Assembly: GCA_948144175.1 (NCBI GenBank)
Contig: CANXME010000532.1
Span: 4,339,001-4,403,000 of the forward strand
Origin: Closterium sp. NIES-65
Taxonomy: Eukaryota; Streptophyta; Zygnematophyceae; Desmidiales; Closteriaceae
Direction: 5' to 3'
Length of the DNA: 64,000 bases
The notes below the pieces were generated by a model. It was not told where the DNA came from. It saw nothing but the letters and a program-made list of their open reading frames with translations, and made no database searches. Position numbers and translations under genes: made by a program. Every line of letters starts with the position of its first letter. Positions within the stretch are counted from its first letter, which is position 1. Positions 1 through 64,000 of the stretch are shown in pieces.

Positions 1-1157
1 CACTTCGCCCTCTCCCGTGGCCTGTAATTTCTCGTATTCTTCATCCAGTCTGATCTGAAAGTCATATGACGCGTGCATCTGCTGTCCAAAAACTACGACG
101 CGCTCTTACGCCCATTCGTTGGATCATTCACCTTTGGCACCCGCACCACGTTTGCACGGTGTGCACCTCAATGATCACTTCTTCCTTATCCACCTCTGCC
201 ATGTTTGCCTTTGCAGCCATGTTCCTTTACTGCGGCCGACCCTTATAGCTTTTGCTATTCGGGTTGGAATAATACTGCATCAATCAATGTCCATAATGCC
301 CACAAAAGTCACAGTTTCCGTTGGAACCACGTTTCTACTGCCATTCCGCTCCTTCTTTGTCTTCGTTGTCTCCTCTTTCCACAATGGTTGTATGCCTTAA
401 AAGCCTTTGTTGCATTCACCATAGCATGTCTCTCATCTTCAATTTTCTTAGCCATCTTTTTCTTCCTCATTTCCATCCCCGTCTCAAGAGATTGTAGATT
501 CTCCTGCAACTTCATCAAATTCTCCGACAGTTGATAGGTGAACATTCCGATGACGGACTCCCATTCCTTAGGATGACATTAGATAATGTGCTAATCATCT
601 CATGCTCCGTCTCCGCGGCTCCCATCACTCGTAGGTCCTCAGTGTAGCTTTCTCACTGCCTTCTTATTGGTATCATTGGAGCCCATGTACGTAGACTCAA
701 GGTACTCCCACGCTCGCCGTGCCAAATTCAGCTCCCTTGCAAATTGATCCATTTCCATCGCAGTACTATCAGCCACGGAATGACAAGGTTGGGAAAACAC
801 TTGCTTGCTTTGCTTCTTAAACAACGCCTTCTTCTCCTCTGTATCCGTCATGGGAGGTGCAACTCCATCCTTCGTCTCCTCATCGGGATGGTAGAACGGC
901 AAGAGGTCGACCTCCGCTTCCCGCCGAATAAATTTCTTTCGCCACGTTTGGTAGTTGCTTCCGTTGAAGCACTGGGCTTCATTGAGCCTGATCGTCGGTT
1001 TCACCACCAAATAGCCACTCGCAAGGGCCTCGACAAGAGCATTCATCTGCGGGTCTCCAAGACTCACGCTAGAACCCGAACTCGCATCGTCCGTCATGGC
1101 ATATGTGTGAATTACTCTTCTTCCACCAATTTCACTTAGCACACTAAGTGAATACAC
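1..1157 (-). pseudogene. Copia gag fragment (element Z), cut by window edge
   Basis: The minus strand encodes a Ty1/copia Gag N-terminal (UBN2-type) region. Seen directly: a start near 1157, then a phrase of the form FNGSNYQTWRKKF and, further on, ARRAWEYLESTYMG, both typical of copia Gag. Lower coordinates (about 309-545) hold a basic coiled-coil-like stretch, and around 280-310 there is a CDFCGHYGH zinc-knuckle-like string. Protease and polymerase would lie beyond the left edge of the window. The upstream flank contains a degenerate Met-tRNA primer-site-like string near 1180-1197. The fragment is broken in several places. This Gag is unlike the short-LTR family that dominates the rest of the window. 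Confidence 0.7.
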
Positions 1158-1885
1158 GACGAGCGATGCTCCATTTTGCCTTCTCCAAGCTCTAATACAA
1201 GCTCTTAGTCTAGGATCGTAGTTGTGCAGAGGCTTTGAATAGTCTTAAGAAAAACCAAAAATACCTCTTACTAAATGCCTTTAAAAAGTCTCTTAAAAGT
1301 ATGTTGAAAGTCTGATTTGAGTCTCATATGAGTCTCATGAGATCATGCTAGTCTCATGGGAGTCTCATGGGAGTCTCATGGGAGCACTAAAATATGCCAC
1401 CAGTAGGATTTGAACTTAGGTCTCCAACTTCACAATATCATAATATGATATGTTTGAAACCCGTGGGTCAAGAAGGCCAAATTTGGTCCATCCTTCCTAG
1501 TGTTGGTTGGATGTCCCAAAAACGCCTGTGATTTTCCCGAGTTTAGAGCACCTCGTTCAGCAACTCCCAACCAACCTTCCTAAGCTTGAATATCTTGGCC
1601 TGCGGGTTTTAAATGACAAACACAAACCTTTGTTTCAAATTAACACCCCCCAATATTCGGCTCGACGTGCGCAATTCGTGTAACTTGTCGCACACGTTTA
1701 TGTCACTTCGCACACGCAACCGAACACGCATTCGTCGAACATCCTCCGAGTCCAAAATCGGACTCTGGTTGAACAAGCAAACATTTGACCCATAATTCCC
1801 TTCTAGTCAAGCACATACTCCTCTCGTCGACATCATTCCGTCTTCAACTCGTAATCTTTCTTCCTGCTTCTTCCATATAACTTAG
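1158..1885. other. Non-coding stretch upstream of element Z gag
   Basis: No gene is visible here. The part next to 1180-1197 (minus strand TTGTATTAGAGCTTGG) resembles a copia primer binding site, so some of the following AT-richer sequence may be the 5' LTR of element Z, but no partner LTR exists in the window. Holds short direct repeats of a GTCTCATGGGA-type unit at about 1318-1385 and an inverted pair GTTGGTTGG / CCAACCAAC at about 1502-1578. Confidence 0.4.
1388..1460 (-). other. tRNA-like T-arm / B-box remnant
   Basis: On the minus strand AGTTCAAATCC matches the Pol III B-box consensus, preceded by GGAGACCTA and by a palindromic CATATCATATTATGATAT that could stand for an anticodon-type hairpin. 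No complete cloverleaf and no clear A box. Could be a SINE head remnant or chance. Confidence 0.22.
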
Positions 1886-2013
1886 TGTCAGAAACTAACG
1901 AGCAGGAATGATTGCATTGAGAAAGGAAGTGATACAAGTACTAACCCTAATTTGGGTTGTACCCCATATGGGCTACCCCACTACAGCCTACACAAAAATA
2001 AAACAGTTTGACA
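1886..2013 (-). repeat. 3' LTR of truncated copia element G
   Basis: 128-bp LTR of the short-LTR copia family in minus orientation. It begins TG and ends TTTGACA on the plus strand, and shares the family core (TACCCCATATGGGCTACCCC, then CTACAGCCTACA) with the LTRs of E and F. It is followed by the minus-strand polypurine region (GTGGGGGAG ... ATGGGGGTG complement). It is interrupted on the right by insertion of element A. Confidence 0.75.
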
Positions 2014-2092
2014 CACCCCCATAGGAAAAGTGGGGGAGAACAAGGGGTCACAAGACCAGTCAAGAAAAGTAAAGCAAGCTCAGGGTGGATCA
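2014..2092 (-). mobile_element. Internal 3' end of copia element G
   Basis: The string CCCCCATAGG-AAAGTGGGGGAGAA and the following AAGGGGTCACAAGACCAGTCAAG recur just inside the 3' LTRs of E (26424 onward) and F (34574 onward). This is the untranslated region and polypurine tract of a minus-strand element. It stops exactly where the 5' LTR of A begins. Elements G and C could be the two sides of one older copy split by A and B (inference). Confidence 0.7.
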
Positions 2093-2222
2093 TGTCAGAG
2101 TATTATAGCTGATGCATGTTTGTAGGCTATAGTGGGGTAGCACATATGGGGTTCAGCTTTCTAGGGTTGTATTTGTACCCAACTCTGACCTAGTCATTTC
2201 ATTCCTGTTCACTTGTTTCACA
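2093..2222 (+). repeat. 5' LTR of copia A
   Basis: 130-bp LTR starting TGTCAGAG and ending TTTCACA directly before the primer site. Shares the core GTAGGCTATAGTGGGGTAGC with F and with the other short LTRs in the window. Confidence 0.85.
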
Positions 2223-2234
2223 TGGTATAGAGCG
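2223..2234 (+). other. Primer binding site of copia A
   Basis: TGGTATAGAGCG immediately after the LTR terminal CA matches the complement of initiator-methionine tRNA 3' end with small differences. It is followed by a short hairpin (GTCCT...AGGAC, 2236-2250) and GGGCCCACC at 2261-2269, which recur in the same order in E, F and K. Confidence 0.8.
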
Positions 2235-2269
2235 AGTCCTTCCTTAGGACCGTTTTTTTAGGGCCCACC

Positions 2270-3236
2270 GCGCCTTTTTTTTAGCGACCCCTCGGGTCGC
2301 CATTTCCCTCGCGGCCCCGCTGTCCCTCAGACGCGGCCCCGCCACCCCCCCTGATCGCGGCCCCGCCGCCTGCTTGACGCGGCCCCGCCGCCTCCGCTTG
2401 ACGCGGCCCCGCCGCCTCCACTGACGCGGCCACGCCGCCGGCTCTGACGCGGCCCTGCCGCCCGCTTCGTCGCGGCCTCGCCGCCTGCTTGACGCGGCCC
2501 CGCCGCCTCCACTGACGCGGCCCCGCCGCCGGCTCTGGCGCGGCCCTACCGGCCCGCCGCTGCACCCTACGGCCCGCCGCTGCACCCTACGGCTCGCCGC
2601 CTCACCTGACGGCCCCGCCGCTGCACCTGCCGGCCCGCCGCTGCACCTGCCGGCCCGCCGCTTCACCCAGCGGCTCGCCGCTTCACCTGACGGCCCCGCC
2701 GCTGCACCTGCCGGCCCGCCGCTGCACCCTACGGCCCGCCGCTCCACCCTACGGCCCGCCGCCTCACCTGGTCGGCCCGCCGCTGCACCTGCCGGCCCGC
2801 CGCTGCACCCTACGGCCCGCCGCTGCACCCTACGGCCCGCCGCCTCACCTGGTCGGCCCGCCGCTGCACCCTACGGCCCCGCCGCTGCACCTGCCGGCCC
2901 GCCGCTGCACCGGTCGACCCGCCGCTGCACCTGACGGCCCCGCCCCTGCATCTCCCGGCCGAGCCGCCCCAGCAGCAGAGCCGCCCCAGCAGCCGAACCG
3001 CCCGGGAGCCGAGCCGCCCAACGCCGAGACGCCCGGGAGCCGAGCCGCCCTGCACCCGAGCCGCCCTGCCGCCGAGCCGCCCGGGAGCCGAACCGCCCTG
3101 CGCCCGAGCCGCCCGGGAGCCGAGCCGCTGTGCACCCGAGCCGCCCGGTCGCTGAGCCGCCTTTCTGCAGAGCTGCACGACCTGCCCTGCCTGGTGAGCA
3201 CAGTCCCACTGACACTGCGAGCTCTTTCCCTACTGC
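2270..3236 (+). repeat. GC-rich tandem-repeat leader of copia A
   Basis: About 1 kb between primer site and gag made of degenerate short tandem units: first GCGGCCCCGCCGCC-type units, then CCGGCCCGCCGCTGCACC-type units, then GAGCCGCCC-type units after about 2950. The same architecture sits in F (40760-41640 in reverse), with analogous but differently worded repeats in E (32690-33480) and K (58640-59450). Long open frames here on the minus strand are by-products of repeat composition. Confidence 0.75.
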
Positions 3237-3257
3237 TTGCACTACGTCGCTGTCGTC

Positions 3258-6200
3258 GCCACGGCTACCCCTAGTGTCCTAGCTTTTGACGCTGAGGGTC
3301 GCGCCATTGATTTTGAGGTCTGGTTAGACGACCTGCAGCTGTTCTTACAGTGCGACAGGGCTGACGACCTTTCTCTCTTTGACCTCACCTCTGGCGCCTC
3401 TCCTGCTCCTGCTGCTGATGCTGATCCCACTGTCCGCTCTCAGTGGGCCACCCGCGATGCTGCTGCACGTCTTGCTGTGCGTCGCCACCTCCCTACCTCT
3501 GAGCGTGCGCACTTTAGTCAGTACAAGAGTGCTCAGACCTTGTACGACGCTGTAGTTGCACGCTACTCCTCCCCTGCCACTGCTGCACTGAGCCGTCTCA
3601 TGCTTCCCTACCTCTTTCCTGACCTCTCTGCCTTTCCCACTGTTGCTGACCTCATTACGCACCTCCGCACTAGTGACACTCGCTACCGCGCCGCCCTTCC
3701 TGCTGAGTTCTGCGCTAAGAACCCACCCCCCATGTACATCGCTCTCTACTACGTAGTCGCGCGCCTCCCTGACTCCCTTCGCGTCGTCAGGGACCACTTT
3801 CTCGCAGTCTGTCCCACCACCCTCACCGTCGACCTCCTCGAGAAGGCCCTCCTCGCAGCGGAGAAGAGCATAGTCGCTGTAGGTGCTTCTCGTGGTGACC
3901 CTCGCACCCCCATCTTCGAGGGGTGCTCTCCTTCCCCCTTGCTGCCCTCTGTTGCCTCTGCTGCTGCTGCCGACCTGCTTGGTCTTGAGTCGGTCGGCGC
4001 GGCGTCTACCCCTAGTTGGAGACGTCGCTTCAGCAAGGGCAAGGGGGGCAAGGGCGCAGGTGGAGCTGGAGGGGGCGGTGGCGGTGGCGGCGGTGGCGGC
4101 GGAGGGAGTGGGGGTGGCGGCGGGACTAGTGGCGGGAGTGGTGGTGGTGGTGGCAGCAGCGGCGGAGACGGTGGTGGTGGTGCCAGCGGTGGTGGTGGAG
4201 GCAGCGGCGGAGGTGGAGGCGGCGGAGGTGGAGGCGGTGGAGGCGGCAGCGGAGGAGGCGGTGGTGGTGGAGGAGGTGGAGCTGGTCGGGGTGGTACCCA
4301 GCAGCGTAGCGGCGGTGGTGGTGGCCAGCGCTCGCAGCGGCAGCAGCAGCAGCGCTCGCGGGACATCCCTCCGCCTCAGCAGCTTCGTGAGTGGTACGCT
4401 GGGCGTCAGAGGGGTGGGGGGTACTGGTCCCTGCACCTACGTTCTTCGTTCCGGCGACCGCGCGGGTGAGCAGTGTGGGGGTGCCCACGCCACCCAGCGC
4501 TGCTTTGGCCGCCTGACGGACGCTTGGCGTCAGCAGTTCCCTGGGGCTAGTGAGATCCCTCGCTGGGATGAGCTTCTAAGGGCTGGTGTAGCGATCTTTG
4601 ATCTTGATTTTGATGCTATCCTTGCTGCTATGTATGCTGTGGATTATAGTGAGGAGAATGAGGGTTACCGGTGTTTCCAGCCCGACCCGGGCATTGGTAC
4701 TGCTGCGCTAGGTGCTTGTGAGGCTGCTGCTCTAGGTGCCAGTGCGTCTGCGCTCTCAGGTACTGGTGAGACTGCGCTCTCAGGTACTGCGTCGTCCTCG
4801 TCCTCCCTCACTTTCACACTTGACTCCGGGGCTTCTCGCTCCTTCTTTCGAGACCGCACTACCCTTACGCCGCTCGGCCGGCCGGTTGCGGTCTCCCTTG
4901 CTGACCCCTCTGGGGGTCCTGTCCTGTCTCACTTCTCCACTGTCCTCCCGTGTCCGGCTGCCCCTTCGGGCACCCTGTCTGGTCTGTACCTTCCCTCGTT
5001 CTCTACGAACTTGGTGAGTGGAGCGGACCTGCAGGATGTGGGGGTTCACCAGTTCACTCCTGCGAGTCAGCGGGTGACCCACTGCACGGAGGCACGCACA
5101 GGCCGACACCTGGCCACGTTCTCGCGTCGGCCGGGGTCGAGTCTCTACACCCTGACCGTTGAGTCTCCTCCTGTCCTTGCGTCTGGTCAGGTGGCTGCGT
5201 CGGGTCAGGTGCTTGCTGCTGCGTCCCGGTCAGGTCCTGAGTCTGCCCCCTGTTCTTGTCGCCTCCTGTCTCACGAGACTCTCCTGTGGCACCACCGTCT
5301 TGGCCACCCCTCCTTGCCCCGTCTTCGGAGCATGGCTTCCCGTGTCCTTGTCTCTGGTCTTCCCCAGTCTCTCCCTCCTCTCCCCTCCGGGCTAGGACCT
5401 TCCTGTGTCCCTTGTGTCGAGGGTCGCCTCCGGGCTACTCCTCACTCCTCCCACTTCCCCCCGACAGAGGCTCCCCTGCAGACGCTTCACATGGATGTGT
5501 GGGGCCCAGCCCCCGTCCGTGGGCAGGGTTACGAGCGCTACTTCCTGTTGGTGGTTGACGACTACTCGCGTTACACCACAATCCTCCCCTTGCGCAGCAA
5601 GGGTGCGGTCACTGAGGTGCTGATCGACTGGATCCGCGAGGCTCGTCTCCAGCTCAGGAAGAGCTTCGGCTCGGACTTTCCTGTTCTGCGTCTGCACTCT
5701 GACAGAGGCGGAGAGTTCTCTTCTCGCCTTCTGCGGGACTACTGTTGTGCACGGGGGATTCGCCAGACCTTCACGCTTCCGGACTCACCACAGCAAAATG
5801 GGATTGCTGAGCGCCGCATTGCATGGTCATGGATGTCGCTCGTACGTCCATGATGCATGCGGCTGCCCCCCATTTTCTGTGGCCGTTTGCGGTGAGGTAC
5901 GCGGCGCATCAGCTCAACCTTCACCCCCGGGTCTCTCGGCCTGCGATGTCCCCAGCCTTGCTGTGGACGGGGAAGGTTGGCGATGCGTCTGTGTTCCGTG
6001 TCTGGGGATCTCGGGCGTTTGTCCGCGACTTGTCTGCGGACAAGCTGTTCCCTCGTGCTGCTCCCTGTGTCTTCCTTGGCTTCCCCACTGACGCCCCAGG
6101 GTGGCAGTTTTACCACCCCTCCTCTCGTCGTGTTCTGTCCTCCCAGGACGTCACGTTCGACGATTCAGTCCCCTTCTACCGTCTCTTCCCCTACCGCACT

Positions 6201-9164
6201 CCTTCCCTCCCCCCTCCCCCGGACTTCCTTGTGCCGGTTCCCCCCCCGGTAGACCCCCTCCCCCCTTAGGTTCCTGCCCCCTCAGGTGTGTTCCAGGTAG
6301 ACGCCGTTGACCCGGTCGAGGTTACTGGTGACTCTGGTGCTGCTGCGGGTGCTGAGCCTGGGGGTGCTGACTCTGGGGGTGCTGTGCGCGGGGGTGCTGA
6401 GCCTGGGGGTGCTACTGCTGGGAGTGCTGGGCCTGAGGGTGCTACTGCGGAGGGTGCGGAGCCTGGGGGTGCTGAGCCGGGGGGTGCTGTGCCTAGAGGT
6501 GCTGGGTCTGGGGGTGCTGGGTCGGGAGCTGCTGAGCCTGGGGGTGCTGAGCTGGGAGCTGCTGAGCCTGGGGGTGCTGCGTCTGGAGCTGCTGAGCCTG
6601 GGGTTTCTCCTGCTGCTGCGTCTCGCCGGGAGCCCCTCTCTCCACAGGAGCTGCGCGAGTGGTTCGCTCGCCGCTGGAGGCGTGCTGCTGAGTCTCGAGG
6701 TGCTGCTGGAGCTGGAGCTGGAGCTTCTTCGACCGTCGAGGGTGCGGGTGCTGCCGGTCCCGGAGCTGCTGGACCTGCGGGTCCTCCTGGAGCTGGAGCT
6801 GCTGAGGGCGTTGGTGCTGAGCCTACTGCTGTTGGTCCTGCCGCTGGAGGTGTGGGTGGCGCTGGTGCTGTCGCTGAGGGTGCTAGTGCTGTCCCTGCTG
6901 AGTCTGGAGCTGCCGCGCGGCCTCGGCCGTACTTCGTTCCGCTCCTGCAGCAGGTTCTTGGTCTTTCTCCTCTAGTAGAGGGTCCACCGCCTGTCCAGTC
7001 GCAGTCCCTGCTGGAGCCTTCCTCTCCACTGCCTGCTCCCTCTCCTTACACTGGTCCTACTGGAGGTCTTGCTGAGCGTCGTGAGCCTGCGTCTCGTCCC
7101 GCGTCGCCTGTTCGTGCTGCTCGCGCTAGTGGTCGCAGTTCGCGTCAGCGTCCTCCTCCTGTCCCTGGCACGCACCGGATGTCTTTGCGTCCGTCCACTG
7201 CTCCTCTGCGTGCCCCTTTGCCTTCTCCTCCTGAGTCCTCTCTTCCTGCGCTTGCCGACCCTGAGTCGGACTCTCTTTGTGCTGCCAGTCCTACTGTCAC
7301 GCGTCTGCTTGCTACTGTCGTCACAGACCCCTCTTTTGAGTCCACTGCTGCGTCTGCTCTAGTCGCTGAGCTCGTCGACTTTGCTGCTCGCTGTCGTCTC
7401 GACTACGCTGCTAGTCTTGTTGCTGAGTATGCGTCTGTCTGTCCTCCGTCCTTCGTGGGTGAGTGTGCTCTTGGCACGGACGTCCTAGAGGACAGGCAGG
7501 AGGAGTTACAGTGTCTAGCGGCTGCTTCACCTCATCTCGCGTCTGTACTGCTTGCCCCTGAGGGAGACCCGGATGCACTAGACATCCCGACTTCGCGTTC
7601 TTACGCGGAGGCCGTAGAGGGTCCCTACTCCTCTCAGTGGCAGGCAGCTATGGATGCAGAGATGGCTTCCTGGAAGTCCACAGGCACCTACGTTGACGCG
7701 GTTCCCCCTCCTGGGGCGAACATCGTCAGTGGCATGTGGATCTTCAGGGTGAAGCGGCCGCCGGGCTCTCCACCTGTCTTCAAGGCACGGTACGTTGCTC
7801 GTGGCTTCAGTCAGCGGCAGGGAGTTGACTACTTTCAGACCTTCTCTCCCACCCCGAAGATGACTACTCTTCGGGTGCTGCTGCACATAGCCGCTCAGCG
7901 CGACTACGAGCTTCACTCTCTCGACTTCAGCACTGCGTTCTTGCAGGGTAGCCTGCACGAGGAGATCTGGCTTCGCCGTCCACCTGGCTTCACTGGGACT
8001 TTCCCTCCTGGCACCCAGTGGAGCCTCCGACGGCCAGTCTACGGTCTCCGCCAGGCACCGCGTGAGTGGCACGACACACTGAGGACTACGCTTGCGGCTC
8101 TTGGGTTTGCTCCTTCTACTGCTGACCCGTCGCTGTTTCTTCGCACCGACACTTCCCTGCCGCCGTTCTACATCCTCGTGTACGTCGACGACTTGGTCTT
8201 TGCCACAGCGGACACTGCTGGACTCGCCTACGTGAAGTCCGAGCTGCTGAAGAGACACACGTGCACAGACCTGGGTGAACTGCGCAGCTACCTTGGCTTG
8301 CAGATCACTCGGGACAGAGCACGCCGCACCATTACCTTGACTCAGTCACACATGGTGCAGCAGGTCCTTCAGCGCTTCGGCTTCACGTACTCCTCGCCTC
8401 AGGCCACTCCTCTGCCTACTCGCCACTCACTCTCAGCTCTGCCTTCGGATGAGTCCGTAGAGTCGAGTGGTCCGTATGCAGAGCTTGTTGGCTGCCTCAT
8501 GTACCTGATGACCTGCACACGACCTGACCTTGCATACCCTCTGAGCATTCTTGCACGCTATGTTGCTCCTGGGAGACACAGACCGGAGCACATGGCTGCA
8601 GCGAAGAGGGTATTGCGCTACCTGTGCAGTACGTCGGGCATGGGGCTAGTGCTTGGAGGGCGGAGTCCAGTGGTCCTTACCGGCCACGCGGACGCTTCTT
8701 GGGCTGACGACCAGGCTACGCAGCGGTCGTCACAGGGTTACACCTTCAGCCTTGGTTCCGGCTCTGTCTCGTGGCGGTCTACTCGCTCGTCTTCGGTTCT
8801 CGGCTCCAGTTGTGAGGCTGAGATCTACGCCGGGGCCATGGCTGCACAGGAGCTTCGCTGGCTCACCTACCTGCTGACTGACCTTGGAGAGCCGCCTCGT
8901 TCTCCTCCAGTGCTGTACGTAGACAACAAGGCCATGCTGGCCTTGTGTCGAGAGCAGCGCTTGGAGCACAGAACGAAGCACATTGCTCTCCGCTACTTCC
9001 TTGCTCGTGAGCTGCAGCAGCGTGGTCAGTTGCGACTTGCGTACGTGGCCTCTGAGGCCAACACTGCTGATGTGTTCACCAAGGCACTCGCGCCTTGTGA
9101 CCATCAGCGCTTTTGCACCCAGCTGGGTCTTGTGCCTGTCTTGCCTCACTTGCTCTCCTCTTGA
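3258..9164 (+). pseudogene. gag-pol region of copia A (fossil)
   Basis: Domain order is Gag, protease, integrase, reverse transcriptase, RNase H, which defines Ty1/copia. Visible landmarks: the Gag start phrase ATPSVLAFDAEGRAIDF; a Gly-rich run at about 4060-4300; QLREWYAGR near 4380; the aspartic protease core TLDSGASRSFF near 4810; the HHRLGHPSLPRL...CVPC zinc site near 5290-5410; the integrase phrase DVWGPAPV and later SDRGGEF; the YVDD polymerase box near 8180; and RNase H ADASWADD near 8690. A repetitive GGAEPGGA hinge separates integrase from polymerase. About three breaks, otherwise well preserved. Confidence 0.87.
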
Positions 9165-9206
9165 CTTCACTTGTACTGTGACATATATATATACCTGCTC
9201 TTGCTT

Positions 9207-9700
9207 GCCAACTTCGCCCGTGCGACCGTCGCACTCCTCCGCAGCACTTCGTCATCCAGGTAACCTGGTCGACCAGCATAGTCGTCGGCCGACCACCCAC
9301 GTCGGCCACCCAAAGCTGGCGTCACGAAGTTGACGCCCCGCTACTCGACGCCCAACTGCTCGGCGTCCTGAGTCGAGGTCGACGTCAGCCCCTCCTTCGT
9401 CGACCACCAGGTCCAGTCGACCACTTAACAGGTCGACCAGCAGTCTGTTAGCCGACTGCCGAAGTCGGCTTCCCCAAGTTGACGTCACCAAGTTGACGTC
9501 CTCAGCAGGTCGACACCCAAGTCGACCTCCCTGAAGTCGGCGCCACCCTGAAGTCGGCGCCCGTGCAGTGGTCCCCCGTGCAGGTCAACCTCCTCGTCGA
9601 CCAGCTCACCCACTGCTGAAGGCCGGCTGCTCCCCTCACACCCGACCACGAAGTCGGCTCCGCCCAAGCGAGGACGGGGCCAATACCCAACTCCCGTTGA
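9207..9700 (-). repeat. 3' LTR of copia B
   Basis: 494-bp repeat matching 15618-16111 at about 98 percent by eye. It is rich in GTCGAC/GTCGGC strings. Exact LTR ends are uncertain because TG...CA termini are not clean. Confidence 0.8.
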
Positions 9701-9830
9701 CACTCCCCTGCCGCGTTCACGCTTGGGCACCCAGCCCACACGGCAGTACAGCTCTGAGAATAGCCCGTCAGCGTGCACCCAACACACAGCACGCTGGTCA
9801 CCGCACCAGCCATGCAAAAGGGCATGGCAC

Positions 9831-12800
9831 CTACTGCTGCACGTCGTTGTCGCCGTCGCTCACGTCGGCCAACCGCACCTGACCGATTGCGACGGAGCAC
9901 CGGTTGAAGGCCGGATAGTGCAGCGCCTTCGTCAAGAAATCGGCCGGCTGCTCAGCGGTTGGGATGTACTGCAGCGAGAACTTCCCGCGCTTCACCATGT
10001 GCTGCACCCAGGCCTGTCGCCGCTCCATGTGCTTGAGGTTGCCCATCAACCCCATGCCCTCGGCGATCGTGATGGCCGACTTGTTGTCCACTCGCAGGAC
10101 AGTCGGCTTCCCGGCGTCCAATTGCCGGAATTCTGCGAGGAGGAAGCGAAGGCGGCGTCCCTCCTTGCCAGCTTCAGTGGCCGCCACGTACTCCGACTCG
10201 GTCGACGACAACGTCGCGCACTAAATGCGCTGGCTCGACCAGGAGACTGCAGCCCCTCCGTAGACAAACACGTAGCCACCCGTGCTCGTCATGTTCTGTT
10301 TATCACCAATGTCGTCGGCGTCCACGTAGCCGACCAGCTCCAGTGACTCAGGTCCACCGCCGAATTCCAGGGCAGTGTCGCGCGTATTGGCGAGGTAGGC
10401 GAGGCAGCGGTCGACCTCGCGCCAGTGCTGGTCGCTCCTCACCGTGAGGCCGCTCCCCAGCTTGCTGCAGGCGAAGGCGATGTCCGGCCTCGTCGTCGTC
10501 GCCGCGAACTGCAGCGAGCCGACCTTCTGCCGGTACTCCTCTTCCTGCCGCTCCTGTGCCTCCTCGTCATCGAACGTGAGCTTGGCGTAGGCATCGACCG
10601 AGACCGGCGTCTTCGGGGTGCGCCCGGTCTGCTCCTTGTCGATGAAGCGCCTACGAAGCTTGTCGGCGTAGCCCTGCTGGTGCAGCCACAGCTTCCCCGC
10701 CGACCTGTCGCGGACGATCTCCAGCCCGAGGTACTTCTGCACCGGCGAGATCTCACGCAGCTCGAAGGCGGCTTCCAGAAGCTCCTTCAGCTCCTTCAAC
10801 ATCGCGGCGCTACTACTGGCGGCAAGCAGGTCGTCGACGTAGACCAGCACCTAGCAGGCCACTCCGTCCTTTCCGTCCTTGAAATAGAGAGCCTCGTCGA
10901 CCTGGCTCTTCTTCCACCCGGCGCCGACCAGCACGTCATTGAGCGCCAAGTACCACAGCAGCGGCGACTGCTTTAGCCCGTACAGGCTCTTCAGCAGCTT
11001 GCACACCCGGCCGGTCCCGTCGTTGAAGTAGTCCGGCTGGGACATGTAGAGCACCCTGTCGAGCTTGCTCTACAAGAAGGCATTCTTCATGTCGAGCTGC
11101 ATCAGGTTGAGGTTGCGGACGGCGACGATGCTGAGGAAGATCCTCAGCGTGACGTAGCTGCCCACCGGCGCGAACGTCTCGTCGTAGTCGGCGCCATACA
11201 CCCGTGTGAAGCCCTTCACGACCAGCCTCGCCTTCTCTCGCTCGACGTTGTCGTCGATGTGGTACTTCGTCGTCAACACCCACCGGTTCTTCATGACGTT
11301 CACTCCCGGCGGACGTTCGACCAACTCCCACGTTCCCATGTTGAGGAGGCTGCGAATCTCCTCCTCCATGGCGGCCTTCACCGCCGGGCCCTTCCAACTC
11401 GCCAACGCCTCCTTCACCGTCATCGTCGAGATGTCCCAACGGTGCTCGGGGTCGGCTAGCTTGTCGGGGTCGAGCTTTGGAAACTCCTCATCCTCCTCGG
11501 CGTCGTCGTACAGCAGGTCGTCGTCATTGTCCACGTCATACACCGTGGTGAAGGCAGCGGGGACGAAGAAGTCAGGCGGCCTCCGAAGTCGGCCTGAACG
11601 CCGGGGTCCCTGCTGGACCTCCTTGGCGTCCCTTCCATCGTCGCTGTCGTCGCTGCCCTCGGCGTCCTGCTGTTCCTCAGTCGGCGTCCCAGCCGACTGT
11701 TCCACTGCGGCCGGCTTCCCAGCCGACTTCTCCCCTGTGGTCGGCTCCCCTGCCGACGGCCCGGTCGCCGACTGCTCCGTGGTCGGCTTCACGGCAGCCT
11801 GCTCCCTTGTTGGCTGCTGCTCCTTGACCTGCTCCTCGACCTGCTCCTCCCCTGTCGACGTCGACTGCAATCCCACATCGACCTGCCGCTCGTCACGTCG
11901 GCCACCGGCGATGCACTTGGTCGACGCCGAAGGCGGCGTCCCACTACTCCCCTCATCGCCGGAGGCCGACATCGTGGTCAGCCCACGCAGGTCGGCCAAG
12001 ATGGGAGGGGCAGGGGTCGGAGGGGGAGGGGTAGGGGGGCGGACGTCCTCGACGTCCTCAGTAGCAAGCTCACCAGCCTCGGCAAGCAGCGGTAGCGTCG
12101 CCGACGAGGTGTCAGAGGGCGGGGCGGACGACAAGCGGCCGGACCCCGGCCCGTGCTCCGTCTTCCACTCGGTCAGCGACATCTCCTCGTAGAACACCAC
12201 GTCCGACGTGGTGACCACTCGGTCGGTGTTGACGTCGAGGAGCTCCCAGCCCTTGCTTGCCGCCGACACGCCAAGGTGCAGGCCCCATTTGGCCTTCGGC
12301 TGCTGCTTCCCACCACGCTGCTGCTCAAGGACAAGGAACTGCGCCATGCAGCCCCACACCCGCGCCAGCGACAAGTCGGGCTTCTGCCCGGTCAGCAGCT
12401 GGGACGGCGTCGTCCCCGGCGGCAGCGCCGACCTCTCAAGGCAGTTGCGGACCCAGACGGCCTGCCTCAGAGCGAGGTGCCACCAGTGTTGCTGCACACC
12501 CATGTGCAGCAGCATTGTCCGCACCGACTCCACCACCGTCCTCATCTCCCGCTCCGCCATACCGTTCTGCTGCGGCGTGTATGGGCAGGTCAGGTCGTGG
12601 ACGATCCCCTTGCCGTTCACGAAGTCGGTGAGCTGCTTCCCGAGGAACTCTCCTCCCCGGTCTGAGCGCAGCATTAACACCGACCTCTTCGTCTGCCGCT
12701 CAGCCACTGCCAGCCACTGCACGAACGCCGGCAACGCATCTGACTTCTTGGCGACCGGCTTCACCCACACGTAGCGGGTCTTGCGGTCCTTCAGCAACAA

Positions 12801-15047
12801 GAAGTACAGGCTGCCATCCTTGGCAGCCACGCGGAATGGCCCGCACAGGTCAATGTGCACAACGGCCAGCACATCGTCGGCGTCGGAGCCTTGGTCGGGG
12901 AAGGTGTGTCGCGCCAGCTTTCCGCCGGCACACGAGACACACGGAGAGTCGGCGTCCGTCGCCGACTTGAGGTCCAGCCCAGTGGCGACCTCGTTCTTCG
13001 CTGAGCTCCGTATGGTGTCCATGCCGACATGTGCAAGCCTCGCATGCATCCGGTCCGGCGTCGACTTCGTCTTCGAGATGATCGCCCGCACAGCCACCAC
13101 CTCCGACGTGGGCGGCGTCGACCTCGTCGCGCAGGGACGCAGGTCGGTGCAGAGGACTCGCCCAGAGTACGTCGCCCGTCCGAGCACCTCCCCTGCTGCC
13201 GAGACGAGCAGCATGCCGTCGTCGTCCTCCTGCAGCTTCACGCCGTGCTCCTTCAGCTGGCCGGCCGACAGCATGTTGGCCCGCACACCCGGGACGTACA
13301 GCACGTCGGGGATGAGCACCTCCTTCCCGGCCTCTCCTTGCAGGGAGACGGTGCCACGGCCCTGAACGTCCTGCAGCGCCCCATTAAAGCCGCGCACGTG
13401 CTTAATGGAGCCACTCGGCTGCAGGTCGACGAAGGCTTCCTTCGTTCCCATCAGGTGGTGGGAACAACCGCTGTCGAGCAGGACCACCGCCGGGTTCGCC
13501 TGCACAACTGCCGCCACCGCGTGGAAGTCCTCTCCGGCCTCCGGTGCCAGAGAGATGGTCGGCTCCACGACGCCGACCAGCGAGCATGACGCCATCTTGT
13601 CGTCTCGCCCCTTGCCGCCTGCAACGGAGTCGGCGTCCTTCGCCGAAGTCGATGCCTTGGTCGACTGTTTCTCCTTGCGCGGATGATTTCCTCCACGACG
13701 AGGACGACGGCTGCCAGACCTCCCGCGGCCGCCCTTGTCGTCGTCGTCGGAGTCACTGCGGTCGGGACAATCGAAGGAGAGGTGATCGGGGCTGTGGCAG
13801 ATCCAGCACTCCCGACGTCGACCTCCTCCTCCTCGACCGCCGTCCTTGGTCGACTTCTTCTCGACCTCCTTGGTCGACTTCCAGCTACCGCTCCTGCCGC
13901 CACCAGACTGTTCGCGCTGTCCTGGTCGGCCTCCTTGCTTTGCCGGAGCGACGAAGTTGGCCTGCGCCAAGAGCTCCTGCGATCGCTCAGCCTCCTGCAT
14001 CGCCTCGTCCTGCAGGATGTACGAGGTCAGGTTGTCCTCGTTGAGCGTCGCCCTCGTGCTCGGCGCCATAGACAGCCGCTTCAGGAGGTTATAGCTACTA
14101 GACAGTCCCTGCATGACATGGGTGATGTAAGACGCCGTGGAGTACTGCGCGCCGGCCATCCTGATGGTGGCGAGGATTAGCCTGGCTCGTTTGCAGTAGT
14201 CGGTCGCACTCTCCTCGTCGCCCATACGCAGGTGTGTCAGCTGTCCCTCCAGCTGGGCGATGAACAGGTCGTCGGTGACCTGGTACGTCGACTCAATAAA
14301 GTGCCACGCCCGGTGGCCGGCGTCGAGGTACTCCCGGCACCACTTCAAGGCAATCTGCACGCCCGACGAGCAGCACCGCGAGATGACCGTGAAGGTCAAC
14401 AGCTGCACGGCGCGAAACTCCGCACGCAGGTCGGGGTGGTGCTCCTCCGGCGTCGCCACGGTCCCTCGGGCGAAGCCGATCAGCCCGGCCATCTCCAGCT
14501 GGGGCTCGATGGCTTCCTTCCAGGTGAGTATGTCGGGTCGACCGACCAGCGGAGGGGTGACCGAGATCCTGTCCGGCGTAAACTTGAAGTAGCCGTAGCT
14601 CGGTGCAATCCCACCCGCCGTCACCTGAGACGCCGACATCGTCGACAGCCCACTCCGTTGACCTCCGACGTCACCCCGCGAAGAGCCTGCAGCCGCCGAC
14701 GACTGCATCCCTTGCGCCTGAACGCCGCCGACTTCACCGGCATGTATCACACCTCTTTGCCTCGACGTGCCTACAGCATTGCTGCCGACTTGACCACCAC
14801 CGGTGTTGACGCCCACGTCGACGCCGCCTTCGTTGTTCACCGGACGAGGAGAGGCAGGTCGAGACGGGTGCTCCGTCGCCCACATGGAGCAGAGTCCAGC
14901 CTCGACGACCGGCCAGGGCAAGTCGCCGTACTCGTTGGCCTCGTGCTTCCTCCTCGCGTTCTCCAACCGTGCCTCTAGGGTGTCCACCACCCCCGCGTCA
15001 CCTACGGCTCCTACCATAGTGACTACAGCACAGTTGCCGGCCTGCAA
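9831..15047 (-). pseudogene. gag-pol region of copia B (fossil)
   Basis: Read on the minus strand: Gag from 15047 with a classical zinc knuckle CWICHSPDHLSFDC near 13800; protease core VLLDSGCSHHLMG near 13480; GAG-pre-integrase with RLAHVGMDTI and CVSCAGGK near 12910-13030; integrase with HIDLCGPF, LRSDRGGEF and YTPQQNGMAERE at about 12860-12540; a charged hinge at about 12200-11470; reverse transcriptase with KARLVVKGF and LVYVDDLLAA at about 11350-10800; and RNase H with STESEYVAATEAGKE at about 10210. The long first frame (about 1300 codons) runs from Gag well into the polymerase. About three breaks. The CCHC knuckle and sober hinge set it apart from the Gly-rich short-LTR family. Confidence 0.87.
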
Positions 15048-15617
15048 CTACGAAACAGGTAAGTGGTGTCTACGTCGACCTGACTGAAAGGTAAGTCGTG
15101 TGCCGTCCACGCTCACCGCACCATGCGGAGATAACTGCAGCAACGAGAGCTAGGCTACGGGCTAGGCACGTGTGCTCGTGTGATCTCTGCGTTCGTTAGT
15201 CCTTAGTCGTTTTCCTTGTGCACACACTACTTGCTAGTTCACGGGGAAAATTGGCAAGAGTTTCACTAGGAAAAGTTCAGAACAATTGGTACAATGAAGT
15301 TGGCATAACAAGACTACATCAGAGCAAGCATTCAGGTCGGCCAACTGCCAGCGCAGCTTGGTCGAGCGCGTTCCAGCACGACTTCGTCGACCGCGCTCCA
15401 GCAAGGCAAGGTCGACGGCGTGCCAACGTCGCAGGTTGACGGCGTGACAGCGTTGCTCACGCAAGACAGCAGTGCACCCTGCTTCGCAGTTGTGCGCAGA
15501 TGATTGGTGCGCAGAGTCTTGTCACCTGCACAGCGCACACACCACGTCAACCTCGTGCTGACGACTGCCTCTGATCCGCCACGACGACCTCGGGATACCA
15601 TCACCGAGGTCGGGCTC
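15048..15617 (-). other. 5' leader of copia B
   Basis: 570 bp between the right-hand repeat and the gag start. No reading frame of interest. The minus-strand sequence right after the repeat reads TGGCGAGCCCGACC, which begins with TGG as a primer site would, but I cannot assign the tRNA. Confidence 0.45.
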
Positions 15618-16111
15618 GCCAACTTCGCCCGTGCGACCGTCGCACTCCTCCGCAGCACTTCGTCATCCACGTAACCTGGTCGACCAGCACAGTCGTCGGC
15701 CGACCACCCACGTCGGCCACCCGAAGCTGACGTCACGAAGTTGACGCCCCGCTACTCGACGCCCAACTGCTCGGCGTCCTGAGTCGAGGTCGACGTCGGC
15801 CCCTCCTTCGTCGACCACCAGGTCCAGTCGACCACTTAACAGGTCGACCAGCAGTCTGTTAGCCGACTGCCGAAGTCGGCTTCCCCAAGTTGACGTCACC
15901 AAGTTGACGTCCTCCGCAGGTCGACACCCAAGTCGACCTCCCTGAAGTCGGCGCCACCCTGAAGTCGGCGCCCGTGCAGTGGTCCCCCGTGCAGGTCGAC
16001 CTCCTCGTCGACCAGCTCACCCACTGCTGAAGGCCGGCTGCTCCCCTCACACCCGACCACGAAGTCGGCTCCGCCCAAGTGAGGACGGGGCCAATACCCA
16101 ACTCCCGTTGA
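15618..16111 (-). repeat. 5' LTR of copia B
   Basis: Partner of 9207-9700, same length (494 bp), about eight differences. On the right it abuts the RNase H end of element C without a recognisable target duplication. Confidence 0.8.
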
Positions 16112-19100
16112 GAGGCACAAGTCCTAAAACAGTCTAGAAACGCTGATGATCACCAAGCTCAAGTGCCTTGGTTAATGTATCAGCAGTGTTAGCCCAAGTG
16201 GCCACGAAAGCAAGACGAAGCTGACCACGCTGCTACAGCTCTCGAGCAAGGAAGTAACGCAGAGCATTGTGCTTCGTCCTGTGCTCTAGTCTGTGCTCCT
16301 GACACAAGGCAATCATGGCCTTCTTGTCTACGTACAGAACTGGAGTAGAACGAGGCCGCTCTCCCAAGTCAGACAGCAGATAGGTAAGCCAGCGTAACTC
16401 CTGTGCAGCCATGGCCCCTGTGTGGATCTCAGCCTCACAACTGGAGATGAGAAGAGAAGACGAGTCGATAGACCGCCAAAAAACAGATCCAGAGCCAAGG
16501 CTGAAGGTGTAACCTTGTGACGACTGCTGCGTAGCCAAGTCGTCAACCCAAGAAGCGTCTACGTGTCCAGTGAGGACAACTGGACCCTGTCCTCCAAGCA
16601 CGAGCCCCATGCCCGATGTACTGCACAAGTAGCGCAACACCCTCTCAGCGGCCTCCCAGTGCTCTGGTCAGTATCTCCCGAGCGCAACGTAGCGTGCCAG
16701 GATTCTAAGAGGGTAGGCAAGGTCAGGTCGACGGCAGGTCATCAGGTACATGAGGCAGCCCACAAGCTCTGGATACGGGCCATTTGGCTCTACGGACTCG
16801 TCCAAAGGTGGAGCTGAGAGTGAGTGAGTGGTAGGCACAGGAGTCGATTGTGTCGAGGAGAACCGGAAGCCGAAGCGACGAAGGACCTGCTGCACCATGT
16901 GTGACTGAGTGAGGGTGATGGTGCGCTGTGCGCTGTCGCGGGTGATCTGCAAGCCAAGATAGCTGCGCTGCTCACCCAGGTCTGTGCACGTGTGTCTCTT
17001 ATGCAGATCCCACTTCACAAGGGCTAGTCCCTCAGTCTCAGCAGTGGCAAAAAACAAGTCGTCGACGTACACGAGGATGTAGAACGGCGGCAGCGAAGTG
17101 TCGGTGTGCAGAAACAGCGACGGGTCAGTAGTCGAAGGAGCAAACCCAAGAGCCGCAAGTGTCGTCCTCAGTGTGTCGTGCCACTTACGAGGCGCCTGGC
17201 GGAGACCGTAGACTGGCCGCCGGAGGCTCCACTGGGTACCTGCAGGAAATGACCCAGTGAAGCCCGGTGGGCGGCGCGGCCAGATCTCCTCGTGCATAGT
17301 GATCTGTAAGAAAGCTGTGCTGAAGTCAAGAGAGTGAAGCTCGTAGTCACGCTGAGCGGCAACGTGCAGCATTACCCGAAGTGTGGTCATCTTCGGGTTA
17401 GGGGAGAAGGTCTAAAAGAAGTCAACTCCTTATCGATGACTAAAGCCTCGAGAAACGTAACGAGCTTTGAAGACAGACGGAGAACCCAGCGGCCGCTTCA
17501 CCCTGAAAATCGACATGCCATCGACAATGTTCGCCCCAGGAGGGGGAACCGCGTCGACGTGGACTTCCAAGATGCCATCTCTGCATCCATGGCTGTCTGC
17601 CACTGAGAGGATTAGGGACCCGTAATCGCCTCTACGTAAGAGCGCGGGGTCAGGATGTCTAAAGCATCCAGGTCTCCCTCAGGTGCAAGCAGCATGGCCA
17701 CGAGATGAGGTACACCAGCTGCAAGACACTCAAACTCCTCCTGCCTGTCCACCACTAGCTCCAACACCTCCAGCACCTCCAGCAGCAGCAGGAGGACCAA
17801 CAGCTCCGGCAGCTCCAGCAGCTCCAGCACCTCTCGCAGTAGCAGCAGTACCACCACCTCCGGCAGCTCCAACTCCTCCAGCTCCAGTGCCTCCAGCGGC
17901 AGCATTTCCAGCTGCATGTCCCCCAGCTCCAACAACGCCACTCCGAAGGCGGGTGCGCCGAGAAAACCACTAGCGCAGCTGCAGTGCAGAGGGCAGCTTC
18001 CGTCCTGACGAGGCAACCATAGGACCTCTAGCAAACACAGTACCACCAGGCTCAGCACCCCCGGACTCAGCAACCCCAGGCTCCACAACCTCAGGCACAG
18101 CACCCACGGGCTCCACACACGTAGACTCAGCACCCCTAGGCTCCGTCCCCTCACGCTCAGCAACTCCAGGCTCAGCACCCCCAGGCTCCGCACGCTCAAG
18201 CTCAGCACCCCCCATGCTACACCCCTAGCAGCACCAGAGTCGACAGCGACCTCGACAGGCTCAGCCAAGGGGAGCGAGTCTATCTGAGACACACCTGAGG
18301 GAGCAGGACTCTGAGGGGGGAGGAGGTCTACTGGAGGGGGACCTGGTGCAAGGAAGAGCGGCGGGGGAGGGAGAGGGGCAGTGCGGTAGGGGAAGAGACG
18401 GTAAAAGGGAACCGACTCGTCAAACGTGACTTCCTGAGAAGGCATGACACGGCGCGAGGTGGGGTGGTAAACTACCAGCCAGGCGCGTCAGGGGGAAAGC
18501 CAAGGAAGACATAGGGAATGGCGCGGGAGGAGAGCTTGTCCGCGGTGGTATTGCGGACAATGGCACGAGATTCCTTGACGTGGAACACCGACACATCGCC
18601 AACCTCTCCCGTCCAACGCAGTGTCGGCGAGGTCTCCGGCAAGGAGACACGGGGCCAGAGGTTGAGCTGATGCGTAGCATACCGGACCGCAAACGGCCAC
18701 AGAAAATGGGGAGCAACCGCATGGATCATCGAGGTACGAGCGACCTCCATGACTAAGCCAATGCAGCGCTCAGCAACCCCATTCTACTGCGGAGAGGCCG
18801 GAAGCGTGAACGACTGGCGAATGCCCTCCCCACGACAAAAGTCCCGCAAGATGTCGGAGGCAAACTCACCACCTCTGTTAGAGTGCAGACGTAGGACAAG
18901 AAGGTCCTCGTGGAACCGCTCGCGGAGCTGGAGTCGTACAGCGCGGATCCAAGGGATCAAAACATCAGGGACCTCTTCCTTGCTGCGCAAGGGGAAGACC
19001 GTGGTGTAACGCGATTATTCATCAACAACGAGCAGAAAGTATCGCTCGCAGCCCTGTCCACGGACGCGGGCTGGGCCACACACGTCCATGTAGAGAGTCT

Positions 19101-21260
19101 GCACGGGAGCAGTCGTCGGGGGAAACGAGGAGGAGTGAGGAGCGGCGCGCTGCCGCCCCTCGACACAAAGAAGACAGGGAGGGGCAGGGGAGGGTAGGAG
19201 GGGAGGCAAAGACCAGGGAAGACCAGAGACAAGGAGACAGGAGTGCATGCCACGGAGGCGTGGCCGGGAGGGGTGACCAAGGCGATGGTGCCAAAGGAGA
19301 GTTTGGTGCGATAGGGCACGACACGAGCAGGGGGCCGCAAGCTGACCTGACGCGGACGCAGAAGCAGCTACCTGAGGAGGCTCAGTAGTCAGTGTGTACA
19401 GACTCGACCCAGGCCGACGGGTGAACGTGGCCAGGTGACGGTCCGTCCGTGTACACGTGCAGATCAACACACGCTGACCCCCAGGAGTGGTGGTACTGAC
19501 CATCGCATCCTGGAGGCAGCGGTACTTTCCAAGTTCGTAGAGAACGAGGGGAGGTGGAGACCTGAGAGAGAGCCAGACGGAACCGCAGGACACGGGAGAA
19601 CAGTGGAAGAACGGACAAGAACTGGGCCCCCTAAGGGGTCAGATAGTCTGACTGCAACAAGTGCAGGGAGTGGTGTGAATGTGGTGCTGTCGCGAAAAAA
19701 ACAGCAGGAAGCACATGTGTCAAGCGTGAAGGTGTGCAACGCCTCAGTAGGCGCAGTACCAGGGAGAGCAGACTCACTAGCACCTAGAGCAACAACCTCT
19801 ATACGTGGGTCGGGCGGCACACACAGTTAACAGTCACCCTCAGCACTAACAGACAATGCATACATGGCAGCAAGGATAGCATCAGAGTCAAGAGCAAAGA
19901 TATCAACACCCTGCCTAAGCAACTCTAGCCAGCGGGGGAGCTCAATCGCGTTGGGAAACTCTGCGCGCCAGGCGTCGTCAAGACGGGAGAAGCAGCGGTG
20001 CTGTGCTTGAAACTTCCCACATGTCTGACCATCTTAGCCACCTGTGCAAATCACATACGGGCAGCGAACACTACCCCCAGACGCCCCATGCTGAGCAAAC
20101 CACTTACGAAGCTGCTGGGGGGTAGGGGTCTCGCTCGGACGCTGCTGCTGCCTCTGGCCACCGCCAGAACCTCCCCTCTGAACAGCTCCACCCCGACCGC
20201 CACCACTGCCGCCGCCACCACTCCCACTTCCGCCACCACTGCCGCCGCCACCACTCCCACTGCCGCCACCACCGCCCCCACCAACGCCTCCACTCCCACC
20301 ACCACTCCCTCCGCCACCACCGCCTCCTACACAGCCTCCACCGCCCCCACCACCGCCTCCACCGCTGCCACCCCCACCAAACTGGCCTCCCTTGCCCCTG
20401 CCGCTGCAGAGCCTTCCACTAGGAGCAGGCGGAGCCCCGACCTCCTCAGCACGAAGGAAGTCAACAACAGCATTAGAAGCGACAGAGGGGACAAGGTGGG
20501 AGGGGGAACACTCGTCAAAGAAGGGAGTGCGAGGAGTGCCACGAGAAGTGCCTACAGCGACTATGCTGGTCTCAGCTGCAAGGAGGTGCTTCTCGAGTAG
20601 GTCGACAGTGAGGTTTGTAGGGTCATGGGCGAGAAGGAGGTCCCTGACTGGGCTAAGAGAGTCGAGGAGGCGGGTGACGATGGAGTAGAGAGTGATGTAC
20701 GTGGGGGGGGGAGGTTCTTGTCTAGAAACTTGGTTGGAAGCGCGGCGCGGTAGCGAGTGTCACTAGTGCGAAGGTGGGTGATGAGGTCGGCGACTGTGGC
20801 AAAGGCGGACAGCTCGGGGAACAGGTTGGGCAGTATAAGGCGGCCTAGAGCAGCAGTGGTAGGGGAGGAGTAACGAGCGATTACAGCATCGTACATGGCT
20901 CTAGCAATCTTGTGCTCGCCAAAGTGGGCGCGTTCCGCTAACGGCAAGTGGTTGCAAATGGCTAGGTAAGCAGCACCGTCACGGGTAAGCCACTGTGAGC
21001 GAGTCACACTGCCAGCTGTGTTGGGAGGGGCAAGAGAGGCGCCAGACGCGAGGTCAAACAAGGAAACGCCGTCTCTAGAATCGCTCAGTAGGTACAGCTG
21101 TAGGTCATCGAGCCACGCATCGAACTGGATCGGACGGCTCTCGGGATCGAACTAGAGTACGCTGAGAGTAGCCATAGCTGGGTGGCGCGAGACTAGTAGG
21201 GCGGAGCGCATGCAGGGTAGAGCGGTGTGCGGGCAGGGCAGGGCGGCGCGTGGCTAGAAA
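16112..21260 (-). mobile_element. Degraded Ty1/copia element C
   Basis: Minus-strand member of the short-LTR family, without LTRs. Parts by similarity to A/E/F: RNase H about 16115-16600, reverse transcriptase about 16720-17640 (YVDD near 17055), hinge about 17640-18470, integrase about 18540-19090, GAG-pre-integrase about 19130-19330, protease near 19710, Gly-rich Gag about 20100-20400, and Gag start (MATLSVL) at 21175. It is heavily broken (many interruptions), so it is an old copy. It begins against element B and ends at about 21260 against element D. Confidence 0.82.
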
Positions 21261-24223
21261 AGGCGGTGTACGGCCAGTACAAGCCCCATGCCTGATGTAG
21301 TTGCTATATACTTCGCCACCCTCACAGCAGCTGTCCAGTGAATAAGACGGTGTCTCCCAGTCGCAACAAAGGGAGAGAGGACGCTCAGGGGAAAGGCGAG
21401 GTCCGGACGAGTACAAGTCATCAGGTACGTGAGGCAGCCCACAAGCTCTACGTAGGGTCCACTGGACTCAAAGGGCTCGTCGAGAAAAGGTCCGCTGAGT
21501 CTATGGTCAACGGCAACAGGAGTGGGTTGTGTGGCAGAGAACTGAAGCCGAACCGCTGAAGGACCTGCTCCGTGGCTGTGAGAGTACGATGGTGCGAGTG
21601 GCTCTGTCCCTAGTGATTTGCAAGCCAAGGTAGCGGCACAGCTCACCGAGGTCAATTCTCGTGTGTCTCTTCTACAGTTCGGACTTCACCTCAACCAGAG
21701 CAGCCCTGTCTGCTGTAGCCAAGACCAAGTCGTTGATGTAGATGAGGACGAAGAAAGTTTTGGGCCCAAGAGAACGAGCAGCGACGGGTCGGCAGACGAA
21801 GGACGAAACCCGAGGGCAGCAAGAGTGGTGCATAACATGTCGTGCCACTCACAGGGTGCATAGCAGTGATCGTAGACTGGTTGACTCAGGCTCCACTAGG
21901 TCCCAGGCAGCAAGTGCCAGTAAAGCAAGAAGGGTGGCGTAGCCAAATCTCCTCATGTGGCCCTAGAGAAAGGCAATGGAGAAGTCGAGAGAGTGCAACT
22001 CGTAGTCTCGCTGTGCTACAATGTGAAGGCTGTCACTTATTCCATTGCTGACTTCATGGTCGCTATCCACTGATAGGTCGACTGCCCTGGCTCTGTCTCA
22101 CGGTGCAAGCGAGGAGTCGGTATGTCAAGGGCGACGGGGTCTCCCTCGGGGGCTAGCAGCATGGCACAGAGATGGGGAGAAGCGGCTGCCAAGAATTCTA
22201 GCTCAAACCACCTATTCTCTAGGACGTCACAGCCAAGGGCACACTCACCCCCGGCGGATAGAGGACGGCCAGCCACCACGCGCATGTCGTAGTCAAGGCG
22301 GCGGGTGGCAGAAAAGTCAGAGACGGAGGCAACAAGAGCCGCAACAGATAACGAAGAAGGACGAGGGTTCGTGACAAGAGACGCAAGAACACAAGAGACA
22401 ACAAGGCGAGTTGTGCGGTAGTAGTCAGTGATAGGGTGAGAAGAGGAGGCAGTAAGGGACGACTGAGGAGGCGTCGGGAGAACAGACAGAGGCGGAGAAC
22501 GACGGGGACTAGAACTACAAGACAGTGCAGAGGTCGTCAAAAGGAGATGAGGGACGAGCACGTGGGGAACAATGAACTGTCCAGTCATGCGGGACAACAA
22601 GATGAGACGACTGTAACTGAGGAGGAGCAAAAACATCCGGGGACGAGTCCGGAGGAGGAAGACCGTGTGCAGTAGGAGGCAGTGAGTGGTCCAGAGAAGG
22701 AGGGAATTCCAAGGGTCCGGAGGCCACTCACAGGCAGGAACAACAGCTGCAAAACTGACGGCTGCGGTGTCTGCTACTGCTGCTGCTGCTGCTACTGCTG
22801 CTGCAACTCCTCCTGTTGCTGCTCCAGCTCTAGTCTCTCCTGCGCCAACCCCTCCTGCTCCTCGCACTCAAGCCGAAGAAGAGCCTGGTGATAAATCGGG
22901 TAGTGGTGGGGAGGTGGAGGAGGTGCTGCAGTAGAAGTGTCTCTACCGAGAGTCTCCTCAGAACAGGCACCTCCAGCTCCAGCACCCCCAGAACGATCAC
23001 CCCCAAAACTTGCACCTCAAATGCAAGCACCCTCAACTCTAGTACTCCCAGAAACGGCACCACCAATACCAGCACCCTCAGCTCCAACACCCCCAGAATT
23101 TGCACCTCCGGTGCCAGTACCCTCAACTCTAATACCTTCAAAAGTAGCACCCTCATTGTCAATACCATCAGCTCCAGCACCCTCACAGCCAGCACCTCCA
23201 ACACCCCTAAAGTCCACTACAACCTGTCGCGGTAGTTTTGGCGGCTTTTGCGATGACTTCAAGGATGACTATGGGGAAGGGGGTGGTACCCGACATACTA
23301 CCAAGGGGAGAGTGGTAGCGTGGGACACACCAGACGGGGCAGGACCAGGGGGGGCGGGTGTATCGGAGGAGCGGGAACAGGAGGAGGAGAGGGGGCGAGG
23401 AAAAGGGGAGGAGGGGGAACCGGGAGTCCTCGACAGGGGTACCGGATGTAGCAGCACACAAACTCGTCGAAACAAACGTCACGAGAGTCAAGGAACCGGT
23501 GGAGGGGCAGGTGGTAAAAGGTGTAGTTAGAGGAGCCCACGGGGAAACCAAGGAAGAGACATGGGAGGGCGCGAGCCAAGAGCTTGTTCCCGCAAGGATC
23601 GCGGACCGACGCAAGGCAGCTCCACACACGAAACTCCAACGCAACACCAGGGGACTTGGTCCAAAGACTGGTCTGTGAAGCCTTTGGCCATGAGGCACGG
23701 GGTCTGAGGTTCAGCTGGTGGGCGGCGTAGCGAACCGCGTAGGGCCACAGAAAATGGGGCGCTAGGGCATGGATTATGGAGGTGCGGCCGATTTCCATGA
23801 CCAAGATTATGCGGCGCTCAGCAACCCCATTATCTTGTAGGGACTCCGAAAGCGTCTAGGACTGGGTGATGCCCTGCGCGCTACAAAATTCGGCAAGAAT
23901 GGCGAAGCAAAACTCACCCACACGGTCGGGGAAAAGACACCTGACACGAAGGCCTCGAGTGGTCTCAGTGGCTAGCAACCACCAGATCAGCGTAGAATTC
24001 ACGTCGGACTTCTTTGCAACGGTGGTATAGTGGGAGTAGTTGTCAACGACCACCAGAAAGAAGCTCTCCCTCTCAGGCCCAGGGCGAGGGGCGAGGCCCC
24101 AGACGTCCAAGTGGAGAGTCTGGAGGGTGTGGTGGCCGGACGAAGGGAGGAAGAGTGAGGAGTGGCGCGCAGCTGACCATCGGCGCAAGGAGTACACGAC
24201 GGCACAAGCGAATGAGGGAGCGA

Positions 24224-24568
24224 TGTCAGAATCCCAACCACTAGACCTTTGGGATAAAAGGGCTTGTTAAGTAGCGGGTCAGTGCGCCCATAACCCCCCA
24301 GGACACCGAGCATGTAACCCTTCCCTAGGATCAATCGGGGATCACCAGTGGACCTCTGACACCCCCCCGCACTAGGATGCCCAAAGTGCACACACCGAGG
24401 TTCGAACCCGAGACCTTCGCTCTGATACCATGTCAGAATCCCAATCACTAGACCATTGGGATAAAAGGGCTTGGTAAGTAGCGGGTCAGTGTGCCCATAA
24501 CCCCCCAGGACACCGAGCATGTAACCCTTCCCTAGGATCAATCGGGGATCACCAGTGGACCTCTGACA
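24224..24568 (-). mobile_element. TRIM (miniature LTR element), complete
   Basis: 345 bp in total: two 138-bp direct repeats (24224-24361 and 24431-24568) around only 69 bp of internal sequence. Seen directly: repeats begin TGTCAG and end CTGACA; the flanks carry a perfect 5-bp duplication AGCGA (24219-24223 and 24569-24573); on the minus strand TGGTATCAGAGC (24419-24430) follows the 5' repeat immediately, an exact Met-tRNA-type primer site; a G-run (C-run on plus, 24362-24368) precedes the 3' repeat as a polypurine tract. No coding capacity. It sits inside the GAG-pre-integrase region of D, so it is younger than D. The LTR-primer junction also reads as a tRNA-like structure (24395-24455). 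Confidence 0.9.
24395..24455 (-). promoter_or_regulatory. tRNA-like structure with A and B boxes in TRIM
   Basis: Minus strand, in order: A-box-like TGGTCTAGTGATTGG (24441-24455), close to the A box of tRNA-Glu; anticodon-type arm TCTGA-CATGGTA-TCAGA with a perfect 5-bp stem and 7-nt loop (24421-24437); T-arm TCGGG-TTCGAAC-CTCGG (24394-24410) containing a near-consensus B box GGTTCGAACCT. No acceptor stem pairs. The A-to-B spacing is 47 nt, near tRNA spacing. Pol III promoter function is inferred, not shown. Confidence 0.55.
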
Positions 24569-25214
24569 AGCGACGCAATGACGCGCAAGAGACCTGAGAC
24601 AATACGCTGGCTAGCCATGCTGTGGAGGCGTGGGAGGGACGGGTGACCAAGATGGTGGTGCCATTGGAATGTTGGGTAGGAGAGGGACCTACTGGAGTAT
24701 AATGCAACTACCTGACCAGTCGCAGCTACCTGGGGGTACGCAGTGTGGTGTCTAAGGAGCGCAGGTAGGTAATAAAGTCAGCAGTGCGGTGAAACGCGTC
24801 TAGGTCGGGAAAGAGAAACGGCAAAAAGAGGCGACCAAGAGAGCGAAGGTGGGAGTGGAATAACGTGTCTTAATTGCAGCGAGCAGGTCCTTGGCAAATC
24901 GAACTCGAGAGAAGTGAGCCTCCTTAGTCTCGGAGAGAAGGCTGGCGAGGGCAATACAGGCCGCAGCGTCACGCGACGGCCATACCCAACGAGCTGTATG
25001 GGCCTGTCGAAGTGCGCCTAAGTCGCCTCATCCGGCTCAGCACCCAAGGAAGCAGGGGGGGGGAAGGCTTGGGCAGGTCACCGGAGGCGTGCGCCTAGAG
25101 GGTATCATTATCTTGGCGTTGGCTCTTGAGGAACCACTCGGCACGAATAAGCCAGGAGGGGAACTCTAAGACTCTACCCTCAGCATCAAAGCGGAGTATG
25201 CGAGGGGCTGCCAT

Positions 25215-26294
25215 AACGAGGGAACTACCGGCGTAGAGCATAGGGCTAGTTGTGGCCGGAGCTAGAAACGAGCGAGGGTGTATGGGGCCCGAAGAGACGA
25301 AGCGAGGAACGACCTGAGCTAGTAGCGACCGAAGCCAGAATGGCGAGACTAGAGTGTGAATCGAGAAACGAGCGAGACGAGGCAAGGAACACTACTCAAA
25401 AGACGGAGCCGGACCTAAGTTACGCTAGCTAAGTATACTACGGCTGCCAGCCACTGCGGGTGGAACGCTAGTGACAGTAGGCGTTGGAAGGTGCTGCAAA
25501 TGTAGTTAGGTGCGGTTGGGGGTGGTCTAGTGTGGTGGGGAGCGGTCGGGTACGGTATAGTGCGGTCAAGGGGCCTCGGGGTCTTAGAGTAGAGGGTTGC
25601 GGGGCCTGAGAATAGAGGATCGCGGGGCCTTAAAACAGGGGGCCGTGGGGCCTTAAAGTAGGGGGTTGCGGGGCCTTAAAGCAGGGGGGTGTGAAGCCAT
25701 AAAGCAGAGGGCCGCGGGGCCTGGTAGGTGGGGCGCGCGAGGTTGAAGCTGCTGTGCGCACGCTCTGCCTGGGCACGCTCTAACTGTGCGCGCGTAATTG
25801 CGGTGCGCGCTGCATGTACGCTCGCTGTTATGCGCGCTGCAGTGTATGCACATTGCTATGCATGCGGGCTGTGGGGAGTGCTAGGCGCGCTGCGTATGTG
25901 CGCTGCTGTGCGTATGCGCGTTGCTCTGCAGTGCGCGCAACTCCTACGACGCACGCTCGCGGGTGCAAGGCGGGGCAGCGCTAGGCAGCGGTGAGGGACA
26001 GGACGGGGGGGGTCACAACCAGCCAAGGGACGAGGCTAGCAGCGCGTGGGTACGGGGCAGCGTGTCGGTACGAGGCAGCGTGCGGGTACGGGGCAGCGTG
26101 CGGGTACGGGGCAGCGCGTGGGTACGGGGCAGCACGCGGGTACGGGTACGGGGCGTTTCGAGGTAGCACGCTATGCACAGCTGGTTATGTGCAGGGCGGG
26201 GCAGGGCGCGGCCTTCGAAGGAATGGGACGGAGTGGGCTAGGCTAGGGAACGGAGCGGGGCGGGCTAGGCTACGCGCGGAAAGTTACCTAATCG
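25215..26294 (-). repeat. Leader of D with short tandem repeats
   Basis: No gene seen. About 25570-25740 holds degenerate units of about 29 bp built on GGGGCCTTAAAGTAGGGGG; about 26045-26160 holds units of about 19 bp built on GGGTACGGGGCAGCGTGC. GC-rich leaders with tandem units are typical of this element family here. Frames that read through the 19-bp units are composition artefacts. Confidence 0.5.
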
Positions 26295-26301
26295 TGATAT
26301 C

Positions 26302-26423
26302 TGAGAAAACTAAAACGAGAATGGTGCACTAAGGAATGGAATGTGGTACAAATATGAAACCCTAGAAATGTGTACCCCATATAGGCTACCCCACTACAGC
26401 CTACAGAACATTATGATTTGACA
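26302..26423 (-). repeat. 3' LTR of copia E
   Basis: 122 bp, TGAGAAAAC...TTTGACA on the plus strand. Shares the family core TACCCCATATAGGCTACCCC. The polypurine tract complement (CACCCCCATAGGCAAAGTGG) follows at 26424. Confidence 0.92.
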
Positions 26424-26631
26424 CACCCCCATAGGCAAAGTGGGGGAGAACAAGGGGTCACAAGACCAGTCAAGCAGAACAAAGTAAAGCTCGGGGTGGA
26501 TCACAAAGTCACCATACATTCCGAGCACAAGTTCAAGGCCAGAAGGCCAGTTCACATGCAGTAGCACATAGATATATAAAAGGCTAAACAAGCAAGAGAA
26601 GGAGTATATATATGTGACAGTACAAACAAGG

Positions 26632-29600
26632 TCAAGAAGTGAGCAAGTGAGGCAAGGCAGGCACAAGACCAAGCTGAGTAGAGAAGCACTGATGATCACA
26701 AGGCGCAAGTGCCTTAGTGAAGATATCAGCAGTGTTGGCCTCAGAGGCCACGTACGCAAGTCGCAACTGACCACGCTGCTGCAGCTCACGAGCAAGAAAG
26801 TAGCGGAGAGCAATGTGCTTCGTTCTGTGCTCCAGGCGCTGCTCCCGACACAAGGCCAGCATGGCTTTGTTGTCTACGTACAGCACTGGAGGAGAACGAG
26901 GTGGCTCTCCGAGGTCAGTCAGCAGGTAGGTGAGCCAGCGAAGCTCCTGAGCAGCCATGGCTCTAGCGTAGATCTCAGCCTCACAACTGGAGCCGAGAAC
27001 GGAAGACGAGCGAGTAGCCCTCCACGAAACAGAGCCTGAACCAAGGCTGAAGGTGTAACCCTGTGACGACCGCTGCGTAGCCTGGTCGTCAGCCCAAGAA
27101 GCGTCTGCCTGCCCAGTGAGGACCACTGGACTCTGCCCTCCAAGCACTAGCCCCATGCCCGACGTACTGCACAAGTAGCGCAACACCCTCTTCGCTGCAG
27201 CCATGTGCTCCGGTCTGTGTCTCCCAGGAGCAACATAGCGTGCAAGAATGCTAAGAGGGTATGCAAGGTCAGGTCGTGTGCAAGTCATCAGGTACATGAG
27301 GCAGCCAACAAGCTCTGGGTACGGGCCACTCGACTCTACAGACTCATCCGAAGGCAGAGCTGAGAGCGAGTGGCGAGTAGGCAGAGGAGTGGCCTGAGGC
27401 GAGGAGTACATGAAGCCGAAGCGCTGAAGGACCTGCTGCACCATGTGTGACTGAGTCAAGGTAATGGTGCGGCGTGCTCTGTCCCGGGTGATCTGCAAGC
27501 CAAGGTAGTTGCGCAGTTCACCCAAGTCTGTGCACGTGTGTCTCTTCTGCAGCTCGGACTTCACGTGGGGGAGTCCAGCAGTGTCAGCAGTGGCAAAGAC
27601 CAAGTCGTTGACGTACACGAGGATGTAGAACGGCGGCAAAGAGGTGTCGGTGCGCAGAAACAGCGACGGGTCGGCAGTAGAGGGAGCAAACCCAAGAGCC
27701 GCAAGTGTAGTCCTCAGTGTGTCGTGCCACTCACGCGGTGCCTGGCGGAGACCGTAGACTGGCCGCCGGAGGCTCCACTGGGTGCCAGGAGGAAAAGTCC
27801 CAGTGAAGCCAGGTGGGCGTCGCAGCCAGATCTCCTCGTGCAGGCGACCCTGCAAGAAAGCAGTGCTGAAGTCAAGAGAGTGAAGCTCGTAGTCGCGTTG
27901 AGCGGCTATGTGCAGCAGCACGCGAAGAGTGGTCATCTTCGGGGTGGGAGAGAAGGTCTGAAAGTAGTCAACTCCCTGCCGCTGACTGAAGCCACGAGCC
28001 ACTTACCGCGCCTTGAAGACAGGTGGAGAACCTGGCGGCCGCTTCACCCTGAAGATCCACATGCCACTAACGATGTTCGCCCCAGGTGGGGGAACCGCGT
28101 CAACGTAGGTGCCTATGGACTTCCAGGAAGCCATCTCTGCATCCATAGCTGCCTACCACTGAGAGGAGTAGGGACCCTCTACGGCCTCCGCGTAAGAGCG
28201 CGGAGTCGGGATGTCAAGTGCATCCGGGTCTCCCTTAGGGGTAAGCAGTACGGACACGAGATGAGGTGAAGCAGCAGCCTGACACTGGAACTCCTCCTGC
28301 CTGTCCTCAAGGACGTCCGTGCCAAGGGCACACTCACCCCTGACGGACGGAGGACAGACAGACTCAGACTCAGCGACAAGACTAGCTGCGTAGTCTAGAC
28401 GACAGCGAGCAGGAAAGTTGACGAGCTCAGCAACTAGGGCAGACGCAGCAGTGGACTCAAAAGAAGGGTTTGTGACGACAGCAGCAAGGAGACGCGTGAC
28501 AGTAGGACTGGCAGCACGAAGAGAGTCCGACTCCGGGTCAGCAAGAGCAGGAAGAGAAGACTCAGGAGGAGAAGGCAAAGGGGCACGCAGAGGAGCAGTG
28601 GACGGACGCAGAGATATCCGGTGCATGCCAGGGTCAGGATGAGGACACTGACGCGAACCGCGACCACTTGTGTGAGCAGCACGGACAGGCGACGCAGGGT
28701 GAGACGCAGGCTCACGACGCTCAGCAAGACCTCCAGTAGGACCAGTGTAGGGAGACGGAGTAGGCAGTGGGAAGGCCCGCAGTAGCTGTAGCTGTGACGG
28801 GTCAGGCGGTGGACACTCTAAGGGAGGAGGAGGACTAGTAGAAGGCGGGAGACCAAGAACTTGCTGAAGAAGCGGAACGAAGTACGGCCGAGGCCGCGCG
28901 GCGACTCCAGACACAGCAGGGACAGCACCAGCACCCCCAGCGGCAGCACCAGCGCCAACAGTACCTCCATCTGCAGTACCTCCAGCAGCACCAGCAGCAC
29001 CCGCAGCAGGACCGCCGCCAGGACTGACAGCAGTAGCCTCAGCGCCAACACCCTCAGTAGCTCCAGCTCCAGTGGTACCCGCAGGCCCAGCAGCTCCCGC
29101 ACTCCCAGTGTGAGCACCTCCTGGACCGGCGGCACCAGCACCCTCAGCAGCCGAAGAAGCACCAGCTCCAGAAGAACGCCTCCAGCGCCGGGCAAACCAC
29201 TCGCGCAGCTCCTGTGAAGAGAGTGGCTCCCGCCGAGACGAAGCACCCGGAGAACCTCCAGGCCCAGCACCGCCAGACGCCACACGAGCAGGCCCAGCTC
29301 CTTCAGGCTCCGCACCCCCAAGCTCAGTACCTCCAGGCGTAGCACCCCAAGGCTCAGCACCCCCAAGCGTAGCACCCCTATGCTCAGCACCCCCACGCTT
29401 AGCACCCACAGGCCCAACACCCCCAGTCTCAGCACCCCCAGGCTCAACACCCCCAGTAGTACCACCCGAAGGCCCAGCACCCCCAGGCGTAGCACCCACA
29501 CGCCCAGTACCCCCAGAGTCAGCACCCCCAGTCTCAGCACCCGCAGCAGCACCAGAGTCACGAGTAACCTCGACAGGCTCGACTGCGTCTACCTGGGACA

Positions 29601-32600
29601 CACCTGAAGAGGCAGGACCCTGAGGGGGGAGGGGGTCTACCGGGGGGGGACCTGGCACAAGAAAGAGCGGTGGCGGGGGGAGGGAAGGAGTGCGGTAGGG
29701 GAAGAGGCGGTAGTAGGGGACCGACTCGTCAAACGTGACGTCCTGGGAGGACAGAACACGACGAGAGGTGGGGTGGTAGAACTGCCACCCTGGCGCGTCA
29801 GGGGGGAAGCCAAGGAAGACGCAAGGAGCAGCACGAGGGAACAGCTTGTCCGCAGACAAGTCGCGGACAAACGCCCGAGATCCCCAGACACGGAACGCAG
29901 ACGCATCGCCTACCTTCCCCATCCACAGCAAAGCTGGGGAGGTCTCCGGCATGGAGACCCTGGGGTGAAGGTTGATCTGATGCGCCGCGTACCGAACCGC
30001 AAACGGCCACAGAAAATGGGGGGCAGCCGCATGCATCATGGACGTACGGGCGACGTCCATGACCATGCCAATGCGGCGCTCAGCAATCCCATTTTGCTGT
30101 GGAGAGTCCGGAAGCGTAAAGGTCTGGCGGATGCCTCGCGCACGACAGTAGGCTCGCAGAAGGCCAGAGGAGAACTCTCCGCCTCTGTCAGAGTGCAGAC
30201 GCAGAACAGGAAAGTCCGAGCCGAAGCTCCTCCTGAGCTGGAGACGAGCTGCGCGGATCCAGTCGATAAACACCTCAGTGACATCACCCTTGCTGCGCAA
30301 GGGGAAGACTGTGGTGTAACGCGAGTAGTCGTCAACCACCAGCAGGAAGTAGCGCTCGTGACCCTATCCACGGACGCGGGCCGGGCCCCACACGTCCATG
30401 TGAAGCATCAGCAGCGGGGCCTCTGTCGGGGGAAACTGAGAGGAGTGAGGGGCAGCGCGCATCCGCCCCTCGACACAGGGGACGCAGGTGGGGCCAGGCC
30501 CCGGAGGAAGGGGAGGGAGGGACCGGGGAAGACCAGAGACAAGGACACGGGAGGCCATGCCTCGGAGACGAGGCAGGGAGGGGTGACCAAGGCGGTGGTG
30601 CCAGAGAAGAGTCTCGTGAGACAGGAGGCGACACGAGCAGGGGGCAGACTCAGGACCAGACCTGGACGCTGCTGCAAACACCTGACCCGACGCAGCTACC
30701 TGACCAGACGCAGGGACAGGAGGAGACTCAGTGGTCAGGGTGTACAGGCTCGACCCCGACCGAGGTGCCGGCCTGTGCGAGCGTCCGAGCTGTGGGTCAC
30801 CCGCAGACTCGCAGGAGTGAACTGGTGAACCCCCGCATCTTGTAGGTCAGCACCACTCACCAAGTTCGTAGAGAACGAGGGGAGGTAAAGACTAGACAAG
30901 GTGCCAGAGGGGGCCGCCGGACACGGGAGGACAGTGGAGAAGTGAGAAAGGACAGGACCCCCAGAGGGGCCTGCCAGGGAGATTGCAACCCGCCGACCAA
31001 GCGGCGTGAGTGTGGTGCGGTCTCGAAAGAAGGAGCGAGAAGCCCCTGAGTCAAGTGTGAAGGTGAGGGAGGCCGAAGCCGACGCGATACCTGCGAGCGC
31101 AGACTCACCAGCACCTGAGGACGCAGACGCACTGGCACGTAGAGCAACAGCCTCACTGGCACCTAGAGCAGCAGCCTCACCAGTACCTAGAGCAGCAGTC
31201 TCAATGCCCGGGTCGGGCGGGAAACACCGGTAACAGTCACCCTCATCACTAATAGACACAGCATACATGGCAGAAATGATAGCATTAAAATCAAGATCAT
31301 AGATGGCAACTCCCGCCCTAAACAGCTCGCCCCAGCGAGGGATCTCCGTGGCCTCCGGGAACTGGTGACGCCACGCGTCCGTCAGGCGGCCAAAGCAGCG
31401 CTAGGTGGGGTGCGCACCCCCACACTGCTCACCCGCACGGTCGCCGGTGCGCAGGATGTAGGTGCACAGACCAAAGCCCCTACCCCGCTGGCGTGCAGTG
31501 TACCACTCAAGGAGCTGCTGAGGGGACAGGGTCTCACGACCGCGCTGCTACTGCTGGCGCGGACCACCACCGGAGCCACTCCTCTGCGTAGACCCGCGAC
31601 CAGCTCCACCGCCACCCCCGCCGCCTCCGCCGCCTCCGCCGCCTCCGCTACTACCGCCGCCTCCGCCGCCTCCTCCACCACCACCTCCGCCACCTCCGCT
31701 CCCACCGCCACCGCCGCCGCCGCCTCCGCCTCCACTGCCGCCACCGACACCTCCACCCCCACCTCCACTCCCACCGCCACCCCCACTCCCCCCGCCGCCT
31801 CCACCTCCACCTCCACCGCCCCCGCTCGCTCCTCCATTGCCCCTTCCCCACTTGCCCTTGCCAGAGCGGCGTCTCCCGCTAGGGGCAGACGCCGCACCGA
31901 CCGACTCAAGACCAAGGAGGTCGGCCGCAGCAGCAGAGGCAACAGAGGGCAGAAGGGGGGAGGGGGAACACCCCTCAAAGATGGGGGTGCGCGGGTCACC
32001 ACGAGAGGCCCCTACAGCGACTTTGCTCTTCTCGGCCGCTAGGAGGGACTTCTCGAGGAGGTCAGCAGTGAGAGTGGTGGGACAGACTGAGAGGAAGTGG
32101 TCCCTGACTACGCGAAGGGAGTCAGGGAGGCGAGTGACTATGTAGTAGAGAGTGATGTACATGGGGGGGGGGGGGTTCTTGGCGCAGAAGTCAGCAGGAA
32201 GCGCAGCGCGGTAGCGAGTGTCACTAGTGGGGAGGTACGTAATGAGTTCAGCGACAGTGGGAAAGGCAGCAAGGTCAGGAAAGAGGTACGGTAGCATGAG
32301 ACGGCTCAGTGCAGCAGTGGCACGGGAGGAGTAGCATGCAACTACAGCGTCGTACAAGGTCTGAGCACTCTTGTACTGACTAAAGTGCGCACGCTCAGAG
32401 GTAGGGAGGTGGCGACACACAGCAAGACGTGCAGCAGCATCGCGCATGGCCCATTGTGAGCGAACAGTGGCGTCAGCATCAGCAGCAGGAGCAGGAGAGG
32501 CACCAGAGGTGAGGTCAAAGAGGGAGAGACCGTCTGCCCTATCGCACTGTAAGAACAGCTGCAGGTCATCTACCGAGACGTCAAAGTCAATGGCTCGACC

Positions 32601-32636
32601 CTCGGCGTCAAAAGCGAGGACACTAGGGGTAGCCAT
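26632..32636 (-). pseudogene. gag-pol region of copia E (fossil)
   Basis: Minus strand order: Gag start MATPSVLAFDAEGRAIDF near 32634, Gly/Ser-rich run about 31600-31860, non-canonical Cys/His region about 31380-31480, protease core TLDSGASRSFF near 31050, GAG-pre-integrase HHRLGHPSLPRL near 30590, integrase about 29900-30430, long hinge with GGAEPGG-like units about 28170-29800, reverse transcriptase about 27250-28170, RNase H about 26632-27130. Closest in sequence to A and F but clearly a sister subfamily. About five breaks. Confidence 0.87.
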
Positions 32637-32689
32637 GACAGCAGTAGACTAGCAGCGCACACTTAGGGAAAGGGCAGTGCAGTGACAGA

Positions 32690-33545
32690 GGCGCTGTGCT
32701 TACCGGACGGGGCTGCTCGGGCGGCTTGGAGGTAGGGCGGCTCGGCGGCTCGGTGGTTCGGTTGCACGGCGGCTCGGCTGCAGGGCGGCTCGGCTGCTGG
32801 GCGGCTCGGTTGCAGGGCGGCTCGGCTGCTCGGCTGTTGGGCGGCTCGGCTGCAGGGCGGCTCGGCTGCAGGGCGGCTCGGCTGCTCGGCTGTCCGGCTG
32901 CTCAGCTGCTTGGCGGCTCGGCTATGCTGCTGTACGGCGGCGCGGCGGTCGGCTGCTCGGCTAGGTGAGGCGGCTCGGGCGGCTCGGGTGGCGGGCGGTG
33001 CTGCAGCAGATGACGAGGCCGCAGGGAAGGCGGCGAGGACCGCAGGTAAGGGTGGCGGGGACCGCAGGTAAGGGCGGCGAGGACCGCAGGTGAGGGCGGT
33101 GGGGCCGCAGATAGGGCGAGTGGGCCGCAGGTAGGGCGGCTCGGCCGCAGGAAGGGCGGCGGGGCCGCAGGTAGGGCGGGTGGGCCGCAGGTAGGGCGGC
33201 GGGGCGGGGCCGTAGGTAGGGCGACGGGGCCGGGTCGAAGGTAGGGCGACGGGGCCGGTACGCAGGTAGGGCGACGAGGCCGGGGTCGGAGGTGGGGCGA
33301 CAGGGCCGGGGTCGCAAGCAGGGCGACGGGGCCGGGGCCGGGGCGCAGGTAGGGCGACGGGGCCGAGGCGCAGGTAGGGCGACGGGGCCGGGGCCGTAGG
33401 TAGGGCGACGGGGTCGCTAGGGCGACGAATCAGGGGCCGCTAAGGCGGCGCGACTTGGACGCTAGGGCGGCTCGACGAAGTCAGAGAGGGGAGCGCGACT
33501 CGGGCTGAGCGCGCTCCGGGCAGGAAAAAAAACTTTCGACTTGGT
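32690..33545 (-). repeat. GC-rich tandem-repeat leader of copia E
   Basis: Between gag and the primer site. 32700-32960 is built from GGCTCGGCTGCAGGGC-type units; 33000-33420 from GTAGGGCGACGGGGCCGG-type units. Architecture matches the leaders of A, F and K although the unit sequences differ. Confidence 0.7.
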
Positions 33546-33588
33546 GGGCCCTAAGCCCAGTTCCCACGAGGGAACCTGCTCGATACCA

Positions 33589-33710
33589 TGAGAAAACTGA
33601 AACGAGAATGGTGCACTAAGGAATGGAATGTGGTACAAATATGCAACCCTAGAAATGTGTACCCCATATAGGCTACCCCACTACAGACTACAGAACATTA
33701 TGATTTGACA
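33589..33710 (-). repeat. 5' LTR of copia E
   Basis: 122-bp partner of 26302-26423, three differences. Followed inward on the minus strand by TGGTATCGAGC, a hairpin GTTCCC...GGGAAC (33560-33575) and GGGCCC (33546-33551). Confidence 0.92.
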
Positions 33711-33715
33711 ATATC

Positions 33716-34379
33716 ATATCAAACTTAGAAGCAACGGAATGTGGAGTGACTACCGTAAGAGGAAGGGATACATGTATGCAACCCTAAATGTGTTATATCC
33801 CTTATACCGTCATACCCCGGATATAAGCGCCACCCTCGGATAAGCGCCTGGCGCTTTTAATTGGCGTGTGGCGCTTATATCCCCTGCTCGATTATAAGCG
33901 CACCCCCTGAAAAAACTTGTTTTATTATAAGCGCACGTAAACTTATTTTTTTGAAATGTGTTCAAAACGCTTTAACGATTTCTACTTTAGCAGGCAGATG
34001 TTTTGCAGATTAGGTTCCCTTCACATTCGGACCCTGCACTGGATTCGGGTCCAGTCAGCAGGAGCTGTCATGAGCTGTCAGGAGCTGGATGTGAGTCAGA
34101 TTGGGTGTACCACCTCCCTGCGCGCGCGAGAATTTCACAGACGACCCCATGTAACTTCGTCTCGATTGAAAAGGCAAGCACGAGATCTACAGTTTGGTGT
34201 TCAAAAATATATAAAAACATATATGTCATTTTATAAACGCCGGCGCTTATAAATTTACTCGATTATAAGCCCACCCCCCTAAAAAAACCTGCTTTATTAT
34301 TGCCCCCCATGGGGGTATATCCGGGGTATGACGGTAGCTAACCTCACTGCAGCCTAACAACAATATTTATAGTTTGACA
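33716..34379 (-). repeat. Old LTR (H) split by E and by a MITE
   Basis: Minus-strand LTR remnant of the short-LTR family. Its right part (34337-34379, ending GTTTGACA) and left part (33716-33804, continuing as TGATATC at 26295-26301) align with the LTRs of F and G, including the TAGGCT(G)CAGTGAGG core. The TA-flanked MITE (33807-34334) sits in the middle and E is inserted close to the left terminus. C-runs after 34379 look like a polypurine tract, so it was a 3' LTR. The rest of its element is not recognisable. Confidence 0.65.
33807..34334. mobile_element. TA-flanked MITE, copy 1 (Tc1/mariner-pogo-like)
   Basis: 528 bp with perfect 19-bp terminal inverted repeats CCGTCATACCCCGGATATA, flanked by TA on both sides (33805-33806, 34335-34336). 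Subterminal sequence carries about six TAAGCGC motifs in either orientation, and the right end has a CCCCCATGGGGG palindrome. TA target and termini recall pogo/Tigger-type elements (inference). No transposase is encoded. An ATG-initiated frame of 98 codons (33956-34252) also stays open in copy 2, but nothing else supports coding. Copy 2 at 47660-48185 is about 97 percent identical. Confidence 0.85.
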
Positions 34380-34444
34380 CACCCCCCCCCCCCCCCCCCT
34401 CCCCATGTTAGCTACCCGGGGGTTTTCAATTTTGGGGGGGTCTT
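34380..34444. other. C-run and remnant between LTR H and element F
   Basis: A mononucleotide C tract (about 34382-34399), then short AT/G-rich sequence ending at the GTCTT target site of F. No gene. Confidence 0.5.
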
Positions 34445-34573
34445 TGTGAAGTAAAGAAAACAGGAATGAAATGACTAAGGAAAGATTGGGTACAAATACA
34501 ACCCTAGAAACCCTGTACCCCATATGTGCTACCCCACTATAGCCTACAGTAACTATGTCATATAAATCTGACA
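34445..34573 (-). repeat. 3' LTR of copia F
   Basis: 129 bp, starts TGTGAAGTAAAG and ends AAATCTGACA on the plus strand; identical to 41739-41867. Confidence 0.94.
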
Positions 34574-34779
34574 CACCCCCATAGGCAAAGTGGGGGAGAA
34601 CAAGGGGTCACAAGACCAGTCAAGCAAAGCAAAGCAAGCTCAGGGTGGATCACAAAGTCACCACACAGTCCGAGCACAAGAGTAGGGCCAGAGGCCAGTT
34701 CACATGCAGGAGTACAGACATATATATAAAACTAGACAAACAAGAGCAGGCATATATATATGTCACAGTACAAGTGAAG

Positions 34780-37700
34780 TCAAGAGGAGAGCAAGTGAGG
34801 CAAGACAGGCACAAGACCCAGCTGGGTGCAAAAGCGCTGATGGTCACAAGGCGCGAGTGCCTTGGTGAACACATCAGCAGTGTTGGCCTCAGAGGCCACG
34901 TACGCAAGTCGCAACTGACCACGCTGCTGCAGCTCACGAGCAAGGAAGTAGCGGAGAGCAATGTGCTTCGTTCTGTGCTCCAAGCGCTGCTCTCGACACA
35001 AGGCCAGCATAGCCTTGTTGTCTACGTACAGCACTGGAGGAGAACGAGGCGGCTCTCCAAGGTCAGTCAGCAGGTAGGTGAGCCAGCGAAGCTCCTGTGC
35101 AGCCATGGCCTCGGCGTAGATCTCAGCCTCACAACTGGAGCCGAGAACCGAAGACGAGCGAGTAGACCGCCACAAGACAGAGCCGGAACCAAGGCTGAAG
35201 GTGTAACCCTGTGACGACCGCTGCGTAGCCTAGTCGTCAGCCCAAGAAGCGTCCGCGTGGCCGGTAAGGACCACTGGACTCCGCCCTCCAAGCACTAGCC
35301 CCATGCCCGACGTACTGCACAGGTAGCGCAATACCCTCTTCGCTGCAGCCATGTGCTCCGGTCTGTGTCTCCCAGGAGCAACATAGCGTGCAAGAATGCT
35401 CAGAGGGTATGCAAGGTCAGGTCGTGTGCAGGTCATCAGGTACATGAGGCAGCCAACAAGCTCTGCATACGGACCACTCGACTCTACGGACTCATCCGAA
35501 GGCAGAGCTAAGAGTGAGTGGCGAGTAGGCAGAGGAGTGGCCTGAGGCGAGGAGTACGTGAAGCCGAAGCGCTGAAGGACCTGCTGCACCATGTGTGACT
35601 GAGTCAAGGTAATGGTGCGGCGTGCTCTGTCCCGAGTGATCTGCAAGCCAAGGTAGCTGCGCAGTTCACCCAGGTCTGTGCACGTGTGTCTCTTCAGCAG
35701 CTCGGACTTCACGTAGGCGAGTCCAGCAGTGTCCGCTGTGGCAAAGACCAAGTCGTCGACGTACACGAGGATGTAGAACGGCGGCAGGGAAGTGTCGGTG
35801 CGAAGAAACAGCGACGGGTCAGCAGTATAAGGAGCAAACCCAAGAGCCGCAAGCGTAGTCCTCAGTGTGTCGTGCCACTCACGCGGTGCCTGGCGGAGAC
35901 CGTAGACTGGCCGTCGGAGGCTCCACTGGGTGCCAGGAGGGAAAGTCCCAGTGAAGCCAGGTGGACGGCGAAGCCAGATCTCCTCGTGCAGGCTACCCTG
36001 CAAGAACGCAGTGCTGAAGTCGAGAGAGTGAAGCTCGTAGTCGCGCTGAGCGGCTATGTGCAGCAGCACCCGAAGAGTAGTCATCTTCAGGGTGGGAGAG
36101 AAGGTCTGAAAGTAGTCAACTCTCTGCCGCTGACTGAAGCCACGAGCAACGTACCGTGCCTTGAAGACAGGTGGAGAGCCCGGCGGCTGCTTCACCCTGA
36201 AGATCCACATGCCACTGACGATGTTCGCCCCAGGAGGGGGAACCGCGTCAACGTAGGTGCCTGTGGACTTCCAGGAAGCCATCTCTGCATCCATAGCTGC
36301 CTGCCACTGAGAGGAGTAGGGACCCTCTACGGCCTCCGCGTAAGAACGCGGAGTCGGGATGTCTAGTGCATCCGGGTCTCCCTCAGGGGCAAGCAGTACA
36401 GACGCGAGATGAGGTGAAGCAGCCGCTAGACACTGTAACTCCTCCTGCCTGTCCTCTAGGACGTCCGTGCCAAGAGCACACTCACCCCCGACGGACGGAG
36501 GACAGACAGACGCAGACTCAGCAACAAGACTAGCAGCGTAGTCGAGACGACAGCGAGCAGCAAAGTCAACGAGCTCAGCGACTAGAGCAGACGCAGCAGT
36601 GGACTCAAAAGAGGGGTCAGTGACGACAGTAGCAAGCAGACGCGTGACAGTAGGACTCGCAGCGCGAAGAGAGTCCGACTCAGGGTCGGCAAGCGCAGGA
36701 AGAGAGGACTCAGGAGGAGAAGGCAAAGGGGCACGCAGAGGAGCAGTGGACGGACGCAGAGACATTCGGTGCGTGCCAGGGACAGGAGGAGGACGCTGAC
36801 GCGAACTGCGACCACTAGCGCGAGCAGCACGAACAGGCGACGCGGGACGAGACGCAGGCTCACGACGCTCAGCAAGACCTCCAGTAGGACCAGTGTAAGG
36901 AGAGGGAGCAGGCAGTGGAGAGGAAGGCTCCAGCAGGGACTGCGACTGGACAGGCGGTGGACCCTCTACTAGAGGAGAAAGACCAAGAACCTGCTGCAGG
37001 AGCGGAACGAAGTACGGCCGAGGCCGCGCGGCAGCTCCAGACTCAGCAGGGACAGCACCAGCACCCTCAGCGACAGCACCAGCGCCACCCACACCTCTAG
37101 CGGCAGGACCAACAGCAGCACGCACAGCACGAACGCCCTCAGCAGCTCCAGCTCCAGGAGGACCCGCAGGTCCAGCAGCTCCGGGACCGGCAGCACCCGC
37201 ACCCTCGATGGTCGAAGAAGCTCCAGCTCCAGCTCCAGCAGCACCTCTAGACTCAGCAGCACGCCTCCAGCGGCGAGCGAACCACTCGCGCAGCTCCTGT
37301 GGAGAGAGGGGCTCCCGGCGAGACGCAGCAGCAGGAGAAACCCCAGGCTCAGCAGCTCCAGACACAGCACCCCCAGGCTCAGCAGCTCCCAGCTCAGCAC
37401 CCCCAGGCTCAGCAGCTCCCGACCCAGCACCCCCAGACCCAGCACCTCCAGGCACAGCACCCCCCGGCTGAGCACCCCCAGGCTCCGCACCCACCGCAGT
37501 AGCACCCTCAGGCCCAGCACCCCCAGCAGTAGCACCCCCAGGCTCAGCACCCCCGCGCACAGTACCCCCAGAGTCAGCACCCCCAGGCTCAGCACCCGCT
37601 GCAGCACCAGAGTCACCAGTAACCTCGACCGGGTCAACGGCGTCTACCTGGGACACACTTGAGGGGGCAGGAACCTGAGGGGGGAGGGGGTCTACCGGGG

Positions 37701-40700
37701 GGGGAACCGGCACAAGGAAGTCCGGGGGAGGGGGGAGGGAAGGAGTGCGGTAGGGGAAGAGACGGTAGAAGGGGACTGACTCGTCGAACGTGACGTCCTG
37801 GGAGGACAGAACACGACGAGAGGAGGGGTGGTAAAACTGCCACCCTGGGGCGTCAGTGGGGAAGCCAAGGAAGACACAGGGAGCAGCACGAGGGGACAGC
37901 TTGTCCGCAGACAAGTCGCGGACAAACGCCCGAGATCCCCAGACACGGAACACAGACGCATCGCCAACCTTCCCCGTCCACAGCAAGACTGGGGACATCG
38001 CAGGCCGAGAGACCCGGGGGTGAAGGTTGAGCTGATGCGCCGCGTACCTTACCGCAAACGGCCACAGAAAATGGGGGGCAGCCGCATGCATCATGGACGT
38101 ACGAGCGACATCCATGACCATGCCAATGCGGCGCTCAGCAATCCCATTTTGCTGTGGTGAGTCCGGAAGCGTGAAGGTCTGGCGGATCCCCCGTGCACGA
38201 CAGTAGTCTCGCAGAAGGCGAGAAGAGAACTCTCCGCCTCTGTCAGAGTGCAGACGCAGAACAGGAAAGTCCGAGCCGAAGCTCTTCCTGAGCTGGAGAC
38301 GAGCCTCGCGGATCCAGTCGATCAGCACCTCAGTGACCGCACCCTTGCTGCGCAAGGGGAGGACTGTGGTGTAACGCGTGTAGTCGTCAACCACCAACAG
38401 GAAGTAGCGCTCGTAACCCTGCCCACGGACGGGGGCTGGGCCCCACACATCCATGTGAAGCGTCTGCAGGGGAGCCTCTGTCGGGGGGAAGTGGGAGGAG
38501 TGAGGAGTAGCCCGGAGGTGACCCTCAACACAGGGGACACAGGAAGGTCCTGGCCCGGAGGGGAGAGGAGGGAGAGACTGGGGAAGACCAGAGACAAGGA
38601 CACGGGAAGCCATGCTCCGAAGACGGGGCAAGGAGGGGTGGCCAAGACGGTGGTGCCACAGGAGAGTCTCGTGAGACAGGAGGCGACTAGAACAGGGGGC
38701 AGACTCAGGACCTGACCGGGACGCAGCAGCAAGTACCTGACCCGACGCAGCCACCTGACCAGACGCAGGGACAGGAGGAGACTCAACGGTCAGGGTGTAG
38801 AGACTCGACCCCGGCCGACGCGAGAACGTGGCCAGGTGTCGGCCTGTGCGTGCCTCCGTGCAGTGGGTCACCCGCTGACTCGCAGGAGTGAACTGGTGAA
38901 CACCCACATCCTGCAGGTCCGCTCCACTCACCAAGTTCGTAGAGAACGAGGGAAGGTACAGACCCGACAGGGTGCCCGAAGGGGCAGCCGGACACGGGAG
39001 GACAGTGGAGAAGTGAGACAGGACAGGACCCCCAGAGGGGTCAGCAAGGGAGACTGCAACCGGCCGGCCGAGCGGCGTAAGGGTAGTGCGGTCTCGAAAG
39101 AAGGAGCGAGAAGCTCCGGAGTCAAGCGTGAAAGTGAGGGAGGACGAGGACGACTCAGTACCTGAGAGCGCAGTCTCACCAGTACCTGAGAGCGTAGACG
39201 CACTGGCACCTAGAGCAGCAGCCTCACAAGCACCTAGCGCAGCAGTACCAATGCCCGGGTCGGGCTGGAAACAGCGGTAACCCTCATTCTCCTCACTATA
39301 ATCCACAACATACATAGCAGTAAGGATAGCATCAAAATCAAGATCAAAGATCGCTACACCAGCCCTGAGAAGCTCATCCCAGCGAGGGATCTCACTAGCC
39401 CCAGGGAACTGCTGACGCCAGGCGTCCGTCAGGCGGCCAAAGCAGCGCTGGGTGGCGTGGGCACCCCCACACTGCTCACCCGCGCGGTCGCCGGAACGAA
39501 GAACGTAGGTGCAGGGACCAGTACCCCCACCCCTCTGACGCCCAGCGTACCACTCACGAAGCTGCTGAGGCGAAGGGATGTCCCGAGAGCGCTGCTGCTG
39601 CTGCCGCTGCGAGCGCTGGCCACCACCACCGCCGCTACGCTGCTGGGTACCACCCCGATCAGATCCACCCCCTCCACCACCACTGCCTCCTCCGCTGCCG
39701 CCTCCACCGCCTCCACCTCCGCCGCCTCTACCTCCGCCGCTGCCTCCACCACCACCGCTGGCACCACCACCACCATCTCCGCCGCTGCTGCCACCACCAC
39801 CACCACCCCCGCCACTAGTCCCGCCGCCACCCCCACTCCCTCCGCCGCCACCGCCGCCACCGCCACCGCCCCCTCCAGCTCCACCCGCGCCCTTGCCCCC
39901 CTTGCCCTTGCTGGAGCGACGTCTCCCACTAGGGGCAGACGCCGCGCCGACCGACTCAAGACCAAGCAGGTCGGCAGCAGCAGCAGAGGCAACAGAGGGC
40001 AGCAAGGGGGAAGGAGAGCACCCCTCAAAGATGGGGGTGCGAGGGTCACCACGAGAAGCACCTACAGCGACGATGCTCTTCTCCGCTGCGAGGAGGGCCT
40101 TCTCGAGGAGGTCGACGGTGAGGGTGGTGGGACAGACTGCGAGAAAGTGGTCCCTGACGACTCGAAGGGAGTCAGGAAGGCGCGCGACTACGTAGTAGAG
40201 AGCGATGTACATGGGGGGGGGGGTTCTTAGCGCAGAACTCAGCAGGAAGGGCGGCGCGGTAGCGAATGTCACTAGTGCGGAGGTGCGTAATGAGGTCAGC
40301 GACAGTGGGAAAGGCAGAGAGGTCAGGAAAGAGGTAGGGAAGCATGAGACGGCTCAGTGCAGCAGTGGCAGGGGAGGAGTAGCGTGCAACTACAGCGTCG
40401 TACAAGGTCTGAGCACTCTTGTACTGACTGAAGTGCGCACGCTCAGAGGTAGGGAGGTGGCGACGCACAGCAAGACGTGCAGCAGCATCGCGGGTGGCCC
40501 ACTTAGAGCGGACAGCGGGATCAGCATCAGCAGCAGGAGCAGGAGAGGCGCCAGAGGTGAGATCAAAGAGAGAAAGGTCGTCAGCCCTGTCGCACTGTAA
40601 GAACAGCTGCAGGTCGTCTAACCAGACCTCAAAATCAATGGCGCGACCCTCAGCGTCAAAAGCTAGGACACTAGGGGTAGCCATGGCGACGACAGCGACG

Positions 40701-40708
40701 TAGTGCAA
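34780..40708 (-). pseudogene. gag-pol region of copia F (fossil, best preserved)
   Basis: Minus strand order: Gag start MATPSVLAFDAEGRAIDF near 40684; Gly-rich run about 39650-39890; PQQLREWYAGRQRGGG near 39530-39580; Cys/His region near 39430-39520; protease core TLDSGASRSFF near 39120; GAG-pre-integrase near 38580-38690; integrase DVWGPAPV to SDRGGEF to QQNGIAERR about 38150-38460; hinge about 36330-37850, again containing LSPQELREWFARRW near 37280; reverse transcriptase about 35400-36330; RNase H about 34780-35280. Nearly collinear with A. About two breaks. Confidence 0.9.
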
Positions 40709-41700
40709 GCAGCAGGGAAAGAGCTCGCAGTGTCAGTGGGACTGTGCTCACCAGGCAGGGCAGGTCGTGTAGGTATGCAGAAAGGCAGCTCGGGTGCTGG
40801 GCGGCTCGGCTGCTGGGCGGCTCGGGCGCAGGGCGGCTCGGCTCCCGGGCTGCTCGGCGGCTGGGCGGCTCGTGTGCAGGGCGGCTCGGCTCCCGGGCGG
40901 CTCGGCGGCAGGGCGGCTCGGGTCCCGGGCGGCTCGGCGTCGGGCGGCTCGGCTCACGGGCGGTTCGGCTGCTGAGGCGGCTCGGCCAGGAGATGCAGGG
41001 GCGGGGCCGTCAGGTGCAGCGGCGTGTTGACCGGTGCAGTGGCGGGCCGGCAGGTGCAGCGGCGGGCCGGCAGGTGCAGTGGCGGGCCGGCAGGTGCAGC
41101 GGCGGGCCGGCAGGTGCAGGCGGCGGGCCGTAGGGTGCAGTGGCGGGCCGTAGGGTGCAGTGGCGGGCCGGCAGGTGCAGCGGCGAGGCCGTCAGAGGCG
41201 GCAGGTCGCTGGGTGCAGCGGCGGGCCGTAGGGTGCAGTGGCGGGCCGGCAGGTGCAGCGGCGGGCCGGCAGGTGCAGTGGCGGGCCGGCAGGAGAGGCG
41301 GCGGAGCCGCGTCAGGGGAGGCGGCAGGGCCGCGTCAAGGGAGGCGGCGGAGCCGCGTCAGGGGAGGCGGCGGTGCCGCGTCAGGGGAGGCGGGGGAGCC
41401 GCGTCAGGGGAGGCGGCAGAGCTGCGTCAGGGGAGGCGGCGGGGCCGCGTCAGACAGGCGGCGGGGCCGCGTCAGGAGAGGCGGCGGAGCCGCGTCAGGG
41501 GAGGCGGCGGGGCCGCGTCAGGGGAGGCGGCGGAGCCGCGTCAGGGTAGGCGGCGAGGCCGCGTCAAACAGGCGGCGGGGCCGCGATCAGGAGAGGTGGC
41601 GGGGCCGCGTCTGAGGGACAGCGGGGCCGCGAGGGAAAAGGCGACCCGAGGGGGTCGCTAAAAAAAAAGGCGCGCCTCGGGGCGCCCTTCGGTGGGCCCT
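40709..41700 (-). repeat. GC-rich tandem-repeat leader of copia F
   Basis: Reverse counterpart of the leader of A: GGGCGGCTCGG-type units at about 40795-40985, GCAGGTGCAGCGGCGGGCC-type units at about 41035-41300, GGCGGCGGGGCCGCGTCAGG-type units at about 41300-41600. Ends near GGGCCC at 41694-41699 and the post-primer hairpin at 41711-41725. Open frames here are repeat artefacts. Confidence 0.72.
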
Positions 41701-41738
41701 AAAAAAAACGGTCCTAAGGTAGGACCCGCTCTATACCA

Positions 41739-41867
41739 TGTGAAGTAAAGAAAACAGGAATGAAATGACTAAGGAAAGATTGGGTACAAATACAACCCTA
41801 GAAACCCTGTACCCCATATGTGCTACCCCACTATAGCCTACAGTAACTATGTCATATAAATCTGACA
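41739..41867 (-). repeat. 5' LTR of copia F
   Basis: 129-bp identical partner of 34445-34573, adjacent to the primer site. Confidence 0.94.
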
Positions 41868-42360
41868 GTCTTATATCCAGGGGATTACGGTACGTGTAAT
41901 TATAGAATAAGCACGTATGATACAACGTTACACGCAAATCAATCTAGCTTTTTCGTTTATGTCAGGCCTGCGCAGATGGATTGGTTTGTTTGTCATTAAA
42001 AAACCCCCTTAAAGATAGCACCACCCCTCAGGGGCTGGTAATCATAAGTAAACCCTAGGTTGCTGCTGCATGCGGGCGAGGGATTACGATACAATCACAA
42101 TGGTTAGGGCGTTTTGAAACTAGTCGAAAAAAGAATAGTAAACTGAGAAAAAATGAGTAATACTATTTTATCAACATTTTTATTGTTCCATTCAAAATTA
42201 TCCTACGATACGTGATGCTTTTTAACTACATGGAAAACTATGTCATTTGATAGGGAATGTTTTTTTACGTGCTTTTTGTCGGAATTCTGGTCTTCCTATT
42301 CTTGCTCCAGGCTCTTACCCTCTCTTAGCTGGTTCTCCTGATCAAATCCCTTGTAGTATG
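41868..42360. other. Non-coding flank right of F
   Basis: AT-richer unique-looking sequence with no gene seen. Its first 26 bp (GTCTTATATCC then AGGGGATTACGGTA) read, in reverse, as TACCGTAATCCCCTGGATAT, a relative of the MITE termini at 33807 and 47660; F therefore landed inside the end of such an element. Confidence 0.45.
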
Positions 42361-42475
<115 letters not shown>

Positions 42476-42520
42476 CTCACTAAATCGAAAGAGCTTGGGT
42501 TAGACGCACCACATCTGGCT

Positions 42521-43023
42521 CAGGGTTCTCGCTAGGTTTAGGGCCTGTCTGACAGTACCCTCAAAAACATTTTCCCCGTCTTAGGCTTTGACGACGAAAT
42601 TTTTGTGGTCTGCAGTATAAGCTGAAATATTTTTCCTAGTCTGATAAACTAGACGAAAAAAAAAACCAAGTCAGCCTACAGCGAGGCTGCACAAGGCCAG
42701 TTACAGAGCTGTATAAGACACGCGTAATGAATGCGCGTGCAGTTACAAGGCAGCAATCGGCTGTACCTGTGGTGGTCCTGTCCTCTGGTCAACTGGGCCT
42801 ATGGCCTAGTGGGTCAAGTTGTCGGTTTCAGACGAAACCGAACTCGCTATCTGTATCCTCAGATAAAAAATTCTACACGTCTGAAAAAATCATACGAACT
42901 TAAAAGTCAAATCTTGCTGATCAGATGAGAACAAACACAAAATCTTAGGATTAAGATGAATACAAAAAAACCAGTCTTAAACGCAGACCATCAGACCAAA
43001 TTGGTCTGATAACGAGAACCCTG
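42521..43023. mobile_element. hAT-type MITE
   Basis: 503 bp bounded by inverted termini CAGGGTTCTCG (42521-42531) and CGAGAACCCTG (43013-43023), with a perfect 8-bp target duplication ATCTGGCT (42513-42520 and 43024-43031). CAGGG-type ends plus an 8-bp duplication define the hAT superfamily. No transposase frame. The interior has repeated GTCTGA/TCAGAC-like strings and a GC-richer middle (42690-42850) containing an A-box-like string. Confidence 0.85.
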
Positions 43024-43031
43024 ATCTGGCT

Positions 43032-43461
43032 TAGCTACGCCACATCTGGCTTAGCTAGCATGGCTGACTGCCGCTTGAACTGGCTTCTCTGAGGCTTAGA
43101 ATTCAAATTCCTTTAGCTAAGATGAGAAACCAAACAAGCAAGCAATCGGCTCCTCAACCTCCTGCATTCCTAAGTACTATCATTCACGCACTTATTGTTG
43201 CTCCTGATATCTGTTGCTACTTTCGTTCGCTTTCAGCTTTGTTCGGTTCGCCCTAGGCTCGGTTCCCGCCTGCTGATATGCTTCGCTACTGCCTTCCTTC
43301 CTCTACACTACTCTGTCACACAAGTATATCAAGGTACTTCCTAGTGCTGCCTTTATTAATTGTGTGACATATTTTCTTTGCATAATTCGTCAGAGAAGGC
43401 AGCTCATTTTCTGATTATCATGGGCTACCAGAATAGCGAGAGTAACGAGTATGGCCTCAAC
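43032..43461. other. Non-coding stretch between MITEs
   Basis: No gene, repeat family or terminal structure recognised apart from a small inverted pair TGTCACACAA / TTGTGTGACA (about 43314-43368). Confidence 0.5.
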
Positions 43462-43464
43462 TAA

Positions 43465-43981
43465 GGAGGTGTCCAGCTCGTTCATTTACTGTTCGTAAAG
43501 CCCTTCAGTTACCACAATTTTCGTTGTAACACTGAGTTTTACAAAAATGCCAGACACGATCAGCTCCCGTTCACGATACGGCACACCCCCTGCACGTACC
43601 TCGAATTGTGTGACGCACGTTACGGGAATCAGCGTGCGCATCTAACAATGGTACAGAGCCGCGTCCTGCCCACTACAGTGAGTGCCCATCGTCTCGCGCG
43701 CTTGATTTCGCATTGGTCGCCTGACACTCGCCAAAACCTATAGTGGAAGTGTTGGCCTGGCGAAAATTCTAACGCTTTGTTTGACGAGGGAACTGGTTAC
43801 CTTGGTTGCCACACGGCCCCTGCACTGCGAAGTCTGTGTGGGGGGATAGTGTCCGCGCGCTAGAATGACAGAAAGGGTTGACTCGAGCAAGGCCGTTCGT
43901 TTATAGTTACAGTGTTCAGTTTTGAACCCCGGATCTTGAGGAGGTCCTAGATTTCCCGAAATGAACGAGCTGGACACGCCC
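43465..43981. mobile_element. PIF/Harbinger-like MITE
   Basis: 517 bp with inverted termini sharing GTGTCCAGCTCGTTCATTT-type sequence (left end GGAGGTGTCCAGC, right end in reverse GGGCGTGTCCAGC), flanked by a 3-bp TAA duplication (43462-43464, 43982-43984). GGG-type termini and a TWA duplication fit PIF/Harbinger. No transposase encoded. It lies about 180 bp upstream of the glycosyltransferase start codon, within its likely promoter region. Confidence 0.75.
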
Positions 43982-43984
43982 TAA

Positions 43985-44162
43985 AGCTGCTTGGCATCAT
44001 AGCAGCTACATATCAACCATGTTCGGACGCGACTCGCGGTAGTTTCCGATGGAGTGCGCGCGATAGAGTAGAACGCTTTCAGTTTTCTTGCAGCCTCACG
44101 CGTCAGAAGAGTGCCTGCCATCTGCACCTCACCTTCTCTCTTCGTCTCCTCGCGCCGTTATC
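43985..44162 (+). promoter_or_regulatory. Upstream region of the glycosyltransferase gene
   Basis: 178 bp between the MITE and the first in-frame ATG. No TATA box seen; composition rises in GC toward the gene. The coding frame is already open from about 44088, so the 5' UTR boundary cannot be fixed from sequence alone. Confidence 0.35.
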
Positions 44163-47100
44163 ATGATCTCCGCCAAAACTCCCCCGCCGGCCGAACGCGT
44201 TGCTGGAGCGGCGAGCTGCAGCGCGGGCAGGCGCGCGGCCGCATGGGATGCTGCCGCCAGCGCTGAAGTGCGTGTGCGGGCACCGGCGACCCACGGCAGC
44301 AGCGCCCGCCTCGGAAGAGCGAGAGCTCGCCCCTTCCATAACGGATGCTTCTGCCAGGACCTTGGTGGTGCGGCCCGCACGCCTCGCCATGCGCGCGCCA
44401 TTATCGCCGGCTCGGCGGCGCCAGCCGGCTCCCGCGGCCCAGCGCCCCAACCGTTCCCCTCGCGACCCCACTCGGCCCGTGTAGCGGCTGGCGGCGGGTT
44501 GCACGCGGCGAGCGCGGGGGGAGCGGAGGAGGCGGCGGCGGAGCGGGAGGTGGCGTGGGCGCGCGGCGAGGAGGGCGTGTGGAGCGTGGTGATCCCCACG
44601 TACAACCGCCTGCCCATCCTCACCCAGTGCCTGCGCGCGCTGGAGCAGCAGCGCGGCGAGCGGCAGGCGGGCGTGCGGCGGTACGAGGTGGTGGTGGTGG
44701 ACGACGGGTCCGACGACGGCACCGTGCGCGCGCTCGCCGCCATGGGCGTGGCGTCGTGCGAGGGGCTCGCGCAGGGCGCGGGGGAGGGAGGGGCGGGAGA
44801 GGCGGTGGATGGCGAAACGAGGCAGGCAGCGGTGGCGTTCCCCCACGTGCGACTGGTGCAGCAGCAGCACGGGGGCGCGACGGCCGCTCGGAACTACGGC
44901 GTGCGCGTGGCGGGCGGCAGCACGATCGTGTTCATCGACTCCGACATGGTCGTGTGCCCCGGTGCGCTGCCCGCCCGCTGCCGCGCTGATGCAGGCGCGC
45001 ACGAGCAAGGCAGGGATGGGGGAAGGGGGGGAGAGCTGGTGGGGAGCCGGGGGGGGGGGGTGGACGCGGGGAAGAGGGAAAGGCTGGTTGATGAGTGGGA
45101 CGGGGGGGGCGAGATGGAAGGGAGATGGAGAGGGGGGAGGGGGGAGACGGAGGCAGTGGGAGATGGAGATGGGGAGCGAGATGAGCCGTTGATGGAGAGA
45201 GGGTGGGAGTGGTGGGGGGGGAGGGATAAAAGAAAGGGGAAGGGGGGGAGAGGTGAGGGGACATGGGGGGGGGGGGGGAAGAATGGGGACGAGATGGGCG
45301 GAGCTGGGGTAAGATGCGAGAGAGTTGGGGTAGAGGGGGAGAGGATGAGAGGGGTGGAAGATGGAGAGGAGGGAGGAGGTAGAGGGGTAGAGGAGGTGGG
45401 GGAGAGCGGGGGAGAGCGGGGGAGGGAGGAGAGTGGGGGAGGGACGAGAGTGAGTGAGGGAGGAGAGGGGGAGAGAGAGAGGGGATGGGAGACTGACAGG
45501 AGAGAGGAACGCTGCAAGAGGAAAGGGGATTAAGGGAGGTCGAGGGAGAGGGAGATGTGGGAAGGAAGGTGGGAAATGTAAATGGAGGACGGAAGGAGGT
45601 GAGGGCACAGAGAAGGAAGGAGAGGGAGGGGGGAAGTGGAGGGGAAGAGGGACTCACAAACGCACACTCAGACTTGACTTGCCTGCTCGCAAGTCGTACT
45701 GCTTAAATTTCTGCTGCGTCCTCTCAACCCACCGTCGCAGGTTTCCTAGCAGCGCATGCGCGTGCTCTTGCGGAGGCAAGGAGCAGGTTTGGGGACGAGC
45801 GCACCTTCTCGTACGGGCGGGTGGTGAACACCAGCAACTTCCATGACCCCATGGCCGAACCCTTCAAACTCACTGTGCGCCCCGCCACTCGCCTTGCTGC
45901 CCTTTCTGCAACACGATAATGGTTCTCTTGGTTCCTGCCTGCGTGCAAGTCTGTTTAGTATCGGCACTCACGTCATGAGTGTGTGCACGTGCTTAGCTGC
46001 TTGATCTCCCTCCCCCCCCCCCCCACCCGCGTCATGACTCGTGGCGGGTGCTGGCAGGACTACTCAGCAGCGTTCTTCGCCACGGGCAACGTGGCCATTG
46101 CACGCCACATGCTGGCTGCCGCCACTCTCCGCCTCACCCCACCTGCTGCAACCGCGCGCTCCTCCTCTTCCTCCTGCACCTCGCGTGAGGTGCTCACGGC
46201 AGTGGAAGGGCAGGCTGGGGGAGCGGTCGTGGTTGGCCAAGCACGGAGGGAGGAGGGGCGTGGAGCGGAGGAGAAGGGGGTGGAGCAGCAGTGGCAGGAG
46301 ATGGGGCCGTTTGATGTGGACTTCAGCAGCTACGGCTGGGAGGACCTGGAGCTCGGAGGTGCGCTGCTGCCCGCACTCCCACCCTCGCACCACTGGGGTG
46401 GGCGTGGGCACCAGGGGGGGATGGGTTGAGTATGTACAGGGCATTGAAGTAGGTGGTTAGTCTGGAATGAGGGTGCCGTGGCACGTACCGGACTGTGTGC
46501 TGCTAGGCGCAGTACATCCAAGCCTTCCTGGTCTCGCCTAACCTGTGCTCCCTCCATCCCTGCATCACTGCGTGCGCCCCCTGCATGTGTGTGGGGCAGA
46601 GCGGCTGCGGCAGTGTGGCGCGCGCATATGGCAGTGCCCCGAGGCCGTGGGCTTCCACTGGCACCCGCCCTTCCATCCCTCTCACTTGCCCGCTCTCATC
46701 CGCCAGGTGACCCATCCTCATGCTCACCTCATGCTCACCTTATGCTGACCTCATGCTGACCTCATGCTGACCTCATGCTGATCTCATGCTGATCTTATGC
46801 TCACCTCATGCTGACCACATGCTGACATCATCCTGCCTCTTGCTCACTACATGCTGCCTGCAAGCGGCAGCACCACAATCCGATGGTCGTGAGAGCACCA
46901 CATGCTGTTCCACTCACAAGCTGCCTCCAGCAGTCCTCACATAACACAATCCTAATTGCGGTTCGCCAGGGAACTATGCAAGTGCCCTGAGTTCGACTGT
47001 GCTTGTCACTGCACAATCCACTTGCTTTCTACATCGTGTCTGTCCCTCGTTCCTTCTGCCCCCCCGCCTGTACTCTGCTTACCTTGCACGTGGCCCCAAC

Positions 47101-47421
47101 TCTCATGGCGCACTCGCATGTGGCGTGGGGGGACAGGAGCGGCAGCGGGGGGAGAACGGGGTGCGGTTCTTCCTCAAGCACCGCACGCTGAACGTGCGCC
47201 TCATGGTGCAGATGACGCCCTTCCACGCCGCCCTCTGGTTCCTGCTCACCCTGGGGGGCGCCCTCAACGAGCGCTCCCTGGCCCCACTGCTCGCATGGCT
47301 GGTGCAGCAAGGCCATCCCGGAGTGGCCGTGGGGATTCTCTCCCCCGTGCTCAACTGGCACACTGTGCAAGCCACACGGGAAGAGGTGCACCGACTCAGG
47401 AAGGCAGGGGTGGATGTGTGA
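44163..47421 (+). CDS. Family-2 glycosyltransferase, cyanobacterial type, 5 exons
   Basis: Likely transfers a sugar from a nucleotide-sugar donor; acceptor unknown. Proposed exons: 44163-44961, 45741-45874, 46058-46358, 46600-46706, 47137-47421. All introns are GT-AG (donors GTGCGC three times, then GTGACC), and the joined length is 1626 nt, giving 541 codons plus TGA. Residues about 139-148 read VWSVVIPTYN and 176-187 VVVVDDGSDDGT (nucleotide-binding part of a GT-A fold); FIDSDMVV at about 257-264 carries the DXD metal site; YGWEDLELG at 403-411 is the ED catalytic region; HWHPPF at 431-436 and the C-terminal RGENGVRFFLKH and MTPFHAALW segments match the cyanobacterial family (recalled, not searched). 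The first about 138 residues are Ala/Arg/Ser/Pro-rich with few acids, as in a plastid transit peptide. An in-frame low-complexity insert of about 60 residues lies in exon 3. Start codon choice is uncertain. Confidence 0.82.
44962..45740 (+). other. Intron 1 with long purine-rich tract
   Basis: Donor G|GTGCGC after codon ...VCP and acceptor CGTCGCAG|GT. About 45000-45640 is overwhelmingly purine on the coding strand (GGGAGAGGGG-type), giving large spurious frames on both strands. Assigned to an intron because the family resumes exactly at 45741 (GFLAAHARALAEAR). Confidence 0.75.
46714..46832 (+). repeat. Minisatellite in intron 4
   Basis: About ten tandem units of an 11-bp CTCATGCTGAC-type motif (variants CTCATGCTCAC, CTTATGCTGAC, CTCATGCTGAT) starting just after the exon-4 donor site. 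Confidence 0.85.
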
Positions 47422-47657
47422 GATCGGCAGGGACAGGTGAAGTTGCACTGAGGTGCTGCAGGCTTGATAATTGTTGTGCATGCGCTGGTACCGTAATCTC
47501 CTGGCAAAAAGACACCCCCCCCACCCCGCGTAGAGGCCCCCCCAGGTAATCTTTCCGGACTATGGGTTCTTTATTCCGCCTACTTTCGTGAAGACCCTTC
47601 TGTACTTTTTTATTGATAAGAACCCCCCTTTCAATATAATTACACCATTAGACCATA
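47422..47657 (+). other. 3' flank of the glycosyltransferase gene
   Basis: No further gene. Contains TACCGTAATCTCCTGG at about 47489-47504, a relative of the TA-flanked MITE termini, followed by C-rich runs. No convincing polyadenylation signal identified. Confidence 0.4.
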
Positions 47658-47659
47658 TA

Positions 47660-48185
47660 CCCGTCACCCCCCGGATATAAGCGCCACCCTAGGATAAGCG
47701 CCTGGCGCTTCTAATTGGCATATGGCGCTTATATCCCCTGCTCGTTTATAAGCGCACCCCCTGAAAAAACTTGTTTTATTATAAGTGCACGTAAACTTAT
47801 TTTTTTGAAATGTGTTCAAAACGCTTTAATGATTTCTACTTTAGCAGGCAGATGTTTTGCAGATTCGGTTCCCTTCACATTCGGACCCTGCACTGGATTC
47901 GGGTCCAGTCAGCAGGAGCTGTCATGAGCTGTCAGGAGCTGGATGTGAGTCAGATTGGGTGTACCTCCCTGCGCGCGCGAGAATTTCACAGACGACCCCA
48001 TGTAACTTCGTCTCGATTGAAAAGGCAAGCACGAGATCTACAGCATGGTGTTCAAAAATATATAAAAACATATATGTCATTTTATAAACGCCGGCGCTTA
48101 TAAATTTACTCGATTATAAGCCCACCCCCCTAAAAAAACCTGCTTTATTATTGCCCCCCATGGGGGTATATCCGGGGTATGACGG
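47660..48185. mobile_element. TA-flanked MITE, copy 2 (Tc1/mariner-pogo-like)
   Basis: 526 bp, about 97 percent identical to 33807-34334 with about 14 differences and a 3-bp indel in the middle. Flanked by TA (47658-47659 and 48186-48187). The left terminus differs slightly from the perfect repeat of copy 1 (CCCGTCACCCCCC). The 97-codon frame at 47810-48103 corresponds to that of copy 1. Confidence 0.85.
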
Positions 48186-48187
48186 TA

Positions 48188-48765
48188 CTCCAATTTTTGT
48201 TTCTTACCGTTATTGATAATTTCCACAACACCAAAAAGCTGAAATAACTAAACACTACAATCAGGGCTTCAGATTGGTTTTGGCCCACCCTTTGTAATCA
48301 GGGTTCTAGGTAAAGTCAACCCTGATGCTTCGGGTACATTTTTTTTCCCTGACAAGCGTAAAAAGTTTATTAGACTGAATCATTCACATTAAAGTTGGCC
48401 CTACACTGAATTTCCCAGTGTTGCGATCAGAAGTTGATCGTAGCCAGGATCTCCTCAGGAGGGTTCGCACACTACTGGTTTAGTGGTGGTGGGCCCTTGA
48501 CCTCAATAGCAGAGTGAATGTAAATGCCTGAGATAATAAAAACATGCAAATACGGCACTATAAATAAGGGTACAGGGGAATACCAATCGACCTAGCTAGC
48601 CATGTACTCAAAGGGGTACATTCTGATGTTATAACCGAAGGATCGTAGTGGATAGGATAATGCTGCTAAGTGTAAGAGAGAGAAATGTGAAGTCTCTGTA
48701 ATGACCTTGTTTAATGAATTGAAGGAGAACAAGATAATTATAAGATAGGAGTACAAGGATATAAA
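48188..48765. other. Non-coding stretch left of element I
   Basis: AT-rich sequence, no gene seen. Contains a CAGGGTTCTAGG string near 48300 recalling hAT ends but without a partner, a TATAAATA string near 48560, and GCTAGCCATGTACTC (48596-48610), which recurs at 54762-54776 beyond element I. Confidence 0.4.
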
Positions 48766-48908
48766 TGTCAAAACATATATTGTTCTGTTCATTTCACTCT
48801 AGGTTGTGTAGGGTTCTTTCCTTAGAGGGTACAACATTTCACTCTCAATAGTCTTGTATCCCCCTCACTTACCTAATCGACATCCTCACCTAGCTAGTAA
48901 TTCTTACA
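48766..48908 (+). repeat. 5' LTR of copia I
   Basis: 143 bp, TGTCAAAACATA...ATTCTTACA. Different in sequence from the A/E/F/K LTRs except for the TGTCA start. Confidence 0.9.
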
Positions 48909-49439
48909 TGGTATTAAGAGCAAAAAGCTCCTTAGGACCGAATTTTTAAAAGGGCCCACCACTACTATTTCGATCTACTCCCCGAGTCGCGCCCCTAGGA
49001 GAAAAACGAAATGCGAAAACGTGCCCTAGGCGAAACGGTTCAATTTTTCTGCCCTAGGTGCGATTTTTCTGCCTAGTCACGTGTGACCCCCCCCTGACCG
49101 CGCCCTAGCTGCCCCGTGCGCCTCTCGCGCAGCCCGTCAGCCCCTACACCCGGTCCCCACTCGTTCCTGCTGCTGCGCGCGCCACTCACGCCGCCCGCCA
49201 GCCCCTAGCACGCACCTGCTGCGCGCTCCTTTTCAGCTGCTCCGCGCGCGCGCGCGCTCCTTTTCAGCTGCTCCGCGCGCACCTGTTGCTCGCCCCTAGG
49301 TGCTAGCTCACAGCCCGCACGCGCCTACTGCTGCTGTGCACCGGCTGCTACTGCTACGTGCCGCCGCTGCTCTGCCACTGTGTCCTAGCCGCGCCACCCA
49401 GCCCGAACTGTCACTGCTACTAGTGCCACTTCAACTAGT

Positions 49440-49970
49440 ACTGCTATAGCTAGCGCTACTCACTGCTGCTGCTACTGAAGCTCCTGCTGCTACAGCTAGT
49501 GCTACTGCTGCTGCTGCTAGTACGGCACTTGCTACTGCTGCTACTGACGCTACTGCTGCTACAGCTAGCGCTACTCACTGCTGCTGCTACTGAAGCTAGT
49601 GCTACTACAGCTATTGCTACTCCTGCTGCTGCTACTACGGCACTTGCTACAGCTGCTACTTACGCTACTGCTGCTACAGCTAGCGCTACTCACTGCTACT
49701 GCTACTGAAGCTCCTGCTGCTATAGCTAGTGCTACTGCTGCTGCTGCTGCTAGTACGGCACTTGCTACTGCTGCTCCTGCTTCGCTGCTGCGCCTGAACT
49801 GCTGCTGCAGTACTGCTGCCGCCTGCATTGCCCTGCTACTGCTGCTGCTACTTGCTGCAGCTGCTCCTCCTTGCTGCTGCTACTTGCTTCAGCTGCTCCT
49901 CCTTGCTGCTGCTACTTGTTGCCGCTGCTCCTCCTTGCTACTGCTGCTGCTACTTGCTGCAGCTGCTCCT

Positions 49971-50034
<64 letters not shown>

Positions 50035-50250
50035 ACTTGCCGCTGCTGCTCCGCCACTGAGCCCGAACCGCGCCGCCCTGTCCGAGCCGCGCCGCCCAAC
50101 CTGAGCTGTCACTGCTGCTGCTGCTGCACCTACTGCTGCTACAACTAGTGCTACTCGGTCTACTGCTTCTACTGCTGCTGCTGCTGCCCGAGCCGCCCTA
50201 CTACTGCTGCTGCTGGAGGGAGTACTGCTGGGAGTGGTGGAGGTGCGGCC
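49440..50250 (+). repeat. Low-complexity CTG/CTA-rich region in copia I
   Basis: Region rich in GCTGCTGCTACT-type triplets with larger repeats of about 120-180 bp (for example GCTACAGCTAGYGCTACTCACTGCTGC near 49490, 49560 and 49680), ending in a pure (CTG)n run at about 49975-50033. It occupies the place where Gag would be expected. Poly-Leu, poly-Ala or poly-Cys frames here are artefacts of triplet repeats. Confidence 0.75.
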
Positions 50251-50399
50251 TCCCAGCCCCACCGAACCGCCCTGCTGCTGTTACTACTGCTGCTGCTGCT
50301 ACCTGTGCTACTGGAAGTCGAGGAGGTGCTGCTGGGAGTGCAGGAGGTGCTGCTGGCACTGTAGGAGCTGGAGGTGCTGGAACTACTCCCGACAGTCAT

Positions 50400-53300
50400 T
50401 GTCTGTCATGGCCACTTCCGCGGTAGTTGCTGCTGCCAGGGGTGGACAGCAGCAGGCACTGCTTCTCCCGAACGACCCCACCCCTCGGCAGCTTCATGAA
50501 TGGGTTATTCAGCGAGGTCGTCCCGGTGGTGGAGGTTATCGTTCTGTTAGGACCGCTGCTCCAGGTGTTAGTGAGTCTGCTGCCACTCCAGGTGCTAGTG
50601 AGTCTGCTGCCGCTCCAGGTGCTAGTGAGTATGCTGCAGCTCTAGGTGCCCGTGAGTCTACCAATGCTCTAGGTGCTAGTGCGTCTACTACCACAGGTAC
50701 TGCCTCAGCTGAGGTCTTGCACACTTTCACGCTTGACTCAGGCGCGTCACGTTGCTTCTTCCGTGATTGCACCACAGTCACACCACTCACAGCACCTGTC
50801 CTAGTCTCACTGGCTGACCCCTTTGGAGGCCCAATGGTTGCGCGAGCCTCCACGGTCCTCCCTTGTCCAGCAGTCCCCTCTGGCTCTATGTCAGGTCTCC
50901 ACCTCCCCACGTTCTCGACGAATTTGGTGAGCAACGCTGCCATTCAGGATGTCTGGGTTGATACCTTTATTCCTGGAGGGCAGCGTGTGGCGATCTGTAC
51001 GTGCTCTCGGACTGGCCGTCACCTGGCTACATTCACTCGACAGCCCGGGTCTAGTCTGTACACACTGACCACTGCGTCTGCACAGGTGGCTGAGTCAGGT
51101 CAGGTAGCTGCGTCGAGTCGAGCGTCTGCGTCAGGGCAGTAAGCTGCGTCTTGCTCGTGCAGAGTACTCACGCACGAGAATCAGCGCTGGCACCACCGTC
51201 TTGGTCACCCCTCCCTGCAGCGTCTGTGCGGCATGCACTCCCGGCTCCTGGTCTCTGGCCTCCCTGAGACCCTGCCCCCCCTCCCGCGCTCGCTTGCGCC
51301 GCCATGCCTTCCTTGCGTCGAGGGGCGGCAGCGCGCTGCTCCTCACTCCTCCGAGTTTCCTCCGACCACTGCTCCTCTGCAGACTCTCCACCTGGACGTG
51401 TGGGGCCCGACCCCTGTCGGTGGAACGGACCAAGAGCGCTACTTCCTGCTGGTTGTTGACGACTACACACGCTACACCACCGTCTTCCCCTTGCGTCGCA
51501 AGGCGGACGTCAGTGGTGTTTTGATCCCCTAGATCCGTGCTACTCGTCTTCAGCTGCACGAGCGCTTTCAGCAGGACTTCCCAGTCCTGCGTCTGCACTC
51601 TGACAGGGGTGGTGAGTTCAGCTCTAGCGTCATTGAGACGTTCTGCCAGGATGAGGGCATCGCCCAGTCGTTCACGCTTCCGGCCTCTCCGCAACAAAAT
51701 GGGATCGCTGAGCGTCGCATTGGCCTGATCATGGAGGTTGCTCGTACCTCCATGATCCATGCGGCTGCTCCCCATTTTCTGTGGCCGTTTGCGGTCCGAT
51801 ACGCCGCGCATCAGCTCAACCTCTGGCCCCGTTTCTCTGCTCCAGAGACCTCGCCCACACTCCGTTGGACGGGACAGCTTGGTGATGCGTCGTCATTTCG
51901 GGTCTGGGGCGCGCTCTCCCTTGTTCGCGATACCAAAGCGAGCAAGCCCTCTCCTTGCACTCTCCGCTGTGTCTTCCTGGGCTTCCCCACCGACGCTCCA
52001 CCCTGGCAGTTCTACTACCCAGCCTCGCGTCGTGTTCTGTCCTCTCAGGACGTCACCTTTGACGAGTCGGTCTGTTACTACCGACTTCACCCGCACGCGT
52101 CCCACCCGGTCCCCCTCGCACCTCTCTTCCTGGTACCATTCCCCCCCCCCCGGTAGACCCCCTTCCCCCACAGGTTCCTGCTCCCTCAGGTGTGTCCCAG
52201 GTAGACCCACCCCCCTTGGATGAGTCAGTTGAGATCTATTCTGACTCCTCTGACTCACTTGAGGGGGGTGACGCCGTCGCCGATGACACGGCGACCACTC
52301 GCCGCACTCCTCGCTTGGAGACCCCCCCGGGTTTCCCGCCACGGCCGTCTTTGCCGCCTCCGCAGCCTGCTGCTGTGGACTCTGGAGCTGAGACTTCTGG
52401 AGCTGGGGCTGGGGGTGGTGAGTCTGGGGGTGCCCGCTCTCCTCGTCTGGCTACCCCCCAAGGGTTTCTACCTCTGCCGTCTTCGCCGCCTCTGTAGCCT
52501 GCTGCTGTGGACACTGGAGCAGAGATTGAGGGTACTGAGTCTGGGGGTGCTGGGACTGAGGGTACTGAGCTTGCGAGTGCTGAGACCGAGAGTCCTGACT
52601 ACCTTGCGAATCTTGTCTCTGACCCTATCCCTGCCTGTCCTCCGTCCGTCGAGGGTGAGACTGCTCTTGGCTGTACTGCCCTTGGCTGTGACGTTCTAGA
52701 GGACAGACAGGAGGAGCTGGAGTGCCTTGCTGCCGCTTCACCCCATCAGGCGACCATGCTGCTTGCCCCTGAGGGAGACCCGGATGCACTTGACATCCCC
52801 ACCCCGCACTCCTACAGGGAGGCGATTTCGAGTGAGTACTCCTCTCAGTGGCAGACAGCCATGGATGCAGAGATGGCTTCTTGGAAGTCCACAGGCACCT
52901 ACGTCGACGAGGTTCCCCCACCTGGGGCGAACATCCTCAGTGGCATGTGGATTTTCAGGGTGAAGCGGCTGCCGGGTTCTCCGCCTGCCTTCAAGGCACG
53001 TTACGTTGCTTGAGGCTTTAGTCAGCGTGAGGGGGTCGACTTCTTTGAGACCTTCTCCCCCACCCCGAAGATGACCACTCTTCGGGTGTTGCTAGACGTT
53101 GCAGCTCAGCGTGACTACGAGCTGCACTCTCTCGACTTCTCGACAGCTTTCTTACAGGGTAGCCTTCAAGAGGCCATCTGGTTGCGCCGTCCACCGGGCT
53201 TCACTAGGTCGTTTCCTGAGGGTACCCAATGGAGCCTACGGCGACCTGTGTACGGCCTCGGTCAGGCGCCCCGCAAGTGGCACGACGCACAGAGGACGAC

Positions 53301-54362
53301 ACTTACTGCTCTTGGGTTTGCTCCTTCGACTGCTGACCCGTCGCTGTTTCTACGTACCGACACTTCTCTGCCGCCGTTCTACATCCTCGTGTACGTTGAG
53401 GACTTGGTTTTTGCTACTGTTGACACTGAGGCACTGGCCCTAGTGAAGGTGGAGCTGCAGGAGAGACACACGTGCACTGACCTGGGTAAGCCGCGGAGCT
53501 ATCTTGGCTTGCAGATCATCGGGACAGAGCACGGCACACCATCACCCTGACTTAGCCACACATGGTGCACCAGGTCCTTCAGCGTTTCGGCTTCCAGTTC
53601 TCCTCGCCACAGCCCACTCCTCTGTCTACGGGCCACTCGCTCTCAGCTCCACCTTCGGACGAGTCCGTAGAGCCGAGTGGTCCGTACCCAGAGCTTGTGG
53701 GTTGCCTCATGTACCTGATGACGTGCTCTCGAACTGACCTCGCGTACCCTCTCAGCCTTCTGGCTCGCTACATGGCACCCGGTAGACACCGAAAGGTGCA
53801 CTGGGATGCTGCGAAGAGGGTACTGCGTTAGTTGTGAAGTACATCGGGCATGGGGCTCGTGCTTGGAGGTCAGGGTTCAGTGGTACTCATAGGACACTCT
53901 CACGCTTCTTGTGCTGACGACCAGGCGACTCAGCGTTCGTCACAGGGTTACACCTTTAGTCTTGGCTCTTGTTTTGTCTCGTGGAGGTCCACTCGTTCTT
54001 CTTGTGTGCTTGGCTCCAGCTGTGAGGCCGAGATCTACGCCGGGGCCATGGGTGTACAGGAGCTACGCTGGCTGACCTACCTGCTGACCGACTTGGGGGA
54101 GCGGCCTCGTTCTCCTCCAGTTCTGTACGTTGACAACAAGGCAATGCTTGCCTTGTGTCGGGAGCAGAGACTGGAGCACAGAACGAAGCATATTGCTCTT
54201 CACTACTTCCTTGCGCGTGAGCTGTAGCAGCGTGGTCAGCTGCGCCTTGCTTACGTGGCCTCTCGGGCCAACACTGCCTAAGGCCCTTGGGTCTGGTGAT
54301 CATCAGCGTTTCAGCACTGCTCTTGGGCTTGTGCCCACTCTGCCTCACCTGCTGGTTGCTTG
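50400..54362 (+). pseudogene. gag(3' part)-pol region of copia I (fossil)
   Basis: Order: a Gag-end phrase DPTPRQLHEWVIQRGRPGGG near 50480-50540; protease core TLDSGASRCFF near 50730; GAG-pre-integrase HHRLGHPSLQRL near 51190; integrase DVWGPTPV to SDRGGEF to QQNGIAERR about 51390-51730; a comparatively short hinge about 52080-52790; reverse transcriptase about 52800-53830; RNase H about 53850-54362. Several breaks. Same family as A/E/F but a separate branch. Confidence 0.83.
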
Positions 54363-54608
54363 ACTTGCTCTTGTTGTACACTGTTAGATATCTTTATACC
54401 TGCATGTTTATTCTTGCTAGGTTGTGATCAGTGTACTGCCTTGCTATTATAACTTTGCATGTGAACTGGCCTTGTGGCCGCCTGCTTGTGCTCAGATTGT
54501 GTGGTGTCCTTCAGATCCACCCTGAGCTTTGCCTTGCTTGTTCTCTCTCTTGTCTGGTCTTGTGACCACTGTTAGGTTTGGCTATCCCCTCCTTCACCTT
54601 TGAGGGTG

Positions 54609-54744
54609 TGTCAAAACATATATTGTTCTGTTCATTTCACTCTAGGTTGTGTAGGGTTCTTTCCTTAGAGGGTACAACATTTCACTCTCGATAGTCTTGT
54701 ATCCCCCTCCCTTACCTAATCGACATCCTCACCTAATTCTTACA
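54609..54744 (+). repeat. 3' LTR of copia I
   Basis: 136-bp partner of 48766-48908, preceded by a CCTTTGAGGGTG polypurine-like tract. Confidence 0.9.
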
Positions 54745-54768
54745 ATAAATAGCATTCATAGCTAGCCA

Positions 54769-55074
54769 TGTACTCTGAGGGGTACATTCCCTTATTAACT
54801 GAATTACATTGCTACAGTAACCACGACTATTGCCATTCTAGACAGTTACCATGTTGCACTTTGCAACTGCCTTGTGCGGTTGCTGGGCATGCGGTTACTG
54901 CGCAGTCAAGGGTCACGACCGTTGACTGTCTTCGACTGTTGATCTTTGGGTGACCCTCGAACTTCCGGGTGCTCTTTACGAGCTAGTGCGGACAGGCGCC
55001 TGCTTTGCTATGAAGAGACGCGACAATGGAGAGCCTTCGGGAATGCTTATAATAACCTTTCGGTTATTTCAACA
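54769..55074 (-). repeat. Proposed 3' LTR of copia J
   Basis: The inner edge is well supported by the polypurine tract and TGTTGA start on the minus strand; the outer edge (TGTACTCTG on plus) is a guess from the CA terminus. AATAACC/GGTTATT palindromes near 55050-55070. Confidence 0.5.
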
Positions 55075-55089
55075 CTCCCCTTCATTCCT

Positions 55090-58000
55090 GAAGGTGAGCC
55101 ACGTAGGACTTCTTGGTGATCCCGCAGAGATTGGTGCAGTGCTGAAACTGTTGACGTGGCAGTTTCTTTGTCAGAAAGTCGGCCACCATGTCACCATTTG
55201 GGCAGTACGTAAGCTTGACCTTGCCCTTGTCGATTTCATATTTGATGAAATTGTAGCGGAGAGTGATGTGTTTCGTGCGATTCACGAAGCCGGGCTTGTT
55301 CGCGATCTTGATCGCGCTCTGGTTGTCAGAGAGTAACGTGAAGTGCCCATTCATTGTTACTTTTGCTTCCTGCAGGAGCTCCATCAGGTACAGTCCTTCG
55401 CGAACAGCTGCGCTGGTGGCGATGAACTCTGCTTTGGCTGACGAAAGGGCGATGAGTTCCTCCTTTTGAGAGTTCCACGAGATGAGTCCAGAAGGTTGAA
55501 GTTGAAAAATGAATCCTGTGCGGTAGCGTCTGTTGTCAACATCTCCCGCATGGTCTGCGTCTACGTTGCCGTGCAGCTGCAGGGTAGCCATTAAGTTAGC
55601 TTCGTAGGTGAGGCCGACGTCGGGAGTAGAGATGAAGTATTAAAGTGCGCGGCGTAGATCCTGTAGATTCTCCCCTTCAGGTTGCTTCATGTACTGAGCG
55701 AGCTGGCTTGCGACGTAGGAGAGGTCGGGCCGGCACGTGACGGCGACGAACAGGAGGCACCCTAGCTGCTGCTGATAGAGCGTTGATCCTCGAGAGAGAG
55801 GGGCGTGGTGTCCGGTTTGTGGTTAGGAGGAGGAGTGCGAAAAGGGGTAGTGAGGTTGATAGGTGCGATGCCGAATTTCTTCGCGAGTGTTTTGGCATAT
55901 TTGGCGGCAGAGAGGTGAATCGAGGAAGCGGACTAGGTGATGTTGAGACCCAGGAATTGAGTGACGTCGTGGTTGACAGTGACCTCCAGTTGCTCCTTGA
56001 TATCCGCTTCGAACTGTTCCAGTTGGTCCGTGTCGTCGCCGGTGTAGAGGAGGTCGTCAACGTAGGTAACAAGGAGGATGAATTTGCTGCGCGTCTCCTT
56101 CCTGTACATGCCGAGGTAATGCGGCAGCTGTTGAAAGCCGAGCTGCGTAAGTACCGTGTGCAAGTACTGCTGCTAGAGGCGAGGTGCTTGCTTAATCCCG
56201 TAGAGGGATTTCTGGAGCAGGCAGACGGCGCCATCGTTCTCTTCGAAGGAATGCGACTGCTCGACGAAGATGATTGCGTCGACCGGAGCGTATAAGAATG
56301 CACTGCCGACGTCAATTTGCCGGAGTGGGCGCTGTTTGACGGCGGCGATGCAGAACTGGAGTGTGCCGCTCGACTGGTGCGTAGCTGAGATCGAAGTCCA
56401 CCAGGTGAGTTTGCTCCAAGCCGCGCACCACCCATCGCGTATTGTATTTGTCGATGGAGCCATCCGCCAGTGTCTTGATGCGGAACACCCATTTTCCGCT
56501 GAGAATTTTTCTCCCCTTCGCAGATGTCTGGGGAACGAGCTTCCAGGTCCCACGGCTCTTGAGCGATGCGATCTCCTTGGCCATGGCTGCCTTCCATTTC
56601 TCACTGTCGGGGCCGGAGAGAGCTTGGCGAACGGTGGTGGGTTCCTTGGGGGAAGTGTGGCGATCAGCGACGGTGAGCCCAAGGATGCGAAGACCGGTCT
56701 CGTTGGTCTTTTCGTAGTGCAGGCGATCGTATTCATGGAAGCTGGTTACCTTGACCACGTCGTCGTCACTGTCATCGCCAAGGCGGATGGAATCCTGCGA
56801 AGTATTTGGCGGTGGTAACGCTGCATCTGGTGACTGGCGGGCGTCACTGTTGAAGTTGAAGGCTCCGCGAGTTGTATCATCGGGATCGGTTTGGTGTAGA
56901 GGTATGAAGGTTGGAGTCTGGAGCGGGCTTGTAAGGGGGATGTTAGGTGCGCTGTCAAACTGGGTAACATATGCTGCATCCACATCCTCCGCCAGGCCAG
57001 CTTCATCGTGTGGAGTTGCAAAGCTGCGGTGTCCCTCGAAAACCCTTTCTGATGCCCTGTCAGCTTCGCAGTGTTCATTGAACAGTGGCAGAGTCAGCTT
57101 CTTGTAGAAGATGCAGTCACGTGATTTCGTCACCTCGTGTGTCGCGTAGTCCAGCACGATCCACGCTTTGTATTCCTTTTCGATGCCGAGGTGGATGCCC
57201 CAGCGAGCCCGGTCAGCAAACTTTCCGGTCCTTGCTGTGTGTGGCCTGTACTGTACCATGCAGCCGAACACCCGAAGCAGGCGCGCGTCTGCTTTTCTGC
57301 CCGTCCACGCCCTGTTGGGAGAGTTGTTGTTCTCGAGGCTTTGGGAGGAGAGCAAGTTGTGCAGCCGGACTGCGTGGTTCATGGCGAACGACCAGTACCG
57401 GGTTGGGATGGCTGACTGCTTCATCAGGGCCCTCATCTTAGTGGCAAGGCTCCTGTTTGTCCGTTCTGCTACTCCTTGCTGCTCGTGAGCGTAGGGCAGG
57501 GACACCAGGTGCTCAATCCCTTTCTTCCTGAAGAGCTCTTTGAACTCGTCTAAGAAGAACTACAGGGCTCCGTCCGTCTGCTAGCTCTTCAGCTTAAGCC
57601 CCAATTGTCGTTCAGCCCGCTTCATCCATGCGATGAAGCACTCGAAGGCGAGTGACCTGCACTCAGTATTAACAACCCAGACGTAGCGAGTGCTTGCGTC
57701 GATGAAGGTAAGCGTGTAGGATTCGCCGTCAAGTCCCTCCTTCGTCAAGCACATGAAGTCGCTCTAAACCTTGTCGAGTGGTTTGTAGCGTTCGCAGCCG
57801 GGCAGCAGGTCGGGGAAGGGCTTGTGGGCAAGTGACGCAGCAAGACACACAATGCATGGCGGGTCTTCGGAGTCTATGGTGAGGGAGCCTCCGCGGGGAA
57901 GGAGTAGTGCTCCATCGTCGAGAACGCCAGCCCGCAGGGAGTTCTTGAGTGTTGTGTGAGAAGGGTGCCTGAGCCGTTGATGCCAGATTTCTGGTTCCGC

Positions 58001-58440
58001 GTGGTAGCCGACCGTTTTCTGATAATACTTGTTTCTTGCTGCTGCGCCGTTTGCCTCCCCTTCAGGTCCTGCATCGGCGGCGTCATCGGCGTCAGCGGCG
58101 AACGCGTGGATTGAATTCCGTTCCAGAAGCGCGTGTGGAATCCCGAGGATGTCGTCGGTGTTGCCGGCATCAACTTGGTCTCCGGTTATAAGCAGGCACT
58201 GGTTGGGCCAGACGCGGATTGGGAGTCCCTTCATGGGAATTCGAAAGTAACTGTACTCGGCTCCGATGACCTCAATTTCTTGTGGTCCTTGTTCTGGCGG
58301 CTCTGGCTCCTCGGTAGGTTCTGGCAGTTCTGCTGCTTCTCCGAAGAATTCGTATGTTTCTTCTTCTTCTGACTCTTTTTTCATCGGCTCTGGTGTGTCA
58401 GGGGCGTACTGGTCCGGAATGGGGGGTCCACCCCAGCTGG
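55090..58440 (-). pseudogene. pol region of copia J (fossil)
   Basis: Minus strand landmarks: WHQRLRHPSHTTLK near 57980 and CIVCLA near 57860 (integrase zinc site), YAHEQQGVAERTNR near 57490, GKWVFRIKTLADGSIDKYNTR near 56440-56500, LLVTYVDDLLYTGD near 56050, and in RNase H VDADHAGDVDNRRY, SSAKAEFIATSAA and KHITLRYN. This wording resembles plant-type copia polymerases more than the Gly-rich family of A/E/F. Broken in several places. Confidence 0.82.
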
Positions 58441-58443
58441 TAC

Positions 58444-58568
58444 TGTCAGGCATATATGCTATAGTCTGTGTAGGCTGTAGTGGGGCAATCCATATGGGGT
58501 ACAACACTTTAGGGTTTGCTACTTGTACTCCCCTTTCTGCTCAATGCATTCATTCTCGTTTCTCGTCA
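58444..58568 (+). repeat. 5' LTR of copia K
   Basis: 125 bp, TGTCAGGCATAT...CTCGTCA, with the family core GTAGGCTGTAGTGGGG and CATATGGGGTACAAC. Confidence 0.82.
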
Positions 58569-58611
58569 TGGTATCGAGCAGGTTCCCTAGTGGGAACGCT
58601 ACCTAGGGCCC

Positions 58612-59519
58612 ACCACAATACTTTTTTTTCCTGCCCGGAGCGCGCTTCACTCCTGCCCGAGTCGCGCTCTGTGTGCCCTCCCTACCTTCGCGCCGCCCTT
58701 AGTGGCCCCTCTCACGGCCCCTTTGGCCGCCCTTACGGCCCCTCGCGCCGGCCTTACGGCCCCCCGCGCCGCCCTCTACGGCCCCTCGCGCCGCCCTTAC
58801 GGCCCCTTAAGGCCCCTCGCGTTGCCCTTACGGCCCTCGCGCGGCCCCTTTTGGCCCCTCGCGGCGCCCTTTCCGGCCCCTTACGGCCCCGTCTAGGCCC
58901 CTTGCAGCCCCGCTACGGCCCCGTCTAGGCCCCTTACGGCCCCTCCGCGGCCCCGTCTAGGCCCCTTGCGGCCCCGCTACGGCCCCGTCTAGGCCCCTTA
59001 CAGCCCCTCCGTGGCCCCGTCTAGGCCCCTTGCGGCCTCGCTACGGCCCCGTCTAGGCCCCTTACGGCCCCTCCGCGGCCCCGTCTAGGCCCCTTGCGGC
59101 CCCGTCGCTGCCACGTGCGGCCCCCGTCGCCGCCACCAGCGGCCCCATCGCCACCACCTGCGGCCCCATCGCCACCACCTGCGGCCACGCAGCCGCCACC
59201 TGCGGCCTCGCCGCCACCTACGGCCCCGTCGCCGTCACCTGCGGCCCCGTCGCCCTCCCCTAGCGGCCCTGTCACCGCTCAGCCGCCCAGCGACCGAGCC
59301 GCCGAGCAGCCCAGCAGCCGAGCCGCCCTGCCGCCGAGCCGCCCAGCAGCCGAGCTGCCCTGCCGCCGAGCCGCCCAGCAGCCGAGCCGCCCAGTAGCCG
59401 AGCCGCCCTGACGCCAAGCCGCCGAGCTACCCTACTGTCGAGCCGCTGCTGTTCCTACCAGCTCCCCGGCCCTCCTTCCTCGGACTGGTGAACTCACTTC
59501 CTGCTAGGCCACTGCAGTC
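58612..59519 (+). repeat. GC-rich tandem-repeat leader of copia K
   Basis: 58690-59110 is built of CCCGTCTAGGCCCCTTGCGG-type units; 59110-59260 of CGCCACCTGCGGCCCC-type units; 59270-59420 of GAGCCGCCCAGCAGCC-type units. Counterpart of the leaders in A, E and F. Confidence 0.72.
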
Positions 59520-60108
59520 ATGGCTACCCCCAGTGTCCTTACTTTTGATGCTGAGGGCCGTGCCGTTGACTTTGAGGTCTGGGTCGATGACCTCCAGCTG
59601 TTTCTCCAGTGCAATACGGCAGACGGACTCTCTCAGTTCGATCTCACCTCTGGTGTCTCTCCTGCCCCGGCTGCCACTGCTGACAGCACTGTTCGCTCAC
59701 AGTGGGCCACACGCGATGCTGCTGCTCGCCTTGCTGTGCGTCGCCACTTACCGACCACTGAGCGTGCACACTTTAGCCAGTACAAGAGTGCTCAGACCTT
59801 GTACGACGCTGTAGTTGCACGCTACTCTTCCCCTGCCACTGCTGCACTGAGCCGCCTCATGCTACCGTACCTCTTCCCTGACCTTGCTGCCTTTCCCACA
59901 GTCGCTGACCTCATTACGCACCTCCGCACTAGTGACACTCGCTACCGCGCTGCGCTTCCTGCTGAGTTCTGCGCCAAGAACCCCCCCCCCCCCACATGTA
60001 CATCACCCTCTACTACATAGTCACCCGGCTCCCGACTCTCTTCGCGTAGTCAGGGACCACTTCCTCTCAGTTTGCCCCACCACTCTCACCGTTGACCTCC
60101 TCGAGAAG

Positions 60109-60382
60109 TGTCAGAATCCCAGCCACTAGACCACTGGGATAAAAGGGCTTGTTTCAGTAGCGGGTCAGTGCGCCCATAACCCCCCAGGCGAACGCGCCTG
60201 TAACCCTCTCCAGGATCAATCGGGCATCCACTGTGCAGATCTACTGACACCCCCCCACAATGGGAGGCCCAGGACTAAGCACAGCGGCAACGGCCTACAT
60301 GTGCATACACCGGGAATCGAACCCGAGACCGCTCTGATACCATGTCAGAATCCCAACCACTAGACCATTGGGATAAAAGGGC
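60109..60382 (-). mobile_element. TRIM, second copy, truncated
   Basis: Same family as 24224-24568. A full 141-bp repeat (60109-60249, TGTCAG...CTGACA), a 93-bp internal part with C-run (minus-strand polypurine) and primer site TGGTATCAGAGC (complement of 60331-60342), then only 40 bp of the 5' repeat (60343-60382). It lies in the Gag region of K; comparison with A and F shows that host Gag sequence next to the truncated end was lost too, so one deletion removed both. Confidence 0.87.
60309..60367 (-). promoter_or_regulatory. tRNA-like structure with A and B boxes in TRIM copy 2
   Basis: Minus strand: A-box-like TGGTCTAGTGGTTGG (60353-60367), arm TCTGA-CATGGTA-TCAGA (60333-60349), T-arm TCGGG-TTCGATT-CCCGG (60309-60325) with a perfect B box GGTTCGATTCC. 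The A-to-B distance is 44 nt, as in a real tRNA. The B box and T stem match the consensus better than in copy 1. Confidence 0.6.
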
Positions 60383-63300
60383 AAGGGGGGTAAGGGCGCT
60401 GGAGGGGCTGGCGGGGGCGGTGGAGGTGGTGGTGGAGGCAGTGGAGGGGGTGGGGGTGGTGGTGGGAGTGGTGGCGGGGGTGGCGGCGGCAGCGGCAGCA
60501 GTGGAGGCGGAGGAGGCGGCGGTGGTGGCGGAGGGAGCGGAGACGGCGGAGGTGGCGGAGGAGGCGGAGGTGGAGGAGGCGGCGGAGGCGGCGGCGGCAG
60601 CAGTGGACCTGGTTGCGGCTCTGCGCAGAGGAGTGGCTCTGGTGGTGGTACGCGCCAGAAGCAGCAGAGCAGTCGTGAGACCCTGTCCCCTCAGCAGCTT
60701 CATGAGTGGTACGCTGCGCATCAGCGCGGTGGGGGTACGGGTCCTTGCACCTACGTTCTCCGCACCCGCGACCGCGCTGGTGAGCAGTGCGGGGGCCCGC
60801 ACTCCACCCAGCGCTGCTTCGGCCGCCTGACGGACACGTGGCGTCACCAGTTCCCTGGGGCCTCTGAGATCCATCGCTGGGGAGAGCTGTCTAGGGCGGG
60901 GGTTGCTATCTTTGATCTTGATTTTGATGCTATTCTTGCTGCCATGTATGCTGTTGATGATAATGTTGCGAATGACTGTTACCTGTGTGTACCGCCTCAC
61001 CTAGGCATTGAGGCTGCTGCTCTAGGTGCTCGTGCGTCTGCTGCCCCAGGTGCCAGTGCGTCTGCTGCCCCAGGTGCTGGTGAGTCCGCGCTCTCAGGTA
61101 CTGCGTCGGCTCAGGCCTTACACACCTTCACCCTTGACTCGGGTGTGTCCCGCTCCTTCTTTCGAGACCGCACCACTCTTACGCCGCTTAGTCGGCCGAT
61201 TGCAGTCTCCGTGGCGGACCCCTCTGGGGGTCCTGTCCTTGCTAGCTTCTCCACTGTCTTACCGTGCCCGGCAGCCCCCTCTGGCACCCTGTCAGGTCTC
61301 TACCTCCCTTCGTTCTCTACAAACTTGGTGAGTGGAATGGACCTACAGGATAGGGGGGTTGACCAGTTCACTCCTGCGAGTCAGCGGGTGACCCACTGCA
61401 CGTGTGCTCGGACAGGCCGACACTTGGCCACGTTCAGCCGTCGGCCAGGGTCGAGCCTATACACCCTTACTACTGAGTCTCCTTCGGCTGCTGAGTCTGG
61501 CCAGGTAGCTGCGTCGAGTCAGGTGTTTGCTGCAGCGTCCAGGTGTGGTCCTGAGTGTGCTCCCTGCTCGTGTCGTCTACTGTCCCACCAGACTCTCCTT
61601 TGGCACCACCGCCTTGGTCACCCCTCCCTGCCTCGTCTCCGAGGCATGGCCTCCCGTGTCCTTATCTCTGGTCTCCCTTTGTCTCTCCCTCCCCTACCTC
61701 CAGGGCCTGGCCCTACCCGCGTCCCCTAAGTCGAGGGGCGACAGCGCGCCGCCCCTCACTCCTCCGAGTTTCCTCCGACAGAGGCTCCGCTGCAGACTCT
61801 CCACATGGACGTGTGGGGCCCCGCCCGCGTTAGTGGGCAGGGGCACGAGCGGTACTTCCTGCTGGTGGTTGACGACTACTCGCGTTACACCACAGTCTTC
61901 CCCTTGCGCAGCAAGGGTGACGTCACCGAGGTGTTGATAGATTGGATCCGCGCAGCTCGTCTCCAGCTTAGAGAGAGTTTCGGCTCGGACTTTCCTGTTC
62001 TGCGTCTGCACTCGGACGGAGGCGGGAAGTTTTCCTCTGCCCCTCTGGGAGCTTTGTGTCGTGCGCAAGGCATCCGCCAGACCTTTACGATTTCGGCCTC
62101 TCCAAACCAAAATGGGATTGCTGAGCGCCGCATTGGCATGGTCATGGACATCGCTCGTACGTCCATGATGCATGCGGCTGCCCCCCATTTTCTGTGGCCG
62201 TTTGCGGTTCAGTACGCCGCGCACCAGCTCAACCTTCAGCCCCGGGTCTCCTTGCCATAGACCTCCCCCGCCTTGCAGTGGATCGGGAAGGTTGGCGATG
62301 CGTCTGCGTTTCGGGTCTGGGGATCTCGGGCGTTTGTCCGCGACTTGTCTGCGGACAAGCTGTCCCCCCGTGCTGTTCCCTGCATCTTCCTTAACTTCCC
62401 CCCTAACGCGCCTGGGTGGCAGTTTTACCACCCCACCTCGCGCCGTGTTCTGTCCTCCCAGGACGTCACCTTTGACGAGTCGGTGCCTTACTACCGTCTC
62501 TTCCCCTACCGCACTGCGCCCCTCCCCCCGCTGCCGCTCTTCCTTGCGCCAGGTCCTCCCCCAGTACACCCCCTCCCCCCTCAGGGTCCTGCCCCGTCAG
62601 GTGTGTCCCAGGTAGACGCAGTCGAGCCTGTCGAGGTAGCTGTTGACTCTGGTACTGCTAGAGGTGCTGAGCCTGCGGGTGCCGGGTCTGGGGATGCTGA
62701 GACTGGGGGTGCTGAGACTAGGGGTGCTGAGTCTGGGGGTGCTGAGTCTGGGGGTGCTGAGCCTGGGGGTGCTGGGTCTGGGGGTGCGGAGCCTGGGGGT
62801 GCGGAGCCTGGGGGCGCTGGGCCTGCTCGTGTGGCCGCCGGCGGTGCTTCGTCAAGGCGGGAGCCGCTCTCTCCACAGGAGCTGCGCGAGTTGTTTGCCC
62901 GCCGCTGGGGACGTGCTTCTGGAGCTGGAGGTGCTCCTGTTCCTGCTGGTCCCGGAGGTGCTCGTACTGGAGTTGGTCGTGCTGGAGCTGCTGGCGGTGC
63001 TGGTGCTGCAGGAGTTGAAGCTACTGGGGGTGTTGGCGCTAGTGTTTCTACTAGCGCTGGTGCGTCTGGGGGTGCTGCTGAGGCTGCTGGAGCTGGAGGT
63101 GCTGGAGCTGCAGGGGGTGTTGGCGCTGGCGGTACTGCTGGCGCTAGTGCTTCTGAGGGTGCTGGAGTTGGGGCTGTTGGAGCTGGAGGTGCTGCTGGCA
63201 CTGGCGCTGCCGCTGAGGGTATTGATGCTGTCCTTGCTGGTTCTGGAGGCGCTGTGCGGCCGAGGTCGTACTTCGTTCCGCTCCTAGAGCAGGTTCTTGG

Positions 63301-63710
63301 TCTCCCGCCCTCTACTGGTCTTGCTCCTCCCTTAGAGTGTCCACAGCCTGTCCAGTCCCAGTCTTAGTTACAGCCCGCCTCCCCTCTACCTGCTCCTTCT
63401 CCCTACACTGGTCCTACTAGAGGTCTTGCTGAGCGTCGTGAGCATGCGTCTCGTCCTACGTCGCCTGTTCGTGCTGCTCGCACTAGTGGTCGTACTGCGC
63501 GTCCGCGTCCTTGTGCGGTCCCCGGCACACACCAGATGGCGCTGCGTCCTTCCATTGCTCCTCTGCGTGTCCCGTTACCGTCTCCTCCAGAGTCCTCTCT
63601 TCCTACTCTTGCTGACCCGGAGTCTGACTCTCTTTGTGCTGATAGTCCTTCTGTCACGCGTCTTCTGGCTACTGTTGTCATTGACCCTTCCTTTGAGTCC
63701 ACTGCTGCGT

Positions 63711-64000
63711 TGTTGGTGTAAGGGCCTAATAAACTCAAGCTATTAAGACTTTATCAAACTTAAAACCTCTCCTTGGGGTCACCTCCAAGGGTCCTTGGGT
63801 GCCTGGTACAAGACCAGCCCCTATCCTCGGTTCTGAGTTTGTAGAGAGAGGGATCAAGAGGGACTTAGTCAAAACAGCAAGAGTACCTTGAATGTCGCGC
63901 AGCGTATCGTGCAGACCATGGATCGGATTAAGCTGAGAATTTCCTATATCGAAGCTCACTCTAAGAGCTTTAAAATAAGCCTAGTTGCCTCGCAAAAAGT
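63711..64000. other. Start of an unidentified element at right edge
   Basis: Similarity to the copia family ends abruptly at 63710 and is replaced by TGTTGGTGTAAGGGCC..., which looks like the beginning of an LTR of another retroelement. On the minus strand a 74-codon open frame (63735-63959) is seen, but I do not recognise it. Too little sequence to decide. Confidence 0.35.

Follow-up and report, generated by a model that had tools for sequence, protein, structure and literature searches.

Introduction

TRIMs with tRNA-type A and B boxes have been described in fungi and plants as Helenus (TRIMp3), in which the tRNA-like sequence lies whole in each LTR; fungal Helenus elements are linked to Copia, and some prime with the 3ʹ end of initiator-Met tRNA (iMet) (Kojima 2024, PMC10886601). 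Cassandra has a 5S-type promoter within the LTR, from which transcripts have been reported; the transcript starts and ends within the LTR 5S sequence, which yields an 18-bp repeat at both RNA ends (PMC10886601). Its primer site is TGGTATCAGAGC (PMC7215508, PMC10853983, PMC10886601), and multi-LTR tandem arrays occur (PMC7215508). Pol II-type LTR promoters have been described for animal TRIMs (PMC3532108, PMC4558846). In Ty3, iMet is complementary to both the 5ʹ primer site and U3, through its acceptor, T and D arms (PMC5371799).

The original prediction concerned a short element in a 64,000-nt stretch of Closterium sp. NIES-65 DNA, the whole of which we call the window. It held that the LTR/primer-site junction has a tRNA-like structure, suggestive of an internal Pol III promoter, and that a tRNA-type promoter is not a standard TRIM feature. 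The last point must be narrowed, because the promoter type is known from Helenus (PMC10886601). What appears new is confined to the split of the A and B boxes: in the papers searched, which took in passages of main texts and a minority of subscription journals, we found no description of boxes divided by the LTR/primer-site boundary.

Like Helenus, the element has A and B boxes, a primer site, a polypurine tract and 5-bp target duplications; unlike in Helenus, the tRNA-like sequence is divided by the boundary, and solo and 3ʹ LTRs lack box B. With Cassandra it shares the primer site, tandem forms and a predicted Pol III promoter and terminator that would give a short terminal RNA repeat, but here the putative promoter is tRNA-type and split, and no Rfam family, 5S rRNA included, reached its gathering score in the window. 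As in Ty3, iMet is complementary to the primer site and to U3, but the predicted pairing of U3 is with the anticodon arm (families A/B) or the D arm (family D). tRNA-derived SINEs share the A/B box head, to which the element described here adds LTRs, primer site, polypurine tract and 5-bp duplications.

Anatomy of the element

The minus strand at 24224–24568 carries a complete TRIM, noncoding and shorter than 1 kb, with the 138-bp LTRs, 69-bp interior, 5-bp duplication, primer site and polypurine tract that had been predicted for a 345-bp element with all LTR hallmarks. Its features, and a second copy in the window, are as follows.

24219..24223, strand not assigned: left copy of the target-site duplication, AGCGA (sequence)
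24224..24361, minus: 3ʹ LTR, TGTCAGA...TCTGACA (repeat comparison; the element reads on the minus strand)
24256..24266, minus: CAA then TTTT in the 3ʹ LTR, predicted Pol III transcript end and predicted short R repeat (sequence; inference)
24282..24296, minus: U3 segment GGGTTATGGGCGCAC, complementary at 14/15 positions to the host iMet anticodon arm (comparison with host iMet)
24362..24430, minus: internal region, 69 bp (sequence)
24362..24368, minus: polypurine tract, G7 (sequence)
24399..24408, minus: B box/T-arm core GGTTCGAACC (sequence; B box in 52/54 distinct insertions)
24419..24430, minus: primer-binding site TGGTATCAGAGC (complementary without mismatch to the host iMet 3ʹ end plus CCA)
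24431..24568, minus: 5ʹ LTR (repeat comparison)
24445..24455, minus: A box/D-arm half TGGTCTAGTGA, family form TGGTCTAGTGG (sequence and family comparison)
24463..24473, minus: CAA..TTTT immediately 5ʹ of the A box, where Pol III is predicted to start and terminate; predicted R (sequence; inference)
24489..24503, minus: iMet-complementary U3 segment of the 5ʹ LTR, GGGTTATGGGCACAC (sequence)
24569..24573, strand not assigned: right copy of the target-site duplication, AGCGA (sequence)
60109..60382, minus: second TRIM copy, of subfamily B, within a Copia-type element; 40 bp of its 5ʹ LTR remain (sequence comparison)

The direct repeats (24223–24361 and 24430–24568) are 139 nt long counting one flanking base, and are 97% identical. 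The exact Met-tRNA primer site was also borne out: all five host iMet genes fetched have a 3ʹ end that, with CCA added, is the complement of TGGTATCAGAGC, and two of them (L114, L115) have what we take to be the land-plant iMet sequence. The A-box-like TGGTCTAGTGA, the TCTGA/TCAGA pair and GGTTCGAACC are all present as described. The focal copy is nonetheless atypical, being the sole one of 54 distinct insertions without the exact family A box (last G to A) and the exact ACAAGC (it has CCAAGC).

Size and age of family A/B

The exact 36-nt junction spanning box A to the primer site was counted 2,128 times in the host genome (874 Mb, 2400 contigs), and its reversed pattern not at all; hence the similarity among junctions is beyond chance. 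Searches with the focal and 60-kb copies gave at least 42 and at least 77 matching places, the 77 including partial LTR pieces. Subfamily A has LTRs of 138 bp and elements mostly of 342 or 345 bp; subfamily B has LTRs of 141 bp and elements mostly of 375 bp. Three-LTR tandem forms were seen at four loci (L011, L045, L057, L072) and an A/B mosaic at one (L010).

A 5-bp duplication is present with no more than one mismatch in 67 of 78 parsed loci, and without mismatch in 61, scored with element ends free to shift by 3–4 nt to reach TG..CA. Setting aside the 11 loci without such a duplication and 13 that share a left flank left the 54 distinct insertions, a few of which may still be duplicates (L056 and L058 look alike). 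LTR-pair identity is at least 97% in 49 of the 53 pairs compared, with a minimum of 89%. Judged by LTR divergence, the copies sampled (the best matches) are therefore young, and since they are young, conservation among the 54 says little.

The boxes at the LTR/primer-site boundary

The usual A/B junction reads ACAAGCCCTTTTATCCCAATGGTCTAGTGGTTGGGATTCTGACA and then, past the boundary, TGGTATCAGAGCGGTCTCGGGTTCGA(A/T)TCCCGG. Across the 54 distinct insertions, box A, TTTT and ACAAGC are each present in 53, box B in 52, the primer site in 49 and the TCTGA/TCAGA stem in 48; conservation of both boxes over collected copies, which the original prediction had proposed as a check, was thus found. Both boxes are present together in 51 insertions, 33 nt apart in 36 and 36 nt apart in 15, with a split of 14+19 across the boundary. 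In host tRNA-Gln genes the spacing, counted by hand by the same rule, is 32. Box B lies in the interior in 52 of the 54 insertions and GGTTC is found in none of the 54 5ʹ LTRs; membership of Helenus, in which both boxes are within the LTR, was rejected on this count.

One A copy and one B copy were compared: 78 of 80 columns were identical in the block that runs from CAA up to and including box B, against 47 of 62 in early U3 (Fisher p 1e-4, for a block delimited only after the alignment had been inspected); identity was 35/37 in the iMet-complementary part of U3 and 15/49 in the rest of the interior. Recombination, of which the A/B mosaic is an example, could account for part of the identity of the box block.

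These motifs suggest that a tRNA-type promoter recurs in the family, which by motif would be a Pol III-promoter TRIM (TRIMp3). The absence of a TATA box was dropped as an argument for Pol III, since the LTRs of Copia elements A and B also lack one. As a separate observation, a 7-bp inverted repeat surrounds box A in both LTRs (e.g. 24438–24462) and is kept with co-varying arms: ATCCCAA/TTGGGAT in 108 LTRs, ATCCCAG/CTGGGAT in 17 and ATCCCAG/TTGGGAT in 14, over all loci with duplicates included.

Comparison with tRNAs

The proposal that the junction reads as a tRNA structure did not survive comparison with tRNA models. The Rfam tRNA model gave no match at E<=1 in any of 15 TRIM loci, while host tRNA-Gln (70.1 bits) and iMet (54.9 bits) were found. 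ARAGORN recovered 9/9 host tRNA genes and reported no tRNA in 30 A/B copies, in L118–L128 or anywhere in the window. A functional tRNA gene is ruled out, the cloverleaf being recognised by neither program. The TCTGA/TCAGA stem, which had been read as an anticodon-type stem, is broken in 6 of 54 A/B insertions and absent from family D; on these comparisons it is a by-product, in A/B, of the LTR end plus the primer site. To judge from the motifs, what is retained is the promoter portion of a tRNA and not the tRNA itself. The heads of SINEs likewise keep the promoter part of a tRNA.

Which tRNA the A box resembles is less clear. Likeness to an A box holds, but its assignment to Glu is only approximate: against tRNA reference letters, Gln scored 75 and Glu 55. 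A Glu origin was dropped, as this comparison favours Gln, yet host tRNA-Gln genes do not have the same A box (theirs is TGGTGCAGTGG). A DNA search with the Glu letters gave no match. The Glu-type A half has 35 genome matches, and the 30 fetched all lie in TRIM LTRs, by eye. A first form of the Gln pattern had 0 matches, and a looser form had four, all tRNA-Gln by ARAGORN.

Families D and E

Two further families, D and E, were found with a pattern that requires a B box, such that their B box is not an independent test. The LTRs of D are unrelated to those of A/B, with different LTR ends and a different interior. We fetched 28 D loci, which comprise 24 distinct junctions after four identical to another were dropped. 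In the first eight, LTR pairs align over 85–99 bp, start with TGTAAC and end with GTTACA or GTTATA; six of the eight show a 5-bp duplication (three of them by eye): GCTGC (L119), CCAGA (L120), CTTCA (L122), CTGAC (L124), GGTAA (L126) and AAGGG (L127).

The spacing of the boxes is nearly equal in D and A/B although the boundary falls at a different point. In the 19 of 24 distinct D junctions that have an A box, spacing is 33 nt (11) or 32 nt (8); with the A/B definition of where box A ends, each value rises by 1 nt. The boundary divides this distance 17+16 or 16+16, whereas A/B has 14+19. Box A of D departs from the consensus at one usually fixed G. TTTT stands immediately before it, as CCCTCGTTTTGACCCAGTGGG, in 19 of 24 junctions by regular expression, and also in L139, which the expression missed. 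The junctions without an A box, by eye, are L118 and L119, together with L134, L138 and L144, whose LTRs are not of D type.

Three weak matches of D loci to the mascRNA model (E 0.81–0.89) are below the model cut-off and were not counted. A 7-bp acceptor-like pairing over the D junction was considered as a conserved feature and rejected, being perfect in just 4 of 16 scorable junctions.

Family E consists of L123 (twice), L125 and L149, the last two being alike. Its spacing is about 43 nt by hand, the A box is poor in L123, and TTTT lies upstream in all but one copy. Hence E appears to support the idea of a split promoter in part only.

Taken over all families, the motifs favour the predicted internal Pol III promoter: the arrangement with box A closing the LTR and box B past the primer site recurs in subfamilies A and B and in D, whose LTRs differ from theirs, and the fit of E is partial.

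Complementarity to the primer tRNA and chimeric loci

In A/B LTRs, GGGTTATGGGCGCAC is complementary at 14/15 positions to the iMet anticodon arm; in D LTRs, TCCGCTGCGCC, present within the 75 nt examined in 13 of 24 junctions, is complementary to the iMet D arm. When LTRs were dinucleotide-shuffled 300 times each, the LTR–iMet score was reached by 0, 0, 0 and 1 shuffles for A/B, and for D by 0 in four cases and 5 in one. The same test was non-significant for three E stretches, three Copia LTRs and the tRNA sense-strand and tRNA-Gln controls. By this test A/B and D have U3 complementarity to the primer tRNA of the kind in the Ty3-like bipartite primer site, and E does not.

Chimeric loci connect A/B with Copia-type elements and D with Gypsy-type ones. 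L128 combines a Copia-like LTR with the interior and LTR of a B-type element, the joint falling at or close to the primer site; 0 of 500 shuffles reached the score of this Copia-like LTR against Copia A or B, and its score against Copia C was not significant. In the near-identical duplicates L154/L155 and in L156, AT-rich LTRs are joined at the primer site to the interior and LTR of a D element. All three have Retrotrans_gag ORFs, and L154/L155 also protease and RVT_1; hence the partner is Gypsy-type. The LTR of L154 is found again, inverted, ahead of a Gypsy-type primer site, TGGTATCTAGAGC. In L156 the joint also occurs the other way round, with ~63 nt of a D-type LTR end preceding TGGTATCTAGAGC. 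Since the Gypsy-type coding part of L154–L156 is on the strand opposite to the chimeric LTR, these loci are rearranged. Template switching and self-integration among co-packaged molecules is the simplest reading of the chimeras, and genomic recombination is a possible alternative.

Proposed cycle and alternatives

We consider it probable, on motif evidence, that the sole recognised promoter of the TRIM is a Pol III promoter of tRNA type, which the LTR/primer-site boundary divides. Around the observed anatomy, family size, conservation, box spacing, complementarity and chimeras, we infer a cycle of Pol III transcription, R formation, tRNA bridging and mobilisation in trans. With box A at the 3ʹ end of the LTR and box B no more than ~30 bp into the interior, the two boxes would come together at the 5ʹ junction only, and a 3ʹ or solo LTR would have box A alone. 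Pol III would initiate in the 5ʹ LTR, close to the CAA that precedes box A, read the primer site, the interior and the U3 of the 3ʹ LTR, and stop at the TTTT beside the same CAA. The resulting terminal repeat of ~11 nt, CAAGCCCTTTT, could serve first strand transfer, by analogy with Cassandra. iMet would prime at the primer site and might pair with the U3 segment as well, thereby joining the RNA ends as in Ty3. Proteins would be supplied in trans by autonomous elements, Copia-type for A/B and Gypsy-type for D. In plant tRNA genes, transcription often starts at a CAA no more than ~10 nt upstream and terminates at T4 or a longer run of T (PMC11700998); three of the five host iMet genes (L114, L115, L117) have T4 just downstream. 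Counting against this scheme, TTTT lies within ~12 nt of the proposed start in the 5ʹ LTR, and read-through would be needed there.

What might be the significance of dividing the promoter? When each LTR holds a complete internal promoter, 3ʹ and solo LTRs can drive transcription outward, which a split over the boundary would avoid. It would also tie the integrity of the primer site to transcription, because the box spacing runs through the primer site. We suggest more tentatively, and with considerable doubt, that these families represent a class of LTR retrotransposon rebuilt around Pol III and tRNA, with a split promoter firing only at the 5ʹ junction, an R formed from Pol III start and terminator, and a two-part iMet site that circularises the RNA, arisen at least twice in one genome with a Copia-type and a Gypsy-type partner. 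The family lets one test how a Pol III transcript can serve as the genome of an LTR retrotransposon, and thousands of near-identical junctions should ease RNA mapping.

An unlikely alternative, but the most serious one, is an ordinary Pol II TRIM in which the boxes are accidental or are functionless relics of a tRNA-derived insertion. The failure of the Rfam tRNA model to find the junction and the poor fit of family E are consistent with this. However, a spacing of ~33 nt is kept in A/B and D though the split points differ, TTTT adjoins box A in both, and differences between A and B concentrate outside the box block. Chance also predicts few such pairs: 40 Markov-simulated windows averaged 0.025 A..B matches. 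Counting against the split promoter, the strict A..B pattern matches only the 60-kb copy in the window and not the focal one.

The B-box-like stretch might instead be an extended primer site that pairs with the iMet T arm, or a packaging signal, with box A coincidental. The iMet T arm is nearly palindromic, such that its complement resembles a B box, and autonomous elements could share the leader. Nonetheless, we regard this as improbable: GGTTTCGATCC, to which the T arm of host iMet is exactly complementary, has 0 genome matches within the same distance past the primer site, and the three Copia and two Gypsy-type leaders examined have no B box at that place. A primer site followed by a non-G and a B box has 280 genome matches, A/B variants making up most of the 100 listed, and 0 matches for the reversed pattern, a control that ignores the abundance of primer sites. 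The T-loop takes the forms TTCGAAT, TTCGATT, TTCAAAT and TTCGAGT, and thus varies as in tRNA genes. A Helenus TRIM of the published type, with the tRNA-like sequence inside the LTR, would fit the size class, the 5-bp duplication, the tRNA-type boxes and, in some families, the iMet primer (PMC10886601), but given the interior position of box B and the lack of GGTTC in 5ʹ LTRs, we consider it very improbable.

The second copy and other elements in the window

The TRIM at 60109–60382 is more decayed than the focal copy and belongs to another subfamily. We considered its 5ʹ truncation as a relic of an RNA start and dropped the idea: the surrounding Copia-type element lacks ~190 bp found in sister Copia copies, and because this host sequence is also deleted, no such relic is needed.

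The large ORFs of the window with Pfam matches (6 of the 8 scanned) are Copia-type. A single scan of viral contigs gave no match. Three Copia-type elements (34445–41867, 26302–33710 and 48766–54735) have short LTRs of 122–129 bp and primer sites TGGTATAGAGC, TGGTATCGAGC or TGGTATTAAGAGC; in all three, a second iMet-complementary stretch, GGGCCCACC, lies ~40 nt past the primer site. Two copies of ~540 bp (33800–34336 and 47653–48187), 97% identical and with inverted ends of the type ACCGTCATACCCC...GGGGTATGACGGT by eye, resemble a non-autonomous DNA transposon. A (TC)56 microsatellite lies at 42364–42475.
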